Source of the DNA: Thioalkalivibrio sp. ALJ12
Lineage (GTDB): Bacteria; Pseudomonadota; Gammaproteobacteria; Ectothiorhodospirales; Ectothiorhodospiraceae
Direction: 5' to 3'
DNA length: 64,000 bases
NCBI RefSeq assembly: GCF_000378305.1
Contig: NZ_KB899538.1
Location: 1,396,001 to 1,460,000, forward strand
The stretch's first letter is position 1, and each line of letters starts with the position of its first letter. Below are positions 1-64,000 of this stretch, piece by piece. A model generated the notes under the pieces. The model was given only the letters and a program-made list of their open reading frames with translations, was not told where the DNA came from and searched no databases. The position numbers were made by a program, and so were the translations under genes.

Positions 1-1
1 C

Positions 2-2527
2 ATGGCGGCCTATGGCGTAACCGGGCGCGACGTTCGGTCGGCGCTGGAGGGCAACAATGTCCTCTCCGCGGTGGGGCAGACCAAGGGCTCGATGGTGAGC
101 CTGGACCTGACCGCGGATACCGACCTGCAGACCCCGGAGGCGTTCGAGCAGCTGATCCTGTTCGAGCAGGAGGGCGACCTGGTGCGTCTTGGCGATATCG
201 CCGAGGTGGAGCTGGGGTCGGAGAACTACGACACCTCGGTGCGCTTCAACGGTCAGGCGGCGACGTTCATCGGCATCGAGCTGGCGCCGGATGCCAATGC
301 CCTGGAGGTGATCGCGGATGTACGCGAGATCTTCGAGGAGCGCATCGAGCCGCGCCTGCCCTCCGGGCTGGAGGGCGAGATCGTTTATGACTCCACCGAA
401 TACATCGAGAGCGCGATCGACGAGGTGTTGACGACCATCGTGCTGGCGCTGCTGATCGTGCTGGTCGTGATTTATCTGTTTCTTGGCTCGTGGCGCAGTG
501 TGCTGATCCCGGCGGTGGCGGTACCGCTGTCCCTGATCGGGACCTTCATGCTGATGCTCCTGATGGGGTTCTCGCTGAACCTGCTGACGCTGCTGGCGAT
601 GGTGCTGGCCATCGGCATCGTGGTCGATGACGCGATCATCATGCTGGAGAACATCTCGCGGCATATCGAGGAGGGCATGTCGCGCATGGACGCGGCGATC
701 CAGGGGGCGCGCGAGCTCGCGTGGCCGATTGTCGCGATGTCGACCACGCTGGTGGCGGTCTTCCTGCCGCTGGGGTTCATCGGCGGCCTGACCGGCACGC
801 TCTTCATCGAGTTTGCGTTTACCCTGGCGGCGACGGTCGTGATCTCGGGGATTGTCGCGATCACGCTGTCGCCAATGATGTGTTCGAAAATCCTGCGCGA
901 TGGTTCGGTCGAGCGGCGCGGGCGCATCGAGTCGTGGCTGGACGCGCGCTTTGACAGCCTGCGCGAGCGCTATCGCCGACGGCTGCACGGGGCACTGAAT
1001 GACCGCTTCACCGTCGCCGCCTTCGGCGCCATCGTGCTGGTGTCCTGCTACTTCCTGTTCGTGACTTCGCAGACCGAGCTGGAGCCGCAGGAGGACCAGG
1101 GTTTCGCCTTCTCGATCATGGAAGGCGATGCCTACATGGGGATCGATTACCTGGAGCGCAACACCGCGCTGACCGACGGCTTTTTCGACCGCATCCCCGA
1201 GCTCGACAACATCTTTATCGTGAACGGCTTTGGCGGCGGACCCGGTATGGCCGGGGCGACCAACCAGGCCCTGGGCGGTTTCGTTATGGCGCCCTGGGAT
1301 CAGCGTGACCGAACGACTGCCAAGATCCTGGAAGAGGACCTGCAGCCGGCGCTGGAAGGGCTGCCAGGGCTCGAGGTGTTCGCGATCCAGCCGCCGCAGC
1401 TGCCGACCCCGGGGCAGGGCGCGCCGGTCAGCGTTGTGTTCGGCTCCACCAGCTCGTTCGAGGAGTTGAACGAGCTGAGTCAGGAGATCAAGGACCGGGC
1501 GATGGAGACGGGTCGGTTCATCTTCCTCGATACCGATCTCAACTTCGACCAGCCACGGGTGGATCTGAAGATTGACCGCGAGCGTGCCTCGCAGCTTGGC
1601 ATCGACATGGCGACGCTGAATGCCGATCTGGCGACGTATCTCTCCGGCGGGTTCGCCGGGCGGTTTGCGATGGAGAACCGCAGTTATCGCGTGATCCCGC
1701 AGGTCCAGCGTTCCGACCGCCTGACGCCGGAGCAGCTTGAGGAGCTGTACACGCGCACCGCGGACGGCGAGCCGATACCGTTGTCCAGCATCGTGACGCT
1801 GGAAGAGACGGTCACGCCGCGCCAGCTCAACCGCTTCCAGCAGCTGAACGCGGTGACCCTGCAGGGGGTGCCACGGCCCGGCGTCACCCTCGGGGAGGCG
1901 CTGGACATCATCGACCGGATTGCCGCCGAGGTGCTGCCGCCCGATGTGAACGTGGACTATGCCGGCGAGTCGCGGCAGCTGAAGGCCGAGGGTGGGGATC
2001 TGGTCGTCACGTTCTTCTTCGCGCTGGTCGTGATCTTCCTGGTGCTGGCCGCGCAGTTCGAGTCGTTCCGTGATCCCTTGATCATTCTGACCACGGTGCC
2101 GATGTCGATCGCCGGCGCCCTGATCTTCATCAGCCTGGGTGTGACCTCGCTGAACATCTATACACAGGTGGGTCTGCTGACCCTGATCGGGCTGATCGCC
2201 AAGCACGGCATCCTGATCGTGGAGTTCGCCAACCAGTTGCAGCGTCAGGGGCGACCCTTGCGCGATGCGATCGAGGAGGCGGCCAGCCTGCGGCTGCGGC
2301 CCATCCTGATGACGACCACGGCGACCGTGGTGGCGATGGTGCCGCTGCTGATGGCGACCGGTGCTGGTGCCGGCTCGCGCTTCGCAATGGGCCTGGTGAT
2401 TGCGGCGGGCATGGCGATCGGCACGTTGTTCACGCTCTTCGTGGTCCCGGCCATCTATACCTATGTGGCGCGCGATCACTACGCCGACACGCTAGAGGCG
2501 CAGGAGGCCGATGCGGGTCCTGCCTGA
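2..2527 (+). CDS. RND (HAE1/AcrB-type) multidrug efflux permease, 5' truncated by window edge
   Basis: Inner-membrane proton-driven pump of a tripartite efflux system. The readable 841 residues lack roughly the first 190 of a usual 1030-1045 residue protein, so the true start lies left of the window. Two transmembrane blocks are visible: residues about 140-300 (TM2-6) and 660-830 (TM8-12). The TM4 proton-relay pair appears as GIVVDDAI near residue 205, and a large periplasmic porter domain lies between the blocks. The C-terminus is short and soluble, as in HAE1 members. The adaptor (MFP) gene would be expected upstream, outside the window. The substrate cannot be told from sequence. Downstream there is a 300-base gap before the Rubisco operon, so this gene is not part of that operon. 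Confidence 0.93.
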   Translation: MAAYGVTGRDVRSALEGNNVLSAVGQTKGSMVSLDLTADTDLQTPEAFEQLILFEQEGDLVRLGDIAEVELGSENYDTSVRFNGQAATFIGIELAPDANALEVIADVREIFEERIEPRLPSGLEGEIVYDSTEYIESAIDEVLTTIVLALLIVLVVIYLFLGSWRSVLIPAVAVPLSLIGTFMLMLLMGFSLNLLTLLAMVLAIGIVVDDAIIMLENISRHIEEGMSRMDAAIQGARELAWPIVAMSTTLVAVFLPLGFIGGLTGTLFIEFAFTLAATVVISGIVAITLSPMMCSKILRDGSVERRGRIESWLDARFDSLRERYRRRLHGALNDRFTVAAFGAIVLVSCYFLFVTSQTELEPQEDQGFAFSIMEGDAYMGIDYLERNTALTDGFFDRIPELDNIFIVNGFGGGPGMAGATNQALGGFVMAPWDQRDRTTAKILEEDLQPALEGLPGLEVFAIQPPQLPTPGQGAPVSVVFGSTSSFEELNELSQEIKDRAMETGRFIFLDTDLNFDQPRVDLKIDRERASQLGIDMATLNADLATYLSGGFAGRFAMENRSYRVIPQVQRSDRLTPEQLEELYTRTADGEPIPLSSIVTLEETVTPRQLNRFQQLNAVTLQGVPRPGVTLGEALDIIDRIAAEVLPPDVNVDYAGESRQLKAEGGDLVVTFFFALVVIFLVLAAQFESFRDPLIILTTVPMSIAGALIFISLGVTSLNIYTQVGLLTLIGLIAKHGILIVEFANQLQRQGRPLRDAIEEAASLRLRPILMTTTATVVAMVPLLMATGAGAGSRFAMGLVIAAGMAIGTLFTLFVVPAIYTYVARDHYADTLEAQEADAGPA

Positions 2528-2538
2528 TCGTCGGTGCG

Positions 2539-2560
2539 CGCGCCCCGGCAGAGGGGCGCG
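2539..2560 (+). terminator. GC-rich hairpin after RND gene
   Basis: A perfect 8-bp stem (CGCGCCCC with GGGGCGCG) and a 6-base loop lie 12 bases after the RND stop codon. No T-run follows, so it may be a weak or Rho-assisted terminator. The rest of the gap up to 2700 shows nothing recognisable. Confidence 0.4.
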
Positions 2561-2715
2561 GGCTCCGATCACGCTGTGGTCTAAAGAGCATGCATTGACT
2601 GCGGTCATGGACTACAATCAGCGACCGCATTCCCCGCTGAGGCTGCCGAGCAGGCGCCGGGCGCTGATGCGAACAGAACCCCCATGCCGCTCCGCGGAAC
2701 TCTGCGGACCGGTCC

Positions 2716-2790
2716 TTCTATAAACGAAAGTCTATTGGTCGTATCTAGATTATTTATTTGTTATTAGCAGTGCGCCTTCCTAATCTAGGC
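2716..2790 (+). promoter_or_regulatory. AT-rich promoter/operator region of the cbbL operon
   Basis: This is an abrupt AT-rich island in GC-rich DNA, directly upstream of cbbL. It contains the perfect inverted repeat CTAGATTA (2745-2752) / TAATCTAG (2781-2788) and a nested ATTAG (2763-2767) / CTAAT (2780-2784). LysR-type regulators such as CbbR bind AT-rich dyads of this kind, and a cbbR-like gene lies at 16129. The role as CbbR operator is inferred; exact -35/-10 boxes are not clear. Confidence 0.55.
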
Positions 2791-2827
2791 GACCGTCACG
2801 ATTAACCAACGCGTAGGAGAAAGCCAC

Positions 2828-4249
2828 ATGGCCGCCAAGAAGTACTCCGCGGGCGTCAAGGATTACCGCGAAACCTACTGGATGCCGGAATACATGCCGC
2901 TGGATACCGATCTGCTGGCATGTTTCAAGATCACCCCGCAGCCGGGCATCGACCGCGAAGAAGCCGCGGCCGCCGTGGCCGCCGAGTCCTCCACCGGTAC
3001 CTGGACCACGGTGTGGACCGACCTCCTGACGGATATGGACTACTACAAGGGCCGTGCCTACTCCATTGAGGACGTGCCGGGTGACGACGAGTCCTTCTAC
3101 GCGTTCATCGCCTACCCGATCGACCTGTTCGAAGAAGGTTCGATGGTGAATGTGTTCACCTCGCTGGTCGGTAACGTGTTCGGCTTCAAGGCCATCCGTG
3201 CCCTGCGTCTGGAAGACGTGCGCTTCCCGATGGCCTACGTGAAGACCTGCGGTGGTCCGCCCTCCGGTATCCAGGTTGAGCGTGACAAGCTGAACAAGTA
3301 CGGCCGTCCGATGCTGGGCTGCACCATCAAGCCGAAGCTGGGTCTGTCCGCGAAGAACTACGGCCGCGCCGTGTACGAGTGCCTGCGTGGCGGCCTCGAC
3401 TTCACCAAGGACGACGAGAACATCAACTCGCAGCCGTTCATGCGCTGGCGTGACCGCTTCGAGTTCGTGCAGGAAGCGACCGAAAAGGCCGAGGCCGAAA
3501 CCGGCGAGCGCAAGGGTCACTACCTGAACGTCACCGCGCCGACCCCGGAAGAGATGTACAAGCGTGCCGAGTTCGCCAAGGAAATTGGCGCGCCGATCAT
3601 CATGCACGACTACATCACCGGCGGCTTCTGCGCCAACACGGGTCTGGCCAACTGGTGCCGCGACAACGGCGTGCTGCTGCACATCCACCGTGCGATGCAC
3701 GCGGTGCTCGACCGTCATCCGAAGCACGGTATCCACTTCCGTGTGCTGGCGAAGATCCTGCGTCTGTCCGGTGGTGACCACCTGCACACCGGCACCGTGG
3801 TCGGCAAGCTGGAAGGCGACCGTGCCGCGACCCTGGGCTGGATCGACCTGCTGCGTGAATCCTTCATCCCGGAAGACCGCTCGCGCGGCATCTTCTTTGA
3901 TCAGGATTGGGGCTCCATGCCGGGCGTGTTCGCCGTGGCCTCTGGTGGTATCCACGTCTGGCACATGCCGGCCCTGGTCTCCATCTTCGGCGACGACTCC
4001 GTGCTCCAGTTCGGCGGCGGTACGCTGGGCCATCCGTGGGGTAACGCCCCGGGTGCGGCGGCCAACCGTGTGGCGCTGGAAGCCTGTGTCCAGGCGCGTA
4101 ACGAAGGTCGGGACATCGAGAAGGAAGGCAAGGACATCCTGACTCAGGCGGCGCAGCACAGCCCCGAACTGAAGATCGCCATGGAAACGTGGAAAGAGAT
4201 CAAGTTCGAGTTCGACACCGTCGACAAGCTGGATACCCAGCACAAGTGA
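2828..4249 (+). CDS. cbbL: Ribulose-1,5-bisphosphate carboxylase/oxygenase large subunit, form IA (carboxysomal)
   Basis: Catalytic subunit of Rubisco, fixing CO2 onto RuBP in the Calvin cycle; packaged inside the carboxysome. It is 473 residues, the usual length. The carbamylated-lysine motif [11 protein letters not shown] is at about residues 195-205, the active-site GxxKPKLG-type motif (TIKPKLGLS) at about 172, the HIHRAMHA segment at about 289 and the loop-6 region (GTVVGKLEG) at about 330. A good ribosome site (GTAGGAGA) lies 7 bases before the ATG. The gene order cbbL-cbbS-csoS2 is diagnostic of alpha-carboxysome loci. First gene of the operon, behind an AT-rich regulatory region. Confidence 0.99.
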
Positions 4250-4318
4250 TCGTCCGAGCGCGGGCGGCGCTAGTGCGCCGTCCGTGCCCAGAAAGAACCA
4301 GAGCACAGGATTACCGAC

Positions 4319-4651
4319 ATGTCTGATATCCAGAACTTCAAGCAGTCGCAGAAGTACGAGACCTTCTCCTATCTGCCGGAGATGAATGCCGACCAGGTGC
4401 GCAAGCAGATCGAATACTGCCTCGCGCAGGGCTGGAACCCGGCGATCGAGTACAGCGAAAAAGAAAACGCCATGGCCCACTACTGGTACATGTGGAAGCT
4501 GCCCTTCTTTGGCGAGCAGTCCGTGGAAGCGGTGCTGTCCGAGATTGAAGAATGCCGCCGTGCCAACCCGGGCATGATGGTGCGCTTCATTGCGTACGAT
4601 AACTACGCCCAGAGTCAGGGCATGGCCTTCGTGGTCGACCGCGGTCGCTAA
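4319..4651 (+). CDS. cbbS: Rubisco small subunit, form IA
   Basis: Small subunit (110 residues, normal length) that caps the L8 core to make the L8S8 holoenzyme. It carries the family hallmark of an N-terminal strand with YETFSYLP at about residue 13, followed by the conserved [12 protein letters not shown] helix. It starts 69 bases after cbbL, and the order matches all cso-type operons. In Halothiobacillus the CsoS2 N-terminal helices bind at the CbbL/CbbS interface; the same partner is encoded next. Confidence 0.99.
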
Positions 4652-4669
4652 GACCCCGGTTCGGTGGAG

Positions 4670-4692
4670 GCCGGGTGCCTGTGGCACCCGGC
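4670..4692 (+). terminator. Intercistronic hairpin between cbbS and csoS2
   Basis: Perfect 9-bp GC-rich stem (GCCGGGTGC / GCACCCGGC) with a 5-base loop and no T-run. Such a hairpin may act as partial terminator or as a 3' stabiliser of the cbbLS message, letting Rubisco be made in excess of shell proteins. The sequence shows only the stem; the effect is inferred. Confidence 0.5.
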
Positions 4693-4743
4693 CCGTCCAT
4701 CAAGCGTTATTACCGTTGCTGCCGCCAACTGTAAGGAAGTGCC

Positions 4744-7700
4744 ATGAGTAATCCGACATCCGCGTCTGAAGGTCTCTCGGGTCGCGAACTCGCCCGGGAA
4801 CGGCGCAAGGCCATGTCTCATAATGGCAAGGCTGCCGTGAAGCCGACCGGCCAAACCAAGGGAACGTCGCGTTCTGCCGCGGCCGCGCAAAAGGCGCGCC
4901 AGGCTCAGCGTGTTTCCGAACCGGCCCCCCAGGCGCGGGAGCCGGAGTCGCACTCCAGCGAATCTCAGCCGTCGACCTCGTTCGAGGTCGGCAGCAGCGC
5001 ACCTGCGCGCCGTCCGGAACCGGGCGCGCACGCCGGTGCGTCGAACGGCCGCCAGGCCGCTCTTGAGCGCCGCCAGAAGATGGCGCGCCAGGGCAAGAAG
5101 GCGGTCGGTCGCTCCAATACCCGTGCGCGGGCCCTCGGCGGTTTGGCCCGTGGCGGTTCCGACCGGTCGCGTCAGCTTGAAGCGCTGTCGCAGAACCAGG
5201 GTATGGAAATCGACTGTTCCAACATGAGCGGGCGCGAAATCTGCCGCCTGCGCCGTCAGGCCCTGGCGACCGATGGCAAAAAGGCCATGGCGGCCGAGCC
5301 GCGCCGTGAAGACCTGCTGAAAGGCCAGGGTTCCTTCGCGCCGTCTGCACAGGAAGAGAAAAAGGGCTGTGGCTGTGGCTGCAAGGACGAGAAGTCCGAG
5401 CGCAACGACACCTATAGCGCGGTGACCCCCGAAAGCGACACCGTCGTGGAAAGTGGCCTTGACCAGTTGTGCGACAAGGTGGAGTCCGGTGGCGAGTCCG
5501 CGGGTCCGCATCCGGTGATCTCCGAGGTCCGCGCGATCTGCATGGCGCGCCGCGAGGCGATGGCACAGAACGGCAAGCGTGCGACCAAGCGCCGTTTCAA
5601 CGGCTCCAAGGGCCGCGGTGCCATGCCGCAGGAAGGCGCGTGGAAGGCTGCGAAACGCAAGGGTATGTCCACTCGCGAGGTAGCACGCCAGCGTCGTGAA
5701 GAGCTGTGCACGATTGGTCGCGGTTCTTCGGATCCGGGTCGTCCCTGTGGTCGTCCCCGTGGTCAGACGAGCGAAGCACCGCCGAAGGTGGAAGAGGGCA
5801 CGACCCTCGCCGGTGGTCACATTAGCGGCACGCAAGTCGAGTCGACGCGCAGCGTCACCGGCGCCGAAGCGGGCAGCTGCTCCAACATTACCGGGACCGA
5901 GTACCTGGGCCTCGAGCACTACGAGCGCTACTGCGATGTGCGCCCGAGTGCCAACCCGGCCAAGGTGGGGCACTCCCACACCAGCCGCGGCCAGGAAGTC
6001 AGTGGTACCGAGGTCGGGCGCTCTGCCCGTGTAACGGGGGACGAGTCCGGCTCTTGCGAAGCGATCACCGGCACCGAGTACCTGAGCAGCGAGCAGTACG
6101 AAGGCTTCTGCGGCACCCGTGCGCCGAACAGCGCGCCGCGCACCAGCGTGATGGTGACCCGTCATGGCGAGGGTGTGTCGGGTACGAGCGTCGGCCGTAG
6201 CCCGCGTGTCACCGGTGACGAGTCGGGCTCCTGCCGCGACATCACCGGTACCGAGTACCTGAATACGCAGGCGAGCGAGGTTCCGTGTAACACGGGAAAG
6301 TCCAACGGAGCGCCGATGAAGGTCGGCGTCATGCATACGCTTCGCGGTCGTGAATTGACCGGGACAGAAGTCGGGCGCTCCTCGCGTGTCACCGGTGACG
6401 AGTACGGCAGCTGCAAGCCGGTCACCGGGACCGAATACATCGGTACGGAACAGTTCAAGGGCATGTGCGGTACCCGCCCGGAGCCGACGCCGGCCAAGGT
6501 GCAGGAGCTGCACACGATGGAAGACCAGAGCGTGACGGGTACGGCCGTGGGTCGCAGCTCGAAGGTGACGGGTGACGAGTCCGGATCCTGCCGCCCCCTG
6601 ACGGGTACCCCGTACTACAACCAGGCGGATTTCGGTGACCTGTGTGACCGTCCGGCCGCCGGTGGTGTGCCGAAGGTGGGCGTGATGCACACGCTGCGGG
6701 GTCGGGAAGTCTCCGGCACGCAGCTGGATAGCTCGCTGCGCGTGACCGGTGACGAATACGGCGGCTGCAAGCCGATCACCGGTACCGAGTATGTCGGGTC
6801 CGAGCATTACGACGCCTTCTGTGGCTCCCGTCCGCAGGCCGGCCCGGAAAAAGTCTCCGTGAGCCGCACCTGGAACCAGCAGAACGTCTCGGGTACGTCC
6901 GTGGGCCGCTCGGCACGGGTCACCGGTGACGAGTACGGTGCGTGCAAACCGGTTTCTGGCACGCCCTACATCGGCGCTGACCAGTACGAGGCTTATTGCG
7001 AGCCGCGTGATATGCAGACGGCGCACACCCGCGTGGCCGAACGCCATGCGACGCCGGGGCATCCGGTTTCCGGGAGCCAGCCGGGTTATGACGAGCGCGT
7101 GACGGGCACCGAACGCGGTGCATGTCAGGACGTGTCCGGTGCGCCGTATGTCGGGGCGAACGAATTTGCCGCGACCTGTCCGACGGCCGCTGGCAGCTTG
7201 CACCCGCGTCTGCGTCCGGAAGGCCAGGCCGCAGTAGCCGCACCGGTGGCCGACGTGCCGGCGCAGGCGATGCCGAATGACGGCTTCAGTGTTCAAAGCC
7301 CGGCCCGCGAAGCCTTGGCGCGCCGCGAGCGTCGTGTGACCGGTACTGCATACGGTGCCTCGGGTGGCATTACCGGGCCGATCAACAAGGCGACGGGCCT
7401 GGTGTCCGGGACCGAGGAGTTCCGCTATCAGCCGGATCGTCACCAGCCGGTACCGGCTCAGGCTGAAGATGTGGCCAAGATTGGTGCCGAACGTGTGACC
7501 GTTAACGGGAGCAGCAACGGTGTGACCATCACGGGCGATGACTGGGCCCGTGGAAGCAGCGTCACCGGCACCGAAGGGTTCGCCACGCGTCGTAACGCGA
7601 CGCAAAAGGGCAACCCGCGTGGTGAAGGCCGTAGTGCCTATGCCAATCGTGAGCTCGAGCGCAAGGAAGTGCCGATGAGCAAGATCACCGGTTCCTCCGG

Positions 7701-7752
7701 GAATAGTGGCAGCGGTTCGCTGGTGACCCTGTCCGGCGGTGCCCGCGGCTAA
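4744..7752 (+). CDS. csoS2: Carboxysome assembly scaffold protein CsoS2
   Basis: Intrinsically disordered scaffold linking Rubisco to the shell; 1002 residues, on the long side of the family. The N-terminal region has five basic helix motifs of the type GRELARERRKAM at about residues 11-30, 102-121, 161-182, 260-281 and 308-321; their homologues bind Rubisco. The middle region (about 357-765) has eight Cys-containing repeats with triads of the form VSGT...VTGDE.GSC...ITGTEY. The C-terminal region ends in the conserved shell-anchoring tail ITGSSGN...SGGARG. An unusual CGCGC cluster sits in the N-terminal linker at about residues 209-213. SD AAGGAAG precedes the ATG. In H. neapolitanus two isoforms arise by programmed frameshifting; here the frame is open throughout. 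Confidence 0.98.
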   Translation: MSNPTSASEGLSGRELARERRKAMSHNGKAAVKPTGQTKGTSRSAAAAQKARQAQRVSEPAPQAREPESHSSESQPSTSFEVGSSAPARRPEPGAHAGASNGRQAALERRQKMARQGKKAVGRSNTRARALGGLARGGSDRSRQLEALSQNQGMEIDCSNMSGREICRLRRQALATDGKKAMAAEPRREDLLKGQGSFAPSAQEEKKGCGCGCKDEKSERNDTYSAVTPESDTVVESGLDQLCDKVESGGESAGPHPVISEVRAICMARREAMAQNGKRATKRRFNGSKGRGAMPQEGAWKAAKRKGMSTREVARQRREELCTIGRGSSDPGRPCGRPRGQTSEAPPKVEEGTTLAGGHISGTQVESTRSVTGAEAGSCSNITGTEYLGLEHYERYCDVRPSANPAKVGHSHTSRGQEVSGTEVGRSARVTGDESGSCEAITGTEYLSSEQYEGFCGTRAPNSAPRTSVMVTRHGEGVSGTSVGRSPRVTGDESGSCRDITGTEYLNTQASEVPCNTGKSNGAPMKVGVMHTLRGRELTGTEVGRSSRVTGDEYGSCKPVTGTEYIGTEQFKGMCGTRPEPTPAKVQELHTMEDQSVTGTAVGRSSKVTGDESGSCRPLTGTPYYNQADFGDLCDRPAAGGVPKVGVMHTLRGREVSGTQLDSSLRVTGDEYGGCKPITGTEYVGSEHYDAFCGSRPQAGPEKVSVSRTWNQQNVSGTSVGRSARVTGDEYGACKPVSGTPYIGADQYEAYCEPRDMQTAHTRVAERHATPGHPVSGSQPGYDERVTGTERGACQDVSGAPYVGANEFAATCPTAAGSLHPRLRPEGQAAVAAPVADVPAQAMPNDGFSVQSPAREALARRERRVTGTAYGASGGITGPINKATGLVSGTEEFRYQPDRHQPVPAQAEDVAKIGAERVTVNGSSNGVTITGDDWARGSSVTGTEGFATRRNATQKGNPRGEGRSAYANRELERKEVPMSKITGSSGNSGSGSLVTLSGGARG

Positions 7753-7781
7753 GCGGCGAGTAAGGAGGCAATACGACCACG

Positions 7782-9350
7782 ATGGTGCGCCGAGGCCGCC
7801 GCAAGACTTCCGCCTTTGGCACGCGTTACGCGACGCCACGGGGAAGTGCCGTCCGGTCGCCGGTGGCACAAGGGGCGAATTCGGCTGCTGCGCAACCTCT
7901 GGTTAGCGCAGTGCCGCCGAAGGCGCCGGCGCCGATGGACGTGCCTTCTGTGCTGAAGCCCGGGCATCCGCTGGCGGATGTCGCCGACAACGAACGGCTG
8001 TACGCGTTCGAGAGTGGGTTTCGCGATCGCTTCGCGAATCTGGTGCCAGTACTGAAAGAGGTCCATGCGCTGCAACACGAGCGGGACTTCGAGGAAAAGG
8101 CGCAACGGATTGTCGAGGATAACCTCGGGTATCGGTTGCCGGAACGCGTCCTGGAGGATGCGTGGATCAACGATCTGGACACGCGCGAACTGTACCTGCA
8201 CGGCACGTTCGAGCTGTTTGATCAGCTGGTCAATGAATACTGGGCGGGTCGGGATGACCTGGTGGACGAGGCGGAACGCGCGATTGCGTACTTCCTCGAC
8301 TGCGATTTCCACGAAGTGGACATCTCGCCCTGTTCCGACGGGCGGCTGTTGAGCCTGCGGCGTTTTATTCTGCGCCTGCCGGATCTGGCTGTTCGGGTTA
8401 AGAGTTATGCCGGTGCGCAGTTCGACATCGAAGAGGATGTCCGCCACTGGACGAAACGCGAGCTGTTGCGGTTCCGCGAAGGACGGCCGACCACGGCGGA
8501 TGTGCCGAGTCGATACCTGAAGATCGCGGCGTACCACTACAGCAGTGCGGACCCGCACCATCAGGGGTGCGCGGCGCACGGCAACAGTGAGCGGGACGCG
8601 GCGGATGCCGCTCTCCGGCAGCTGCGGGCGTTTCGTCAGGCGATCGAGAACACCTACTGCTGTGGGGCCTCGGTCGATACGCTGCTGATTGGCGTGGATA
8701 CGGATACGGATGCCGTGAAGATCCATATCCCGGACGCCGACACGCGGATGAGTCTGTACCGCTTCGTGGATAGCGCGAAGGTGTACCGGGAGACGCAGGA
8801 CCTGGATGGCCGTGACGCGGAACTGCGCGTGTATCAGGCGATCCAGGACGCGATCCACCAGCAAGGCTGGGGTCACGGCAACGGTGGGCCGCACGAGGGG
8901 ATGCTTCGGCTGATCTCGCGGCTGTTGCTGAACAATATTTCGCAGCTCGATTACGTGGCGCGCTACCACAACGGGCATTACGCCGATGTGGGGCACCGCG
9001 AGCGGGTGATCATCGTCGGCCAGGAAGTCGAGGAGATGCAGGTACGCAACTTTGCCTACTTCGCGCACCTGGAAACGATGGAAGAAGGCGCCCACGGGAT
9101 GGATGTGGGGGTGAACAAGATCTTTCGGCAGCTGAATGTCGAGCGGGGCCTGCCGGTACCGGTGGTGATCCATTACCGCTACGACCGCAAGGTGCCGGGG
9201 TCGCGCGAGCGGGTCGAGGCCCGCTGCCGGCGGATCCGCGACCAGATCATGGCGCGCTATCGCGAACTGGCCGAAAAGGGCCTGATCGGGTGCCACATGG
9301 TGATTCGCGACAAGCGCAGCGGCAGCCAGTTGGAACCGCTCGCCGGTTGA
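7782..9350 (+). CDS. csoSCA: Carboxysome shell carbonic anhydrase (epsilon class)
   Basis: Converts bicarbonate to CO2 inside the carboxysome next to Rubisco. It has 522 residues, typical of the family. The N-terminal 55 residues are basic and low-complexity, matching the disordered Rubisco-binding peptide known in Halothiobacillus. The catalytic domain shows the Asp/Arg dyad and first zinc Cys in CSDGR (C184, D186, R188), then H252 (in YHY) and C263 (in HQGCAAHG); the 11-residue His-Cys spacing matches the family zinc site. A defective duplicate domain forms the C-terminal half. The SD (AAGGAGG) is a long 13 bases from the ATG, so translation initiation may be modest. Located between csoS2 and csoS4A as usual. 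Confidence 0.97.
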   Translation: MVRRGRRKTSAFGTRYATPRGSAVRSPVAQGANSAAAQPLVSAVPPKAPAPMDVPSVLKPGHPLADVADNERLYAFESGFRDRFANLVPVLKEVHALQHERDFEEKAQRIVEDNLGYRLPERVLEDAWINDLDTRELYLHGTFELFDQLVNEYWAGRDDLVDEAERAIAYFLDCDFHEVDISPCSDGRLLSLRRFILRLPDLAVRVKSYAGAQFDIEEDVRHWTKRELLRFREGRPTTADVPSRYLKIAAYHYSSADPHHQGCAAHGNSERDAADAALRQLRAFRQAIENTYCCGASVDTLLIGVDTDTDAVKIHIPDADTRMSLYRFVDSAKVYRETQDLDGRDAELRVYQAIQDAIHQQGWGHGNGGPHEGMLRLISRLLLNNISQLDYVARYHNGHYADVGHRERVIIVGQEVEEMQVRNFAYFAHLETMEEGAHGMDVGVNKIFRQLNVERGLPVPVVIHYRYDRKVPGSRERVEARCRRIRDQIMARYRELAEKGLIGCHMVIRDKRSGSQLEPLAG

Positions 9351-9366
9351 GCTAACGGGACACGGA

Positions 9367-9618
9367 ATGAAGATCTGCAAGGTAGAGAAGACGCTGGTTT
9401 CGACCAACCGGATCCGGGATCTGGGTCACCGTCCCTTGCTGGTGGTCCAGGAGAAGGCCGGGGGTCCGCGCACGGTCGCGGTGGACGCGGTCGGTTGTGT
9501 GCCCGGGGACTGGGTGATCGTGGTCGGATCGTCCGCGGCGCGCGAGGCGGCCGGCAGCAAGGAATACCCCAGTGACGCGACGATCGTCGGGATCATCGAT
9601 TACTGGGAGGAGCAGTAG
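9367..9618 (+). CDS. csoS4A: Carboxysome shell vertex protein CsoS4A (BMC-P pentamer)
   Basis: 83-residue BMC-P/EutN-CcmL fold protein that forms pentamers capping the icosahedral vertices of the shell. It begins MKICKV and carries the family core of alternating strands with LLVVQEKAGG and the VGC..GDWVIVVGSSAAR segment at about residues 45-60. It starts 17 bases after csoSCA and ends 4 bases before csoS4B. Confidence 0.96.
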   Translation: MKICKVEKTLVSTNRIRDLGHRPLLVVQEKAGGPRTVAVDAVGCVPGDWVIVVGSSAAREAAGSKEYPSDATIVGIIDYWEEQ

Positions 9619-9622
9619 CTCC

Positions 9623-9955
9623 ATGGAAATTATGCAGGTGCAGGACGAACTGGTGGTCACGCGTCGTGTGGACGGCCTTCAGACCATGTCGCTGCGCGTG
9701 CTGGTGGATCAAAAGGGTGCGCTCAGCGTCGCCGTGGATCCAGTTGGTGCGCACCCGGGCAATTGGGTGTTCACGATCTCTGGATCGGCCGCGCGCTACG
9801 CGCTCGATGACCCCAAGGTGACAACCGATCTGACGATCGGCGGCATCATCGACCAGTGGGACGATGGTGGCAGGAAAGCGGAAGGGTCGACGAACAAGGC
9901 TGGACAAGACCAGACCGATGCACAGCGCTCTGCTGGTACCCACAAGGCGGCTTGA
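9623..9955 (+). CDS. csoS4B: Carboxysome shell vertex protein CsoS4B (BMC-P), with extended C-terminal tail
   Basis: Second BMC-P pentamer subunit. The core (residues 1-83) parallels CsoS4A: MEIMQVQDELVVTRR, VAVDPVGAHPGNWV, TISGSAARYA, GGIIDQW. I chose the ATG at 9623, four bases after the csoS4A stop, because GGAGGAG at the end of csoS4A serves as its ribosome site; the frame could be extended 17 codons upstream but that would overlap csoS4A. The last 27 residues form a polar, charged tail (KAEGSTNKAGQDQTDAQ) that makes the protein about 110 residues instead of the usual 80-85. Confidence 0.94.
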   Translation: MEIMQVQDELVVTRRVDGLQTMSLRVLVDQKGALSVAVDPVGAHPGNWVFTISGSAARYALDDPKVTTDLTIGGIIDQWDDGGRKAEGSTNKAGQDQTDAQRSAGTHKAA

Positions 9956-9999
9956 GCGTCATTTTAATTGGAAAAACTGTAACTCCAGGAGAAAGAGAA

Positions 10000-10299
10000 A
10001 TGGCAACTGAACGTTTTGGTGTGGCGCTGGGCATGATCGAGACCCGTGGTCTGGTGCCGGCGATTGAAGCCGCTGATGCAATGACCAAGGCCTCTGAAGT
10101 GCGCCTGATTGGTCGCCAGTTTGTCGGTGGTGGCTACGTGACCGTGCTGGTCCGTGGCGAGACCGGTGCCGTGAACGCCGCCGTGCGTGCCGGTGCGGAT
10201 TCCTGCGAGCGTGTGGGTGACGGCCTGGTGGCTGCGCACATCATTGCCCGCGTGCATTCCGAAGTGGAAAGCATCCTGCCCGAGCAGGTTGAAAAGTAA
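10000..10299 (+). CDS. csoS1: Carboxysome major shell protein CsoS1 (BMC-H), copy 1
   Basis: Hexameric BMC-domain protein that tiles the shell facets and whose central pore passes small anions. 99 residues; the core ALGMIETRGLVPAIEAADAM and the pore/strand RQFVGGGYVTVLVRGETGAV are family signatures. SD CCAGGAGAAAGAG precedes the ATG. Preceded by a short AT-rich stretch (9958-9985) that could hold an internal promoter, which would fit the high demand for this subunit. Followed by two near-identical paralogues; the paralogues differ mainly at their ends. Confidence 0.97.
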   Translation: MATERFGVALGMIETRGLVPAIEAADAMTKASEVRLIGRQFVGGGYVTVLVRGETGAVNAAVRAGADSCERVGDGLVAAHIIARVHSEVESILPEQVEK

Positions 10300-10330
10300 T
10301 TCATCAGTAACGCTTGATAGGAGTTAAGTA

Positions 10331-10624
10331 ATGGCTAGCGAAAACTTTGGTGTGGCCCTCGGCATGATCGAGACCCGTGGTCTGGTCCCGGCGATTGAAG
10401 CTGCCGATGCGATGACCAAGGCCTCGGAAGTGCGCCTGATCGGTCGTCAGTTCGTCGGTGGCGGTTACGTGACCGTTCTGGTGCGTGGCGAGACCGGCGC
10501 TGTGAACGCTGCGGTGCGTGCCGGCGCGGATTCCTGCGAGCGTGTGGGTGACGGCCTGGTGGCTGCGCACATCATTGCCCGTGTGCATTCCGAGGTGGAA
10601 AACATCCTCCCGGAAAAGCCGTAA
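10331..10624 (+). CDS. csoS1: Carboxysome major shell protein CsoS1 (BMC-H), copy 2
   Basis: 97 residues, nearly identical to copy 1 through the whole BMC core, ending NILPEKP. It forms facet hexamers. SD AGGAGTTAAGTA lies just before the ATG, 31 bases after copy 1. Which of the CsoS1A/B/C names applies cannot be settled from order alone, so the generic symbol is used. A small GCGGCG/CGCCGC hairpin (10631-10648) follows in the gap to copy 3. Confidence 0.97.
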   Translation: MASENFGVALGMIETRGLVPAIEAADAMTKASEVRLIGRQFVGGGYVTVLVRGETGAVNAAVRAGADSCERVGDGLVAAHIIARVHSEVENILPEKP

Positions 10625-10692
10625 GTCCCTGCGGCGGATAAACGCCGCCGTGGCTGATCGGCCCGGCGGCCCGTTTGTAAAAGAGGTTAGCA

Positions 10693-11007
10693 ATGGCGAG
10701 CGAAATTTCTGGTGTGGCCCTGGGCATGATCGAGACCCGTGGTCTGGTGCCGGCAATTGAAGCGGCGGATGCGATGACCAAGGCCTCGGAAGTGCGCCTG
10801 ATCGGTCGTCAGTTCGTCGGTGGTGGCTACGTGACGGTTCTGGTGCGTGGCGAGACCGGTGCCGTGAATGCGGCGGTGCGTGCCGGTGCGGATTCCTGCG
10901 AGCGTGTGGGCGACGGCCTGGTGGCTGCGCACATCATTGCCCGTGTCCACTCCGAAGTGGAAAGCATCCTGCCGAAGGCCCCGACGGCCGACGGCTCGGC
11001 CAGCTGA
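10693..11007 (+). CDS. csoS1: Carboxysome major shell protein CsoS1 (BMC-H), copy 3, longer C-terminus
   Basis: 104 residues; same BMC core as copies 1 and 2 but with a longer Ala/Ser-rich tail (PKAPTADGSAS). In Halothiobacillus the third paralogue (CsoS1B) is likewise the one with a C-terminal extension, so this is the likely CsoS1B equivalent. SD AAGAGGTTAGCA precedes the ATG. High DNA identity among the three copies suggests ongoing gene conversion. Confidence 0.96.
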   Translation: MASEISGVALGMIETRGLVPAIEAADAMTKASEVRLIGRQFVGGGYVTVLVRGETGAVNAAVRAGADSCERVGDGLVAAHIIARVHSEVESILPKAPTADGSAS

Positions 11008-11017
11008 GGCAACCTCG

Positions 11018-11443
11018 ATGGCGGATCCGCGGATCGTGGGTTACCTGAACCGCGCGGTGGCGCATGAGCTGTCCGCGGTTCAGCAGTATCTGGCCCAGGC
11101 GCGATTGACGGCGATGTGGGGCATGAGCGATGTCAGCGAATGCCTGCGTCGGGACGCCCAGGAGGAACTGGACCATGCGGATCGATTCATGACCCGCATG
11201 TTTCACCATGGGGTTGCCCCCAACGGGAGCCAGCTGGCACCCGTGCGGCTGGGGCGCTCGATGGCCGAATTGCTGGAGCGCAACCGCGAACTGGAGATGG
11301 AAGCCGTGCGCCTGTATGACGAGGCGGCGGTCTACTGTCGGCGCGTGGGTGCGGTGGCCGATGCCGAGTTGTTCGAGAGGATCCTCGAGGAAGAACTCGA
11401 ACATGTGCGCGAGATCGACGCACAGGAAGTCGCGGCCCGCTAG
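11018..11443 (+). CDS. Bacterioferritin-like protein of the carboxysome operon
   Basis: 141-residue ferritin-like four-helix protein of the type regularly found after csoS1 in alpha-carboxysome loci. Di-iron type ligands are visible as E-x-x-H pairs: EELDHAD at about residue 48 and EEELEHVRE at about 130, with HELSAVQQYL in helix 1. The ATG at 11018 is chosen because it follows the csoS1 copy-3 stop by 10 bases; the longer open frame would run through csoS1. A role in iron handling or redox control at the carboxysome is inferred. Confidence 0.88.
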   Translation: MADPRIVGYLNRAVAHELSAVQQYLAQARLTAMWGMSDVSECLRRDAQEELDHADRFMTRMFHHGVAPNGSQLAPVRLGRSMAELLERNRELEMEAVRLYDEAAVYCRRVGAVADAELFERILEEELEHVREIDAQEVAAR

Positions 11444-11475
11444 GGGTACGCCTGTCCAACGTTCTGGAGTAGTAC

Positions 11476-11757
11476 ATGGCGGATAGCGATCTCGTGGTGC
11501 CGGCCGGCTGGGAGCCGGGCAAGGGCTCCTCGGCGACCATCAGCAAGCAGTTCACCTTCGACCGTTACGGCATCACGCGCGAGTTTCTCGATCGGGTAGC
11601 CGAGTTGTCGGAGGAGGATGGCTATCATCCCAATATCAGTTTCGGTACGACGTATGTGAACATCACCATTGATGCGCGCGACGGCGACCGGATTGGCGAG
11701 GCGGATCAGCGTTTCGCGCAAGAGGTGGATCGGCTGGCCAGCGAAACGACTGGCTGA
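11476..11757 (+). CDS. acRAF: Rubisco assembly factor acRAF (pterin dehydratase-like fold)
   Basis: 93-residue protein with a pterin-4a-carbinolamine dehydratase-like fold: FDRYGITREFLDRVAELSEE helix, then GYHPNISFGTTYVNITI strands. True dehydratases carry a double-His motif; here only one His remains (YHP), as in the acRAF group, which acts as a chaperone for form IA Rubisco folding and not as an enzyme. It lies between the bacterioferritin-like gene and mcdA, its normal place. Confidence 0.9.
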   Translation: MADSDLVVPAGWEPGKGSSATISKQFTFDRYGITREFLDRVAELSEEDGYHPNISFGTTYVNITIDARDGDRIGEADQRFAQEVDRLASETTG

Positions 11758-11821
11758 CCGACCATCACGTCAGAGTCCACGAACTGGACCCGTCCGGTTC
11801 CTGGCCCTAGGAGGCTGATAC

Positions 11822-12457
11822 GTGGGTTCCCGGGTATTCGCGGTAGTCAATCAGAAGGGGGGTACCGGCAAGACCACCCTCTCCATGAACCTCGCCGCCG
11901 GTCTGGCGCGCCGAGGACGCACCCTGGTGGTCGATGCGGATCCGCAGGGATCGGCCGGCCAGTGGGCGCGCATGTCCTCGGACGACCGTCCCTTTCCGGC
12001 CTCCGTGTTCGCCGTCGCGGGTCCGCTGGATCGCGAACTCAAGGCGCTGCGCAAGGATTACGATCACATCGTGGTGGACTGCCCGCCGACCCTGGAGGGT
12101 GGTGCGGTGACTGCCGCGCTCGCGGGCTCGGATGTCGTGTTGATCCCTGTTCTGCCATCCCCCGTTGATCTTTGGGGCAGTGTGCGGATGGGGCGCGGTC
12201 TGGAGGAGGCGCAGATGAAGAACCGGTCGCTGCGCCCCTATGTCGTGATCAACCAGCTCGAGGTCCGCAGTGCGCTGTCGCGTGCGATGAAGCATGCACT
12301 GATGGAGATCGACATCCCCGCCCTGGAGCAGTCGCTCCGCCGGCGGGCCATCTACCGGCGTTCCGCGCTGGAAGGCTGTTCCGTGTACGACCTGGGCAAA
12401 CCGGGCGAACCGGCGGCCGAGGAGATCGAAGCCATCATCGAGGAGGTGTCGCAATGA
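11822..12457 (+). CDS. mcdA: Carboxysome positioning ATPase McdA (ParA family)
   Basis: 211-residue ParA/MinD-type ATPase that coats the nucleoid and distributes carboxysomes along the cell. Deviant Walker A KGGTGKTT at about residues 11-18 with the signature lysine, switch I region DADPQGSAGQW at about 39, Walker B VVDCPPT at about 81. GTG start with strong SD TAGGAGG. It overlaps mcdB by an ATGA junction, showing translational coupling of the pair. Confidence 0.93.
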   Translation: MGSRVFAVVNQKGGTGKTTLSMNLAAGLARRGRTLVVDADPQGSAGQWARMSSDDRPFPASVFAVAGPLDRELKALRKDYDHIVVDCPPTLEGGAVTAALAGSDVVLIPVLPSPVDLWGSVRMGRGLEEAQMKNRSLRPYVVINQLEVRSALSRAMKHALMEIDIPALEQSLRRRAIYRRSALEGCSVYDLGKPGEPAAEEIEAIIEEVSQ

Positions 12458-12882
12458 GCAATCTGCAAGACAAGCTGGCGGCCGGTGTGCGCAGCGCCCG
12501 GGAAGACCAGAACAAGGACAGCAATGCTGCGTCGGATAACGCGCTGAAGAAAGACACCAGCACGACCCCTGCGAGCGCGCAAACGCATCAGGCGGCCAGC
12601 ACCAAGGCAGCCGCAACGAAAAAGGCCGCGACGCCCAAAAGCACGGCGCGCAAGACGGCGACCCGCAAGGCCTCTACGACCAAGCGCAAGGCCCCGGCCA
12701 AAAAGCCGGCCGCACAGGCCACACGCAAGACGTCCGCCACGAAGCCGGCGGCCAAGAAGTCCAGCGGCTCTGGCGCCAGCCGCGGAGGTCGCACCACCGC
12801 CGAGCTCAATCCGGGCAAGGCGAAGGCGACGGCCGACGAGCCGTGGAAGAACCTGCACCCGAATCGTATCTGGCCGGACTGA
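12454..12882 (+). CDS. mcdB: McdB-like carboxysome adaptor protein (alpha type)
   Basis: 142 residues, almost wholly disordered: an N-terminal acidic/polar segment, then a Lys/Ala/Thr-rich middle (about 50-115) reminiscent of histone H1-like tails, then a short C-terminal motif ending NRIWPD. Alpha-type McdB proteins recruit McdA and bind carboxysomes, and an invariant C-terminal tryptophan is needed for this; W140 fits. It overlaps mcdA by four bases. Called from position and composition, since such sequences give little similarity signal. Confidence 0.82.
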   Translation: MSNLQDKLAAGVRSAREDQNKDSNAASDNALKKDTSTTPASAQTHQAASTKAAATKKAATPKSTARKTATRKASTTKRKAPAKKPAAQATRKTSATKPAAKKSSGSGASRGGRTTAELNPGKAKATADEPWKNLHPNRIWPD

Positions 12883-12897
12883 GTCAGGGCGTTTCGG

Positions 12898-12946
12898 GGC
12901 CGGGGCTGGGCGGGGTGCTGGGCATCCCGTCCCCCGGCCTTTTTTG
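12898..12946 (+). terminator. Rho-independent terminator closing the carboxysome operon
   Basis: Stem GGCCGGGG (12898-12905) / CCCCGGCC (12932-12939), with further G/C pairing inside, followed by six T. It separates mcdB from cbbQ, so cbbQO is probably transcribed from its own promoter or by read-through. Confidence 0.85.
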
Positions 12947-12963
12947 ATTGAGGAGTCTGGGCA

Positions 12964-13767
12964 ATGCAAGACGATCTGCGCGATCACCTGATCACGGAAG
13001 AGCCGTATTACCAGCCGGTCGCGGACGAGATCGAGCTGTACGAGGCGGCGTATTCGGTGCGCATGCCGATGATGCTGAAGGGGCCGACGGGCTGCGGGAA
13101 GACCCGCTTCGTCGAGCACATGGCCTGGAAGCTCGGCAAGCCGCTGATTACGGTCGCCTGTAACGAGGACATGACGGCTTCCGATCTGGTCGGGCGTTAT
13201 CTGCTCGATGCCGATGGCACGCGCTGGCAGGACGGTCCGTTGACCCTGGCCGCGCGCCACGGGGCGATCTGCTACCTCGACGAGATTGTCGAGGCCCGGC
13301 AGGACACCACGGTAGTGATCCACCCGTTGACCGACAATCGCCGCGTGCTGCCGCTGGAAAAGAAGGGCGAGATGGTCCAGGCGCACGCGGATTTCCAGGT
13401 CGTCATTTCCTACAACCCGGGTTATCAGAGCCTGATGAAGGATCTGAAGCAGTCGACCAAGCAGCGCTTCGGCGCGCTGGATTTCGACTACCCGGATCAC
13501 GAGACCGAGGCGAAGATCGTCGCTCACGAGGGCAAGATCAACGAGGAGATGGCCGGCAAGCTGGTCAGCGTGGCCGAGCGCGCGCGCAACCTGAAGGGCC
13601 ATGGCCTGGACGAGGGCATCTCCACCCGCATGCTGGTCTACGCCGCCTCGCTGATCGCCAAGGGCGTGGAGCCGCTAGGCGCCTGCCGCATGGCGCTCGT
13701 GCGGCCGATCACCGACGATCCGGACATGCGCGACGCGCTGGATTCGGCCGTCACCACGTTCTTCTAG
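12964..13767 (+). CDS. cbbQ: Rubisco activase AAA+ subunit CbbQ
   Basis: 267-residue MoxR-type AAA+ ATPase. Walker [11 protein letters not shown] at about residue 41; Walker B-like CYLDEIVEA at about 102; sensor-type SYNPGYQ at about 144. With CbbO it forms the CbbQO motor that removes inhibitory sugar phosphates from Rubisco active sites. SD TGAGGAG precedes the ATG. CbbO follows after 25 bases. Confidence 0.96.
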
Positions 13768-13792
13768 CGCACCGCGCGGCGTACCCGTACCG

Positions 13793-16114
13793 ATGAGCGT
13801 TCATCTGGAGGACTACCAGGACCTCCTCGACGATCTGGGAAACCACGCCACCGAGGTGCTGGAAAGTTCCTGGCAGGAGGCCAGCCGTGCCTTCAGCGCC
13901 AGTGGGCTTAAGCGTTACTACCTTGAAGGGGCCCGCAGTCTCCAGGCCCTGGGGCGCGGTTCCGAGATGGTCGTGGCCTTCGTGCAGGAGGCGCCTGCAC
14001 TGGCCCAGGAACTGGGCGAGGATGCCGTTGCGGAACTGCTCGGTTCCGCGATCAAGATGTACTCCAAGACCTCCGCGGCGGTCATCACCCTGGTGATCGA
14101 GACTAGCCCGGTCGCGGCCCAGCGGCTTGGCGACTATTCGCTGTTCGAGGGGTATCTGCGCCTGCTGGATAACCTGCTGGGGCAGGCGCCGCGTGGTGTG
14201 CGGCCGATGCTGGAACACCTGGATGAGCTGCTGACCCACCTGACGCTGGGCGGTCTTCGGCGCTGGGCGACGTGGGGCGCGCAGGCGCACCGCACGGACC
14301 TGGAGGGCCAGATTGCCTACTTCGGTCTGGAGTCGCCGGAGTCACGCTCGGTGTTCCAGAAGGAGCGCCGCGGCACCCTGTTCGTGGACGTGCAGCGGCG
14401 TATCAACCTCTACTTGCGCTCGCTGTGGGCACGCGATTTCTTCATGCGCCCGACCAGTGGCGACTTCGAGTCGCGCGAGGGGTATCGCCCCTACATCGAG
14501 GGCTTCACGATCTTCCTGCCGGACGCCTACGACGATGTCGAGGGCCTCACCGGGCTGGATCTGTATCGCGCGGCGGCCGCGCACGCGGCATCCCATGTGG
14601 TGCATACCCGCGAGATGCAGCCGGACGAGGGGCCTCGGGGCGTGGTCGGCATCCTGACCGAGCTGTTCGAGGACGCGCGTATTGAGGCCCTGGCGATCGC
14701 GGCGTTCCCGGGCCTGCGCCAGATCTGGGTCCCGCTGCATACCGCCACGGCGGAGGATGGGGACACGGCGCAGGCAGTGCTGGCGCGCACCGCGCGCGCC
14801 TTGCTCGATCCGCAATACCACGACCCGCATGCATTCGTGCAGAAGGCGGTGAGCGCGTTTGCGGAACGCGTGGACGACCTTGAGGCCGCAGGGCTGGCCC
14901 GCGAGCTGGCCGAGGTGCTGGCACCCGAGTTTCCCGAGCAGGGCTACATGAACCCGGCCAAGGTCGCGCCGGATGTCCTCTATCGCGACGACAACCGCTA
15001 TCTCTGGAACTTCGGGCGCGAAGAGGAAGAGGCGGAGGTCCTGGCCGCGCATGGCTCCGGGCAGGAGCGTTTCTACGTCACCCCGATGCAGATGATCAAT
15101 ACGTTGGACGTGCCGAACGCCGGCGACGACGCCCAGCAGATCCTGGTGCTGGCGACCGAGTGGTTCCGCGACGGCGAAAACGAAAGCATCAACCAGCAGG
15201 AGGGCAAGGAGCCGATCTCGCTGCCGTTCCACTATCACGAGTGGGACTACCAGATGCAGCTGGAGCGGCCGCACTGGGTCACACTGCTGGAGCGGCGCCC
15301 GAAGAAGGGCGACATCGAGGAAATCGAGGCCATCTACGACAAGCACAAGCCGCTGGTCTCGCGCCTGAAATTCCTGATCGAGGCGATGCAGCCCCAGGGC
15401 GTTCAGCGCATGCGCAAGCAGCCGGAGGGCGACGAGCTGGACGTGAACGCGCTGGTCGAGGCCCAGATTGACGTCCGCATGCGGCGCCAGCCCGACGAGC
15501 GCATCTATGTGCGCAATCTGCGTCATGTGCGCGATCTCTCCGTGCTGGTGCTGCTGGATCTGTCGGAGTCGACCAACGAGACGATCGGCGACGGCGAGAC
15601 AACCGTGGTGCAACTGGCGCGCGAAGCGGCCACGCTGCTGTCCGGCGCGATCTCGCGCATTGGCGACCCGTTCGCGATCCATGGCTTCGCCTCCGACGGG
15701 CGCCACGACGTCGAGTACTACCGCTTCAAGGATTTCGACGCCCCGTTCGACGATACCGCGAAGGCCCGCCTCGCCGGGATGCAGGGCCAGCTCTCCACCC
15801 GCATGGGGGCGGCCATTCGCCACGCCGGCCAGCAGCTGCACAACCAGGGCACGGCGAAGAAGCTGTTGCTGATCATCACCGACGGCGAGCCGGCGGATAC
15901 CGATGTGCGCGACCCGCAGTACCTGCGTCAGGATGCGAAGCGGGCGGTGGAGGAGGTTGGGCGCAAGGGGGTGTACACCTTCTGCATGAGCCTGGATCCG
16001 AACGCCGACGAGTACGTCGAGCGCATCTTCGGGGCCCAGCACTTCATGGTGCTGGACCAGATCGACCGGCTGCCGGAGAAGCTGCCGATGCTGTACGCGG
16101 GTCTCACGCGGTAA
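13793..16114 (+). CDS. cbbO: Rubisco activase adaptor CbbO (VWA domain)
   Basis: 773-residue partner of CbbQ. The large N-terminal region (1-550) is helical; the C-terminal von Willebrand A domain starts at about residue 580 with the MIDAS motif LLDLSESTNE (DxSxS) and a later TDGEPADTDVRD. In the known complex the VWA domain contacts Rubisco while CbbQ hexamers supply ATP-driven remodelling. The length is normal for the family. Confidence 0.96.
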   Translation: MSVHLEDYQDLLDDLGNHATEVLESSWQEASRAFSASGLKRYYLEGARSLQALGRGSEMVVAFVQEAPALAQELGEDAVAELLGSAIKMYSKTSAAVITLVIETSPVAAQRLGDYSLFEGYLRLLDNLLGQAPRGVRPMLEHLDELLTHLTLGGLRRWATWGAQAHRTDLEGQIAYFGLESPESRSVFQKERRGTLFVDVQRRINLYLRSLWARDFFMRPTSGDFESREGYRPYIEGFTIFLPDAYDDVEGLTGLDLYRAAAAHAASHVVHTREMQPDEGPRGVVGILTELFEDARIEALAIAAFPGLRQIWVPLHTATAEDGDTAQAVLARTARALLDPQYHDPHAFVQKAVSAFAERVDDLEAAGLARELAEVLAPEFPEQGYMNPAKVAPDVLYRDDNRYLWNFGREEEEAEVLAAHGSGQERFYVTPMQMINTLDVPNAGDDAQQILVLATEWFRDGENESINQQEGKEPISLPFHYHEWDYQMQLERPHWVTLLERRPKKGDIEEIEAIYDKHKPLVSRLKFLIEAMQPQGVQRMRKQPEGDELDVNALVEAQIDVRMRRQPDERIYVRNLRHVRDLSVLVLLDLSESTNETIGDGETTVVQLAREAATLLSGAISRIGDPFAIHGFASDGRHDVEYYRFKDFDAPFDDTAKARLAGMQGQLSTRMGAAIRHAGQQLHNQGTAKKLLLIITDGEPADTDVRDPQYLRQDAKRAVEEVGRKGVYTFCMSLDPNADEYVERIFGAQHFMVLDQIDRLPEKLPMLYAGLTR

Positions 16115-16128
16115 ACGATACGTCGCGT

Positions 16129-17151
16129 ATGACTCAGTCCCCTACGCCAAAGGAGTCCGGTCTCCCGCAGGTGATGCTCAAGTCGGAGCTGCCGGCGCAC
16201 CTGATCCGGCATGCCACGCTGCGTCAGCTGCAGGTGTTCGAGGCGATCGTGCGCCTGGGGAGCTTTACCCGCGCGGCGGAAGAGCTGCATCTGACCCAGC
16301 CGACCGTCTCGATCCAGATCAAGAAGCTCTCCACGGCACTGGGGCTCCCGCTGTTTGAATACGTGGGGCGCAAGGCCTTCCCGACCGAGGTCGGGCTGCT
16401 GCTGTACGACACCTGCCGCGAGATGCTCGGCGCGCTGACCAACCTCGAGATGAAGCTGGCCGAGATGCACGGCCTCAAGCGCGGGCGTCTGCGTCTCGCG
16501 GTGATCACCACGGCGCAGTACTTCGCGCCCAGCATCCTCGGTCAGTTCGCCCGGCGGTATCCCGATATCGAGCTGTCGCTGGAGGTCAGCAACTTTGACC
16601 GGGTGCTGGAGCGGCTGTCGAACAACGACGACGACCTCTACATCATTGGGCATGTCCCCGAGCGGCTGACTGATGTCGCGGTGCACCCGTTCGCGCCCAA
16701 TCCGCTGGTGGTGATGGCCAGCCGCGACCACCCGCTGGTCGGCCGGCGCAATATCCCGCTCAAGGAGCTGGAGCAGGAGACGTTCCTGATGCGCGAACCC
16801 GGCTCGGGTATCCGCGAGGCGACGCTCAAGCTGTTCCAGGAGCACGGGATCAGCCCGCCCGTGCGCATGGAACTGGGCAGTAACGAGGCGATCAAGCAGG
16901 CGGTGATCGGTGGTCTGGGGATTGCCGTGCTGTCGCTGCACACCCTGAGTGCCGAGGGGGCCGAGGGCCCGGTGGCGCTGCTGGATGTCGAGCACTTCCC
17001 GATCCATCGCCAGTGGCACATCGTCTACCCGAAGAAGAAGGTCCTGTCCGTCGTCGCCCAGACCTTTCTCGACTTCGCCATCCAGGACGAGGCCCGGGTG
17101 CGCGGGCAGGTCGAGGACCTGCTGGCCGCGTTCAAGGCCCAGGCCGGCTGA
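16129..17151 (+). CDS. cbbR: LysR-type transcriptional regulator, CbbR-like
   Basis: 340 residues. Winged HTH at about residues 25-85 (RQLQVFEAIVRLGSFTRAAE, then LTQPTVSIQIKKL), followed by a type 2 periplasmic-binding-like effector domain (about 110-310). The first 24 residues are an extra leader before the HTH. It starts 14 bases after cbbO in the same direction, so it belongs to the cbbQO transcript, and it is not divergent from cbbL as cbbR often is. The CbbR call rests on this context and on the HTH; the target is presumably the AT-rich region before cbbL. Confidence 0.85.
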   Translation: MTQSPTPKESGLPQVMLKSELPAHLIRHATLRQLQVFEAIVRLGSFTRAAEELHLTQPTVSIQIKKLSTALGLPLFEYVGRKAFPTEVGLLLYDTCREMLGALTNLEMKLAEMHGLKRGRLRLAVITTAQYFAPSILGQFARRYPDIELSLEVSNFDRVLERLSNNDDDLYIIGHVPERLTDVAVHPFAPNPLVVMASRDHPLVGRRNIPLKELEQETFLMREPGSGIREATLKLFQEHGISPPVRMELGSNEAIKQAVIGGLGIAVLSLHTLSAEGAEGPVALLDVEHFPIHRQWHIVYPKKKVLSVVAQTFLDFAIQDEARVRGQVEDLLAAFKAQAG

Positions 17152-17184
17152 GTGGCGGCCATGACAGGCCCTGAGGGGTCCCTT

Positions 17185-17265
17185 GGGAAACGCTGATTGA
17201 TCGGCGTTTCCCTGCGGCACAGGGACGTGCCGCCGGAATCGACCGCCGTAGGCGGTTGATTCCGG
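17185..17265 (+). repeat. Three consecutive hairpins between cbbR and the SnoaL-like gene
   Basis: Three perfect or near-perfect hairpins abut: GGGAAACGC/GCGTTTCCC (17185-17212, 10-base loop), GCGGCAC/GTGCCGC (17214-17233) and a 15-bp stem with one G-T pair around a GTA loop (17233-17265). The first matches the terminal sequence of the repeat element at 53542-53823. No T-run follows. It could be a mobile palindromic repeat remnant that also serves as 3' end of the cbbR message. Confidence 0.65.
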
Positions 17266-17414
17266 AGCAAGCTGCAAACCCCTTTGCCCGTGCAAAGAGA
17301 TGCAAGACGATGCAGCGCCGCGTGCGCTGAGAAAGCCGGGATGGCTTTATTCAGCGCTTTCTTTAAAATTCACGTTTTACCCGGCCGCCATCGGCCCGAG
17401 TGGGAGAACGCGCA

Positions 17415-17981
17415 GTGAGCACCGTGACCCGTCCGCGTATCAGCGGTACCCAGTTCATCAACGCCGACGAGGCCCCGCGTTCGCGGCTGAGCCTGAGCGC
17501 CTCGCACCGCGACCAGCATCACCCGGTGACCGGGACGGGCAGCGATATGCTCGCCGCCGCGATCGATACCCCGCCGAACGAGAGCTGCGTGGTCTGCGCA
17601 CCCGCCACGCGCCGTCTGGCCGAGGAGTTGTTCGACGCCTGGAATGAAGCCCTGCAGACGGGCGATGCCCGTCGTGTGACCGAGCTGTACGCCAATGACG
17701 CGGTGCTGCTGCCGACCGTGTCGAACGTCCCGCGTACCAATCACGCCGAGATCCAGGACTACTTCGAGCATTTCCTCGAGAAGAAGCCCTTCGGCACCAT
17801 CAACACGCGCAACGTGAAGCTCGGCTGCAACAAGCTGACCGACGCCGGCACCTATACCTTCCGCGTGACCGACGGCAACGAGACGCAGGAAGTCCCCGCG
17901 CGCTACACCTTCGTCTACGAGAACCGCGACGGCAAGTGGCTGATCGTGCACCATCACTCGTCGATGATGCCGACCGCCTGA
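17415..17981 (+). CDS. SnoaL/CaMKII-association-domain (SgcJ/EcaC-like) protein with CsoS2-like N-terminal motifs
   Basis: 188 residues from the GTG at 17415. Residues about 62-188 form a cystatin-like alpha+beta cone fold of the SnoaL/DUF4440 class: helix ATRRLAEELFDAWNEAL, YANDAVLLPTVS, HAEIQDYFEHFLEKKP, then YTFVYENRDGKWLIVHHHSS. The first 60 residues are disordered and contain RPRISGTQ and HHPVTGTGSD, closely like the ISGTQ and HPVSGSQ segments of the neighbouring CsoS2, plus an ESCVVC Cys pair. I infer it is a carboxysome-associated protein, either targeted to the shell by these motifs or bound to CsoS2 partners. Catalytic function unknown. A GTG 15 bases upstream is an alternative start. 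Confidence 0.8.
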   Translation: MSTVTRPRISGTQFINADEAPRSRLSLSASHRDQHHPVTGTGSDMLAAAIDTPPNESCVVCAPATRRLAEELFDAWNEALQTGDARRVTELYANDAVLLPTVSNVPRTNHAEIQDYFEHFLEKKPFGTINTRNVKLGCNKLTDAGTYTFRVTDGNETQEVPARYTFVYENRDGKWLIVHHHSSMMPTA

Positions 17982-18036
17982 ACAGGGTGCGGAGCCGCCC
18001 GGACCGCGTTCGGGCTGGATCCCCTGATTCCCGGGT

Positions 18037-19854
18037 TTAGCGGTCTTGTTGCAGGGCCCGAGCGAGCTTGATACCGCTCGAGATCAGCCCTACATGACTG
18101 AATGCCTGCGGGAAATTGCCGAGGAAGGCGCCGGTGGCCGGGTCAATCTGTTCGGGGAGCAGGCCGAGGGGATTGGTGCGGGCGCACAGCGAGTCGTACA
18201 GGGCCTGGGCTTCTTCCAGGCGGCCCTGTCCCAGCAGGTTGTCGACCAGCCAGAAGCTGCACAGGACAAATGCACCCTCGTGCCCGGGCAGACCGTCCGG
18301 GGACTCTTCCGGAAGATAGCGGTACAGCAGGCCGTTGCCCGCGCCCAGGCGCCGGATAACGGCCTCTGTGGTGGCGATCATCTTCGGGTGATCGGCCGGG
18401 ATTACACCGCGTCCCGGCAGGGCCAGCAGGCTCGCGTCGATGCCACCGCCGCCCAGGTGCTCGGTGAGACTCCGAAGCTCGGGGTCCCAGGCCTGGTCCA
18501 GGATTGCCTTGCGGATTTGTCCCGCCTCGGAACGCCACAGGTCGCTGTTGCCTGCCATGCCATTGTTATCGGCCAGGGCCGCTCCACGCTCCAGGGCGAC
18601 CGCACACAGGGCGGCGGAGTAGGTAAAGGGACGGCCGGCGGTGCGGACTTCCCAGATGCCATGATCGGGGTTCTTCCACTCCTTCTCGGCGGCTTCGACC
18701 AGTCGCCGCAGGCGGCTCCACAGGTGCTCATCCAGCGTCCCGCCCCAGCGCTCCCACCGATAGGCGCAATCGAGGATCTCTCCGAATACGTCGTGCTGGC
18801 GCTGCTCCACCGCACCGTTGCCCCAGCGTACAGGCGCTGAGCCTCGGTAGCCCTCCAGTTCGGGATCGATTCGCTCCGGCTGCGGCAGGTGCCCGTCTAC
18901 GTCATACAGCACCCGTGGCCAGCCCGCGCGATCCACCGCGTCCAGGGCCCAGCCGATAAAGCCCGCGGCCTCGTGGGTCATGCCGATATCGCTCATGGCA
19001 TACACGGAAAATGCCGCATCGCGTATCCATGCGTAGCGGTAATCCCAGTTGCGCGGGCCGCCTATTGCTTCCGGCAGGGACGAGGTCGGCGCGGCGATCA
19101 TCGCTCCGGTCGCGGTGTAGTCCATCAACTTGAGCGTGACGGCCGAGCGCCGGACGAGGTCCTCGCAGGGGCCTTCATAGTGGAAATGGGTCATCCAGCG
19201 CCGCCAGACCTCCAGCGTGGCCTCGAGCAGTTCCTCGGGTGTGCGGGCCTGGAAACGGTGCGTGTGCGGGCCCCAGCCCAGGATCAGGTAGTGCTGGTCT
19301 CCGGCCTCGAGTTCGTGTTCGCTGTCGGTGTCCTCCAAGGGCAGCGACGAGCTCAGCGACAGCTCCAGTTCCGGCTGGCGGTACAGCGACAGGCCCAGGC
19401 CGGCACCGTGTGGATACGCCTTCGCACCTCCCCTGGGTGCGATCCTGACCCGCAGGCGCACGCGGCCTTCCAGCACCTCGATCCGCCGGAGCAGTTCGTT
19501 GCGCCCTGCCGGCGCATCCTCGGACAAGTCGGCCCCGGCGCGCAGGGGCAGACAATCAGTGACCCGGATGCGTCCTTCGGGGCCGGTCATCTCCGTGATC
19601 AGGACCGCAGTGTCGGGCATATAGCGCTGGTGCGAGGCGACCAGGGGCTCCGGGGCCACGGTGAAGTCACCGCCTCGCTGGTGATCGAGCAGAGCGCAGA
19701 ACAGGGGCTCGGAATCGAAGCGGGGCACGCACATCCAGGGGATGGACCCGTCGCGCCCCACCAGGGCGGCAGTCGTGCAATTGCCTATCAGGCCGTGTTC
19801 TTCGATGGGCAGGTAGCCCTCGACACGGGATATGGGGCGGTCGGATACCGTCAC
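18037..19854 (-). CDS. Glycoside hydrolase family 15 (glucoamylase/trehalase-like)
   Basis: 605-residue (alpha/alpha)6 enzyme. N-terminal super-beta region begins IEEHGLIGNCTTAALVGRDGSI; the catalytic part holds WDYRYAWIRDAAF at about residue 265 and the general-acid segment NPDHGIWEVR at about 395. GTG start, 4 bases after the treZ stop, so it is last in a treY-treZ-GH15 operon. Members act on glucosyl chains or trehalose; beside TreYZ it may trim malto-oligosaccharides or recycle trehalose. Sequence alone does not decide. Confidence 0.9.
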   Translation of the reverse strand: MTVSDRPISRVEGYLPIEEHGLIGNCTTAALVGRDGSIPWMCVPRFDSEPLFCALLDHQRGGDFTVAPEPLVASHQRYMPDTAVLITEMTGPEGRIRVTDCLPLRAGADLSEDAPAGRNELLRRIEVLEGRVRLRVRIAPRGGAKAYPHGAGLGLSLYRQPELELSLSSSLPLEDTDSEHELEAGDQHYLILGWGPHTHRFQARTPEELLEATLEVWRRWMTHFHYEGPCEDLVRRSAVTLKLMDYTATGAMIAAPTSSLPEAIGGPRNWDYRYAWIRDAAFSVYAMSDIGMTHEAAGFIGWALDAVDRAGWPRVLYDVDGHLPQPERIDPELEGYRGSAPVRWGNGAVEQRQHDVFGEILDCAYRWERWGGTLDEHLWSRLRRLVEAAEKEWKNPDHGIWEVRTAGRPFTYSAALCAVALERGAALADNNGMAGNSDLWRSEAGQIRKAILDQAWDPELRSLTEHLGGGGIDASLLALPGRGVIPADHPKMIATTEAVIRRLGAGNGLLYRYLPEESPDGLPGHEGAFVLCSFWLVDNLLGQGRLEEAQALYDSLCARTNPLGLLPEQIDPATGAFLGNFPQAFSHVGLISSGIKLARALQQDR

Positions 19855-19858
19855 GGGC

Positions 19859-21637
19859 TCACTCCCTCGACATGGGATGTTGGCAAGACATACCGGGCGG
19901 ATCGCCCGGTTCCATAATCACGACGGAGGCGCCGGGCAGGTCCAGGTTCTCCTGCCCGATCACGATCTCCGCTTCGGATCGCAGCAGCAGGCGTGATCGT
20001 GCGGTCCCGGGGCATGCCAGGCGTTGCGCATCGGGGTGCAGGTTGCACGCGACCAGCAGTCCCGGCCGGTGCATCACGAACCATCGGGCTGTCTCGTCGA
20101 AGTATGCGTCGATGGCATCCAGGCGATCATCGCTGAAGGCCGGGTGGGTGCGGCGCAGGGCGATCAGCGCCTGGTACCAGCGCAGGATCGCGGCATGTCG
20201 AGGCTGTTCGCGTTCGTCCCAGTCCAGTCTCGATCGTTCGAAGGTCTCGTGGGCCTGCGGGTCCGGGATGTCGCCCGGATCCCCGACGAAGGCGGCGAAC
20301 TCGCGCCGCCGACCCTCGGTGACTGCCTGGCCCAGTTCCGGGTCGGTGTGATCCGTGAAGTACAGAAAGTGGCTCGAGGCGCCCCATTCTTCGCCCTGGA
20401 ACAGCATTGGTACGAAGGGGCTGGTCATGACCAGGGCCGCTCCGACCTTGAGCAGGCCGGGGGAGACCAGTTCGCTGATGCGTTCTCCGTTGGCGCGGTT
20501 GCCGATCTGGTCGTGGTTCTGCAGGCAACCGACGAAGCGCCGTCCCGGCTGGTCCGCCGCGGGGCGGCCGTGCCGCCGGCGGCGGAAGGGCGAATAGCGG
20601 CCGTCGTTGGCGAGGCCGCGGGTCAGCACCCGGGCCAGGTCGGCCAGCCCGCGAAAGTCCATGTAGTAGCCGTCGGACTCGCCGGTCAGTGCGGTGTGCA
20701 GCGCGTGATGGAAATCCTCGTTCCACTGGGCGTCCAGCCCGTAGCCGCCGGCCTCGACCGGCCACGCCACGCGCGGGTCGTTGCGGTCGTTCTCGGCGAT
20801 CACCACCAGGTGCCGGCCGAGCTGCCGCCCGAGGCGCTGCACCTCGCCGGCGAGCTGCTCGAGGAAATGGGTGGCCGAGGTGTCGACGATCGCGTGCACC
20901 GCGTCGATGCGCAGGCCGTCGATGTGATAGTCGCGCAGCCACATCAGGGCATTGTCGATGAAGAACCGGCGCACGCTGTCGCTGTCCGCGCCGTCGAGGT
21001 TGACCGCGTCGCCCCACGGGGTGTGGTAGCGGTCGGTGAAGTAGGGGCTGAACTGCGCCAGGTAGTTGCCGTCCGGCCCGAGGTGGTTATAGACCACGTC
21101 CAGCAGCACCGCGATGCCGCGGCGGTGGCAGGCGTCGACCAGGCGTTTCAGGCCGTCGGGACCCCCGTAGGCATGGTGCGGGGCATACAGGTCGACCCCG
21201 TCGTAGCCCCAGCCGCGGGCGCCGGGAAACGCGGCCACCGGCATCAGCTCCAGGTGGGTGATGCCGAGTTCGGCCAGATGGCCGAGGCGGTCGATCACGC
21301 CGTCGAAGCTGCCCTCCGGGGTGAAGGTGCCGACGTGGATCTCCTGGATCACCGCCGCGGCCAGCGGCGGCGCCTGCCAGCCGGCATCGTTCCAGACGAA
21401 GCGGGAATGGTCCAGCCAGCGCGACGGGCCGTGCACCCCCTGCGGCTGCCAGGCGGAACGCGGGTCGGGGAACGGCCCGTTGCCGTCGACGCGAAAGGCG
21501 TAGTCGCTGCCATGCACCAGCCGCGAGGTCTGCAGCGACCACCAGCCCTCGCCCTGGCGGTCCATCGGCATGCGGCTGCCGCCGCACTCGAGCTCGACCT
21601 GGTTCGCCTGCGGGGCCCAGACGCGTACGCGGGTCAT
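19859..21637 (-). CDS. treZ: Maltooligosyl trehalose trehalohydrolase TreZ
   Basis: 592-residue GH13 enzyme releasing trehalose from maltooligosyl-trehalose. An N-terminal carbohydrate-binding/E-set domain (VRVWAPQANQVELE) is followed by the catalytic barrel: VLLDVVYNHLGPDGNY (region I), GLRIDAVHAI (region II, nucleophile Asp), VIAENDRNDPR (region III, acid Glu), NHDQIGNRA (region IV). The ATG at 21637 overlaps the treY stop codon (ATGA); a longer open frame upstream lies inside treY. Trehalose is a known compatible solute in haloalkaliphiles. Confidence 0.95.
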   Translation of the reverse strand: MTRVRVWAPQANQVELECGGSRMPMDRQGEGWWSLQTSRLVHGSDYAFRVDGNGPFPDPRSAWQPQGVHGPSRWLDHSRFVWNDAGWQAPPLAAAVIQEIHVGTFTPEGSFDGVIDRLGHLAELGITHLELMPVAAFPGARGWGYDGVDLYAPHHAYGGPDGLKRLVDACHRRGIAVLLDVVYNHLGPDGNYLAQFSPYFTDRYHTPWGDAVNLDGADSDSVRRFFIDNALMWLRDYHIDGLRIDAVHAIVDTSATHFLEQLAGEVQRLGRQLGRHLVVIAENDRNDPRVAWPVEAGGYGLDAQWNEDFHHALHTALTGESDGYYMDFRGLADLARVLTRGLANDGRYSPFRRRRHGRPAADQPGRRFVGCLQNHDQIGNRANGERISELVSPGLLKVGAALVMTSPFVPMLFQGEEWGASSHFLYFTDHTDPELGQAVTEGRRREFAAFVGDPGDIPDPQAHETFERSRLDWDEREQPRHAAILRWYQALIALRRTHPAFSDDRLDAIDAYFDETARWFVMHRPGLLVACNLHPDAQRLACPGTARSRLLLRSEAEIVIGQENLDLPGASVVIMEPGDPPGMSCQHPMSRE

Positions 21638-24294
21638 GCGGTCTCTTCCTCGCGTTCGAGCAGTGCCACCGGAAACGCATCGAGGAGCTCGGCCACCAAC
21701 CGGTCGCCGCCCTCGAAGGTCTCGCCCGAGAGGCGGTTGTGCCAGACGCCGGGCGGCAGCCCGAGCCGGGTGTCGCGCCAGTCGCCCCCCAGCCCGAGCA
21801 CCAGGCGCGGCACCAGCACCAGCGCGCCTTCCCCGCGCAGGTAGGCCACTGCATGCCCGGCGCGCTCGCCGGTGACCCGCAGCGGGGTGTAGGCCGCATC
21901 CGGCCGGAACCATTCCGGATGGCGGTGGCGCAGGGTCAGCGCCTGGTGCACCACCCACTGCTTGGGCAGGCCCTCGTCGGCACGGGCACTGATCTGCGTC
22001 GGGGTCAGGTGACCGAGCTCCTCCAGCAGTCGGGCCCGGGTCACGAAGTCCACCGGGCGGCGGTTGTCCGGATCGACCAGGCTCAGGTCCCACAGCTCGC
22101 TGCCCTGGTAGATGTCGGGAACCCCTGGCGCGGTGAGCTTGATCAGGGTCTGGGCCAGGCTGTTGGTGCGGCCGGGGCCGACCAGGGGCTGCAGGAACGA
22201 CTCCAGCGCGTTGCGAAATCCTGCATCCTCCAGCGTCCCGCTCACGAAGTCGCGCAATGCCTGCTCGTAGTCCTCCTGGGGGTGGGTCCAGCTGCTGTAC
22301 TGCTTGGCCTCGCGCGCGGCCTTTTCCATGTAGGCGGTCATGCGCTCGGCATCGATCGGCCAGGCGCCGACCAGCGTCTGGTAGAACAGGTATTCGGTGG
22401 CCGGTTCCGGCCAATCGCCGCTGCGGTAGCGGGCGTTGTGTCGCATCCAGCTGCGCGTGGCTTTTGCCCACGCAACCGGGATCTCGGAGAGCAGTACCAG
22501 GCGCGCGCGCACGTCTTCACTGCGTTTGGTGTCGTGGGTGGAGGTGGTGAGCATGGTCTCCGGGTGACGCGCGTGTACCAGGGCGCAGGCCTCGTGGAAT
22601 GCATCGACCGATATGCCGAAACGTTCCGGGTCGCCACCGACCTCGTTGAGCGCTGTCAGGCGGTGGAAGCGGTACAGCGCGGTGTCCTCGACCCCCTTGG
22701 CCATCGCCGGCCCGGTCAACTGCTGGAAGCGCAGGGCGAGTTCGTTCTCGCGCTCGCCGGGGATGCGCAGCAGGAGCAGGTCGCGCAGGAACTGCAGCAG
22801 CTCGCTGTCCAGCTCCGGACGGCGTTCGCCCGCCTGGTGGATCGCGGCGTCTACATAGTCGACGTCGGTCGCCGCCACTGAGCCTTCACGCGGGCTCACG
22901 TAGGTGCGGTAGACGGGGAAGCAGGAGGCTGTCTCCAGCAGGGCCAGGTGCAGCTCGTGGCGCGTATAGTCGCGGTGTCGGCGGTGCAGTTCGCAGATGT
23001 CCACGAACAGCGAACTCAGCCGGTTCAGCTCGCTGCCGAGCAGGTCCTTCAGTACCTGCCGCTTGGACTCGTAGACCAGCCCGGCGTAGTCGGCGTGCTC
23101 GCCGGTGAGTTCCTCGAACAGCCGCGTCAGCGGGGCCTCGCCCGCCGGGTCCACGAACAGCCCCTGTACGCGGTTGAGAAAGTCGTAGCCGGTGGTGCCG
23201 GCGATCGGCCAGTCTCCGGACAGCTGTTCGCCGGGCTCGAGGATCTTTTCGGCGACGATCCAGGCGCCCGGGCAGGCCCGGCTCAGCTGACTGAAGTACT
23301 GCCCCGGGTCGCGCATGCCGTCGGGGTGGTCGATCCGCAGGCCATGCACCGAGCCTTCCTCTACCCAGCGGAGCGGTAGTGCATGTACTGCCTCGAAGAC
23401 CTCTTCCTGCTCCTGGCGCAGGCCGGCCAGGTCGTTGATGTCGAAGAACCGCCGATAACCGAGATCGCGTCCGGCGGTACGCCACCAGGCCAGGCGGTAG
23501 TTCTGTTTCTCGATCAGTGCATCCAGGGCATCGGGCCGCGTATTGATCTGTTCCACCTCGGCCTCGATGGCCGCGGCGGCCGCCGGATCCTGCCGGGTGG
23601 TGTTGTCGAGGAGTTGACGGATGACGTCCTGATCCCGATGGCGCCGAGACGCCGCGTCGCGGGCGGTCAGCCATGGCTGCGGCAGGCGCGCGCAAGACTC
23701 CGCGAGAAAGCCCAGCAATTCGATACCCGTGGCGCGGTACGCGCGGTGGAGCAGGTCGTTCAGCGAGGACGGGTCCAGCGGGAAGCGGTGTTCGTGACAG
23801 GCGAGCTCGAACAGGCCGTCGCCATACTGGAGACGGATCTCGCCAGCCTCCAGGATGCGCCCGTAATGATCGCCCAGCACCGGCAGGAGCACCTTGTTCG
23901 GCCAGCGCTCCTCCGATGATTCCCAGTCCACATCGAAATACATCGCAAACGGGCTGGAGGGGCCATTCTCCAGTACATTCCACCACCACGGGTTCTGGGC
24001 TCCGGCCACCGCCATGTGGTTCGGTACGATGTCCAGCACCAGGCCCATACCGGCCTGCTCCAGTGCCGCGCACAGGCGCTGGCGCGCCGGCTCACCGCCG
24101 AGCTCGTCGTTCACCCGCGAGGGGTCGACCACGTCATAGCCATGGGTGCTGCCGTGCACCGCCTGCAGGATCGGAGAAAGGTAGAGATGCGATACGCCCA
24201 GCCGGGCCAGGTAGGGGGTCACGCGCGCGGCATCATCCAGTGTGAAGCCGGCGTGCAACTGCAAGCGGCAGGTGGCGGTCCGTTCAGGCTGCAC
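21634..24294 (-). CDS. treY: Maltooligosyl trehalose synthase TreY
   Basis: 886-residue GH13 transglucosidase that converts the reducing-end linkage of malto-oligosaccharides to alpha,alpha-1,1. Motifs: GYDVVDPSRVNDELGG near residue 52, VLDIVPNHMAV at about 84, GLRIDHPDGMRDPGQY at about 321, IVAEKIL at about 352 and TSTHDTKRSEDVR near 577. Length is slightly above the usual 700-830. First gene of a minus-strand operon with treZ and a GH15 gene. TreX (debranching) is not in the window. Confidence 0.96.
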   Translation of the reverse strand: MQPERTATCRLQLHAGFTLDDAARVTPYLARLGVSHLYLSPILQAVHGSTHGYDVVDPSRVNDELGGEPARQRLCAALEQAGMGLVLDIVPNHMAVAGAQNPWWWNVLENGPSSPFAMYFDVDWESSEERWPNKVLLPVLGDHYGRILEAGEIRLQYGDGLFELACHEHRFPLDPSSLNDLLHRAYRATGIELLGFLAESCARLPQPWLTARDAASRRHRDQDVIRQLLDNTTRQDPAAAAAIEAEVEQINTRPDALDALIEKQNYRLAWWRTAGRDLGYRRFFDINDLAGLRQEQEEVFEAVHALPLRWVEEGSVHGLRIDHPDGMRDPGQYFSQLSRACPGAWIVAEKILEPGEQLSGDWPIAGTTGYDFLNRVQGLFVDPAGEAPLTRLFEELTGEHADYAGLVYESKRQVLKDLLGSELNRLSSLFVDICELHRRHRDYTRHELHLALLETASCFPVYRTYVSPREGSVAATDVDYVDAAIHQAGERRPELDSELLQFLRDLLLLRIPGERENELALRFQQLTGPAMAKGVEDTALYRFHRLTALNEVGGDPERFGISVDAFHEACALVHARHPETMLTTSTHDTKRSEDVRARLVLLSEIPVAWAKATRSWMRHNARYRSGDWPEPATEYLFYQTLVGAWPIDAERMTAYMEKAAREAKQYSSWTHPQEDYEQALRDFVSGTLEDAGFRNALESFLQPLVGPGRTNSLAQTLIKLTAPGVPDIYQGSELWDLSLVDPDNRRPVDFVTRARLLEELGHLTPTQISARADEGLPKQWVVHQALTLRHRHPEWFRPDAAYTPLRVTGERAGHAVAYLRGEGALVLVPRLVLGLGGDWRDTRLGLPPGVWHNRLSGETFEGGDRLVAELLDAFPVALLEREEETA

Positions 24295-24624
24295 GGGCTG
24301 TTCTCCGGGACCGGTTCCGGCAAGGAGAAGCGCCGGGCCGGATCCCGGAACTACCCCTTATAGCGCTACCGAAGGATCTTCGCATCGCCCTCCGCCTCGA
24401 GGATCAACCAGCCTCCACTCTGAATATGGACCACATCGCGGTCGAAAGGAACGTATGTCCTGTGTGTCGCGCCCCCCGTTCCACTGGTACGGCCGCTGGC
24501 ATGAGGACGAGGCGGGCAGAATTCGCTCCGGCATGCAGGTGCAAACGCATCAGCGCCAACCCCGGCTTGCCCGTTGGTACAACCCGGGATACTGTCGGGT
24601 TCGGATCAAGAGCAGGGGACACAC
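24295..24624. other. Intergenic region between divergent treY and the periplasmic-protein gene
   Basis: 330 bases. It must hold the treY promoter (minus) and the promoter for the plus-strand gene at 24625. Open frames here lack coding features and overlap one another. No convincing -35/-10 pair, operator or RNA was found. Confidence 0.5.
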
Positions 24625-25107
24625 ATGAACCCGAATCGCATCGGGAGCCTGACGGCTGCCACCATTGTGTTCGCCGTGGCCGGCAGCGCCCACGCCGCGG
24701 GCACCGCGCAGCTCGAGCTGGATGGGCAGTCCCATGATCTCGACGTTCAGGTCTGTGATTTCTCAGGCGAGTCCGACGAAGGTGACCTGCAGACACTCGT
24801 TGGCGATGCCGAGACTGAAGATGGCCCGATGCGGGTGTTTGTCTCGCGCAATGAGGTCAGCGGCATGCTGATGCATACGGTCAGCGTGCAGATCGGGGAT
24901 GTAATGTCGCCGGAGGGCGAGGTGCTGGAGGCCAACCGCAGCCGTTCCGGCGATCAGTGGTTCTCCGCTGCGGACGGTCCCTCCGAACCCCTGATCCGGA
25001 TCGACGGCGCGGAACTGGTCGCCGAGGGGCTGTTTTCCGATACCGGGATGACGCGGGATCCAGTCGAGGGGCGCCTGACCGCGACCTGCAACGACCCGGG
25101 TGTCTGA
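24625..25107 (+). CDS. Secreted (periplasmic) protein of unknown function
   Basis: 160 residues with a clear Sec signal peptide (positive NPNR start, hydrophobic core, cleavage near AHA/AG at residue 24). The mature part is acidic and predicted beta-rich, with two cysteines (C44 and C156) that could form a disulfide. I do not recognise the family. SD AGCAGGGGAC lies before the ATG. It overlaps the following kinase gene by 8 bases, so the two are translationally coupled. Confidence 0.75.
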
Positions 25108-26098
25108 GCCAGGCCGCGACGGATCGCAGGCGGCGGTCGCCGCTGCAGTATGCGCAGCCACGGGCGCCCGCCGCGCGATCCCCATTGAGCATGTCCAGAC
25201 GCTCTGGAGCGGCTACGGCGAGATCGTCCGCTATCGTCTGGAGGGGGCGTCCGTTCCCACCGTTATCGCCAAGCACATTGTGTTTCCGGCCAATCGCCGC
25301 CACCCGCGCGGCTGGTCAGGGGCGCGGGGGCATGAGCGCAAGCGGCACTCCTATCAGGTCGAGATGCACTGGTATCGCGACTGGGCGGGGCGCTGCCGCG
25401 ACGCCTGTCGTGTCCCGCGATGCCACCTCGCGCAGGACCTGGGCGATTCCCACCTGATTGTGCTGGAGGACCTGGATGCCGCCGGTTTTCCGCTTCGGCA
25501 CGATGACCTGTCGGTGGAGCAGGCCGGCGTTTGCCTGGGATGGCTTGCGGCCTTTCACGCGACCTTTCTCGGTGCCGGGCCCTCGGGACTCTGGACTACG
25601 GGTACCTACTGGCACCTCGCGACCCGGCCGGACGAATGGGCGGCCATCGCTGATCCCCAACTGCGCGAAGCGGCCCCGAAGCTCGATCAGCGACTCAGTT
25701 CGGCGCGCTTTCAGACGCTGGTGCATGGCGATGCCAAGGTCGCGAACTTCTGTTTCAGCGAACGTGGCGATCGGGTGGCCGCGGTGGATTTCCAGTATGT
25801 CGGGGGTGGCTGCGGGATGAAGGACGTTGCGTACTTCATCGGCAGCTGTCTGGACGAGGCTGATCAGGAACGCTTCGAGAAGGAACTGCTGGAGGGGTAT
25901 TTCGCTGCACTGCGCTCGGAGGTTGTCGCCACGCACGGAGGGGGTGTGGACCTGGACGCACTGGAGCAGGAATGGCGCGAGCTGTTCCTGCTGGCCCAGG
26001 CGGATTTCCAGCGTTTTCTGGCCGGCTGGAGTCCGGAGCACTGGAAACGCAACGACTACGCCGAGCGCGTGACGCGCAGTGTGTTGGAACGGCTGTAA
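25100..26098 (+). CDS. Phosphotransferase of the choline/ecdysteroid-kinase (APH-like) superfamily
   Basis: 332 residues from a GTG. Kinase-like fold: catalytic loop [11 protein letters not shown] at about residue 211 (Brenner motif HGDxxxxN) and metal-binding [18 protein letters not shown] at about 230. The VIAKHI segment near residue 56 supplies the ATP-binding Lys, and VLEDLD near 121 the hinge. Substrate unknown; the HGDAK..NF variant is seen in EcKL/DUF1679-type proteins. Coupled to the upstream secreted protein gene. Confidence 0.85.
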
Positions 26099-26104
26099 GG
26101 CCAA

Positions 26105-26133
26105 CCGTCCGGACGCGGAGAGCGCCCGGACGG
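26105..26133. terminator. Hairpin between convergent genes
   Basis: Stem CCGTCCGG / CCGGACGG with a 13-base loop between the convergent kinase and ettA genes; no T-run, but well placed to serve both directions. Confidence 0.5.
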
Positions 26134-26140
26134 GTTCGCG

Positions 26141-27808
<1,668 letters not shown>

Positions 27809-28035
27809 GATGCTCCTGCGACCTAAGCGGTTTGAATGAGGGGCGGGCCACTTACGGCCCGCGCTGCGCCCGCACTTTACCATCCCAGGCGGCGGGAAGC
27901 GCATGGCCCCATGGTTGCGGCTTCCCGTGTCTTATCGCCATGCGTGAACGTTCCCGACAAGGTACCCTCGTTGCCAGTCAGGGAAGGGGCAGGCCTTTGA
28001 CTGTGCAGTCCACCCAACTGAAGGACGGGAGAACC

Positions 28036-31000
28036 ATGAAGTCGAGCGTTGCGGAGCTGTGCCGGCAGATCATTCACCGCGTGCCTGCGGATGGCAGCAC
28101 AGTGGGGCGTATCGGACTGCATCGGCGTTTGTCCACCGAGCTGGGCGAGGTTCCCGGCGAAAGCTACGAGCAAGCCATTGCCGAGTTGACGCAGCGGGGC
28201 ATCCTCGGCAAGGGTCGCGGGCGTGGCGGTTCCGTTTATTTGCAAACGTCGGTAGCGGAAGCCGAAGCGGCCCTGAAGGCGGAGGACGGGATGGATGGGG
28301 CGAAGCCCGCCCCGGAGCTGACGCTGGAACAGCCGGAGTCGCGGCCGGAGCCAGCCCCCGGGGCCGAAAAAGCGGGCGGGAAAAACCGTCAACCGCGTCC
28401 TTCGCGGGGTGATGAACCGGTTCAGGTGCTTTCCTATCGCCACGACGAGAAGCGTGCCAACAATCCCCCGGTCGGCATGGTGGATGCCACCAGCGACGGG
28501 GTGGAGGAGGAGGCCGTCTGGAGCTACGACCCGCACCTGGATCCGGAGCTGCGGTTCGATTCTTCAGCTACCCGTGCCCGGGTCGAGCGGCTGATTGACG
28601 AGGCCCTGGCCTCCGGCGACCAGGCGCAGATGAAGGACGCTCTGGAAGAACTGAAACGTTTGCAGGCGCCCTACCTGCAGTGGACCGGCAAGGCCGAGCG
28701 CACCAGCTTCGAGGTCGATACCGTCTCGCTCCACGTCCACGAGCGTATCGACCCGGCCACCATCCTCGCCGCCGTGCAGAAGCGCCTGCGCGACAGCAAG
28801 GGCAAGGCCGCACCGACGTTGCAGCCCGACTTGTTCCACGCTCCGTTCGAGAATCTGCCGCTACGCGACGCCATCGATTTCTACAAGCATGAGCGCGACT
28901 GGTCGAATCGCCTGATCGCCGGCGACTCGCTGCTGGTGATGAACTCCATGTTGCAGAAAGAGGGCATGGCCGGGCAGGTCCAGATGATCTACATCGACCC
29001 ACCCTACGGCATCAAGTACGGGTCCAACTTTCAGCCGTTCACCAACAAGCGCGACGTCAAGGATCGCAAGGACGAGGACCTGACCCAGGAACCGGAGATG
29101 ATCAAGGCGTTCCGGGACACCTGGGAGCTGGGCATTCACTCCTACCTGACCTATCTGCGTGACCGGCTACTACTGGCTCGGGAATTGCTAGGTGAGAGTG
29201 GGTCGGTCTTTGTGCAGATTTCGGATGAGAATTTGCATCACGTTCGGGAATTGATGGACGAAGTCTTTGGTTCAGAAAACTTCTGTCGTCTGATTACGGT
29301 GACGAAAACAGCTGGCTTCGGTGCCACCCTTTTCCCTGTCACTCAGGATTACCTCGTCTGGTATGCAAAGGACGTTAGTGTCGTCAAGTTTCGTCAGTTG
29401 TACGCTAGCAAATCGGGTGTGGTGGGCGGTGAAGATTTTGGGAACTATAAAAAGTTTGATTATGGTGGTCGTTATCGCATTGATAATCTCACCGGGCAAA
29501 ACAACAACGTTTCTAGTTGCTTATTTGGTTATAATTACAGGGGTGTGGTTTATTCTACTCCCTCTACTCGTCAATGGAAAACTACAGTGTCTGGCATGGA
29601 AAGCCTTTCAAAGGCGGATCGTTTAGAGTCGTCGGGGGCGGGTATTTATTATAAAAGATATTTTGATGACTTTCCGCTTCGGCCGATCACGGATAAATGG
29701 AGCGACACTGGTTCCGGAGGCTTTGCGGATGACAAACTGTATGTTGTTCAAACGGGCGCAAAGGTTGTCGAGCGCTGCCTGCTGATGACCTCCGACCCCG
29801 GCGATCTTATCCTAGACCCCACTTGCGGCTCTGGCACCACCGCACAAGTGGCCGAGAAGTGGGGCCGCCGCTGGATCACCTGCGATACCTCCCGTGTTGC
29901 GGTCACCCTGGCGAAGCAGCGGCTGATGACCGCGAGTTATAACTACTTCGAGTTGAAGTACCCCCAGGAGGGCCTGCGCGGTGGTTTCATCTACAAGACG
30001 GTGCCGCACATCACCCTGAAGTCGATCGCCAACAATCCCGAGATCGACGAGATCTACGAGCGCGATCATCCGGCCATCGAGCAGCCGCTGGCGGATCTGA
30101 ACCACGCGCTCAAGGGCAAGGCGCCAGCCTTTTCTGTGCCTTGCGGCGGACGCAAGGGGCAGACAGTCGATTTCAGCGCCCCGGACACTGAGACGATCAC
30201 CCTGCCGGCCGGCGACGAGGTGCCGGTGAATGCCCTGCTGGAATGGGAAGTGCCGTTCGACTTCCCCGAAGCATGGCCCGAGGCCGCTCGAGCCCCCTTC
30301 GAGGCCTTTCATGCTGCTCGCCAGACGATGCAGCAACGCATGGACGAGAGCATCGCGAATCATGCCGGTCAGGAAGTGCTCTATGACCAACCCGAGGTGA
30401 GCAAGAACAAACAGCGCATCACCGGTCCGTTCACCGTCGAGGCGGTACCCTTTGCCACGGTGCTCGGTCTGGACGAGGCCGAGCAGCCGACGGAGGCCGA
30501 TGTGGCCGTGGCCCGCTCGGGGGCCACTTCCCGTCATGTCCTGTGGCGAGAGGAACTGCTGAAGGCGGGGATCCGGGGCAAGGGTGGGCAACAGCTCAAG
30601 CTGATGGATCTGGAGACCTTGCCGGGTACCCAGTATCTGCACGCGGTCGGCACCCTGGCCGAGACCGGCGAGCGGGTCGCGGTGAGCTTCGGCCCCGAGT
30701 ATGCCGCCCTGGAGCAGCGCCAGGTGGAGATCGCCAAGAACGAGGCCGGCGACCTGTTCCCGCTGCCAAAGTTGCTGGTCTTCTGCGCCTTTACCTTCGA
30801 TCCGGAGGCGGCCAAGGATATCGACAGCATCAAGGGGATCCAGGCCCTCCGGGTGCAGATGAACACGGATCTGCTCACCGAGGATCTGAAGAAGAATGCC
30901 CGCAGCAACGAGTCGTTCTGGCTGATGGGCCAGCCGGATGTCGAGGTGAGGGAACTCCGGGACGGCAAGCTTCAGGTGGAGGTCCACGGCTTTGACTACT

Positions 31001-31302
31001 TCGACACCAAGTCGGGTGAGCTGAAGTCCGGCGGCAAGCGCGACATTGCCGTGTGGGAGCTGGACACTGACTACGATGACCGTTCCCTTTACCCGCGTCA
31101 GGTCTTCTTCCCCATGGCTGGCAAGAAGGATGGCTGGCACAAGCTCAGGAAGGATATCCGCGCCGAACTCAACGAGGAGCTGCTGGAACAGCTCCACGGT
31201 ACCCGGTCGCTGTCCTTTGAGCCCGGCGAGAACCGCAGTATCGCGGTGAAGATCGTCGACAACCGGGGTATCGAATCGCTGAAGGTCATCCGGCTGGACT
31301 GA
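28036..31302 (+). CDS. Type III-like DNA methyltransferase (Mod), N6-adenine/N4-cytosine beta class
   Basis: 1088 residues from ATG 28036 (SD GACGGGAG); a longer open frame to 27832 has no good ribosome site. Residues 1-70 look like a winged-helix domain (VGRIGLHRRLSTEL...AIAELTQRGILG.G.GRGG). The MTase core has motif IV DPPYGIKYG at about 320 before motif I DPTCGSGTT at about 594, the beta-class order. The target recognition region lies between (about 390-590) and is encoded by distinctly AT-rich DNA. The C-terminal 430 residues are a long extension seen in COG2189-type enzymes. First gene of a three-gene locus; the next gene begins 4 bases after the stop. Confidence 0.92.
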   Translation: MKSSVAELCRQIIHRVPADGSTVGRIGLHRRLSTELGEVPGESYEQAIAELTQRGILGKGRGRGGSVYLQTSVAEAEAALKAEDGMDGAKPAPELTLEQPESRPEPAPGAEKAGGKNRQPRPSRGDEPVQVLSYRHDEKRANNPPVGMVDATSDGVEEEAVWSYDPHLDPELRFDSSATRARVERLIDEALASGDQAQMKDALEELKRLQAPYLQWTGKAERTSFEVDTVSLHVHERIDPATILAAVQKRLRDSKGKAAPTLQPDLFHAPFENLPLRDAIDFYKHERDWSNRLIAGDSLLVMNSMLQKEGMAGQVQMIYIDPPYGIKYGSNFQPFTNKRDVKDRKDEDLTQEPEMIKAFRDTWELGIHSYLTYLRDRLLLARELLGESGSVFVQISDENLHHVRELMDEVFGSENFCRLITVTKTAGFGATLFPVTQDYLVWYAKDVSVVKFRQLYASKSGVVGGEDFGNYKKFDYGGRYRIDNLTGQNNNVSSCLFGYNYRGVVYSTPSTRQWKTTVSGMESLSKADRLESSGAGIYYKRYFDDFPLRPITDKWSDTGSGGFADDKLYVVQTGAKVVERCLLMTSDPGDLILDPTCGSGTTAQVAEKWGRRWITCDTSRVAVTLAKQRLMTASYNYFELKYPQEGLRGGFIYKTVPHITLKSIANNPEIDEIYERDHPAIEQPLADLNHALKGKAPAFSVPCGGRKGQTVDFSAPDTETITLPAGDEVPVNALLEWEVPFDFPEAWPEAARAPFEAFHAARQTMQQRMDESIANHAGQEVLYDQPEVSKNKQRITGPFTVEAVPFATVLGLDEAEQPTEADVAVARSGATSRHVLWREELLKAGIRGKGGQQLKLMDLETLPGTQYLHAVGTLAETGERVAVSFGPEYAALEQRQVEIAKNEAGDLFPLPKLLVFCAFTFDPEAAKDIDSIKGIQALRVQMNTDLLTEDLKKNARSNESFWLMGQPDVEVRELRDGKLQVEVHGFDYFDTKSGELKSGGKRDIAVWELDTDYDDRSLYPRQVFFPMAGKKDGWHKLRKDIRAELNEELLEQLHGTRSLSFEPGENRSIAVKIVDNRGIESLKVIRLD

Positions 31303-31305
31303 ACC

Positions 31306-33261
31306 ATGACGCGGCAGACAAGCCTCTTCGATGTACTGGCTCGCCATGAGGGGGCCGATACGGAGTACAAGTCGGCCCTTGGCGGGTTGCCGGGGGATCT
31401 GTGGGCAACCTACAGCGCTTTTGCCAACACCGCCGGCGGTACGATCTACCTCGGGGTCAAGGAGACCGACGACGGGCCGGTGACCTCCGGTATCACCGAT
31501 GCTGACAGGCTCCGCTGCGACTTCTGGAATACGGTGAACAATCCCCAGAAGGTCAGCCGCAATATCCTCGAGGAGCGTCACGTCAGTATCGAGCGTTTTG
31601 GGGGGCACGAGATCCTGGTGATCGAGGTTCCCCGCGCCTCGCGTCTCGACCGCCCGGTCCACGTCGGCGTGGACCCGTACAAGGGTACCTACCGCCGCAA
31701 TCATGAAGGGGACTTTCTCTGCAATGCGGCGGAGGTGCAACGGATGTTCGCGGACCGCCTGGACGAGTCGCCAGCGGACAGTCGGATCCTGGAGCACTTC
31801 GGGCTGGATGACCTGAATAGCGACTCCCTTGCCAAGTTCCGTAACCGCATGTCCTCGCGCGCGTCGGACCACCCGTGGCTGGCGGAAGATACGGTTGGTT
31901 TCCTGACCAAGCTGGGCGGCTGGCGCAAGGATCGACAGACGGGCGAGCAGGGCCTGACCCTGGCCGGACTGCTGATGTTTGGAAAGACCGAGGCGATACA
32001 GGACCCGGACGCCCTGCCGCGGTTTCACCTCGACTATCGCGAACGGCTGGCGGAAGACGAGGCGGTTCGCTGGAGTGACCGCCTGACCATCGATGGGACC
32101 TGGGAGGCCAACCTGTTCGAGTTCTATCTGCGGGCAGCCCAGAAGCTCTCTCACGACCCCGCGCTGAAGGTGCCGTTCCAGTCCGACCGTCGTGATCAGA
32201 CTGACGCCCACGAGGCGCTGAAAGAGGCCCTGGTCAATGCCCTGATCCATGCCGATCACCATGGCCAGGGTGGGATCGTGATCGAGCGCTTCAAGGACCG
32301 TTTCGAATTCTCCAACCCCGGTACCCTGCTGCTGTCCCAGGAGCAGTTGATCGCCGGCGGGGTCAGTGAGTGCCGCAACAAGGCCCTGCAGCGGATGTTC
32401 CAGATGCTCGGCGTTGGGGACAAGGCGGGTTCCGGTCTCGACAAGATCCGCCACAGCTGGCAGGCCCATCTATGGCAGCCTCCCAGCTTGCGTGAACAGT
32501 ACCGGCCGGATCGCGTGATCCTGTTGTTGCCGCTGTTCAGCGTCATGCCGGAGGATGTGGTGCAGTCGTTGATAGACCGCTTTGGAAGCGCATTCGAGGC
32601 GCTGTCACAGGACGAGGCGCAGACGCTGGTCATCGCCGCGATGGCTGCTGACCAGTCGGTGACTAATCAGCGCCTGCAGGAGATGTTGACCCTGCATCGG
32701 GTCGATATTACCCAGATGCTGCGGGGCCTAGTGGACAAGGGCATGCTGGATCCCCATGGCCGGAATCGGGGCGCTTACTACACGCTGGCAGCGGGTGGAG
32801 ACCGCGACACCGAGGAAGGCGGGACACTTGCGCTCCGGTTTGCCGGTGACCCCGAACCGTCCCCGGATGGCGGCTCCGTACAATCCAGCGATCGCTCCGT
32901 GCAATCCGAGGACCGCTCCGTGCAATCCGAGGATCGCTCCGTACAAACGACTGGCGACCGTCCGCTGTCGAAGTTGAGCATTGATGATCCTTCCGAAGCG
33001 GAGCGCCTGTGGGCCCTTTCTGCCCATGTCCGCGATCACAAGCCTCGAAAAGAGGAGCTGAGGCGCGTACTGGCTGAGCTGTGTCGCGGGCGCTATCTCG
33101 GACCGGCCGACCTTGGAATCCTGGTGAATCGAAATCCGGACGCACTCCGGCATCGGCACCTGCGGCCAATGGCACGGGAGGGGGTTTTGCGGATGCGGTA
33201 TCCCGACAAGCCCAATCACAGCCAGCAGCAATACACTACGGTAGAGGGACGAACCGAATGA
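31306..33261 (+). CDS. AlbA_2 (Schlafen-like) and GHKL-ATPase domain protein of the restriction locus
   Basis: 651 residues. N-terminal AlbA_2/Schlafen-like domain (about 12-130: ADTEYKSALGG, FANTAGGTIYLGV, YRR). Central GHKL-type ATP-binding part (about 300-390: EALVNALIHADHH, FSNPG, GDKAGSGLDKI). A winged-helix stretch follows (about 440-490), then a heptapeptide tandem repeat SVQSEDR (four imperfect units, about 522-549) and a C-terminal basic region. It lies between Mod and Res with 3-base gap and ATGA overlap, so it is part of the same operon. Role unknown; regulatory or effector functions are both possible. Confidence 0.87.
   Translation: MTRQTSLFDVLARHEGADTEYKSALGGLPGDLWATYSAFANTAGGTIYLGVKETDDGPVTSGITDADRLRCDFWNTVNNPQKVSRNILEERHVSIERFGGHEILVIEVPRASRLDRPVHVGVDPYKGTYRRNHEGDFLCNAAEVQRMFADRLDESPADSRILEHFGLDDLNSDSLAKFRNRMSSRASDHPWLAEDTVGFLTKLGGWRKDRQTGEQGLTLAGLLMFGKTEAIQDPDALPRFHLDYRERLAEDEAVRWSDRLTIDGTWEANLFEFYLRAAQKLSHDPALKVPFQSDRRDQTDAHEALKEALVNALIHADHHGQGGIVIERFKDRFEFSNPGTLLLSQEQLIAGGVSECRNKALQRMFQMLGVGDKAGSGLDKIRHSWQAHLWQPPSLREQYRPDRVILLLPLFSVMPEDVVQSLIDRFGSAFEALSQDEAQTLVIAAMAADQSVTNQRLQEMLTLHRVDITQMLRGLVDKGMLDPHGRNRGAYYTLAAGGDRDTEEGGTLALRFAGDPEPSPDGGSVQSSDRSVQSEDRSVQSEDRSVQTTGDRPLSKLSIDDPSEAERLWALSAHVRDHKPRKEELRRVLAELCRGRYLGPADLGILVNRNPDALRHRHLRPMAREGVLRMRYPDKPNHSQQQYTTVEGRTE
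32867..32953 (+). repeat. In-frame 21-base tandem repeat in the AlbA_2/GHKL gene
   Basis: About four imperfect copies of a 21-base unit encoding SVQSxDR. Because 21 is a multiple of three, gain or loss of units changes linker length without breaking the frame. Near-identical copies suggest recent slippage or recombination. Confidence 0.85.
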
Positions 33262-36104
33262 GCGCCCAGTCGCTGATCATCAACTCCCCGTACGAGTACC
33301 CCGGCAGCTACTGGGAACAGGATGGTAGCGGGAAGGCGCTGAAGCTTTGCCAGGGCCGGCGGCCAGCCGCGTATGAAATCTTCGATACCCGCAACAACAC
33401 CCGGCGCAGCGAGCCGCTGGATCTGGTGAATCAGATCCGGCAGCGGGTGGATGGTTGGCGCGAGAAGGGGTATCCGGGGGTGACCAGCGTGACGCGCCAG
33501 CTACTGGAACACTGGTATTGGCGCGGCGAATGGGACCCCGAAGGGCGACGCTGGGAGGGCGGGCCGCGGCAGCATCCGTTCTACTTCTGCCAGCTGGAAG
33601 CCATCGAGACCCTGATCTGGTGGCTGGAGGCACGAGAGGAGGACCGCCAGGGGGTCTTCGTGCCGGGCGATGGCGGCCCCTGGGAGCGGATCTGCAACAA
33701 GATGGCCACGGGCAGCGGCAAGACCCAGGTGATGGCGCTGATTATTACCTGGCAGACACTCAACGCTATCCAGTATCCGAAGGACAAGCGCTTCTCCCGG
33801 GCCGTGCTGGTGGTGACGCCCGGATTGACGGTCAAGAGCCGGTTGAAGGTGCTGTTTCCCGGCGACGAGAAGAACGTCTACGACGAGTTCAATCTCTGCC
33901 CCAATGAGGCGATGCGCCAGCAGTTGAATCAGGTCGAGCTGGTGGTAGAGAACTGGCACACATTGATGCCGTTGAAGGAACAGGCGCGCTCAGTAGTCAG
34001 GAAAGGTAAGGAGAGCGACGAGGCCTTTACTCGCCGGGTTCTCGGACAGCTCGCTACGCACCGCGATCTGGTGGTCATTAACGACGAGGCCCACCACGCC
34101 TATCGGCAGCGGGCGGAGGTGAAAGTCAGCAAGAAGGAGGCCGACGCACTGGGTATCGATCTGGAGGAAGCCACTCGGTGGATCGAGGGGCTGGATCGAA
34201 TTCACAAGACCCGACGCATTCGCCGCTGCTTCGACCTGTCTGCGACGCCGTTCGCACCTACCGGGAAAACCAATACCGACGCGGGTTTGTTCGAATGGGT
34301 GGTCTCGGATTTCGGCCTTAACGATGCTATCGAGGCAGGCTTGGTCAAGACGCCGCGTGTGGTCGTACGCGATGACGCGCTGGCCAATGCTCGGACATAC
34401 GCGAGCAAGCTTTATCACATCTATCGTGAAGACGAGGTTCGCGAGGATCTCAATCGCAAGGCTGAAACGCATGCCTCGTTGCCGGATCTCGTGCAGAAGG
34501 CGTATGCGTTGCTTGCCTACGACTGGAGGGAAGCCGCACGACAATGGCAGCAGGCAGGGCACAGCATCCCGCCGGTGATGCTGACGGTTTGCAATCGAAC
34601 CGAAACTGCCGCGCGTATCGAGAATTTCTTCAACAGCGGTGATTGTCTGATCGCGGAGACTCAGGCCCCCGACAAGACTCTGCGGGTGGACTCAAAGGTG
34701 CTGGAGAAAGCCGAGCGGGGCGAAGCTTCGAACTCCAGGGACAAGGAATACGCGCAACGTCTGGAATCAATTATTAACGCCGCTGACCTGCCCGCAGATC
34801 GGCGCGATGATCTGTTGACCCAGAAGCAGGAGGAACAGCTGCGTGCGCTGGTCGACACTGTGGGGAAGCGCGGGAAACCGGGTCAGGGGCTGCAGAACGT
34901 GATCTCGGTGGCGATGCTGTCCGAAGGATGGGACGCCGCCAATGTCACGCACATCATGGGGCTGCGCGCCTTTACCAGTCAGCTTCTGTGCGAGCAGGTC
35001 ATCGGTCGCGGACTTCGGCGGGTAGCGCACGATATGGATGCCATGGGCCGTTTCCTGCCGGAGTACGTGAATGTCTTCGGGGTGCCGCTCTCCATCTTTC
35101 AGGATGACGCGGGCGGCGGTGAGCCGCCGCCACCGCCCAATCCGAGCACTCGTATCGAAGTCGAATCGGGCCGTAACCATCTGGAAATTCGTTGGCCCAA
35201 CGTGGAGCGGGTGGAACATAGCTTGAAGACCGAGCTGGTGCTGGATCTGGCATCTGTGCCCCCGTTGAGCCTGGATCCGGCGGAGACTCCGCTCAACGCC
35301 GACATCGCCCCGTCCCTCACGGGGTCGCCAAACCTGAGCATGGTGACCGAGATCGATCTGGAGAGCGCGGTCGAAGACTTTCGGTTGCAGAACCTGGTCT
35401 TTCGTGCCGCACGAAAACTCTATCTGCAGAATGCCGCTGGTTTCGGCGGCGACAAGCAGTATCTTGCCGTGCAACTGATCCGGCTGGTGGAGAAGTTTCT
35501 CGCAAGCGACAAGTTGGATATCCCGAGCCTCTGGCACCAGGACCCCGTGCGCCGCCGGCTATTATTCGCGCTCAATATGGATACGGTGGTTGCACATGTC
35601 AGTCGGCATGTAACCGAGCAGAATGTTGATCGGCGAGAATTGATCTTTGACGAGTCAAGGCCGATCGGATCGACGGCCTATATGCGCCCATGGTTGACGA
35701 CCAAGCCATGTGCGGCGACGCGCCGGTCGCAAATTAGTCATGTGGTATATGACAGTACATGGGAGAAGTTGGTCGCGGATGTCTGCGAGGGACACGAGAA
35801 AATTCAGGCCTGGGTCAAGAATGACCACCTGGACTTCAAGATCCGTTATCTGTGGCGCGGCTCCTCACGTAATTTCGTTCCCGATTACCTGATTCGGTGT
35901 GCGAATGGGCAGACCTTGATACTCGAGGTTAAGGGGCAAGATAGCAGCATGAATGCCGAGAAACGTGCCGCTGTTCATTCGTGGGTTGAAGCGGTTAATG
36001 AACAGGGCGGCTTCGGTAGATGGGCATTCGATACGGTTTTCGAGCCCGCTTCGGCCCGAGACGTAATCGAAAGGCATTGTTCCAGAGAGAGTCCATCAGG
36101 TTAG
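33258..36104 (+). CDS. Type III-like restriction endonuclease/helicase subunit (Res)
   Basis: 948 residues from ATG 33258, overlapping the previous stop (ATGA). SF2 helicase: motif I ATGSGKTQVM at about 154, motif II INDEAHHAY at about 275, motif III SATPFAP near 330, and a helicase C-terminal part with SEGWDAANV and QVIGRGLRR at about 555-590. The C-terminal nuclease of the PD-(D/E)xK type shows PDYLIR then LILEVKGQD at about 875-897. It would translocate on DNA and cut unmethylated sites. The 3' part of the gene is more AT-rich than the locus average. Confidence 0.93.
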   Translation: MSAQSLIINSPYEYPGSYWEQDGSGKALKLCQGRRPAAYEIFDTRNNTRRSEPLDLVNQIRQRVDGWREKGYPGVTSVTRQLLEHWYWRGEWDPEGRRWEGGPRQHPFYFCQLEAIETLIWWLEAREEDRQGVFVPGDGGPWERICNKMATGSGKTQVMALIITWQTLNAIQYPKDKRFSRAVLVVTPGLTVKSRLKVLFPGDEKNVYDEFNLCPNEAMRQQLNQVELVVENWHTLMPLKEQARSVVRKGKESDEAFTRRVLGQLATHRDLVVINDEAHHAYRQRAEVKVSKKEADALGIDLEEATRWIEGLDRIHKTRRIRRCFDLSATPFAPTGKTNTDAGLFEWVVSDFGLNDAIEAGLVKTPRVVVRDDALANARTYASKLYHIYREDEVREDLNRKAETHASLPDLVQKAYALLAYDWREAARQWQQAGHSIPPVMLTVCNRTETAARIENFFNSGDCLIAETQAPDKTLRVDSKVLEKAERGEASNSRDKEYAQRLESIINAADLPADRRDDLLTQKQEEQLRALVDTVGKRGKPGQGLQNVISVAMLSEGWDAANVTHIMGLRAFTSQLLCEQVIGRGLRRVAHDMDAMGRFLPEYVNVFGVPLSIFQDDAGGGEPPPPPNPSTRIEVESGRNHLEIRWPNVERVEHSLKTELVLDLASVPPLSLDPAETPLNADIAPSLTGSPNLSMVTEIDLESAVEDFRLQNLVFRAARKLYLQNAAGFGGDKQYLAVQLIRLVEKFLASDKLDIPSLWHQDPVRRRLLFALNMDTVVAHVSRHVTEQNVDRRELIFDESRPIGSTAYMRPWLTTKPCAATRRSQISHVVYDSTWEKLVADVCEGHEKIQAWVKNDHLDFKIRYLWRGSSRNFVPDYLIRCANGQTLILEVKGQDSSMNAEKRAAVHSWVEAVNEQGGFGRWAFDTVFEPASARDVIERHCSRESPSG

Positions 36105-36159
36105 CGAGCCGGACTTTGCGTCGTGCTTTTTTGGGTTCCCTTCGGGGGTTGGCGTTTCC

Positions 36160-36345
36160 GGCCACTGGCGCGGATTGAAGTCACTGCGGCGCAGAAATGC
36201 GTTGCCGAGTTGGACCACCGTGCACAGGATCAGGCCGAAAGCGAGGATGTAGGTCCATTATTCGAGCCCGATGTCGGTGGTATGAACCCATGACCCGAAT
36301 GTTGATAGCGATGGTGCGGGTGAACTCGTCCGGGACTCCTTGCCA
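36160..36345 (-). pseudogene. Decayed C-terminal fragment of a cation P-type ATPase
   Basis: Read on the minus strand it gives EFTRTIAINIRVMG, matching EFARTVAINTLVMG of the intact ATPase at 47379-50087. It then jumps to YILAFGLILCTVVQLGNAFLRRSDFNP, matching the intact protein's last 30 residues. There is an in-frame stop just before the second segment and the roughly 160 bases between are deleted. It is a non-functional remnant just after the restriction locus; the rest of the gap (36105-36160, 36345-36487) shows only a T6 run and a hairpin. Confidence 0.85.
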
Positions 36346-36431
36346 TCGCGGCAATCCGGAGGCGCATGTCCCCGGTGATCCCGGAGCTTGTGAACGCCTC
36401 CAGGGCGTCAGGTCGTGATGAACACGGCAAA

Positions 36432-36460
36432 GGGCGGGCGCCGCGATGGCCGCCCGCCCC
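36432..36460 (-). terminator. Hairpin downstream of the YcaC-like gene
   Basis: Stem GGGCGGGC / GCCCGCCC located 28 bases after the minus-strand stop of the hydrolase gene; followed on that strand by TTTGCC only, so a weak intrinsic terminator at best. Confidence 0.45.
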
Positions 36461-36487
36461 GATAGCTCATGGCTCGTGGCTAATGGC

Positions 36488-37114
36488 TCAGGCGTTGCGC
36501 GCGAAGTAGCTGGTCATCAGGTTGCGGTAGTTGGGGATGTGCTCGGAGAGCAGCGATCCCAGACCTTCGACATCATTGCGCCAGTCGCGGTGCAGTTCGC
36601 AGGCCATCGCAAACCAGCCCATCAGCTGGATGCCGGCGGCCTCCATGCGGGACCAGGCGGAATCGCGGGTGGTCTTGTTGAAGGTGCCCGAGGCGTCGGT
36701 CACCACGAATACGTCGTAGCCCTCCTCGATGGCGGACAGCGCAGGGAAGGCCACGCAGACCTCCGTGACGACACCGGCGATGATTAGCTGCTTCTTGCCG
36801 GTGGCCTTCACGGCAGCCAGGAATTCCTCGTTGTCCCAGGCGTTGATGTTGCCCGGACGCGCGATATAGGGGGCGTCGGGGAACATCTCCTTCAGTTCCG
36901 GCACCAGTGGTCCATTGGGGCCGGCCTCGAAGCTGGTGGTCAGGATGGTGGGCAACCCGAAGTACCGGCCGCAGGCCGCCGTGGCCAGCACGTTGTTCTT
37001 GAATTCGCTGGGTTCGAAGTCCTGGACCAGCGAGATCAGACCGGACTGGTGATCGACCAGCAGCAGCGCGGCATCGTCCTTGTCGAGGCGGCGGTAGGTG
37101 TAGCCGTCATTCAT
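36488..37114 (-). CDS. Isochorismatase-family cysteine hydrolase, YcaC-like
   Basis: 208 residues. Catalytic triad of the family: Asp in LLVDHQSG (about residue 20), Lys in the KKQLIIAGV segment (about 107) and Cys in GVVTEVCVAFPAL (about 118). The long C-terminal region with WFAMACELHRDW is typical of the YcaC subgroup rather than of isochorismatases. Physiological substrate unknown. It lies 73 bases from pirin in the same direction, forming a small stress/detoxification unit controlled by the divergent LysR gene. Confidence 0.92.
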   Translation of the reverse strand: MNDGYTYRRLDKDDAALLLVDHQSGLISLVQDFEPSEFKNNVLATAACGRYFGLPTILTTSFEAGPNGPLVPELKEMFPDAPYIARPGNINAWDNEEFLAAVKATGKKQLIIAGVVTEVCVAFPALSAIEEGYDVFVVTDASGTFNKTTRDSAWSRMEAAGIQLMGWFAMACELHRDWRNDVEGLGSLLSEHIPNYRNLMTSYFARNA

Positions 37115-37187
37115 GGTGGTTCTCCTGTAATGAAAGCCTGCCGGGCAGGCATGAAATGCCGCGACGCGGATGCGCCGCGGGGTGGGG

Positions 37188-38060
37188 TCAAGTGGATGGG
37201 GCGGAGTCCTGCAGGCGGCCCTCGCGATAGTCGCGGATGGCCTGGCGGATCTCCTCCGGCGTATTCATGACGAAGGGCCCCTGGCCGACGACGGGCTCGT
37301 CGATGGGTTCGCCGGACAGGACCAGGATGGTGGCCTCGTTGTTGGATTCGACGATCACCCCCTCGTGCTCCGCGCTCAGCATCACCAGCTGGCCGCCGCG
37401 CGCGATCTCGCCGCCGTTCACCTGAACGGTGCCATGCAGTACCACCAGCATGGAGTTCCAGCCGTGCGGCAGGTCCAGGCGGACCTCGCCGTCGCGCTCC
37501 AGGCGCAGGTCCCACACCTGCATCGGGCTGAAGGTGCGGGCCGGCCCTGGCTGCCCGGCATATTCGCCGGCAATGACTCGCAGCCGCCCCGCGGCGTCCG
37601 GCAGTGCGATCTCCGGGATGTCGGTGACGCCCAGGTGCTGATAGCCCGGTGCCGTCATCTTGTATCGGGATGGCAGGTTGACCCAGAGCTGCACCATCTC
37701 CAGCCGCCCGCCGGTGCGGGTGAAGCGCCGGGAATGGAACTCCTCGTGCAGGATGCCGGCACCGGCGGTCATCCACTGCACGTCGCCCGGTCCGATAATG
37801 CCGCCGGCCCCGGTGGAGTCGGCATGCTTTACCTCGCCATCCAGCACGATGGTGACGGTCTCGAACCCCCGGTGCGGATGTTCTCCGACGCCGCGCGGCC
37901 GGGCCGCGGGTTCGAAATCCATGGGGCCGGCATGGTCGAGCAACAGGAACGGGCTCACGTGGCGGCCGTGAGTCTGGTAGGAAAACAGCGAACGCACGGG
38001 AAAGCCGTTGCCGACCCAGTGGCGGGGTGGGGCGCTGTATGTACCCAGGATGGTCTTCAT
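37188..38060 (-). CDS. Pirin family protein (bicupin)
   Basis: 290 residues. N-terminal cupin with the iron ligands in HPHRGFETVT (about residue 60) and GDVQWMTAGAGILHEE (about 103). C-terminal pirin cupin at about 185-280. Bacterial pirins are quercetinase-like or regulatory. Divergent from a LysR gene with a perfect dyad between them, a common pairing with isochorismatase-like genes. Confidence 0.93.
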   Translation of the reverse strand: MKTILGTYSAPPRHWVGNGFPVRSLFSYQTHGRHVSPFLLLDHAGPMDFEPAARPRGVGEHPHRGFETVTIVLDGEVKHADSTGAGGIIGPGDVQWMTAGAGILHEEFHSRRFTRTGGRLEMVQLWVNLPSRYKMTAPGYQHLGVTDIPEIALPDAAGRLRVIAGEYAGQPGPARTFSPMQVWDLRLERDGEVRLDLPHGWNSMLVVLHGTVQVNGGEIARGGQLVMLSAEHEGVIVESNNEATILVLSGEPIDEPVVGQGPFVMNTPEEIRQAIRDYREGRLQDSAPST

Positions 38061-38151
38061 GTCGTCCTCCTCGAAAGGCCGTGGTTGGTGGCCTGACGAG
38101 AATCCTGGCAGCAGGACGGTGGCGCGGGTAGTGCCGGAAAATTACACTCAC

Positions 38152-38169
38152 CGTTCCATAATCGGAACG
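38152..38169. promoter_or_regulatory. Dyad operator between pirin and LysR genes
   Basis: CGTTCC-ATAATC-GGAACG is a perfect inverted repeat containing a T-N11-A core (38154/38166), the LysR-type binding pattern. It abuts the LysR ATG, so autoregulation is likely. Confidence 0.65.
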
Positions 38170-39081
38170 ATGAAGATGCAGGACCTCAACGATCTCTACT
38201 ATTTCGCCCGCGTGGTCGAGCACGGCGGGTTTGCCCCAGCTGCACGGGCACTGGGCGAGCCCAAGTCCAAGCTCAGTCGCCGGATCGCGGCGCTGGAAGA
38301 ACGCCTGGGGGTGCGCCTGTTGCATCGCTCCACCCGGCAGGTCGGCGTCACCGAGATCGGGCGCGTCTACCATGGCTTCTGCAAGGCCATGCTGGTGCAG
38401 GCGGAGGCCGCGCAGGACGCCATCGACGGCCTGCGCGACGAGCCCTGTGGCACGGTCAAGCTGAGCTGTCCGGTCGCGCTGCTGGATGCCCGGGTGGCGA
38501 CCATGCTGGCGGAATACCAGCGCCGTTACCCGCGGGTGCAGCTGCACCTGGACGCGACCAACCGCCGCGTGGACGTCATCGAGGAAGGTTTCGATATCGC
38601 CATCCGCGTGGAGCCGCCGCCGCTGGAGGACAGCGAGCTTGTCCTGCGCGTCCTGGCCGACCGAGCCCAGCGGCTGGTGGCGAGCCCGGACCTGCTCCAG
38701 CGCGAGGGCTCGCCGCAGGTGCCCGCGGATCTCGCAGACCTCCCCAGCCTCGCACTGAGCCGGCCGCAGGCACGCTATCAGTGGCATCTTGTCGGGCCCG
38801 ACGGTGGCGAGGCCTGGATTGCCCACCAGCCGCGGCTGGTCACGCGCAGCATGACGGCCCTGCGGATTGCCGCCTGCCACGGGGTCGGTATCGTGCAGTT
38901 GCCGACCATGATGATGACCACGGAGCTGGAGGATGGCCGTCTGCTGCCGGTGCTGGACGGCTGGGCCCCGCCGCGCGAGATCGTGCATGCGGTGTTCCCG
39001 TCGCGGCGCGGTCAGCTGCCGGCCGTGCGTGGCCTGATCGATCATCTGGCCGAAGGCTTTGCCGCTCTCGACGAGGATTGA
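38170..39081 (+). CDS. LysR-family transcriptional regulator
   Basis: 303 residues from ATG 38170; the open frame extends upstream into the intergenic dyad. HTH at residues 5-60 (LNDLYYFARVVEHGGFAPAA, SKLSRRIAALEERLG), effector domain to the end with LHLDATNRRVDVIEEGFDIAIRV. Resembles the subgroup that controls neighbouring pirin/quinone-stress genes. Effector unknown. Confidence 0.92.
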   Translation: MKMQDLNDLYYFARVVEHGGFAPAARALGEPKSKLSRRIAALEERLGVRLLHRSTRQVGVTEIGRVYHGFCKAMLVQAEAAQDAIDGLRDEPCGTVKLSCPVALLDARVATMLAEYQRRYPRVQLHLDATNRRVDVIEEGFDIAIRVEPPPLEDSELVLRVLADRAQRLVASPDLLQREGSPQVPADLADLPSLALSRPQARYQWHLVGPDGGEAWIAHQPRLVTRSMTALRIAACHGVGIVQLPTMMMTTELEDGRLLPVLDGWAPPREIVHAVFPSRRGQLPAVRGLIDHLAEGFAALDED

Positions 39082-39210
39082 GGTCCACAGACCGGTCAAG
39101 CCATCGTGCGAGCGGCTGTATCGTTCGCTTGTCGCGAGTTATCAGTGCATGGGGTTACCGCCTGGCTGGCAGGCGCGATGCGGCTGAAACGGCCCGGTAG
39201 TATCCCTGTT

Positions 39211-39482
39211 GGTGGGGGTTGAAGCCGCGCCGGCGCAGCTCTGTTTTCTCGAGCCCGGCTAGTGTTTCGGGGATCGCAGCGATGATCATGATCAGTATTC
39301 GGCCGTTGTCGATAAGGCTCCGGATCCTGGGCACGCTGTCGATGGCTCCGCGTGCGTGTGCGAACGCGGCTCGGTGAGGGTCAGCGGGCAATTGGGTCGG
39401 AGTGGGGCAAGCCGTTGCAAAGTACGGTCTGCGCGGGCAAGCCAATCGCGGCCCGTGCTGGGCGTCCCGTTGGGGCCAACCG
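39211..39482 (-). pseudogene. Mosaic remnant of dabA, PII-like and P-type ATPase 3' ends
   Basis: Three pieces of genes that are intact at 41257-50087 are joined here on the minus strand. First, a dabA tail: LPAQTVLCNGLPHSDPIAR then stop, and after a frameshift IDSVPRIRSLIDNG. Second, ILIMIIAAIPE from the PII-like gene. Third, LEKTELRRRGFNPHQ from the ATPase C-terminus. The order differs from the intact locus. It is clearly broken in the dabA part. The rest of the 39082-39580 gap has no other recognisable content. Confidence 0.85.
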
Positions 39483-39580
39483 CTGAGCGAGACATGCTGA
39501 AGACTGCCAGCTTTGCGATGGAATACTGGTGGCGACAGCCCGACGGGAATTCGGTAGAGGGACGAGGTCTGGACCGCTGG

Positions 39581-40306
39581 TCAGTGTTTCAGGTTCATCC
39601 CGGTGGTGGCGTCAGGGGCCGTTCTTGTGGGGGGCGACCTTGCCGCCTGTTCGGCAATGACTGACAGCTTCATCCAGCGCCCGATGCTGCGTTCCAGCTC
39701 CAGTCTTCCGAGAACCCGAATATCCCTGCGTTCGATGGCCGGCGCGAGGGGGCGCTGGCCGATCCAGACCGGGCCCAGCACCCGCACGGTTGTGGCGATG
39801 TACAGGTCGACCTCGAATCCGGGGTCGGACTGGCAGAGGTCGACATCATCGTCTTCGATCAGTAGCCACCAGCGTCGAAGTTCGGGCGGCGCGTCGCTGT
39901 AGTCGAACTGGACGACGGTCCGCCCCGAGGGAAGAGCCGCGGTATCGATGCGCCGGCGCATGTCCCACATGAGTACGCCTGCGTCCCAGTCGGGGCCGTC
40001 GGCTGCGCTTTCCACCCAGCGCCGCCCCCACAGGCCCATCGAGATGATCACCGGGCCCAGGGCCTCGCCGGCCTCCGTCAGGCGATAGTCCGCGTGTTCT
40101 CGGACTACGACGCCGCTCGCAATCAGGTCCCGCAGACGGCGGGCCAGCAGTGCACGCGACATCAGCGGCACGCCGCGATGGATCTCGTTGAAACCTGAGG
40201 ACCCACTGATCAACTCACGCAGAACCAGCGGGGTCCAGCGCGTTGTCAGGATCTCCGCCGCCTTTGCCACAGGGCAGAACTGACTGTATCCCGTTCGGTC
40301 GGTCAT
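39581..40306 (-). CDS. HxlR-type winged-helix transcriptional regulator
   Basis: 241 residues from ATG 40306. HxlR/DUF24 domain at about 5-100 (YSQFCPVAKAAEILTTRW, LVLRELISGSSGFNEIHRG, SRALLARRLRDL) and a C-terminal domain (about 120-215) of the sterol-carrier/SCP2-like type found in long HxlR proteins. It is divergent from the cupin gene at 40604, its likely target. Confidence 0.88.
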   Translation of the reverse strand: MTDRTGYSQFCPVAKAAEILTTRWTPLVLRELISGSSGFNEIHRGVPLMSRALLARRLRDLIASGVVVREHADYRLTEAGEALGPVIISMGLWGRRWVESAADGPDWDAGVLMWDMRRRIDTAALPSGRTVVQFDYSDAPPELRRWWLLIEDDDVDLCQSDPGFEVDLYIATTVRVLGPVWIGQRPLAPAIERRDIRVLGRLELERSIGRWMKLSVIAEQAARSPPTRTAPDATTGMNLKH

Positions 40307-40361
40307 GGCGCTTCTCCGCAGCCATTTTCCCAATTATGGCTCCGCCACCGGGTGTTTTCCG

Positions 40362-40376
40362 GTTCATTTTCTGAAC
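40362..40376. promoter_or_regulatory. Candidate operator between HxlR and cupin genes
   Basis: GTTCA-TTTTC-TGAAC is a perfect 5-5-5 inverted repeat in an AT-richer patch 56 bases upstream of the HxlR ATG. Dimeric winged-helix repressors bind such sites. The remainder of the 297-base gap shows no other feature; an open frame there (40418-40603) is read as the in-frame upstream leader of the cupin gene, not as a gene. Confidence 0.45.
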
Positions 40377-40603
40377 TAGCGGGGTCGGCCTCCGCTTCGC
40401 AATGCTGATCTCACGGCGTGCCTTGTCTTGCCGTAACCCATCGCAGCCCAAACCAAGGGGAGCCGACGATGACACTCACATGCGAATCGATCGCCAGTCG
40501 AGTCCTTCCACATCAAGCCGCACGGAGTGCGTGTGCGACATACGGCGCCGAGGGTGCCGCTGTCGGGGAGTGCTCGCCCCAAACAGACCCAAAGGAGAAT
40601 GTC

Positions 40604-41173
40604 ATGAACAATCCCGGATTCCCTGCCAGGACCAGAGCCGCCATATCCCTCACGGCGTTTACGCTGCTGGTGCTCCTGGCCACGCCACTGGCACACGCGG
40701 ACCCCGATCCGATCACGGCCAAGCCATTGACCGAACGTCACGCCTTTAGCGGCGAAGTCTCGATGCAGATCACGCAGGAGCTCGACGGTTTGCCCAGGAA
40801 GACCTTCGACATTGAAGACGCATCGAATGTCAGCGTATTCGAGTTCACCATCCAGCCGGGGGCCGTGTTTCCCTGGCATACCCATCCGGGGACGGTACTC
40901 ATCATGGTCACGGAAGGTGAATTCGTATTCATGTTCGCGGAGGACTGTGTAAGGCGCGAGCTTGAACCCGGCATGGCCCTGGTCGATCCCGGGGACAGTG
41001 TGCACACGGCCTACAACCCCAGCCGGGATGAGCCCACGGTGGTCATTGCCACGCTGCTTGGGGTCCCGGGAGAGGGTCCGCTGACGATGCCCGTCGACGC
41101 GGACGACAACTCTGCACTGGACGAGAAGTGCGGCATTGAGCGCACGGGCGAAAACCGGCTCCATGGGCACTGA
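40604..41173 (+). CDS. Secreted cupin-domain protein
   Basis: 189 residues from ATG 40604, chosen for its AAAGGAGA ribosome site and because it directly begins a signal peptide (core ISLTAFTLLVLLATPL, cleavage after AHA at about residue 36). Cupin motif 1 is seen as GAVFPWHTHPGTVLIMVTEGE (split at about 87-107), motif 2 as PGDSVHTAYNP at about 130. A small periplasmic cupin with a likely metal site of three His; substrate unknown. Confidence 0.88.
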   Translation: MNNPGFPARTRAAISLTAFTLLVLLATPLAHADPDPITAKPLTERHAFSGEVSMQITQELDGLPRKTFDIEDASNVSVFEFTIQPGAVFPWHTHPGTVLIMVTEGEFVFMFAEDCVRRELEPGMALVDPGDSVHTAYNPSRDEPTVVIATLLGVPGEGPLTMPVDADDNSALDEKCGIERTGENRLHGH

Positions 41174-41256
41174 GGAGGTGATGTTCGGCTACCACGGTCG
41201 TGAGGGGGCGTCCGTGGTGGTCGCCGACCCGTGTGCTCAAGGCAAGGCGCTCGATC

Positions 41257-41583
41257 TCAGCCCTTGAACTTCACCAGGCGGCTGACCTGGATGTCGCAGA
41301 TGAAGACAACACCGCTGTGCTGGTTGAAGAAGGGCGTGAACCCTTCGAGGATCGGTTCGACCAGTTCTTCGGGGATCGCCGCGATGATCATGATCAGGAC
41401 TTCGTCCTCGTTGAACATCAGGTGCCCCGAGTGGAAGCCCTGGCTACCCTTGCCGGAGAGATTGCCGATGATGGTGTAGCCCTTGACGCCCGCCCGATCC
41501 AGCAGATCGGTGGCAAACGCCTGGTGTTCGCCTTCGAGAATGATCTCGATCTTCTTCAGTGATTTGAGATTCAGGTCGTTCAT
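41257..41583 (-). CDS. PII-like signalling protein of the DAB operon
   Basis: 108 residues. PII-like fold: LKKIEIILEGEHQAFATDLLDRAGVKGYTI (beta1-alpha1), GKGSQGFHSGHLMFNEDEV (T-loop region), LIMIIAAIPEELVEPILEGF (beta3-alpha2). It lacks the canonical uridylylated Tyr loop of GlnB. The ATG overlaps the dabA stop by four bases. PII-like partners (SbtB, CPII, DAB-linked PII) gate inorganic carbon uptake by sensing nucleotides or bicarbonate; that role is inferred here from context. Confidence 0.88.
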   Translation of the reverse strand: MNDLNLKSLKKIEIILEGEHQAFATDLLDRAGVKGYTIIGNLSGKGSQGFHSGHLMFNEDEVLIMIIAAIPEELVEPILEGFTPFFNQHSGVVFICDIQVSRLVKFKG

Positions 41584-44500
41584 GCGCGGTTTTCCTCCAC
41601 GGCAGGTCGGTCGGCCGCATCTTGTGTGGAACGGGGCGGGGGTTCCTCGCGCCAGTCGCCGTCGACGAATCGGTACAGCCGGTCGGTTTCCGGGTCGAGG
41701 ATGACGCACAGTACCCAGCCATTCGCAATCAGGCTCCGGACCTTGGGCACGTTTTCAATGGCCCGGCGCGCATGGGAGAGCGGGGCCTCGATCAGGGCCA
41801 GCAACCGGATCGGGTCGTGGTAGGGCAGCCCGTCGTAGAGTACGGTCTGGGCGGGCAGGCCGGTGCGCAGGTCCGAGAGGTTGCCGGTCATGACCCCGAC
41901 GCGACAGGCGACGTTATGGTAGGCCTTGCTGCCGGAGCCGTAGCGTTCGTTGTCGACCGCCGAGAAATAGTGCTCCATGTTGATCCACTGGGCGACGATC
42001 AGCGGGCCGGTCAGAATGCTTTCCAGCAGTCGGCCTTTGGGGTCGACGCGATAGTCGTAGGAATGCAGGAACGTGCGGCCCTGCAGGTCGCTCGCCGCGG
42101 TCAGGTGTCGCCGGCCGATGATGAAGCCCGCATTGCGTGCCAGACCCCATTCGGGGCGCACCTGGGCCCAGTCGACCGTGTTGCGTCGTGCCTGCCGAGC
42201 GGCCGTTATGGTATCGGGGGCGTCCTCGAGATCCGGTTCCAGGGTCTGCAGCCGCTCGCGTGCCGTTCGGCGCGTGGCGGCGCGCAGGCCGTTGCGCAGG
42301 CGCTCGAGATAGACCAGGTGGCTGGCCGGCAGCAGGTCGAGGTCATGCAGCCGGATCTCGTCGGATGTGGTGTTGTGCATGGCGGGCAGAAACCAGGCGT
42401 CATCGGGGATGTCGATGCCCTGGGTTCGCAGCCGCCGGCGAACCTCGGGCTTGTTGCCCATGTGTGCGAGCACTCGCGCGCTGACGATACCGTGGCTGCC
42501 GCCGCAGGCGCCGCAGTCCAGGGCCGATTCGTAGGGGTTGTTGTCCGACTGGCTGCCGTGCCCCGTGAGGATGATGAAACGCGAGAACTGTTCGGTCAGG
42601 CCGATGGAGCGGAGCGCCTGGGCGACAAAGTAGGCCTGCTCTTCGAGGGAAAAGCCGATTCGTCCCAGTCGCTCGAGCTGCATATGGGCATAGGAACGGT
42701 TGATCCGATAGTCGTTCCGCAAGGTCGCGATGAACTCCGACTCCGCACTCTCGCTCAGGCCGAATTCGCGGGCGAAGACGGTCTGTTCGCTGCTGTTTCC
42801 CATTGCCGTCTCGCGCAACTCGCGGATCATGGAGTCGGTGATCGCTTCGCGCTCGATGTCGAACTGCTGATGAATCGCCTGGACGATGATGACCCGCTGC
42901 TGGGCGCGAACCACCGAATCCGCCTGTTCACGGGTAAGTTTGTCGACCATCAGGCGGGTCGAGGGCTGGTCCGACTCGATCTTGTTGCGCCATCGGTGGT
43001 AGGCCGCCGGCGCGACGGTTTTGCCAATCATGTCGAATCCGAAGAGCAGACCAATGGCCTCGACGGTGAAATACGGCGACAGCACGGAGTGCTTCAGGTC
43101 GTGCAGCAGGTATTCCGCCGAGGAGTACAGGTCCAGGTCCAGCTGCTCGGCGCCCGTGGTCACCTCCAGCACGAGGTTTTTCGGCGTGACCACGACCGGG
43201 CAGAGGTGATCCTCGCTGCCCTTGCCGAGCGCGATGAAGCTCACTGGTACCCCGAAGAAGCCGGCAATGCCGTAGGTCTGGTAGTCGCCGATGGTCTCGA
43301 GTTGACGCCGGACACGTTCGGAGCGCACGTCGATGCAGAACAGCAGCTGCGCGAACGGGCGTTTTTCGCGCGGTGCGGGCGGGTCGAGCCGCAGGCCGGA
43401 CAGAACGCTGCGGCGGTAGGTCGCCTCCATGGCCTCCAGCCAGACCATACCCTCGTGCCGCTCGAACTCGCCCAGCTGTTCCAGCACGGCGGCAAGCGGT
43501 CCGCGCTCGAGCCCGTCAAACAGCGCGGGATTCCCGGCGAGCGACGCCAGGGCGTGAAGCGCGCGGGCCTGGTCGCGACTTTCCGCGTGGCGTTTGGCCG
43601 GCAGGTAATGGTCCAGCTGCCGGGCGATCTCGGCCGGCCTGCCACGCGCGATAACGTCTTCGACGATCTCGGCCTGAGTCGGCAGTATTGCCCCGGTGAA
43701 CAGTTCGTGGCGCAGGTAGGCCTCGCCGGGTCGCTCGGTCAGGAAGGCCTCGAGCGCCTTGCGGTCACCGGGCAACTTGTGCCGACGGCCATGTTCGCGG
43801 ATCAGCGATAGCGCGAGCACCAGGCGGATAGCCAGGAAATCGATCAGGTCGGCCGGATGTTCGCGTGCCCAGTGGTAGTGGCTTGCCGTCGAGCGCCAGC
43901 GGATGAAGCCGGCCCAGCCGTGCAGGCGAGTCAGTTCGTGAACGATCAGATCGGGCCAGGCCTCTTCGGGGATCCCGATCGCGTCCAGGACATGGGCGAT
44001 GATCGCCTCGGGACTGTCACACTCCGCCAGGATTTTGTGAGTGTGCTGGCCGCGCAGGAACAGGCGCGGATGGTGATGGACGACACTCTTCCACGCGGCG
44101 AACAGGCCTTGTTCGCGGCCGGGCATCTGCCATGCCGACTGACCTTCGTCGAAGTAGTCCAGGCAGATCCTGATCAGCTGTTCGTCCAGCGTGGGCCCGA
44201 TACGTGTGCCGAACACTGAATCGAGCGCCTCGTAGAGCGGCCGCATAGCCGGAAACGCGGCGTGCAGCCGGTCCGCGAGTATCCCGGTATCCGTCGCAGA
44301 GGGTGTGTGTTCGCGACCGTTCAGGGCGGCCGCCACGTCGTCGGCATCGGCGAGCGTGCGCGGCGTGATGACCGGATCATGGCATTCGGTCAGCAGCGTG
44401 CAGAGCAGGTCGAGCCCGCCGATCGCCCTAAGGGCCGGGTGGCTCTCAAGAGCGGCATCGACGCGCGCCTCGAGGGTGTCACGGTCCACGCGGCCCTCGC

Positions 44501-44714
44501 GGAACAGTCGCTGGTAGTCGGCTCGGGGCAGGAATCCCCGCCCGTGGAACAGCTCTTCACCGCGCCGGATCGCGTCCGGGAACGGCAAGTTCTCCAGCCC
44601 GTGAAGCGGGTTGTGATGGATGAAGGTGCGCATGGGCCAGAAGTTGGGAATCGGCTCGGCCGCCATGTGCACCATCGAGCGGATCTTGAGCTTGCGTCCG
44701 AGGGTCAGCTTCAC
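41580..44714 (-). CDS. dabA: DAB inorganic carbon pump, cytoplasmic subunit DabA (DUF2309)
   Basis: 1044 residues from a GTG that overlaps the preceding stop (GTGA). DabA is a beta-carbonic-anhydrase-like zinc protein that, with membrane DabB, drives one-way hydration of CO2 to bicarbonate. Zinc-site segments are visible: LLFCIDVRSERVRR (Cys-x-Asp, about residue 500) and TGHGSQSDNNPY...LDCGACGGSHG (His and Cys, about 720-740). N-terminal MRTFIHHNPLHGLE is family-typical. An internal ATG (MVHMAAEP) is an alternative start. Confidence 0.96.
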   Translation of the reverse strand: MKLTLGRKLKIRSMVHMAAEPIPNFWPMRTFIHHNPLHGLENLPFPDAIRRGEELFHGRGFLPRADYQRLFREGRVDRDTLEARVDAALESHPALRAIGGLDLLCTLLTECHDPVITPRTLADADDVAAALNGREHTPSATDTGILADRLHAAFPAMRPLYEALDSVFGTRIGPTLDEQLIRICLDYFDEGQSAWQMPGREQGLFAAWKSVVHHHPRLFLRGQHTHKILAECDSPEAIIAHVLDAIGIPEEAWPDLIVHELTRLHGWAGFIRWRSTASHYHWAREHPADLIDFLAIRLVLALSLIREHGRRHKLPGDRKALEAFLTERPGEAYLRHELFTGAILPTQAEIVEDVIARGRPAEIARQLDHYLPAKRHAESRDQARALHALASLAGNPALFDGLERGPLAAVLEQLGEFERHEGMVWLEAMEATYRRSVLSGLRLDPPAPREKRPFAQLLFCIDVRSERVRRQLETIGDYQTYGIAGFFGVPVSFIALGKGSEDHLCPVVVTPKNLVLEVTTGAEQLDLDLYSSAEYLLHDLKHSVLSPYFTVEAIGLLFGFDMIGKTVAPAAYHRWRNKIESDQPSTRLMVDKLTREQADSVVRAQQRVIIVQAIHQQFDIEREAITDSMIRELRETAMGNSSEQTVFAREFGLSESAESEFIATLRNDYRINRSYAHMQLERLGRIGFSLEEQAYFVAQALRSIGLTEQFSRFIILTGHGSQSDNNPYESALDCGACGGSHGIVSARVLAHMGNKPEVRRRLRTQGIDIPDDAWFLPAMHNTTSDEIRLHDLDLLPASHLVYLERLRNGLRAATRRTARERLQTLEPDLEDAPDTITAARQARRNTVDWAQVRPEWGLARNAGFIIGRRHLTAASDLQGRTFLHSYDYRVDPKGRLLESILTGPLIVAQWINMEHYFSAVDNERYGSGSKAYHNVACRVGVMTGNLSDLRTGLPAQTVLYDGLPYHDPIRLLALIEAPLSHARRAIENVPKVRSLIANGWVLCVILDPETDRLYRFVDGDWREEPPPRSTQDAADRPAVEENRA

Positions 44715-45463
44715 GGGGCACCTCCAGTCCACAGCAGTCCGGATACCACCAGCAATGCCACCAGTCCGGCGAAGGCCCATATCGATGTGGCCGGCAGGTC
44801 CTCGGCGATGGCGCCACTGCGCGGCCCGAACACTGTTCCTTGCAGCAGCCGCGCCCCTGCCCAGCTCCACAGCAACCAGGTCAGCAGGACCCCGAGGGCA
44901 ACCCCGGGCGTGGCACCACCCAGCAGTGTCAGCAGAGCGAAGAAGCCGGGGAACAGTGGCAGGGCCATTGTGCAGAGCGTGGCTACCACGATCATGCCCG
45001 ACAGGCGGGGGAGATCCCGCGCCAGCCCGCCATGCAGTCCGGTATAGGCGGTCTCCAGTCGTCGAACAAGCGCATCGCGTACCAGGAGCATCAGCAACGG
45101 GGCGGCTGTCATCGCGAGGGCGAAGCCGATCACGTCCGTCTCAGCCGGCCGCTGCAAGGCGAACAGCCACACCAGGGGCCAAGTGGAGCTGGCCAGCAAG
45201 GCCGCCCAGCGCCCGACGTCGCGGATGGTCAACAGGCGAAAGGCGTACAGGATCGCACTCAGGGTCGCCCAGACGACAAGCACTCCAGCGAATGGTGCGA
45301 TATCACCCCACAGGATCAGTGCCACGCCGATCTGCGGCCAGGCCACGAAAAGCGCCACCTGCACGTAGGTGTTGCTGATGCGCGCAGCCAGCGCATTGAA
45401 CGCCAGGCTCATCGGGAACAGTGGCAGGAAGAATGCCGCGACGAGGATCAGCAGAGCGGACAT
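44711..45463 (-). CDS. Membrane protein encoded between DabB and DabA
   Basis: 250 residues with about 7-8 hydrophobic helices and no soluble domain. The C-terminal half (LPLFPGFFALLTLLGG, LTWLLWSWAGARLLQGTVFG) resembles the last helices of NuoL/NuoM-type antiporter subunits. It may be an accessory membrane part of DAB, supplying helices or a proton path. It starts one base after the dabB stop codon and overlaps dabA. I do not know a named family. Confidence 0.8.
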   Translation of the reverse strand: MSALLILVAAFFLPLFPMSLAFNALAARISNTYVQVALFVAWPQIGVALILWGDIAPFAGVLVVWATLSAILYAFRLLTIRDVGRWAALLASSTWPLVWLFALQRPAETDVIGFALAMTAAPLLMLLVRDALVRRLETAYTGLHGGLARDLPRLSGMIVVATLCTMALPLFPGFFALLTLLGGATPGVALGVLLTWLLWSWAGARLLQGTVFGPRSGAIAEDLPATSIWAFAGLVALLVVSGLLWTGGAP

Positions 45464-45464
45464 C

Positions 45465-47147
45465 TCAACCCCACCTCAGCCAGAGATTCAGGCGCCGGGA
45501 ACCCGCCAGCAGCGAGACCGTCATGCGAGTGTAGAGCTCGGCGACGTAGAACTCGCGGGAGAACAGCGAGTACAGCGTCAGCCAGGTGCGTCCATGTTCC
45601 CTGTCGACCCGCTGGCGGCGCACGTGGGTCAGATAGGCGCCCATCCACCCGGCCACCATGACCAGCGCCAGTAGCGCGATCAGCACACCGAAGGTGATCT
45701 GGTCGATGCCTGCCGCGGTATAAAGCGCTTCGCGGAACTCGGCATCCGGATACAGGAAGCTCTCGAAGCTGTGCCCGACAAAGCTGTAGCCGACCACGAT
45801 TACCGCGAATGACAGGACGATCAGGGCCATCATGCGCAAGGGATTGCCGGTATCCAGCCGGTGCGTGGCGAACAGCACCTGGACGCCCGTGATCCAGCCA
45901 AAGAACAGGAGCACGATCGCGCCCTGTTTCTGGAAGAAGTCCGGGGCCACCCAGTAGTGTGCGAGCACCAGGATCACCAGCGGCACGATCAGCATCGCAG
46001 CCCCGATCAACAGCCATGGCAGTCGGGCCGGGGCCGACTTGCGTTCGACCAGAAAGTCGTAGAGCGGGTCGTTCGGCACGCCGTCGTGCTTGCGCGCGGC
46101 GCCAATTACCTTGCCGGCACCCAGGAACAGCGTGCCCTTGAACAGCCCGTGGGCAATCAGGTGGAAGATCGCCAGCGCGAACGCACCCGCACCGGTCTCC
46201 ATGATCATGAAGCCCATCTGGCCCACGGTGGAATAGCCCAGCGACTTCTTGATGTCGTTCTGCGCGAGCATCAGCATCGAACCGAGTACCGCCGTGAACA
46301 GGCCCACGATGAACAGCAGATGCAGGACCTCGCTGCTGTGGACGAATACCGGCGCGAAGCGATTGATGATGATGCCGCCGGCGTTGACGATACCCGCGTG
46401 CATCAATGCCGAAACCGGTGTCGGTCCCTCCATGGAATAGGGCAGCCAGGTGTGCAGCGGGAACTGGGCGGATTTGGCAAAGGCCGCCAGCGCCACCAGG
46501 AAGGCCACGGTTCCGGCCACCGGCAGGTCCAGGAACGTACGGGCGTCCGGCGCCGCTTCGATCCGGGCGAACAGGGTGGGGAAGTCCAGCGCCCCGTAGG
46601 CCTGGAAGAGCACCATCGCGGCCAGTACCAGCGGCAGGTCACCCAGGCGATAGGTAATGAACGTCCAGAACGCGTAGCGCTGCGCGTTAACGGGTTCGGT
46701 GTTGTGCGCCAGCAGGAAATAGAGAAAGACGCCGATCAGATGCCAGGCCACCAGCAGGGTGATCAGATCGCCGGCCATGACCATCAGCAGGATCGAGCCG
46801 GTCATCAGATCCAGCAACATGAAAAAGCGCGCGTACCCCGGCTCCTCGATCATGTAGCGGATCGAATAGATGTGGACCACCAGGCTGATGCCGGCGACGA
46901 CCAGCGCCATGATCGCGCTCAGCGGGTCGATCTGCAGACTGCCCCAGCCGCCGGCCATGACCGTCCATTGCGGCCCTGTGTCTCTGGCGATGTAGGCGAT
47001 CAGCTGGAAAGCGGCCACCAGCACGACGAGCAGGTTGATGCCCACGCTCAGCCGTGCGACCCGTTTGCCGAGTCGGGCACCGAACAGATGGACGAGTAAT
47101 GCCGAGAGGAAGGGGAGGAGAGGGATCAGCCACTGCGTCTCGATCAT
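45465..47147 (-). CDS. dabB: DAB inorganic carbon pump, membrane subunit DabB (NuoL/MrpA-like)
   Basis: 560 residues, about 14 helices, proton_antipo_M family. Conserved antiporter core: FAKSAQFPLHTWLPYSMEGPTP near residue 225 and STVGQMGFM near 305, with buried Lys and Glu expected for proton translocation. It would couple cation flow to DabA-catalysed CO2 hydration. First gene of the dabB-membrane protein-dabA-PII operon. The 231-base gap upstream (47148-47378) has an AT-rich patch near 47210-47240 likely to contain the promoter. Confidence 0.94.
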   Translation of the reverse strand: MIETQWLIPLLPFLSALLVHLFGARLGKRVARLSVGINLLVVLVAAFQLIAYIARDTGPQWTVMAGGWGSLQIDPLSAIMALVVAGISLVVHIYSIRYMIEEPGYARFFMLLDLMTGSILLMVMAGDLITLLVAWHLIGVFLYFLLAHNTEPVNAQRYAFWTFITYRLGDLPLVLAAMVLFQAYGALDFPTLFARIEAAPDARTFLDLPVAGTVAFLVALAAFAKSAQFPLHTWLPYSMEGPTPVSALMHAGIVNAGGIIINRFAPVFVHSSEVLHLLFIVGLFTAVLGSMLMLAQNDIKKSLGYSTVGQMGFMIMETGAGAFALAIFHLIAHGLFKGTLFLGAGKVIGAARKHDGVPNDPLYDFLVERKSAPARLPWLLIGAAMLIVPLVILVLAHYWVAPDFFQKQGAIVLLFFGWITGVQVLFATHRLDTGNPLRMMALIVLSFAVIVVGYSFVGHSFESFLYPDAEFREALYTAAGIDQITFGVLIALLALVMVAGWMGAYLTHVRRQRVDREHGRTWLTLYSLFSREFYVAELYTRMTVSLLAGSRRLNLWLRWG

Positions 47148-47378
47148 TGTCTCGACCTTGGTTGGCGCTGTTGGCTGCCCGTCGGGGTGTTGACTTCGAT
47201 GTACCGGATAATAGGTAAAGAAATATCCAAAAACACGCCGTCCGGATACAAAACAGGTGGGCCGATTGCAAACTCTGGCCCTTCATCACGGGAGGCGTAC
47301 GCGGGCCCCGGCGGGCTGTCCTGCGTGAGCCAGTCGCGGACGGGGGCGGCCGCGGCCGGCTGCCGGCTCGGTGCTCCT

Positions 47379-50087
<2,709 letters not shown>

Positions 50088-50301
50088 GTGTATCCCTGAC
50101 GGATGGCGGCTGTACATTGCTTCCGGTTGTCCTAATCATGCGCCGGGAAAGGCGATGTGTCAGGGCTTGTCGATGAACAGGCGCACTAGCGTGTGCCGAA
50201 GCATGGCCAAGTTGTATTTGAACAGATCCGCGGAGGGCGCTGAATCGGTGCGCCGAATGCAAATGCTCGACAGGCCGACTGCGGGCACAGACAATGCCGT
50301 C

Positions 50302-50697
50302 ATGATCGACTGGTGGGAGGGCCTTGTGCTGGTGGGGGCAGGGGGCGCGCTGGGAGGGCTGGCGCGCTTCTGGCTGTCGCAGTGGATTGATAACCGCACC
50401 GGAGGCCGTTTCCCGTGGGGGACGCTGGTCGTGAACGCCTCGGGCGCGCTGCTGATCGGCGTGACGATCGGGCTGGTGGCGGACCCCTCCGGAGCGCGCT
50501 GGCTCTGGTTGTTGCTGGTGGTGGGGGTGCTCGGCAGTTTCACCACGGTCTCCTCGTTCAGCCTGCAGACGTTGGGTGTTGCGGAACGCGACGGCTGGCG
50601 CCCGGCGATCGCCTACGTCCTGCTCACACTGGGTGGTGGGCTGGCGCTGGTGTATATCGGCCATGCGCTGGGCCGTGTCGCGGGTGGTGCGGCATGA
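50302..50697 (+). CDS. crcB: Fluoride channel subunit FluC/CrcB, copy 1
   Basis: 131 residues, four helices. Family signatures: GAGGALGGLARFWLSQ at the N-terminus, TLVVNASGALLIG (TM2 Asn), GVLGSFTTVSSFSLQT (TM3 break and Phe box). ATG 50302 is chosen because the frame upstream lacks family features. Fluc channels are dual-topology dimers exporting fluoride. ATGA overlap with copy 2. Confidence 0.93.
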   Translation: MIDWWEGLVLVGAGGALGGLARFWLSQWIDNRTGGRFPWGTLVVNASGALLIGVTIGLVADPSGARWLWLLLVVGVLGSFTTVSSFSLQTLGVAERDGWRPAIAYVLLTLGGGLALVYIGHALGRVAGGAA

Positions 50698-51110
50698 CGG
50701 GCTACTCGCTGCGCCTGTCCGCGTTCGTCGCCCTGGGGGCCGCGCTGGGCAGCATGGCGCGCTATGGCCTGTCGTGGACCGGGCTGCACCTGATGGGAAC
50801 CGGGTTTCCCTGGGACACGCTGGCGGTGAATGTGGCCGGCTCCTGGCTGATTGGGCTTTACGCCGTGATCAGTGCCCCGGAGGGTTGCCGGCCCGCCGAT
50901 CCGGTGAGCCGCCAGTTTGTCCTGGCCGGCTTCTGCGGGGGCTTTACGACGTTTTCGGTGTTCAGCCTGGAGAGCCTGTGGTTGCTGGAGACGGGCGATC
51001 CCGGACGTGCGGCGCTGTATGTGTCCGTATCCCTGGTGCTGTGGCTGGCGGGCGTATGGCTGGGTAGCGTGCAGGGGCGTCGCTGGAATGCCGCTGCGTC
51101 ACGCGGCTGA
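50694..51110 (+). CDS. crcB: Fluoride channel subunit FluC/CrcB, copy 2
   Basis: 138 residues, four helices: ALGAALGSMARYGLSW, TLAVNVAGSWLIGLY, GFCGGFTTFSVFSLES. It overlaps copy 1 by four bases and differs markedly from it, as in organisms where two paralogues form a fixed-topology heterodimer. Confidence 0.93.
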   Translation: MTGYSLRLSAFVALGAALGSMARYGLSWTGLHLMGTGFPWDTLAVNVAGSWLIGLYAVISAPEGCRPADPVSRQFVLAGFCGGFTTFSVFSLESLWLLETGDPGRAALYVSVSLVLWLAGVWLGSVQGRRWNAAASRG

Positions 51111-51126
51111 GGCCGGACGGGCCTGA

Positions 51127-52485
<1,359 letters not shown>

Positions 52486-52500
52486 GTTGATTCAGGCGGG

Positions 52501-53535
52501 GTGGATGTGAGCCAAATCGGAAAGCCAACTGCGTTCGTCAGTCTGCTGGTGCTGCTGCTTTGCTGGCCGCTGTGGGCGCAGGCCGAGATCGAGGAGGGCT
52601 TCGATTTCGACGATTCACCGCGGATCATCGGCCTGCACGCACCGGACTGGTTCGAGCTGAGCTTTCTCGATCTGCCGGAGGACCTGGAACGTGCCGTGGA
52701 GCGCGGCAAGCAGGGGCTGGCCGTGTACTACGGGATGGACGACTGCCCGTACTGCGAACAGCTGTTCGAGGTGAATTTCGAGAAAGAGGACATTCGCGCG
52801 CAGCTGTCGGACAACTTCGATGTGGTGGCGATCGACGTGCTCGGCGACCGCGAGGTGACCGGGCTGGACGGGGAGGTCAAATTCGAACGCGAATATGCCT
52901 CGGAACAGCGGCTTAACTTCACCCCTTCCATCGCCTTCTATGATAACGAGGGCGAGCGCATCCACCAGATGCGGGGGTACTACCCGCCGTATCGATTCCG
53001 CGCGCTGCTCGACTACGTGACCGAGCGTCACGACCGCGAGATGAGTTTCCGTGATTATCTCGACCGCGCCGACCCTCCGCCCAAGTTCGACACGGACGAC
53101 ATCAACGAGCGCGACTTCTTTATTAACGAGCCCTATGCGCTGGATCGCAGCAAGATCCCCGCGCAACGGCCCCTGGTGGTGTTCTTCGAGCGCGAGGCCT
53201 GCCATGCCTGCGATATCCTGCATACCGAGCCGTTGCAGGAAGACGAGGTGCTGGACCGCATCGCCCTGATGGATGCCGTCCAGCTGGACGCCGAGGACAG
53301 TGACACGCCGGTACTGACCCCGGACGGTCAACGCACCAACCCGCGCGACTGGGCGGCGGAACTGGACGTGCACTGGGCGCCGACTCTGATCTTCTTCGAC
53401 GAGACGGGCGAGGAGATCATCCGCATTGATTCGGTCGTGCACCTGAACCGGCTGCGCAACGTGATGGACTATGTGCTCACGCGCGGCTATGAGGACTATC
53501 CGACCTTCGAACGCTGGCGCGCCCAGCAACCATAG
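52501..53535 (+). CDS. Periplasmic protein with two thioredoxin-like domains
   Basis: 344 residues from a GTG, with a signal peptide (core FVSLLVLLLCWPLW, cleavage after AQA near residue 28). Domain 1 has DDCPYCEQLFE (CxxC, C81/C84 region) and cis-Pro FTPSIAF; domain 2 has REACHACDILH (CxxC) and WAPTLIFFD. It resembles SoxW/thioredoxin_2-type proteins and probably handles disulfide reduction in the periplasm. Ends just before the repeat element at 53542. Confidence 0.87.
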   Translation: MDVSQIGKPTAFVSLLVLLLCWPLWAQAEIEEGFDFDDSPRIIGLHAPDWFELSFLDLPEDLERAVERGKQGLAVYYGMDDCPYCEQLFEVNFEKEDIRAQLSDNFDVVAIDVLGDREVTGLDGEVKFEREYASEQRLNFTPSIAFYDNEGERIHQMRGYYPPYRFRALLDYVTERHDREMSFRDYLDRADPPPKFDTDDINERDFFINEPYALDRSKIPAQRPLVVFFEREACHACDILHTEPLQEDEVLDRIALMDAVQLDAEDSDTPVLTPDGQRTNPRDWAAELDVHWAPTLIFFDETGEEIIRIDSVVHLNRLRNVMDYVLTRGYEDYPTFERWRAQQP

Positions 53536-53541
53536 CCGTAA

Positions 53542-53823
53542 GGGAAACACTGATTCATGTACACACTCGCGTTGGCACCCCCGGTTTTCCGAGAGAAGGC
53601 GCGGTGCGCAGCCGGTAGTGGTTCTACCGGCAAGGGCCGCAACGCAGGATCGGGGAACCGGGGGTGCCAACCCCAAGGGGCTCGGCCGCCCGTTTTTGAT
53701 GACAACGGGCGCGCGCACGGCGTTGCGGCTCCCTTGTGCAGAATGACTGCACGGCGGTCACCGCGCCTTGTTCGCACGCAAAAGCGACTCGAGCGCGAGC
53801 GTGTACATGAATCAGTGTTTCCC
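53542..53823. repeat. 282-base structured inverted-repeat element (MITE-like)
   Basis: Ends are perfect 23-base inverted repeats (start GGGAAACACTGATTCATG; end CATGAATCAGTGTTTCCC), extending to about 30 with one mismatch. Inside, 53571-53671 forms a second long palindrome (TTGGCACCCCCGG...CCGGGGGTGCCAA) enclosing the perfect hairpin GCCGGTAG/CTACCGGC. It holds no convincing gene; short frames across it look spurious. It sits directly after a stop codon. Related pieces at 58074-58178, 55067-55080 and 17185-17212 make this a dispersed family. Confidence 0.85.
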
Positions 53824-53846
53824 TAGGCGGCCGAGGACCGAACTGC

Positions 53847-54254
53847 ATGCATTTCGAACGTGACTTCGTCGTGCGCAATCGCGATGTGCTGGAGGCCATT
53901 GTGGCCCGCGCTCACCGTGTCGCGCTGGGGATCTTTGTGCTGACCTTCAGCGGCTACGGGATCGCCGTCTGGCTTTGGTTTCAGGAGCAGATGTGGGCGG
54001 CGCTGATCACCGCGACCGTCAGCTACCTGGTGTTTCGCCAGTTCCGCATGCTGGCGCTGGGGATCGCGCGCATGCCGCTGCGAGGGGACCCCCAGGCGCT
54101 GGAAGCGACCCGGGCACTGGATAACGCGCTGGAAGAGGACCGGCCGCATCCGGTGCTGGCGGAGCTGGAGGCCCACCTGCGGGCGCTGGATGAGGAGGGA
54201 TCTCCGGAGGCGTCGTCGCAGGAGGGTGAAGACGGCCGGTCGGGCCGAGACTAG
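53847..54254 (+). CDS. Small membrane protein, unknown function
   Basis: 135 residues with two adjacent transmembrane helices (about 30-50 and 52-75: LGIFVLTFSGYGIAVWLWF, WAALITATVSYLVFR) and a charged C-terminal half rich in Glu. No recognised family. Its stop overlaps the convergent cyaY stop by four bases. Confidence 0.7.
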   Translation: MHFERDFVVRNRDVLEAIVARAHRVALGIFVLTFSGYGIAVWLWFQEQMWAALITATVSYLVFRQFRMLALGIARMPLRGDPQALEATRALDNALEEDRPHPVLAELEAHLRALDEEGSPEASSQEGEDGRSGRD

Positions 54255-54574
54255 AGCTCGACGCGTACGCCCAGCTTCTGCCCGATCACGCGGGCTACGG
54301 TCTCGTGCAGGTCGTCCCCGTTACGGTCATCCAGCCAGGCATCTTCGTCCTCGTTGTAGCCGAAGTGAGCCGGGCCCTCGGGCGAGGACAGCCAGATCTG
54401 CTGCGCAGCCTCCTGGCGGTTCAGGATCATCTGCGCCCCGTCCTCGAATTCGAGGGTCAGGACACCGTCGATCAGGTCGATGTCCAGGTCGTCGAGACCG
54501 TCCTGGTCGCTCAGGCGGTTGTAGATCTCGTCGAGGGTCTGTTCGGCGAATACGGCGAAGGAGGGCTGGCTCAT
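54251..54574 (-). CDS. cyaY: Iron-sulfur cluster assembly protein CyaY (frataxin)
   Basis: 107 residues, usual length. Acidic helix 1 (FAVFAEQTLDEIYNRLSDQ...DDLDID) that binds iron, strands GVLTLEFEDG and QMILNRQEAAQQIWLSS, then WLDDRNGDDLHETV. It modulates IscS activity. Convergent with the small membrane protein gene. Confidence 0.95.
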   Translation of the reverse strand: MSQPSFAVFAEQTLDEIYNRLSDQDGLDDLDIDLIDGVLTLEFEDGAQMILNRQEAAQQIWLSSPEGPAHFGYNEDEDAWLDDRNGDDLHETVARVIGQKLGVRVEL

Positions 54575-54632
54575 GGGTCTCTCGGTTCAGTCAATGCTTG
54601 TGGCGCAGGCAGTATAAATGTTGGATGCGCTG

Positions 54633-54651
54633 AGAAAAGCCAAGTCTGGCT
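54633..54651 (-). terminator. Hairpin between the DUF423 and cyaY genes
   Basis: AAAGCCA / TGGCTTT perfect stem; on the minus strand it is followed by TTCTC. Preceded by GCGCTGAGAAA, which also occurs with a similar hairpin at 17328-17350, so it may instead be a small dispersed repeat. Confidence 0.4.
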
Positions 54652-54675
54652 TTGTCCGGGTTTGCAAATGTCTTG

Positions 54676-55044
54676 CTACGCCCGCCAGGCGGCGATCGCT
54701 AGGCTCAGCCAGCCGAGGATGAAGGCGGTGCCGCCCAGAGGTGCGATGGCTCCCAGTACGCGCGGGGCGCCCAGTGCCAGGGCATACAGGCTGCCGGCAA
54801 AGAGCAGAATGCCAAGCACGAAGGCGACGGCGCTGGCGGTGGCCCAGCCGCTGGCCAGGTGCGACCACAGCGCTGCCAGTAGCAACAGGGCGAGGGCATG
54901 GATGAAGTGATACTGGACGCCGGTGTCCCAGGTGGCCAGCGCGCGCTCGGACAATCGTTCTTGCAGGGCATGTGCGCCGAAGGCACCGAGCACCACCGCG
55001 ATGGCGGCGAGCAGGGCCCCGATCACGACTAGGGCGCGGATCAT
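54676..55044 (-). CDS. DUF423 (YgdD-like) inner-membrane protein
   Basis: 122 residues, four helices: ALVVIGALLAAIAVVLGAFGAHAL, then WDTGVQYHFIHALALLLLAAL, SAVAFVLGILLFAGSLYALAL, and APLGGTAFILGWLSLAIAAW. Function unknown. Start 55044 is preferred for its GGAGA site; an ATG at 55068 lies inside a repeat remnant. Confidence 0.92.
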   Translation of the reverse strand: MIRALVVIGALLAAIAVVLGAFGAHALQERLSERALATWDTGVQYHFIHALALLLLAALWSHLASGWATASAVAFVLGILLFAGSLYALALGAPRVLGAIAPLGGTAFILGWLSLAIAAWRA

Positions 55045-55066
55045 CGGCTCGGTCTCCGTACCTGGC

Positions 55067-55080
55067 ATCAGTGTTTCCCT
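55067..55080 (-). repeat. Terminal remnant of the inverted-repeat family
   Basis: ATCAGTGTTTCCCT, identical to one end of the element at 53542-53823, followed likewise by AGG. It lies between the divergent-looking starts of DUF423 and the end of the next gene. Confidence 0.6.
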
Positions 55081-55084
55081 AGGG

Positions 55085-55423
55085 CTAGGCGTCGTCGCCC
55101 ATCTCGCTGTCGTAGTCCTTCCCGGGGATCCAGCCGTGCTCGCGGGCACGCTCGATCGCTGCATCGTGGATGCGCGTGTGGCGCTCGCGAAGCTCGGGCG
55201 GGAGGTTGGCGATGCGCAGGTCGTACTTGTCCCACTCGGCGTTGACCTGGTCGTGGAGCTGCTGGATGCGCCCGAGGTCCCACCCCTCGCAGGTCTCGGT
55301 CTCCGGCAGGAAGCCGAAGACCCAGGCATCGCGGATAATATTGCCGACCGGCGTCATGCCGCCGTACAAGTCATTGTGGATGCCGATGTAGTGGCGGCGT
55401 CCGGAGCGTCTGGCTGTAGTCAT
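55085..55423 (-). CDS. Conserved hypothetical protein
   Basis: 112 residues from ATG 55423; soluble, with GRRHYIGIHNDLYGGMTPVG, WVFGFLPETETCEGWDLGRI and a helical C-terminal half ending in acidic residues. No family I can name. Well-formed codon use and tight spacing with the DUF423 gene support it as real. Confidence 0.7.
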   Translation of the reverse strand: MTTARRSGRRHYIGIHNDLYGGMTPVGNIIRDAWVFGFLPETETCEGWDLGRIQQLHDQVNAEWDKYDLRIANLPPELRERHTRIHDAAIERAREHGWIPGKDYDSEMGDDA

Positions 55424-55488
55424 GCGCGTAGTGTAGAGGCACGCCGGCCAGGCGCAAAGCACATTCTTTACAGACCGGAGTACTCACG

Positions 55489-56049
55489 ATGCAGCCCGCG
55501 GGCGAAAGCCTGAATCGAATACGGATCCGCGTCCTGATGAAGCTGATGGTGCTGGGCGGGGTGGTGATGTTCGCCGGTGTCCTTGCGAGCTACGCCCTGT
55601 CCATGCTGGGGGGCGGGGAGACCGAGCGCCGCGTCGTGGAGCTGGATACGATCGCCCCCGGCGAGCTCAAGCGGCTGGACTGGGAGGGTCGGCGCATCCT
55701 GGTCCTGCACCGTGACCCGGCTCTCCAACAGGCGCTGGGCGAGGATGACGAGCTGGTCGATCCACGCGCCCGCCGGGGCCAGCAGCCAGACGGGCTGGAA
55801 CTGCCGCTGCGTAGTCTGCGGCCGGAGTGGCTGGTCGTGATCGGCGAGAGCACCGATCTCGGCTGCGAGCTGGACCTGGTGCACCCGGACGCGGCGGAGG
55901 ACTGGTCCGGCGGGTTCGTCGATCGCTGCCGTGGGGGCCGCTATGACGCCGCCGGACGGGTGTATGACGGGCAGGACGCCCGGCGCAATCTGCCGATCCC
56001 CGAGTACCGTTTCTCCGGAGACGACAGGCTGATTCTGGGTGGTTCGTGA
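55489..56049 (+). CDS. Rieske-like membrane-anchored protein lacking the 2Fe-2S ligands
   Basis: 186 residues: an N-terminal membrane anchor (about 15-38, MKLMVLGGVVMFAGVLAS) then a Rieske-type fold as in the cytochrome bc1 iron-sulfur subunit. Where the bc1 protein has CTHLGC this has STDLGC, and where it has CPCHGS this has DRCRGG, with matching tail GRVYDGQDARRNLPIPEYRF. Both ligand Cys and both ligand His are replaced while the two disulfide Cys remain. It therefore cannot bind a cluster in the usual way; it may be a structural or regulatory relative. Divergent from the hypothetical gene at 55423. Confidence 0.8.
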   Translation: MQPAGESLNRIRIRVLMKLMVLGGVVMFAGVLASYALSMLGGGETERRVVELDTIAPGELKRLDWEGRRILVLHRDPALQQALGEDDELVDPRARRGQQPDGLELPLRSLRPEWLVVIGESTDLGCELDLVHPDAAEDWSGGFVDRCRGGRYDAAGRVYDGQDARRNLPIPEYRFSGDDRLILGGS

Positions 56050-56086
56050 TCGGTGAGGCGCGCGTGGGCGGGCCCGGAGGCCGGAT

Positions 56087-56842
56087 TCAGGCGTGCACGG
56101 TGGGTGCGTAGACGTCGAAGCGTACGCTCTTGCCCCGGACGCTGCCCTGGGGCGTGTCGGGACCCAGGGCAGGGGCATGCAGGGGCCGCTTGACGACGAC
56201 CCGCCGCGTGGCCGCCTCGCGCAGACGCTGCAGCGTGGTTTCCGGGTCGGGGTCCGGGGCGCCCTCCATCAGGGCCTGGGTCAGCTGCATGTCCTTCTTG
56301 ACCGCGGTGCGCTTGGCCCGCTCCGGAAACATGGGATCGAACACGGCGGCGACGGGCGGTGTGCCCAGGGTCGCTGGCGTGGCCAGGCCCGCGTGCAGCG
56401 TGATGCGCTCGACAATCGGGGCCAGCGCCTCGTCATGGGCGGCGCGCTGCAGGGCATCCGCCAGCAGCAGGTAGACGACCGGGTGGCGTTCCCAGGCATC
56501 CACGCGGAAGCCGTGCGCGGCCAGCAGCAGCGTATCGCGCCCCAGGCCGGCGGTGGCGTCCACCACATGGCTGTCTCGCGGGATGTTGCCCATGGCCCGG
56601 ATCAGGCCCTCTCGCTGATGCCCGCTATGGGCCAGACGATATCCCTGACGGCCGGTGGCAAAGTCCAGATGCAGACGCAGTTCGCGTCGACCCTCCTCGC
56701 GGATCAGCGACAGCCCGTGCGCGCCGACCTCCAGTACCAGGGGCGCCTCGCCCAGGTGGCGATAGCCGTGGGCTCTCAGGTAGTGGTCGATCTCCCGGCC
56801 TCGGGCCTCCTGCCCGGGTTCTGCGCGGACTTGAAGGGTCAC
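56087..56842 (-). CDS. rsmJ: 16S rRNA (guanine1516-N2)-methyltransferase RsmJ
   Basis: 251 residues from a GTG at 56842, directly after the slyX stop; longer frames run into slyX. Family signatures: VVDATAGLGRDTLLLAA (SAM motif I, about 105), VDAWERHPVVYLLLADAL, FDPMFPERAKRTAVKKDMQ (catalytic DPMFP motif) and VVVKRPLHAP. Confidence 0.94.
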   Translation of the reverse strand: MTLQVRAEPGQEARGREIDHYLRAHGYRHLGEAPLVLEVGAHGLSLIREEGRRELRLHLDFATGRQGYRLAHSGHQREGLIRAMGNIPRDSHVVDATAGLGRDTLLLAAHGFRVDAWERHPVVYLLLADALQRAAHDEALAPIVERITLHAGLATPATLGTPPVAAVFDPMFPERAKRTAVKKDMQLTQALMEGAPDPDPETTLQRLREAATRRVVVKRPLHAPALGPDTPQGSVRGKSVRFDVYAPTVHA

Positions 56843-56844
56843 GG

Positions 56845-57087
56845 TCAGTAGTGCGGCGGAGGCGGCTCGTTGCCGTCTCCGGGGCCGCCACCCTGGTCCT
56901 CGAGTTCCCGCAACCGGTCGCGGAGCCACTGGAGCTGGCGGCGCAGTTCCTGGTTGTCCTGCTGGAGCTCGTGCTGGACGCGGGCCTGCTCTTCCTGGGT
57001 GTATTCCTGATGCGCCAGGCGAACTTCCAGCGCCTCGATCCGCGCGATCAGTTCGTGGTCGGTGCGGGATGGGTCAGCTGACGACAT
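56845..57087 (-). CDS. slyX: SlyX protein
   Basis: 80 residues, coiled coil through about residue 65 (ELIARIEALEVRLAHQEYT, LQQDNQELRRQLQWLRDRL), ending in the family mark PPPHY. Function unknown. Overlaps the 3' end of the dehydrogenase gene by 14 bases and is followed 2 bases later by rsmJ. Confidence 0.93.
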   Translation of the reverse strand: MSSADPSRTDHELIARIEALEVRLAHQEYTQEEQARVQHELQQDNQELRRQLQWLRDRLRELEDQGGGPGDGNEPPPPHY

Positions 57088-58054
57088 GGCGGGGCTGTCC
57101 CTGGGCGAAAGAGTGGATGTTGGCTGCGACCTCCTCGATCACGTGCTGACGGGCACCGCGGGCCGCCCAGGCCGTATGTGGCGTCAGCACAAGGTTCGGG
57201 ATGTCCGCTGCCAGCAGGGGGTGGTCTGCGGGCGGGGGCTCGGGCTCCAGGACGTCGATGCCGGCACCGCCCAGGTGGCCCGCTCGCAAATGCCGCGCGA
57301 GGGCCTCGGGATCGACCAGGCCGCCACGGGCGGTATTGAGCAGGATTGACCCAGTGGGCATCTGCCGCAGTGCGTTGTCGTCGATCAGGTGGCGGGTTTC
57401 GGGGGACAACGGGCAATGCAGGCTGACCACGTCGCTGGTCGCCAGGAGCTCGGGCAGCGGGATTCGATCCGCGTCATCCGCAGGCGAGGGCACCGCCTTG
57501 CGCAGGCTTGCGGCCACCTGAACCTGCATGCCGAAGGCCCGGGCGACGCGTGCCGTGGCCTGGCCCAGTACGCCATGGCCGATGATGCCCAGACGCATGC
57601 CCGCCAGGGTCCGGATCGGGTGATCCAGCAGACAGAACTGATCGGACGCGCTCCAGTGGCCGGCGCGAATATCGGCGCGGTAGTCGTCCAGCCGCGTGAC
57701 CAGCGTCAGCAGCAGGGCAAAGACATGCTGTACCACGGAGTCTGTCGCATAGTCGCGGGCATTGCTGACCGTGATGCCCGCCCGGTTCGCGGCGGCGACA
57801 TCGATATTGTTGGTGCCGGTGGCCGCCGCGCAGACCAGCTGCAGGTTTGCGGCCGCGGCCAGCAGCGACTCGTCGAGCACCACCTTGTTGGTGACCACAA
57901 CCTCGGCACTGGCGATGCGGGCGGCGATCTCGTCGGGGTCTGTGCGCGGGTGCAGGTCCCACTCGGGAAGGGCCTCGCGCAGGGGGGTGAGGTCCAGGTC
58001 GTCGCGATCCACCGTGGACAGGTCGAGAAATACCCCGTGTCGCAGTTCAGTCAT
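57074..58054 (-). CDS. D-2-hydroxyacid dehydrogenase (hydroxypyruvate reductase-like)
   Basis: 326 residues from ATG 58054. Rossmann motif GIIGHGVLGQATARVA at about 150, catalytic Arg in LNTARGGLVD, Glu in GAGIDVLEPEPP and His in LTPHTAWAA. Most like HprA/GhrB-type enzymes, which reduce hydroxypyruvate or glyoxylate; in an autotroph this fits photorespiratory 2-phosphoglycolate salvage, though that is inference. The frame runs upstream through a repeat copy, which I exclude. Confidence 0.9.
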   Translation of the reverse strand: MTELRHGVFLDLSTVDRDDLDLTPLREALPEWDLHPRTDPDEIAARIASAEVVVTNKVVLDESLLAAAANLQLVCAAATGTNNIDVAAANRAGITVSNARDYATDSVVQHVFALLLTLVTRLDDYRADIRAGHWSASDQFCLLDHPIRTLAGMRLGIIGHGVLGQATARVARAFGMQVQVAASLRKAVPSPADDADRIPLPELLATSDVVSLHCPLSPETRHLIDDNALRQMPTGSILLNTARGGLVDPEALARHLRAGHLGGAGIDVLEPEPPPADHPLLAADIPNLVLTPHTAWAARGARQHVIEEVAANIHSFAQGQPRHVVS

Positions 58055-58073
58055 GGCGTTTACCAGGCGAAAC

Positions 58074-58178
58074 GGTGTTGCGACGCTTGCGGACAGGATC
58101 ACTACCGACCGCACGATGCGGCTTGCCTCGGAAAACCTGGGGTACCAACGCGAGCGTGTACATTGATCAGTGTTTCCC
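58074..58178 (-). repeat. Half copy of the inverted-repeat element
   Basis: Read on the minus strand it begins GGGAAACACTGATCAATG, then GCTCGCGTTGG.ACCCC.GGTTTTCCGAG and the GGTAGTG segment, matching the first about 105 bases of the element at 53542 with scattered changes and no second end. It lies just upstream of the dehydrogenase gene, where it could influence expression. Confidence 0.8.
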
Positions 58179-58180
58179 AA

Positions 58181-58206
58181 CAAAAGGGCCCCGCATCGCG
58201 GGGCCC
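58181..58206 (-). terminator. Rho-independent terminator of the BI-1 family gene
   Basis: Perfect 9-bp stem GGGCCCCGC / GCGGGGCCC with a 3-base loop, followed on the minus strand by TTTTG. Confidence 0.88.
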
Positions 58207-58234
58207 GAATCGCTTGCCTGTCGGCCTGCGACTG

Positions 58235-58924
58235 TTAGTTGTCGCCCATGAAGGCGTGGAACAGGTTCAGCAGGTGGAGGAACATCACATAGAGGTTCGC
58301 GTACAGCGAGACCGTCATCATGATGTAGTTGGCCTCCGGGTCGTGGATCATGCGGCTGGTGTCGAACAGGATCGCCGCCGACAGCAGCAGCACCACGGCC
58401 GCCGAGATGGTCAGCGACAGCGCCGGGATCGCCAGGAAGATGTTCGCGACGATCGCCAGCAGGGCGACGATCAGGCCGACCACCAGGAAGCCACCCAGGA
58501 AGCTGAAGTCCTTCTTGGTGGCCAGGGCATAGCCGGACAGCGCGACAAAGGCGACCGCCGTGGCAGTAAAGGCATTGCCGACGATCTGCGGCCCGTTGGG
58601 CAGGCCCAGGTACATGCTCAGGATCGGGCCGAGGAAGAAGCCCAGCACGCCGGTGAAGGCGAAGGTCAGCACCAGTCCGAGCGCGGAATTGCGAGCGGCA
58701 TGGATGGCGAACGGGCCGCCAATCAGGACCGCCAGCAGGACCAGCCAGTGCACCGCCGGGGCGCCCACAGCCATCGCCACGAAGGCCATCACGGCGCTGA
58801 ATGCCAGCGTCACCGACAGCAGCATGTAGGTCTGGCGGATGACCTTGTTGGTCGAGATGGTCTCGCTGATGGAACCGGTGCTGGACGGATTGCGACTCGA
58901 GCGAACGATCTGGTCTCGGGACAC
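58235..58924 (-). CDS. Bax inhibitor-1/YccA family membrane protein
   Basis: 229 residues, seven helices. Family marks: VIRQTYMLLSVTLAFSAV at the first helix and, near the C-terminus, LFDTSRMIHDPEANYIMMTVSLY followed by LNLFHAFMGD. YccA binds and restrains FtsH; others act as calcium leak channels. Monocistronic with its own terminator. Confidence 0.95.
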   Translation of the reverse strand: MSRDQIVRSSRNPSSTGSISETISTNKVIRQTYMLLSVTLAFSAVMAFVAMAVGAPAVHWLVLLAVLIGGPFAIHAARNSALGLVLTFAFTGVLGFFLGPILSMYLGLPNGPQIVGNAFTATAVAFVALSGYALATKKDFSFLGGFLVVGLIVALLAIVANIFLAIPALSLTISAAVVLLLSAAILFDTSRMIHDPEANYIMMTVSLYANLYVMFLHLLNLFHAFMGDN

Positions 58925-59019
58925 GGGTCAACTCCTCTTGGGTTCGTAACCTGCTCAGTGTAGCGATTGACGCCGGTGGGTGCAGCCCTTTTCGCCGTCC
59001 GTGGCGTGGGCTCTCGCGA

Positions 59020-61092
59020 TCACTTGATTGGCTCACCCACGCGTTCGGAGATCTCCTTAACCGCGTGGTCGGTGGACTTGAAGATGTTGTCCTTGCCGAT
59101 AATGTCCTCGAGCCCGGTGCGCTGTATCACCTCCAGGACCTGTGCCTTCACGCCGGCGAAGACCAGGGTGATGCCGCGCGCCTTCAGGCGGTGCACCAGC
59201 TGGTGGATCACTTCCTCGCCGGAGGCGTCGATCTCGTTGATGCCCTTGCCCACCACGATCAGATACTTGGCCTGTGGGTGGCGCGCGACCAGGTCCAGTA
59301 CCGCGTCCTCGAAGTAGGGGACGTTGGCGAAGTACAGCGAGCCGTCGAAGCGCATCAGGCCGACCTTCTCGTTGGTCTCCAGCCCGTAGCGCTGGGCCTC
59401 GCGAAGCGTCCCGTCGTCGTAGCGGGCCAGTTCGCATACGCGCGGCTGCATGGTGCGGTACAGGTACAGCACGATGGCCAGACCGGCACCCATCAAGATG
59501 CCGTAGTCGAGATTCGGGGCCATCGCCAGGGTGGCGATGAAGGTGACCACCGCGGCCGCCCCGTCATGCTTGTTGGCCACCCAGGCGTGCTTGATTGCCT
59601 TGAAGTTAATCAGCCCGACCACGGCCATCATGATGATCGCCGCCAGTACCGATTGCGGCAGGTGGTAGATCAGGGGCGTCAGGAAGAGCAATGCGATCCC
59701 GATAAGCACGGCTGTAAATACCGAGGCCAGGCCGGTGCGTGCACCCGAATTGAGGTTGACCGCCGAGCGCGAGAACGAACCGCTGACGGGGTAGCCCTGT
59801 GTAAAGCCGCCGGCGATGTTGGCCAGGCCCTGTCCCATCAGCTCCTTGTTCGGGTCCAGACGCTGGCCGGTGCGCGCGGCCATGGCTTTGGCGATCGCAA
59901 TGGCCTCGGTAAAGCCGACCAGCGCGATCACGAAGGCCGTGGTCAGGAGCGTGGTGATCGTTCCGAAGGTGATCTCTGGTGCGGAGATTGACGGCAGACC
60001 CTGGGGTACGTTGCCCACGACAGCGCCGCCACCATTGAGCGAGACCTCATCGCCGTCCACTTGCTCGATCCGCCACGAGGTGCGCTCGGCGCGTTCGCGT
60101 TCGGCATCCGTCATGTGGTCATCGGCGATGAAGCGCTCGGGTTCGTCGTCCGTCGCCGGGAGTCGGCGCAACGTTGTGTTGCGCAACTCGTCGCGCAGTG
60201 GGGCGAGCTCGGCGCGCAGTTCATCGCGCTGCAGTGCGGCCTGCTCCTGCTCGAAGCGCAGGGCCGGTGCATCGCCACGGGCCGCCTCCTGAATCTCGAG
60301 ATCCAGTTCGCGCACGCGGTCATCCAGATTGGCCGCCTGTCCCTGCTTCTCCTCGATCTGCTGGGCGAGTTCGACCAGCTCGCCAGGCGCAATTTGGGCG
60401 AGCGTCGTGTCGGCCTTGCGCTCGTACCCGATCAGCCAGGAGACCAGGATGGTGACAACCACCGCGACCAGCACGCCCGGAATCTTCGGGGCGACGCGTT
60501 TCATGCCGACCATCAGCGCGATCGCGCCCAGGCCGAAGGCGAGGGTGGGCCAATGGGTGTGCCCCAGCTCCAGCACGACACCCCAAAGACCCAGAAGGAA
60601 GTGGCCGGAGGTGTCGATCGGTACCCCCAGCAGCTTGTTGATCTGGGACAGCCCGATGATGATCGCGGCGGCGTTGGTAAAGCCGACGATCACCGGGTGC
60701 GAGATGAAGCTGACCAGCGCGCCCAGCTTGAACAGGCCCATGACCAGCTGGATTACGCCCACGATCAGGGCGAGCGCAATCGCCAGCATGATGAATTCGG
60801 ATGAGCCCTCGGCCGCCAGCGGCACCAGGGCCGATGCCGTGAGCAGGGATACCACTGCCACCGGGCCGGTGGCGAGCTGATTCGAGGAACCCCACAGCGC
60901 GGCCACCATCACCGGCAGCAGCGAGGCATAGAGCCCGTACACCGGAGGCAGACCGGCCAGTTGCGCATAGGCCATGGATTGCGGGATCAGGACCAGGGCC
61001 ACCGAGATCCCCGCAATCAGATCCGCGTTGAGCGTTTCCTTGGTGGGACGCCAGCTCAGGAACGGAAAGATGCGCAGCAGGATCGAATTCAT
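59020..61092 (-). CDS. SulP-family anion transporter with STAS domain and coiled-coil insert
   Basis: 690 residues. SulP core starts LNADLIAGISVALVLIPQSMAYAQLAGLPPVYGLYAS; the second half resumes with TAFVIALVGFTEAIAIAKAMA and a STAS domain ends the protein (about 545-670, MRFDGSLYFANVPYFEDAV). Between them (about 220-345) is a hydrophilic, coiled-coil insert (EEKQGQAANLDDRVRELDLEI and following) not normal for the family. SulP members move sulfate or bicarbonate; either fits an autotrophic sulfur oxidiser. Confidence 0.92.
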   Translation of the reverse strand: MNSILLRIFPFLSWRPTKETLNADLIAGISVALVLIPQSMAYAQLAGLPPVYGLYASLLPVMVAALWGSSNQLATGPVAVVSLLTASALVPLAAEGSSEFIMLAIALALIVGVIQLVMGLFKLGALVSFISHPVIVGFTNAAAIIIGLSQINKLLGVPIDTSGHFLLGLWGVVLELGHTHWPTLAFGLGAIALMVGMKRVAPKIPGVLVAVVVTILVSWLIGYERKADTTLAQIAPGELVELAQQIEEKQGQAANLDDRVRELDLEIQEAARGDAPALRFEQEQAALQRDELRAELAPLRDELRNTTLRRLPATDDEPERFIADDHMTDAERERAERTSWRIEQVDGDEVSLNGGGAVVGNVPQGLPSISAPEITFGTITTLLTTAFVIALVGFTEAIAIAKAMAARTGQRLDPNKELMGQGLANIAGGFTQGYPVSGSFSRSAVNLNSGARTGLASVFTAVLIGIALLFLTPLIYHLPQSVLAAIIMMAVVGLINFKAIKHAWVANKHDGAAAVVTFIATLAMAPNLDYGILMGAGLAIVLYLYRTMQPRVCELARYDDGTLREAQRYGLETNEKVGLMRFDGSLYFANVPYFEDAVLDLVARHPQAKYLIVVGKGINEIDASGEEVIHQLVHRLKARGITLVFAGVKAQVLEVIQRTGLEDIIGKDNIFKSTDHAVKEISERVGEPIK

Positions 61093-61296
61093 GGCGGTAC
61101 TCGCTTGGCCTGTTCGTGACGAAGACGACGGCTAGTCGAGCGATCCCGCGTGCCTGGCGCACCCGGGCTGTATGGCTGCCAGGGCCGTCGTCACGTGATT
61201 GGCAGCCATCTCTGGCCCGGGGTTGGGCCGGGCGCAGTCAGGGGAGGGAAGATTATAGAAGGTCGGCTTATTTTCTTCTATCAAAGGCATTCAATA

Positions 61297-61324
61297 CGAT
61301 ATATAGCCTTTAGGGTATATATCG
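61297..61324. promoter_or_regulatory. AT-rich perfect dyad upstream of sulP
   Basis: CGATATATA / TATATATCG, perfect 9-bp arms around a 10-base centre, inside an AT-rich pocket (61251-61330) about 205 bases upstream of the SulP start. It could be an operator or a cruciform/hairpin. The rest of 61093-61409 holds only this and the terminator at 61351. Confidence 0.55.
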
Positions 61325-61350
61325 CACTCGCTGGAGCGCCCAACCCTGCA

Positions 61351-61384
61351 CAAAAAAGCCCCGGTCACCAGCGGCGACCGGGGC
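61351..61384 (-). terminator. Rho-independent terminator of the secreted coiled-coil gene
   Basis: Stem GCCCCGGTC / GACCGGGGC with T6 on the minus strand side, 26 bases after the stop codon at 61410. Confidence 0.9.
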
Positions 61385-61409
61385 CTTCCAGCGTATGCTT
61401 CAGCGTGGC

Positions 61410-61994
61410 TTACTGCGGGGGTGCCATGCCCGGGCTTCCGCCCTGTTGCATTTCCTGCTGCAGGGTTTCCAGACGCGCGATGATGTCATCGATGTCCGGA
61501 TTCTCTTCGCGCATCGCGGCCATCAGGTCCTCGCGCAGCGATTCCTGAGCGGAGATGACCTCCTCGTCCTGCGCGACGGCCTGCTGGGCCTCCTGCAGGT
61601 TCATCTGCGCCTGCTGGACCTCTTCGGACTGGATTACCTGCTGGCGCTCTTCGGCACTCAGGTCCGGGTCGCGCAGGCGTTCTTCGGCGCCTTCGAGGGT
61701 TTCAAGATCCTGGCGGGGCTGGTAACCGGCCTCTTCCATCTTGTCGAGCACCAGGTTCTCAAGCTCTTCGCCCTTGCGCTCCAGATCAGGGTTGTTCTCG
61801 ATCGCCTGCTGCTGGGTCTCGGCCAGGGTCTGCTGCAGCTGCTGCATTTCCATTTGCGGGTTGGCCCCGCCTTCCTGCTGCCCCTGCTGGCCCATGCCTT
61901 CCTGACCCATGCCCTGGGCCATCACCAGCGGACTGGCGAGCGCAAGCGCGGCGGCGGCAATCAAACCGGCGAGAGGCCGGGAACGGTTCGTCAT
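61410..61994 (-). CDS. Secreted Gln/Glu-rich coiled-coil protein, unknown function
   Basis: 194 residues with a signal peptide (LAGLIAAAALALASPLVMA, cleavage about residue 26). The mature protein starts with a Gly/Met/Gln-rich repeat (QGMGQEGMGQQGQQEGG) and continues as long acidic helices (MQQLQQTLAETQQQAIENN; VQQAQMNLQEAQQAVAQ). SD GGAGAG precedes the ATG. Resembles DUF4168-type periplasmic proteins in layout only; no firm family. Confidence 0.8.
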   Translation of the reverse strand: MTNRSRPLAGLIAAAALALASPLVMAQGMGQEGMGQQGQQEGGANPQMEMQQLQQTLAETQQQAIENNPDLERKGEELENLVLDKMEEAGYQPRQDLETLEGAEERLRDPDLSAEERQQVIQSEEVQQAQMNLQEAQQAVAQDEEVISAQESLREDLMAAMREENPDIDDIIARLETLQQEMQQGGSPGMAPPQ

Positions 61995-62053
61995 AACAAC
62001 TCTCCTCGTGAAAGTACGGTGGGAAGCTTAGTGCGTGGCGACTTAACAACAGC

Positions 62054-62776
62054 TTAACAGGCGCGAGCCGAGGTTTCCGGGGCAGCCCGGATTTCGTTGC
62101 AGGCTTCTCGTTTTTCGTTTCCCTGGGGCTCCGGGATGCGAAAAAGCGCAATGTCCGGTGCCGGCAGGTGGATCGCCCAGCCAAGATGCGCGGCGATCCA
62201 GCGCAGGGTGTCGGGCCCGTAGAAGGCCACGTGGGTAGGGTCGCGGCGATAGTGCCAGCGATGAAAGGCCGCCGCGGGGGGCGGCCAGCCGGTCATGATC
62301 GCAATCGTGCCGCCGGGGCGCAGAAGGGTGGCCATCTCGCCAAGGATGGCGATCGGGTCATGCAGGTGCTCGAGAACCTCGGTACAGGTGACGAGATCGA
62401 AGCATGCACGGGCTTCGGGACGGTCAGGTGCGAATACGGGGTCATGGGTCTGCATGGAGTAGCCGCGCGCACACAGCATGTCCGCCAGTACCGGATGGGG
62501 GCCGCAGCCCCAGTCCACGCCCTGCGCCGGTGGCGGGCAGTGCGCCTCCAGCGGTGCAAGCAGGCGGCCCAGAAACCGCCGATACCCGGGGTCGTCCGGC
62601 CGGTTTTCGTGTGTCTGGTAGTACTCGCGCTCGAATGCGAGGGTGGGCCAGTAACGGTGCTTCAGGACAATCAGCGAGCAGCCCCTGCAGCGCTGGTAGT
62701 CCCCGGGCGAAGGGTCGCGCACCCCGCGGCTGAAGAACGGGCGCAGAGGTGCGGTACACAGCGGGCAGCGGTCCAT
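62054..62776 (-). CDS. Class I SAM-dependent methyltransferase with N-terminal zinc ribbon
   Basis: 240 residues. Four-Cys zinc ribbon (CPLC near 4 and CRGC near 30), then Rossmann methyltransferase: VDWGCGPHPVLADML (motif I), FDLVTCTEVLEHLHDP (motif IV), LLRPGGTIAIMTGW. Substrate unknown. Its start lies 3 bases after the stop of the metallopeptidase gene, in the same operon. Confidence 0.88.
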   Translation of the reverse strand: MDRCPLCTAPLRPFFSRGVRDPSPGDYQRCRGCSLIVLKHRYWPTLAFEREYYQTHENRPDDPGYRRFLGRLLAPLEAHCPPPAQGVDWGCGPHPVLADMLCARGYSMQTHDPVFAPDRPEARACFDLVTCTEVLEHLHDPIAILGEMATLLRPGGTIAIMTGWPPPAAAFHRWHYRRDPTHVAFYGPDTLRWIAAHLGWAIHLPAPDIALFRIPEPQGNEKREACNEIRAAPETSARAC

Positions 62777-62779
62777 GCG

Positions 62780-63466
62780 CTACCGCCGCAGGAAGCGGAA
62801 CCAGGACGCGATGTTCAACAGGCTCATCAGGGACTGGGCGACGTAGGTGTAGGCCGCGGCCTTCAGGATGCGCTGGGCATGGGGATAGTCCGGCGGGTGC
62901 AGGTAATTGCCCCGGCGCAGCATCGGCAGGGCGCGGCGAAAGCTCGCGTCGAACTCGGTGGGCAGGGTGACGAAGTGCACCAGCGCGGCGATCCCCATCG
63001 ACAGAATCCCGGCCAGGAAGAACAGGATGCCCGGTGCCGGATGCCGGGCGATCAGCGTGATGATGGGGATCGCGACCATTAGCCAGGCCCCGATCTGCTG
63101 TCCGTAGCGAGACAGGCAGACCAGGTTGCTGCGCATGCGCAGGGGCGGGTAGTCCTGAGCGTGCTGCACCGCGTGCCCGACCTCGTGCGCAGCCACCGTG
63201 ATCGCGGTGAGCGAGCGACCGTCGTGGTTGTCCTCCGACAGCCGCACCGCGCGATCGAAGGGATCGTAGTGGTCGCCATCGCGGGTGGATTCGACGCGCA
63301 CGTGATGCAGGCCATGGCGATCCAGAAGGTCACGCGCAAGCTCGGCGCCGGTCCCGTCGTAGCGGTCCTCCGGCTGGCTGTACTTCCTCATCGTCTGGCG
63401 TACCCACCAGCTCGGTGCCCAGGCCAGAAGCAGCACGAGCGGTGCGAGCAGAATCAGCAGTCGCAT
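62780..63466 (-). CDS. Zinc metallopeptidase, YugP/Zn_peptidase_2 family
   Basis: 228 residues, membrane-anchored at both ends. Active site HEVGHAVQHAQ (HExxH) at about 113; preceding YDPFDRAVRLSEDNHDGRSL and a hydrophobic helix pair (GAWLMVAIPIITLIA; GILFFLAGILSMGIAALV). Family of unknown physiological role. Confidence 0.93.
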   Translation of the reverse strand: MRLLILLAPLVLLLAWAPSWWVRQTMRKYSQPEDRYDGTGAELARDLLDRHGLHHVRVESTRDGDHYDPFDRAVRLSEDNHDGRSLTAITVAAHEVGHAVQHAQDYPPLRMRSNLVCLSRYGQQIGAWLMVAIPIITLIARHPAPGILFFLAGILSMGIAALVHFVTLPTEFDASFRRALPMLRRGNYLHPPDYPHAQRILKAAAYTYVAQSLMSLLNIASWFRFLRR

Positions 63467-63482
63467 GCCTTCATCATGGCGC

Positions 63483-63504
63483 GACTTCCCCTTCGGGGGA
63501 AGTC
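63483..63504 (-). terminator. Hairpin with TTCG loop downstream of mscS
   Basis: GACTTCCCC / GGGGAAGTC perfect stem closed by a TTCG tetraloop (CGAA on the minus strand), 35 bases beyond the minus-strand stop at 63539; no clear T-run. Confidence 0.5.
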
Positions 63505-63538
63505 GTCCGCGTGAATCCGTACACCGGCCCTGTCTCGC

Positions 63539-64000
63539 TCAGTCCTCGGCCTCGTCGTAATCGCCCTTGTGCTTCGGATTGGGGCGGGCCCGCTGGTCTT
63601 TCGAGTAGTCGCGACCGTCGTCGGTGTCTTCACCCTGCTCCTGGCTGAGACGCAGGTGCGCGGGCGGAGCGCTGCCGTCCTTTTCCTGACCGAAGTAGAT
63701 GGTCTGATGCGGGAACGGGATCTCGATACCGGCGGCGTCGAAGTGCTTCTTCACCAGGCGGTTGAACGCGCGGCCCAGGCCAAACTGCGTACCGGGCAGC
63801 GCCTTGATGCGGATGCGCACGTTGACCGAGCTGTCGGCCAGCGCAGTCACGCCGTGTACCTCCATCTCGTCGAGGATGTTCGGACCCTGGTCCGGATCTT
63901 CCTTGAGTTCCTCGAAGGCCTCTCGCAGGCGCACGATCACTTCGTCGATGTCCTCGCGATAGGCCACGCCGTACTCGCCCACGTGATAGCCATACTCGCG
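63539..64000 (-). CDS. MscS-family mechanosensitive channel, C-terminal part (cut by window edge)
   Basis: About 153 residues of the cytoplasmic end of an MscS channel; the membrane part lies beyond the window. Visible: GVAYREDIDEVIVRLREAFEEL, ADSSVNVRIRIKAL, and the end of the vestibule domain HFDAAGIEIPFPHQTIYFGQ, which is diagnostic for the family. A disordered charged tail (QEQGEDTDDGRDYSKDQ) follows. Releases osmolytes on hypo-osmotic shock, in keeping with an organism that accumulates compatible solutes. Confidence 0.9.
   Translation of the reverse strand, partial: REYGYHVGEYGVAYREDIDEVIVRLREAFEELKEDPDQGPNILDEMEVHGVTALADSSVNVRIRIKALPGTQFGLGRAFNRLVKKHFDAAGIEIPFPHQTIYFGQEKDGSAPPAHLRLSQEQGEDTDDGRDYSKDQRARPNPKHKGDYDEAED

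Follow-up and report, generated by a model that had tools for sequence, protein, structure and literature searches.

In Halothiobacillus neapolitanus, loss of csoSCA, the gene for the beta-class carbonic anhydrase (CA) of the carboxysome, leads to a high-CO2 requirement. An iota-class CA was reportedly described in the carboxysomes of Thiomicrospira by Wieschollek et al. in 2024. This carboxysomal iota-CA is cited and accepted in several papers (PMC12628692, PMC12646314, PMC12918739), against a 2026 review stating that only beta- and gamma-CAs have been found integrated in carboxysomes (PMC13370225). Thiomicrospira is described as lacking csoSCA (PMC9164163). Under carbon limitation of T. pelophila the change in iota-CA transcript was reported as not significant, and the same applied to cbbL, csoS1 and csoS2 (PMC12628692).

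Two other carboxysomal proteins are relevant here. The middle and C-terminal repeats of CsoS2 are disordered and built on [VI][ST]G triplets, often in the form [VI][ST]GT-x-aromatic-aliphatic. The [IV]TG triplets of H. neapolitanus CsoS2 are reported to contact His79 and the backbone of CsoS1A (PMC10484944), and CsoS2 mutants with VTG changed to AAA are described as growing poorly in air (PMC11365436). CsoSCA possesses a disordered N-terminal peptide that is reported to bind Rubisco and to suffice for encapsulation, and H. neapolitanus with a CsoSCA unable to be encapsulated shows a growth defect (PMC10614612); association of CsoSCA with the shell has been reported as well. CA activity in the cytosol is considered incompatible with the bacterial CO2-concentrating mechanism (PMC7714395).

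Bacterial iota-CAs of the COG4875 type comprise a Xanthomonas campestris protein (structure 3h51), called an apparent iota-CA by Hirakawa et al. (PMC8132391) and listed among the iota-CAs in PMC8425729, and BteCA-iota of Burkholderia territorii, reported to hydrate CO2 fast (PMC8425729). For COG4337-type iota-CAs, bicarbonate dehydration was described as not obvious in vitro, and prokaryotic iota-CAs are predicted to have a signal peptide (PMC8132391). The same paper names COG4875 proteins of Synechococcus CC9311 and WH8020; marine Synechococcus are hosts of alpha-carboxysomes.

The window, i.e., the whole stretch of 64,000 nucleotides analysed here, encodes a 188-residue protein that shares features with each of these systems. 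It has the same domain and HHSS motif as the bacterial iota-CAs, but a disordered tail with [VI][ST]G triplets stands in place of their predicted signal peptide. Unlike the CsoS2 repeats it has a catalytic domain attached, and its tail shows two triplets 29 residues apart and no array, compared to the many repeats with 8-residue spacing in CsoS2. As in CsoSCA, a disordered N-terminal peptide precedes the folded part of a CA, although the beta-class fold of CsoSCA is unrelated and its peptide binds Rubisco. With Thiomicrospira it has in common an iota-class CA tied to an alpha-carboxysome locus, whereas csoSCA, missing there, is present in the window and in most of the tested genomes with the tail-bearing form. 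Our data establish the domain identity, the conservation of the tail, its association with CsoS2 genomes and the constraint on its motifs. With a probability of about three in four, we consider that this iota-CA is taken to the inner side of the alpha-carboxysome shell by means of its N-terminal tail.

The carboxysome locus encodes an iota-CA homologue

The following genes of the locus precede the gene under study:

2828-4249, + strand: cbbL (Pfam RuBisCO_large)
4744-7752, + strand: csoS2 (PF12288, E 7e-176)
7782-9350, + strand: csoSCA, beta-class carboxysomal CA (Pfam CsoSCA_N, CsoSCA_cat, CsoSCA_C)
10331-10624, + strand: csoS1, shell hexamer (Pfam BMC)
12964-16114, + strand: relatives of cbbQ and cbbO (Pfam CbbQ_C, VWA)
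16129-17151, + strand: LysR-family regulator, cbbR-like by position

The complete order is cbbL-cbbS-csoS2-csoSCA-csoS4A/B-csoS1-bfr-acRAF-parA-like-cbbQ-cbbO, followed by the LysR regulator and the iota-CA gene, which is thus encoded at the carboxysome locus; gene names that go beyond the Pfam matches, including cbbO, are our assumptions from family knowledge. The CsoS1 of the window carries His80, probably the counterpart of CsoS1A His79. Since csoSCA is present at 7782-9350, we do not class the window protein as a replacement of CsoSCA.

Within and just upstream of the iota-CA gene, these features were recognised:

17402-17406, + strand: GGGAG, resembling a ribosome-binding site, 8 nt 5' of the GTG start (from sequence)
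17415-17981, + strand: gene of the tail-bearing iota-class CA homologue, 188 aa, GTG start
17415-17585, + strand: disordered N-terminal tail, residues 1-57, proposed carboxysome-targeting region (pLDDT, [VI][ST]G)
17433-17462, + strand: motif block 1, residues 7-16 (PRISGTQFIN), resembling CsoS2 [VI][ST]GT-x-Y-[ILV]; dN/dS 0.052
17487-17540, + strand: motif block 2, residues 25-42 (LSLSASHRDQHHPVTGTG), with S26, R32 and the second [VI][TS]G; dN/dS 0.016
17595-17978, + strand: iota-CA domain, residues 61-188 (CaMKII_AD 5e-22; 3h51 by Foldseek 1e-16, 55% identity)
17595-17597, + strand: Cys61, in perfect covariation with its partner Cys138 (17826-17828)
17952-17963, + strand: HHSS (within HHHSS), residues 180-183, motif common to iota-CAs

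Conservation of the protein across relatives, the closest named ones being from Thioalkalivibrio, starts at the start codon at 17415. Residues 71-186 match Pfam CaMKII_AD (SnoaL/NTF2-like fold, 5.2e-22), in agreement with the small cone-fold domain that had been read from the sequence before. Among solved structures, the best sequence match of the 188-aa protein is 3h51 (7e-40), which the domain also matches in the Foldseek comparison, and the second best is the iota-CA 7c5x (4e-7). T101, Y116 and residues 181-183 (HSS) are invariant in all 75 relatives, and His180 is found in 71 of them. The sequence alignment with 7c5x covers the C-terminal part only, and T101 and Y116 are assumed to correspond to Thr106 and Tyr124 of all2909. 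By its domain, the protein is a homologue of the iota-class CAs of the COG4875 type. Neither CsoSCA_N, CsoSCA_cat and CsoSCA_C nor PF12288 (CsoS2_M) is among its Pfam matches.

This identification replaces the view of an undescribed cargo or ligand-binding component put forward in the earlier note: the domain is that of an iota-class CA, a class already reported from Thiomicrospira carboxysomes. Papers on carboxysomes that name the enzyme class with iota spelled out were looked for and none was found, which is a weak test of absence from print. No mention of the tail was found in the literature searched, the scope of which did not include the 2024 Thiomicrospira report. Apparently new here are the CsoS2-like tail, the coexistence with csoSCA and the presence in the model organism.

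A scan for a terminator or promoter 5' of the iota-CA gene found none. Between the LysR and iota-CA genes (17186-17370) inverted repeats were seen by eye, which are common to L003-L005 and without a match in L006, L009 and L013 (117-147 bases each compared). On the other side of the gene, beside the carboxysome locus, positions 18037-24294 (- strand) contain a glycosyl hydrolase family 15 gene followed by large ORFs which by eye resemble enzymes of trehalose or glycan synthesis.

The N-terminal tail contains two constrained motif blocks

In the AlphaFold model pLDDT is below 50 at residues 1-12, 19-22 and 25-58, and ten-residue means range from 79 to 95 from residue 61 onward. The folded enzyme is thus preceded by a tail of about 60 residues that is disordered in the model.

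As stated in the earlier note, the first 60 residues or so contain RPRISGTQ, with ISG at residues 9-11, and HHPVTGTGSD, with VTG at 38-40. The matching sequences in the CsoS2 of the same locus were also confirmed, with small shifts in position: ISGTQ lies at residue 360 (given as ~359) and HPVSGSQ at residue 773 (given as about 778). We counted 28 [VI][ST]G triplets in this CsoS2, the repeats of which had been described in the note as built on V/I-T/S-G triads. The occurrence of the two motifs in the tail is beyond chance. As a background we used 180 ORFs from 11 loci, chosen by a codon-position G+C rule, minus 2 CsoS2 and 10 iota-CA ORFs. None of the 168 remaining proteins has [VI][ST]GT or two [VI][ST]G triplets in the first 60 residues, and 10 of 168 have one triplet there. 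The pattern [VI][ST]GT.[FYG][ILVF] was likewise missing from these 168 proteins and occurs 14 times in the two CsoS2 proteins.

[VI][ST]G[TS] is present in all 14 non-redundant tails; these were aligned on that very motif, and none was excluded for its absence. V and I as well as S and T are exchanged between the 14 tails while the pattern is retained, which at the level of sequence is the behaviour of a short linear motif. S26 and R32 are invariant in 17 aligned tails. The second motif is absent or degenerate at its usual place in L051 (VTQ) and L066. For 12 Thioalkalivibrio-type sequences, dN/dS was 0.052 for residues 7-16 and 0.016 for residues 25-42, as against 0.062 in the enzyme domain, and was higher in the linker (17-24; 0.147) and the spacer (43-50; 0.332). 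Judged by these substitution rates, the motif blocks are constrained as strongly as the enzyme domain, or more.

The likeness to CsoS2 has its limits. The triplet spacing of about 8 residues typical for CsoS2 is not seen in the tail. We also considered whether the tail might be a piece of CsoS2 by homology and rejected this, since a 50-position model of the tail, run on 30 genomes of which 29 encode CsoS2, had no CsoS2 match at E values up to 1. The likeness is therefore confined to short motifs. In the same 30 genomes the tail-only model had its hits on iota-CA genes, 10 of them in the 9 genomes with such a gene (E ≤ 5.1e-13), whereas no match in the remaining 21 had an E value below 0.0096; in G013, G014 and G291, 150 of the first-look candidates were scored.

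The pair of cysteines in ESCVVC (Cys58 and Cys61) had been taken as an echo of the Cys-bearing CsoS2 repeats, a point which did not hold. Cys61 varies together with Cys138 of the enzyme domain: 50 of the 75 sequences have both, 25 have neither and none has only one. Seventeen of the 50 are tail-less, including a paralogue with a signal-peptide-like start (L103), and Cys58 is variable among relatives. ESCVVC is ruled out as a CsoS2 feature by this covariation, which suggests that Cys61 and Cys138 likely form a disulphide of the domain.

The tail is of single origin and tracks CsoS2

The 75 distinct domain sequences were collected by one scan of named genomes (21 loci) and from three genome samples at the level of order (47 genomes), class (369) and phylum (398). 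Thirty-three of them carry the tail, with at least one [VI][ST]G in 33/33 and at least two in 32/33. By eye, 32 of the 42 sequences without tail start with a signal peptide and 10 do not; a single triplet occurs in two of the 42, inside the apparent signal peptide. In a tree from 125 columns, the bootstrap of which was not fully settled and which has several long tail-less branches, all 33 tail-bearing sequences together with one tail-less paralogue form a single clade (100/100). On this phylogeny the tail is of single origin.

In G039 (L103:7727-8206) and also in L003, a tandem iota-CA paralogue with a signal-peptide-like start lies directly behind the tail-bearing gene. By sequence, such a pair would be a natural case of N-termini of the carboxysome type and the secretion type being exchanged. 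The H. neapolitanus relatives G813, G815 and G816 (L110-L112) encode short, distant HHSS proteins with neither an evident tail nor a signal peptide, possibly another, cytosolic iota-CA subfamily.

CsoS2 was found in 32 of the 33 tail-bearing genomes tested, and exceeded the cut-off in none of 40 genomes with tail-less homologues only. As to the individual samples, the tail form was present in 18/47 genomes of the order, all 18 with CsoS2 (37/47 overall), and one genome (G011) had a tail-less homologue and no CsoS2. In the class sample 10/369 genomes had the tail form, 9 of these with CsoS2 (72/369 overall), and CsoS2 was found in 0/14 genomes with tail-less homologues only. Besides G000, the phylum sample yielded 25 genomes, all with tail-less homologues only and none with CsoS2 over the cut-off; G152, G690 and G761 gave sub-threshold matches. 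Among the named-locus genomes, CsoS2 was detected for all eight tail loci tested, two of which were already counted as G203 and G386, and not for the tail-less Pseudomonas locus L023. G000 and G020 belong to both the order and class samples and G152 to both class and phylum, and totals are of unique genomes. Sequences and coordinates agree for the pairings G799 = L015, G802 = L018 and G803 = L014, and G203 was paired with L016 and G386 with L021. These counts leave out G800 and G804 (tail) as well as G813, G815 and G816 (distant tail-less, H. neapolitanus family). The latter three may well have carboxysomes, in which case tail-less homologues would occur beside CsoS2.

The one exception, G104, is 84% complete. 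CsoS2 and CsoSCA were not detected in it, and one of its contigs carries relatives of csoS1D, acRAF, bfr and the LysR gene. Our search for the same N-terminus in genomes without carboxysomes found none, and the CsoS2-like N-terminus is conserved and tracks alpha-carboxysome genomes, by which the targeting idea of the earlier note is largely supported. In the 30 genomes searched with the tail model it occurs on iota-CAs only. Because the tail-bearing proteins are one clade, this association does not represent many independent events. The gene is accessory and patchy, being present in 9/72 CsoS2 genomes of the class, 18/37 of the order and 1/10 in the genus of G808.

A single origin, and the ease with which short motifs arise, would also fit a lineage quirk without function, the carboxysome association being inherited along with autotrophy. 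We regard this as highly improbable, since the motif blocks are conserved like the domain or more while linker and spacer drift, and since V/I and S/T are interchanged with the pattern retained.

Gene position differs between lineages

The iota-CA gene follows cbbQ-cbbO-LysR in 12 Thioalkalivibrio loci (L003-L013, L017). For Guyparkeria and two loci from Halothiobacillus MAGs (L014-L016, L018) its distance to csoS1D is 0.7 to 1.3 kb, and csoS2 was not found within these loci; the 19 kb taken from each of the related G313 and G406 showed neither csoS1D nor csoS2. The iota-CA gene also adjoins csoS1D in L092 (G099), where a Ham1-family gene and csoS1D lie between the genes of two divergent tail-bearing iota-CAs (L092:5340-7824) and CsoSCA was not detected. 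We tentatively take G099 to be T. cyclica; its two proteins belong to the same clade. In G237 (L093:4058-10215), the iota-CA gene is located between a SulP-family transporter gene and dabA with a Proton_antipo_M gene, possibly an inorganic-carbon uptake cluster.

G808 is one contig of 2,582,886 bases and presumably H. neapolitanus (c2); over 505 residues, its CsoSCA shows no difference from the CsoSCA chain used for comparison. CsoS2 is present, and a tail-bearing iota-CA (L113:8794-9363; N-terminus ...RVSGTRFLNDD...VSLSASFRGKGHAITGET...) is encoded about 0.7 Mb from the cso operon, next to genes that by eye resemble pyruvate dehydrogenase genes. Since the tail persists at genomic sites outside the cso operon, we rejected hitch-hiking in the cso locus as an explanation of the association.

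CsoSCA and the tail-bearing iota-CA coexist

CsoSCA was found in 24 of 27 tail genomes tested, the exceptions being G099, G104 and G162, so that replacement is not the general case. Nor does the homologue substitute for CsoSCA in H. neapolitanus, since a growth defect results when encapsulation of CsoSCA is lost.

With CsoSCA present in most of these genomes, there may be no need for another CA. The protein could instead stay in the cytosol or at the shell surface, have little CA activity and serve carboxysome biogenesis in a structural or regulatory way, as its position beside csoS1D in five loci might suggest. Such a role appears improbable to us in view of T101, Y116 and HSS, invariant in 75/75 sequences, the domain dN/dS of 0.062, and the report of an iota-CA as a carboxysomal enzyme in Thiomicrospira.

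A model for loading onto the inner shell

An active, unsecreted iota-CA should be sequestered in a cell with a CO2-concentrating mechanism, because cytosolic CA activity is incompatible with it. From this need, the binding of CsoS2 triplets to the shell and the precedent of the CsoSCA peptide, we infer that the tail loads the protein onto the inner side of the shell; encapsulation, binding to CsoS1, dimer formation and activity all belong to this inferred part. The disordered tail would present two short blocks, each centred on a [VI][ST]G triplet, which would grip the CsoS1 hexamer as CsoS2 does, with main-chain contacts and His79. Binding by two triplets that lie 29 residues from each other may be weak, and a dimer of the iota-CA would display four motifs. 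Once encapsulated, the enzyme would interconvert bicarbonate and CO2 beside Rubisco. It would supplement CsoSCA in genomes that encode both and take the place of CsoSCA in lineages that lack csoSCA.

The least certain element of this model is the partner of the tail, be it the shell, Rubisco or CsoS2. An enzyme that enters the carboxysome with a tail binding Rubisco, similar to the CsoSCA peptide that suffices for encapsulation (PMC10614612), or binding CsoS2, would account for the invariant S26 and R32 outside the triplets. We consider this unlikely, as the letters in common are those that bind CsoS1A in CsoS2, and the CsoS2 middle region is reported to have no interaction with Rubisco or CsoSCA (PMC11365436).

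Loading onto the shell, our preferred reading, leads to a wider proposal, which we put forward tentatively and with somewhat more doubt than trust. The [VI][ST]G code would not be private to CsoS2: an unrelated enzyme would have gained a natural CsoS1-binding encapsulation tail that replaces the signal peptide of its relatives, and many alpha-carboxysomes of chemoautotrophs, possibly including those of H. neapolitanus, would hold two classes of CA, one bound to Rubisco and one pinned to the shell. If this is true, it explains the route of iota-CA into the carboxysome and provides a short natural tag that targets the shell without CsoS2 and could be used to engineer alpha-carboxysomes. The best-studied host of alpha-carboxysomes would then encode a second candidate carboxysomal CA outside its cso operon. 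It has been suggested that, in alkaline water where cofactors are poorly soluble, an enzyme with another metal need beside the zinc enzyme may be of importance (PMC12918739).

At two loci (L019:718-1902, L022:10507-11685) the iota-CA gene overlaps at its end with a gene for a CobW-family GTPase, as assigned by Pfam for the L019 copy and by a similar start for the L022 copy. CobW-family GTPases are linked to metal supply, which makes the overlap noteworthy in view of the dispute about the metal requirement of iota-CAs.
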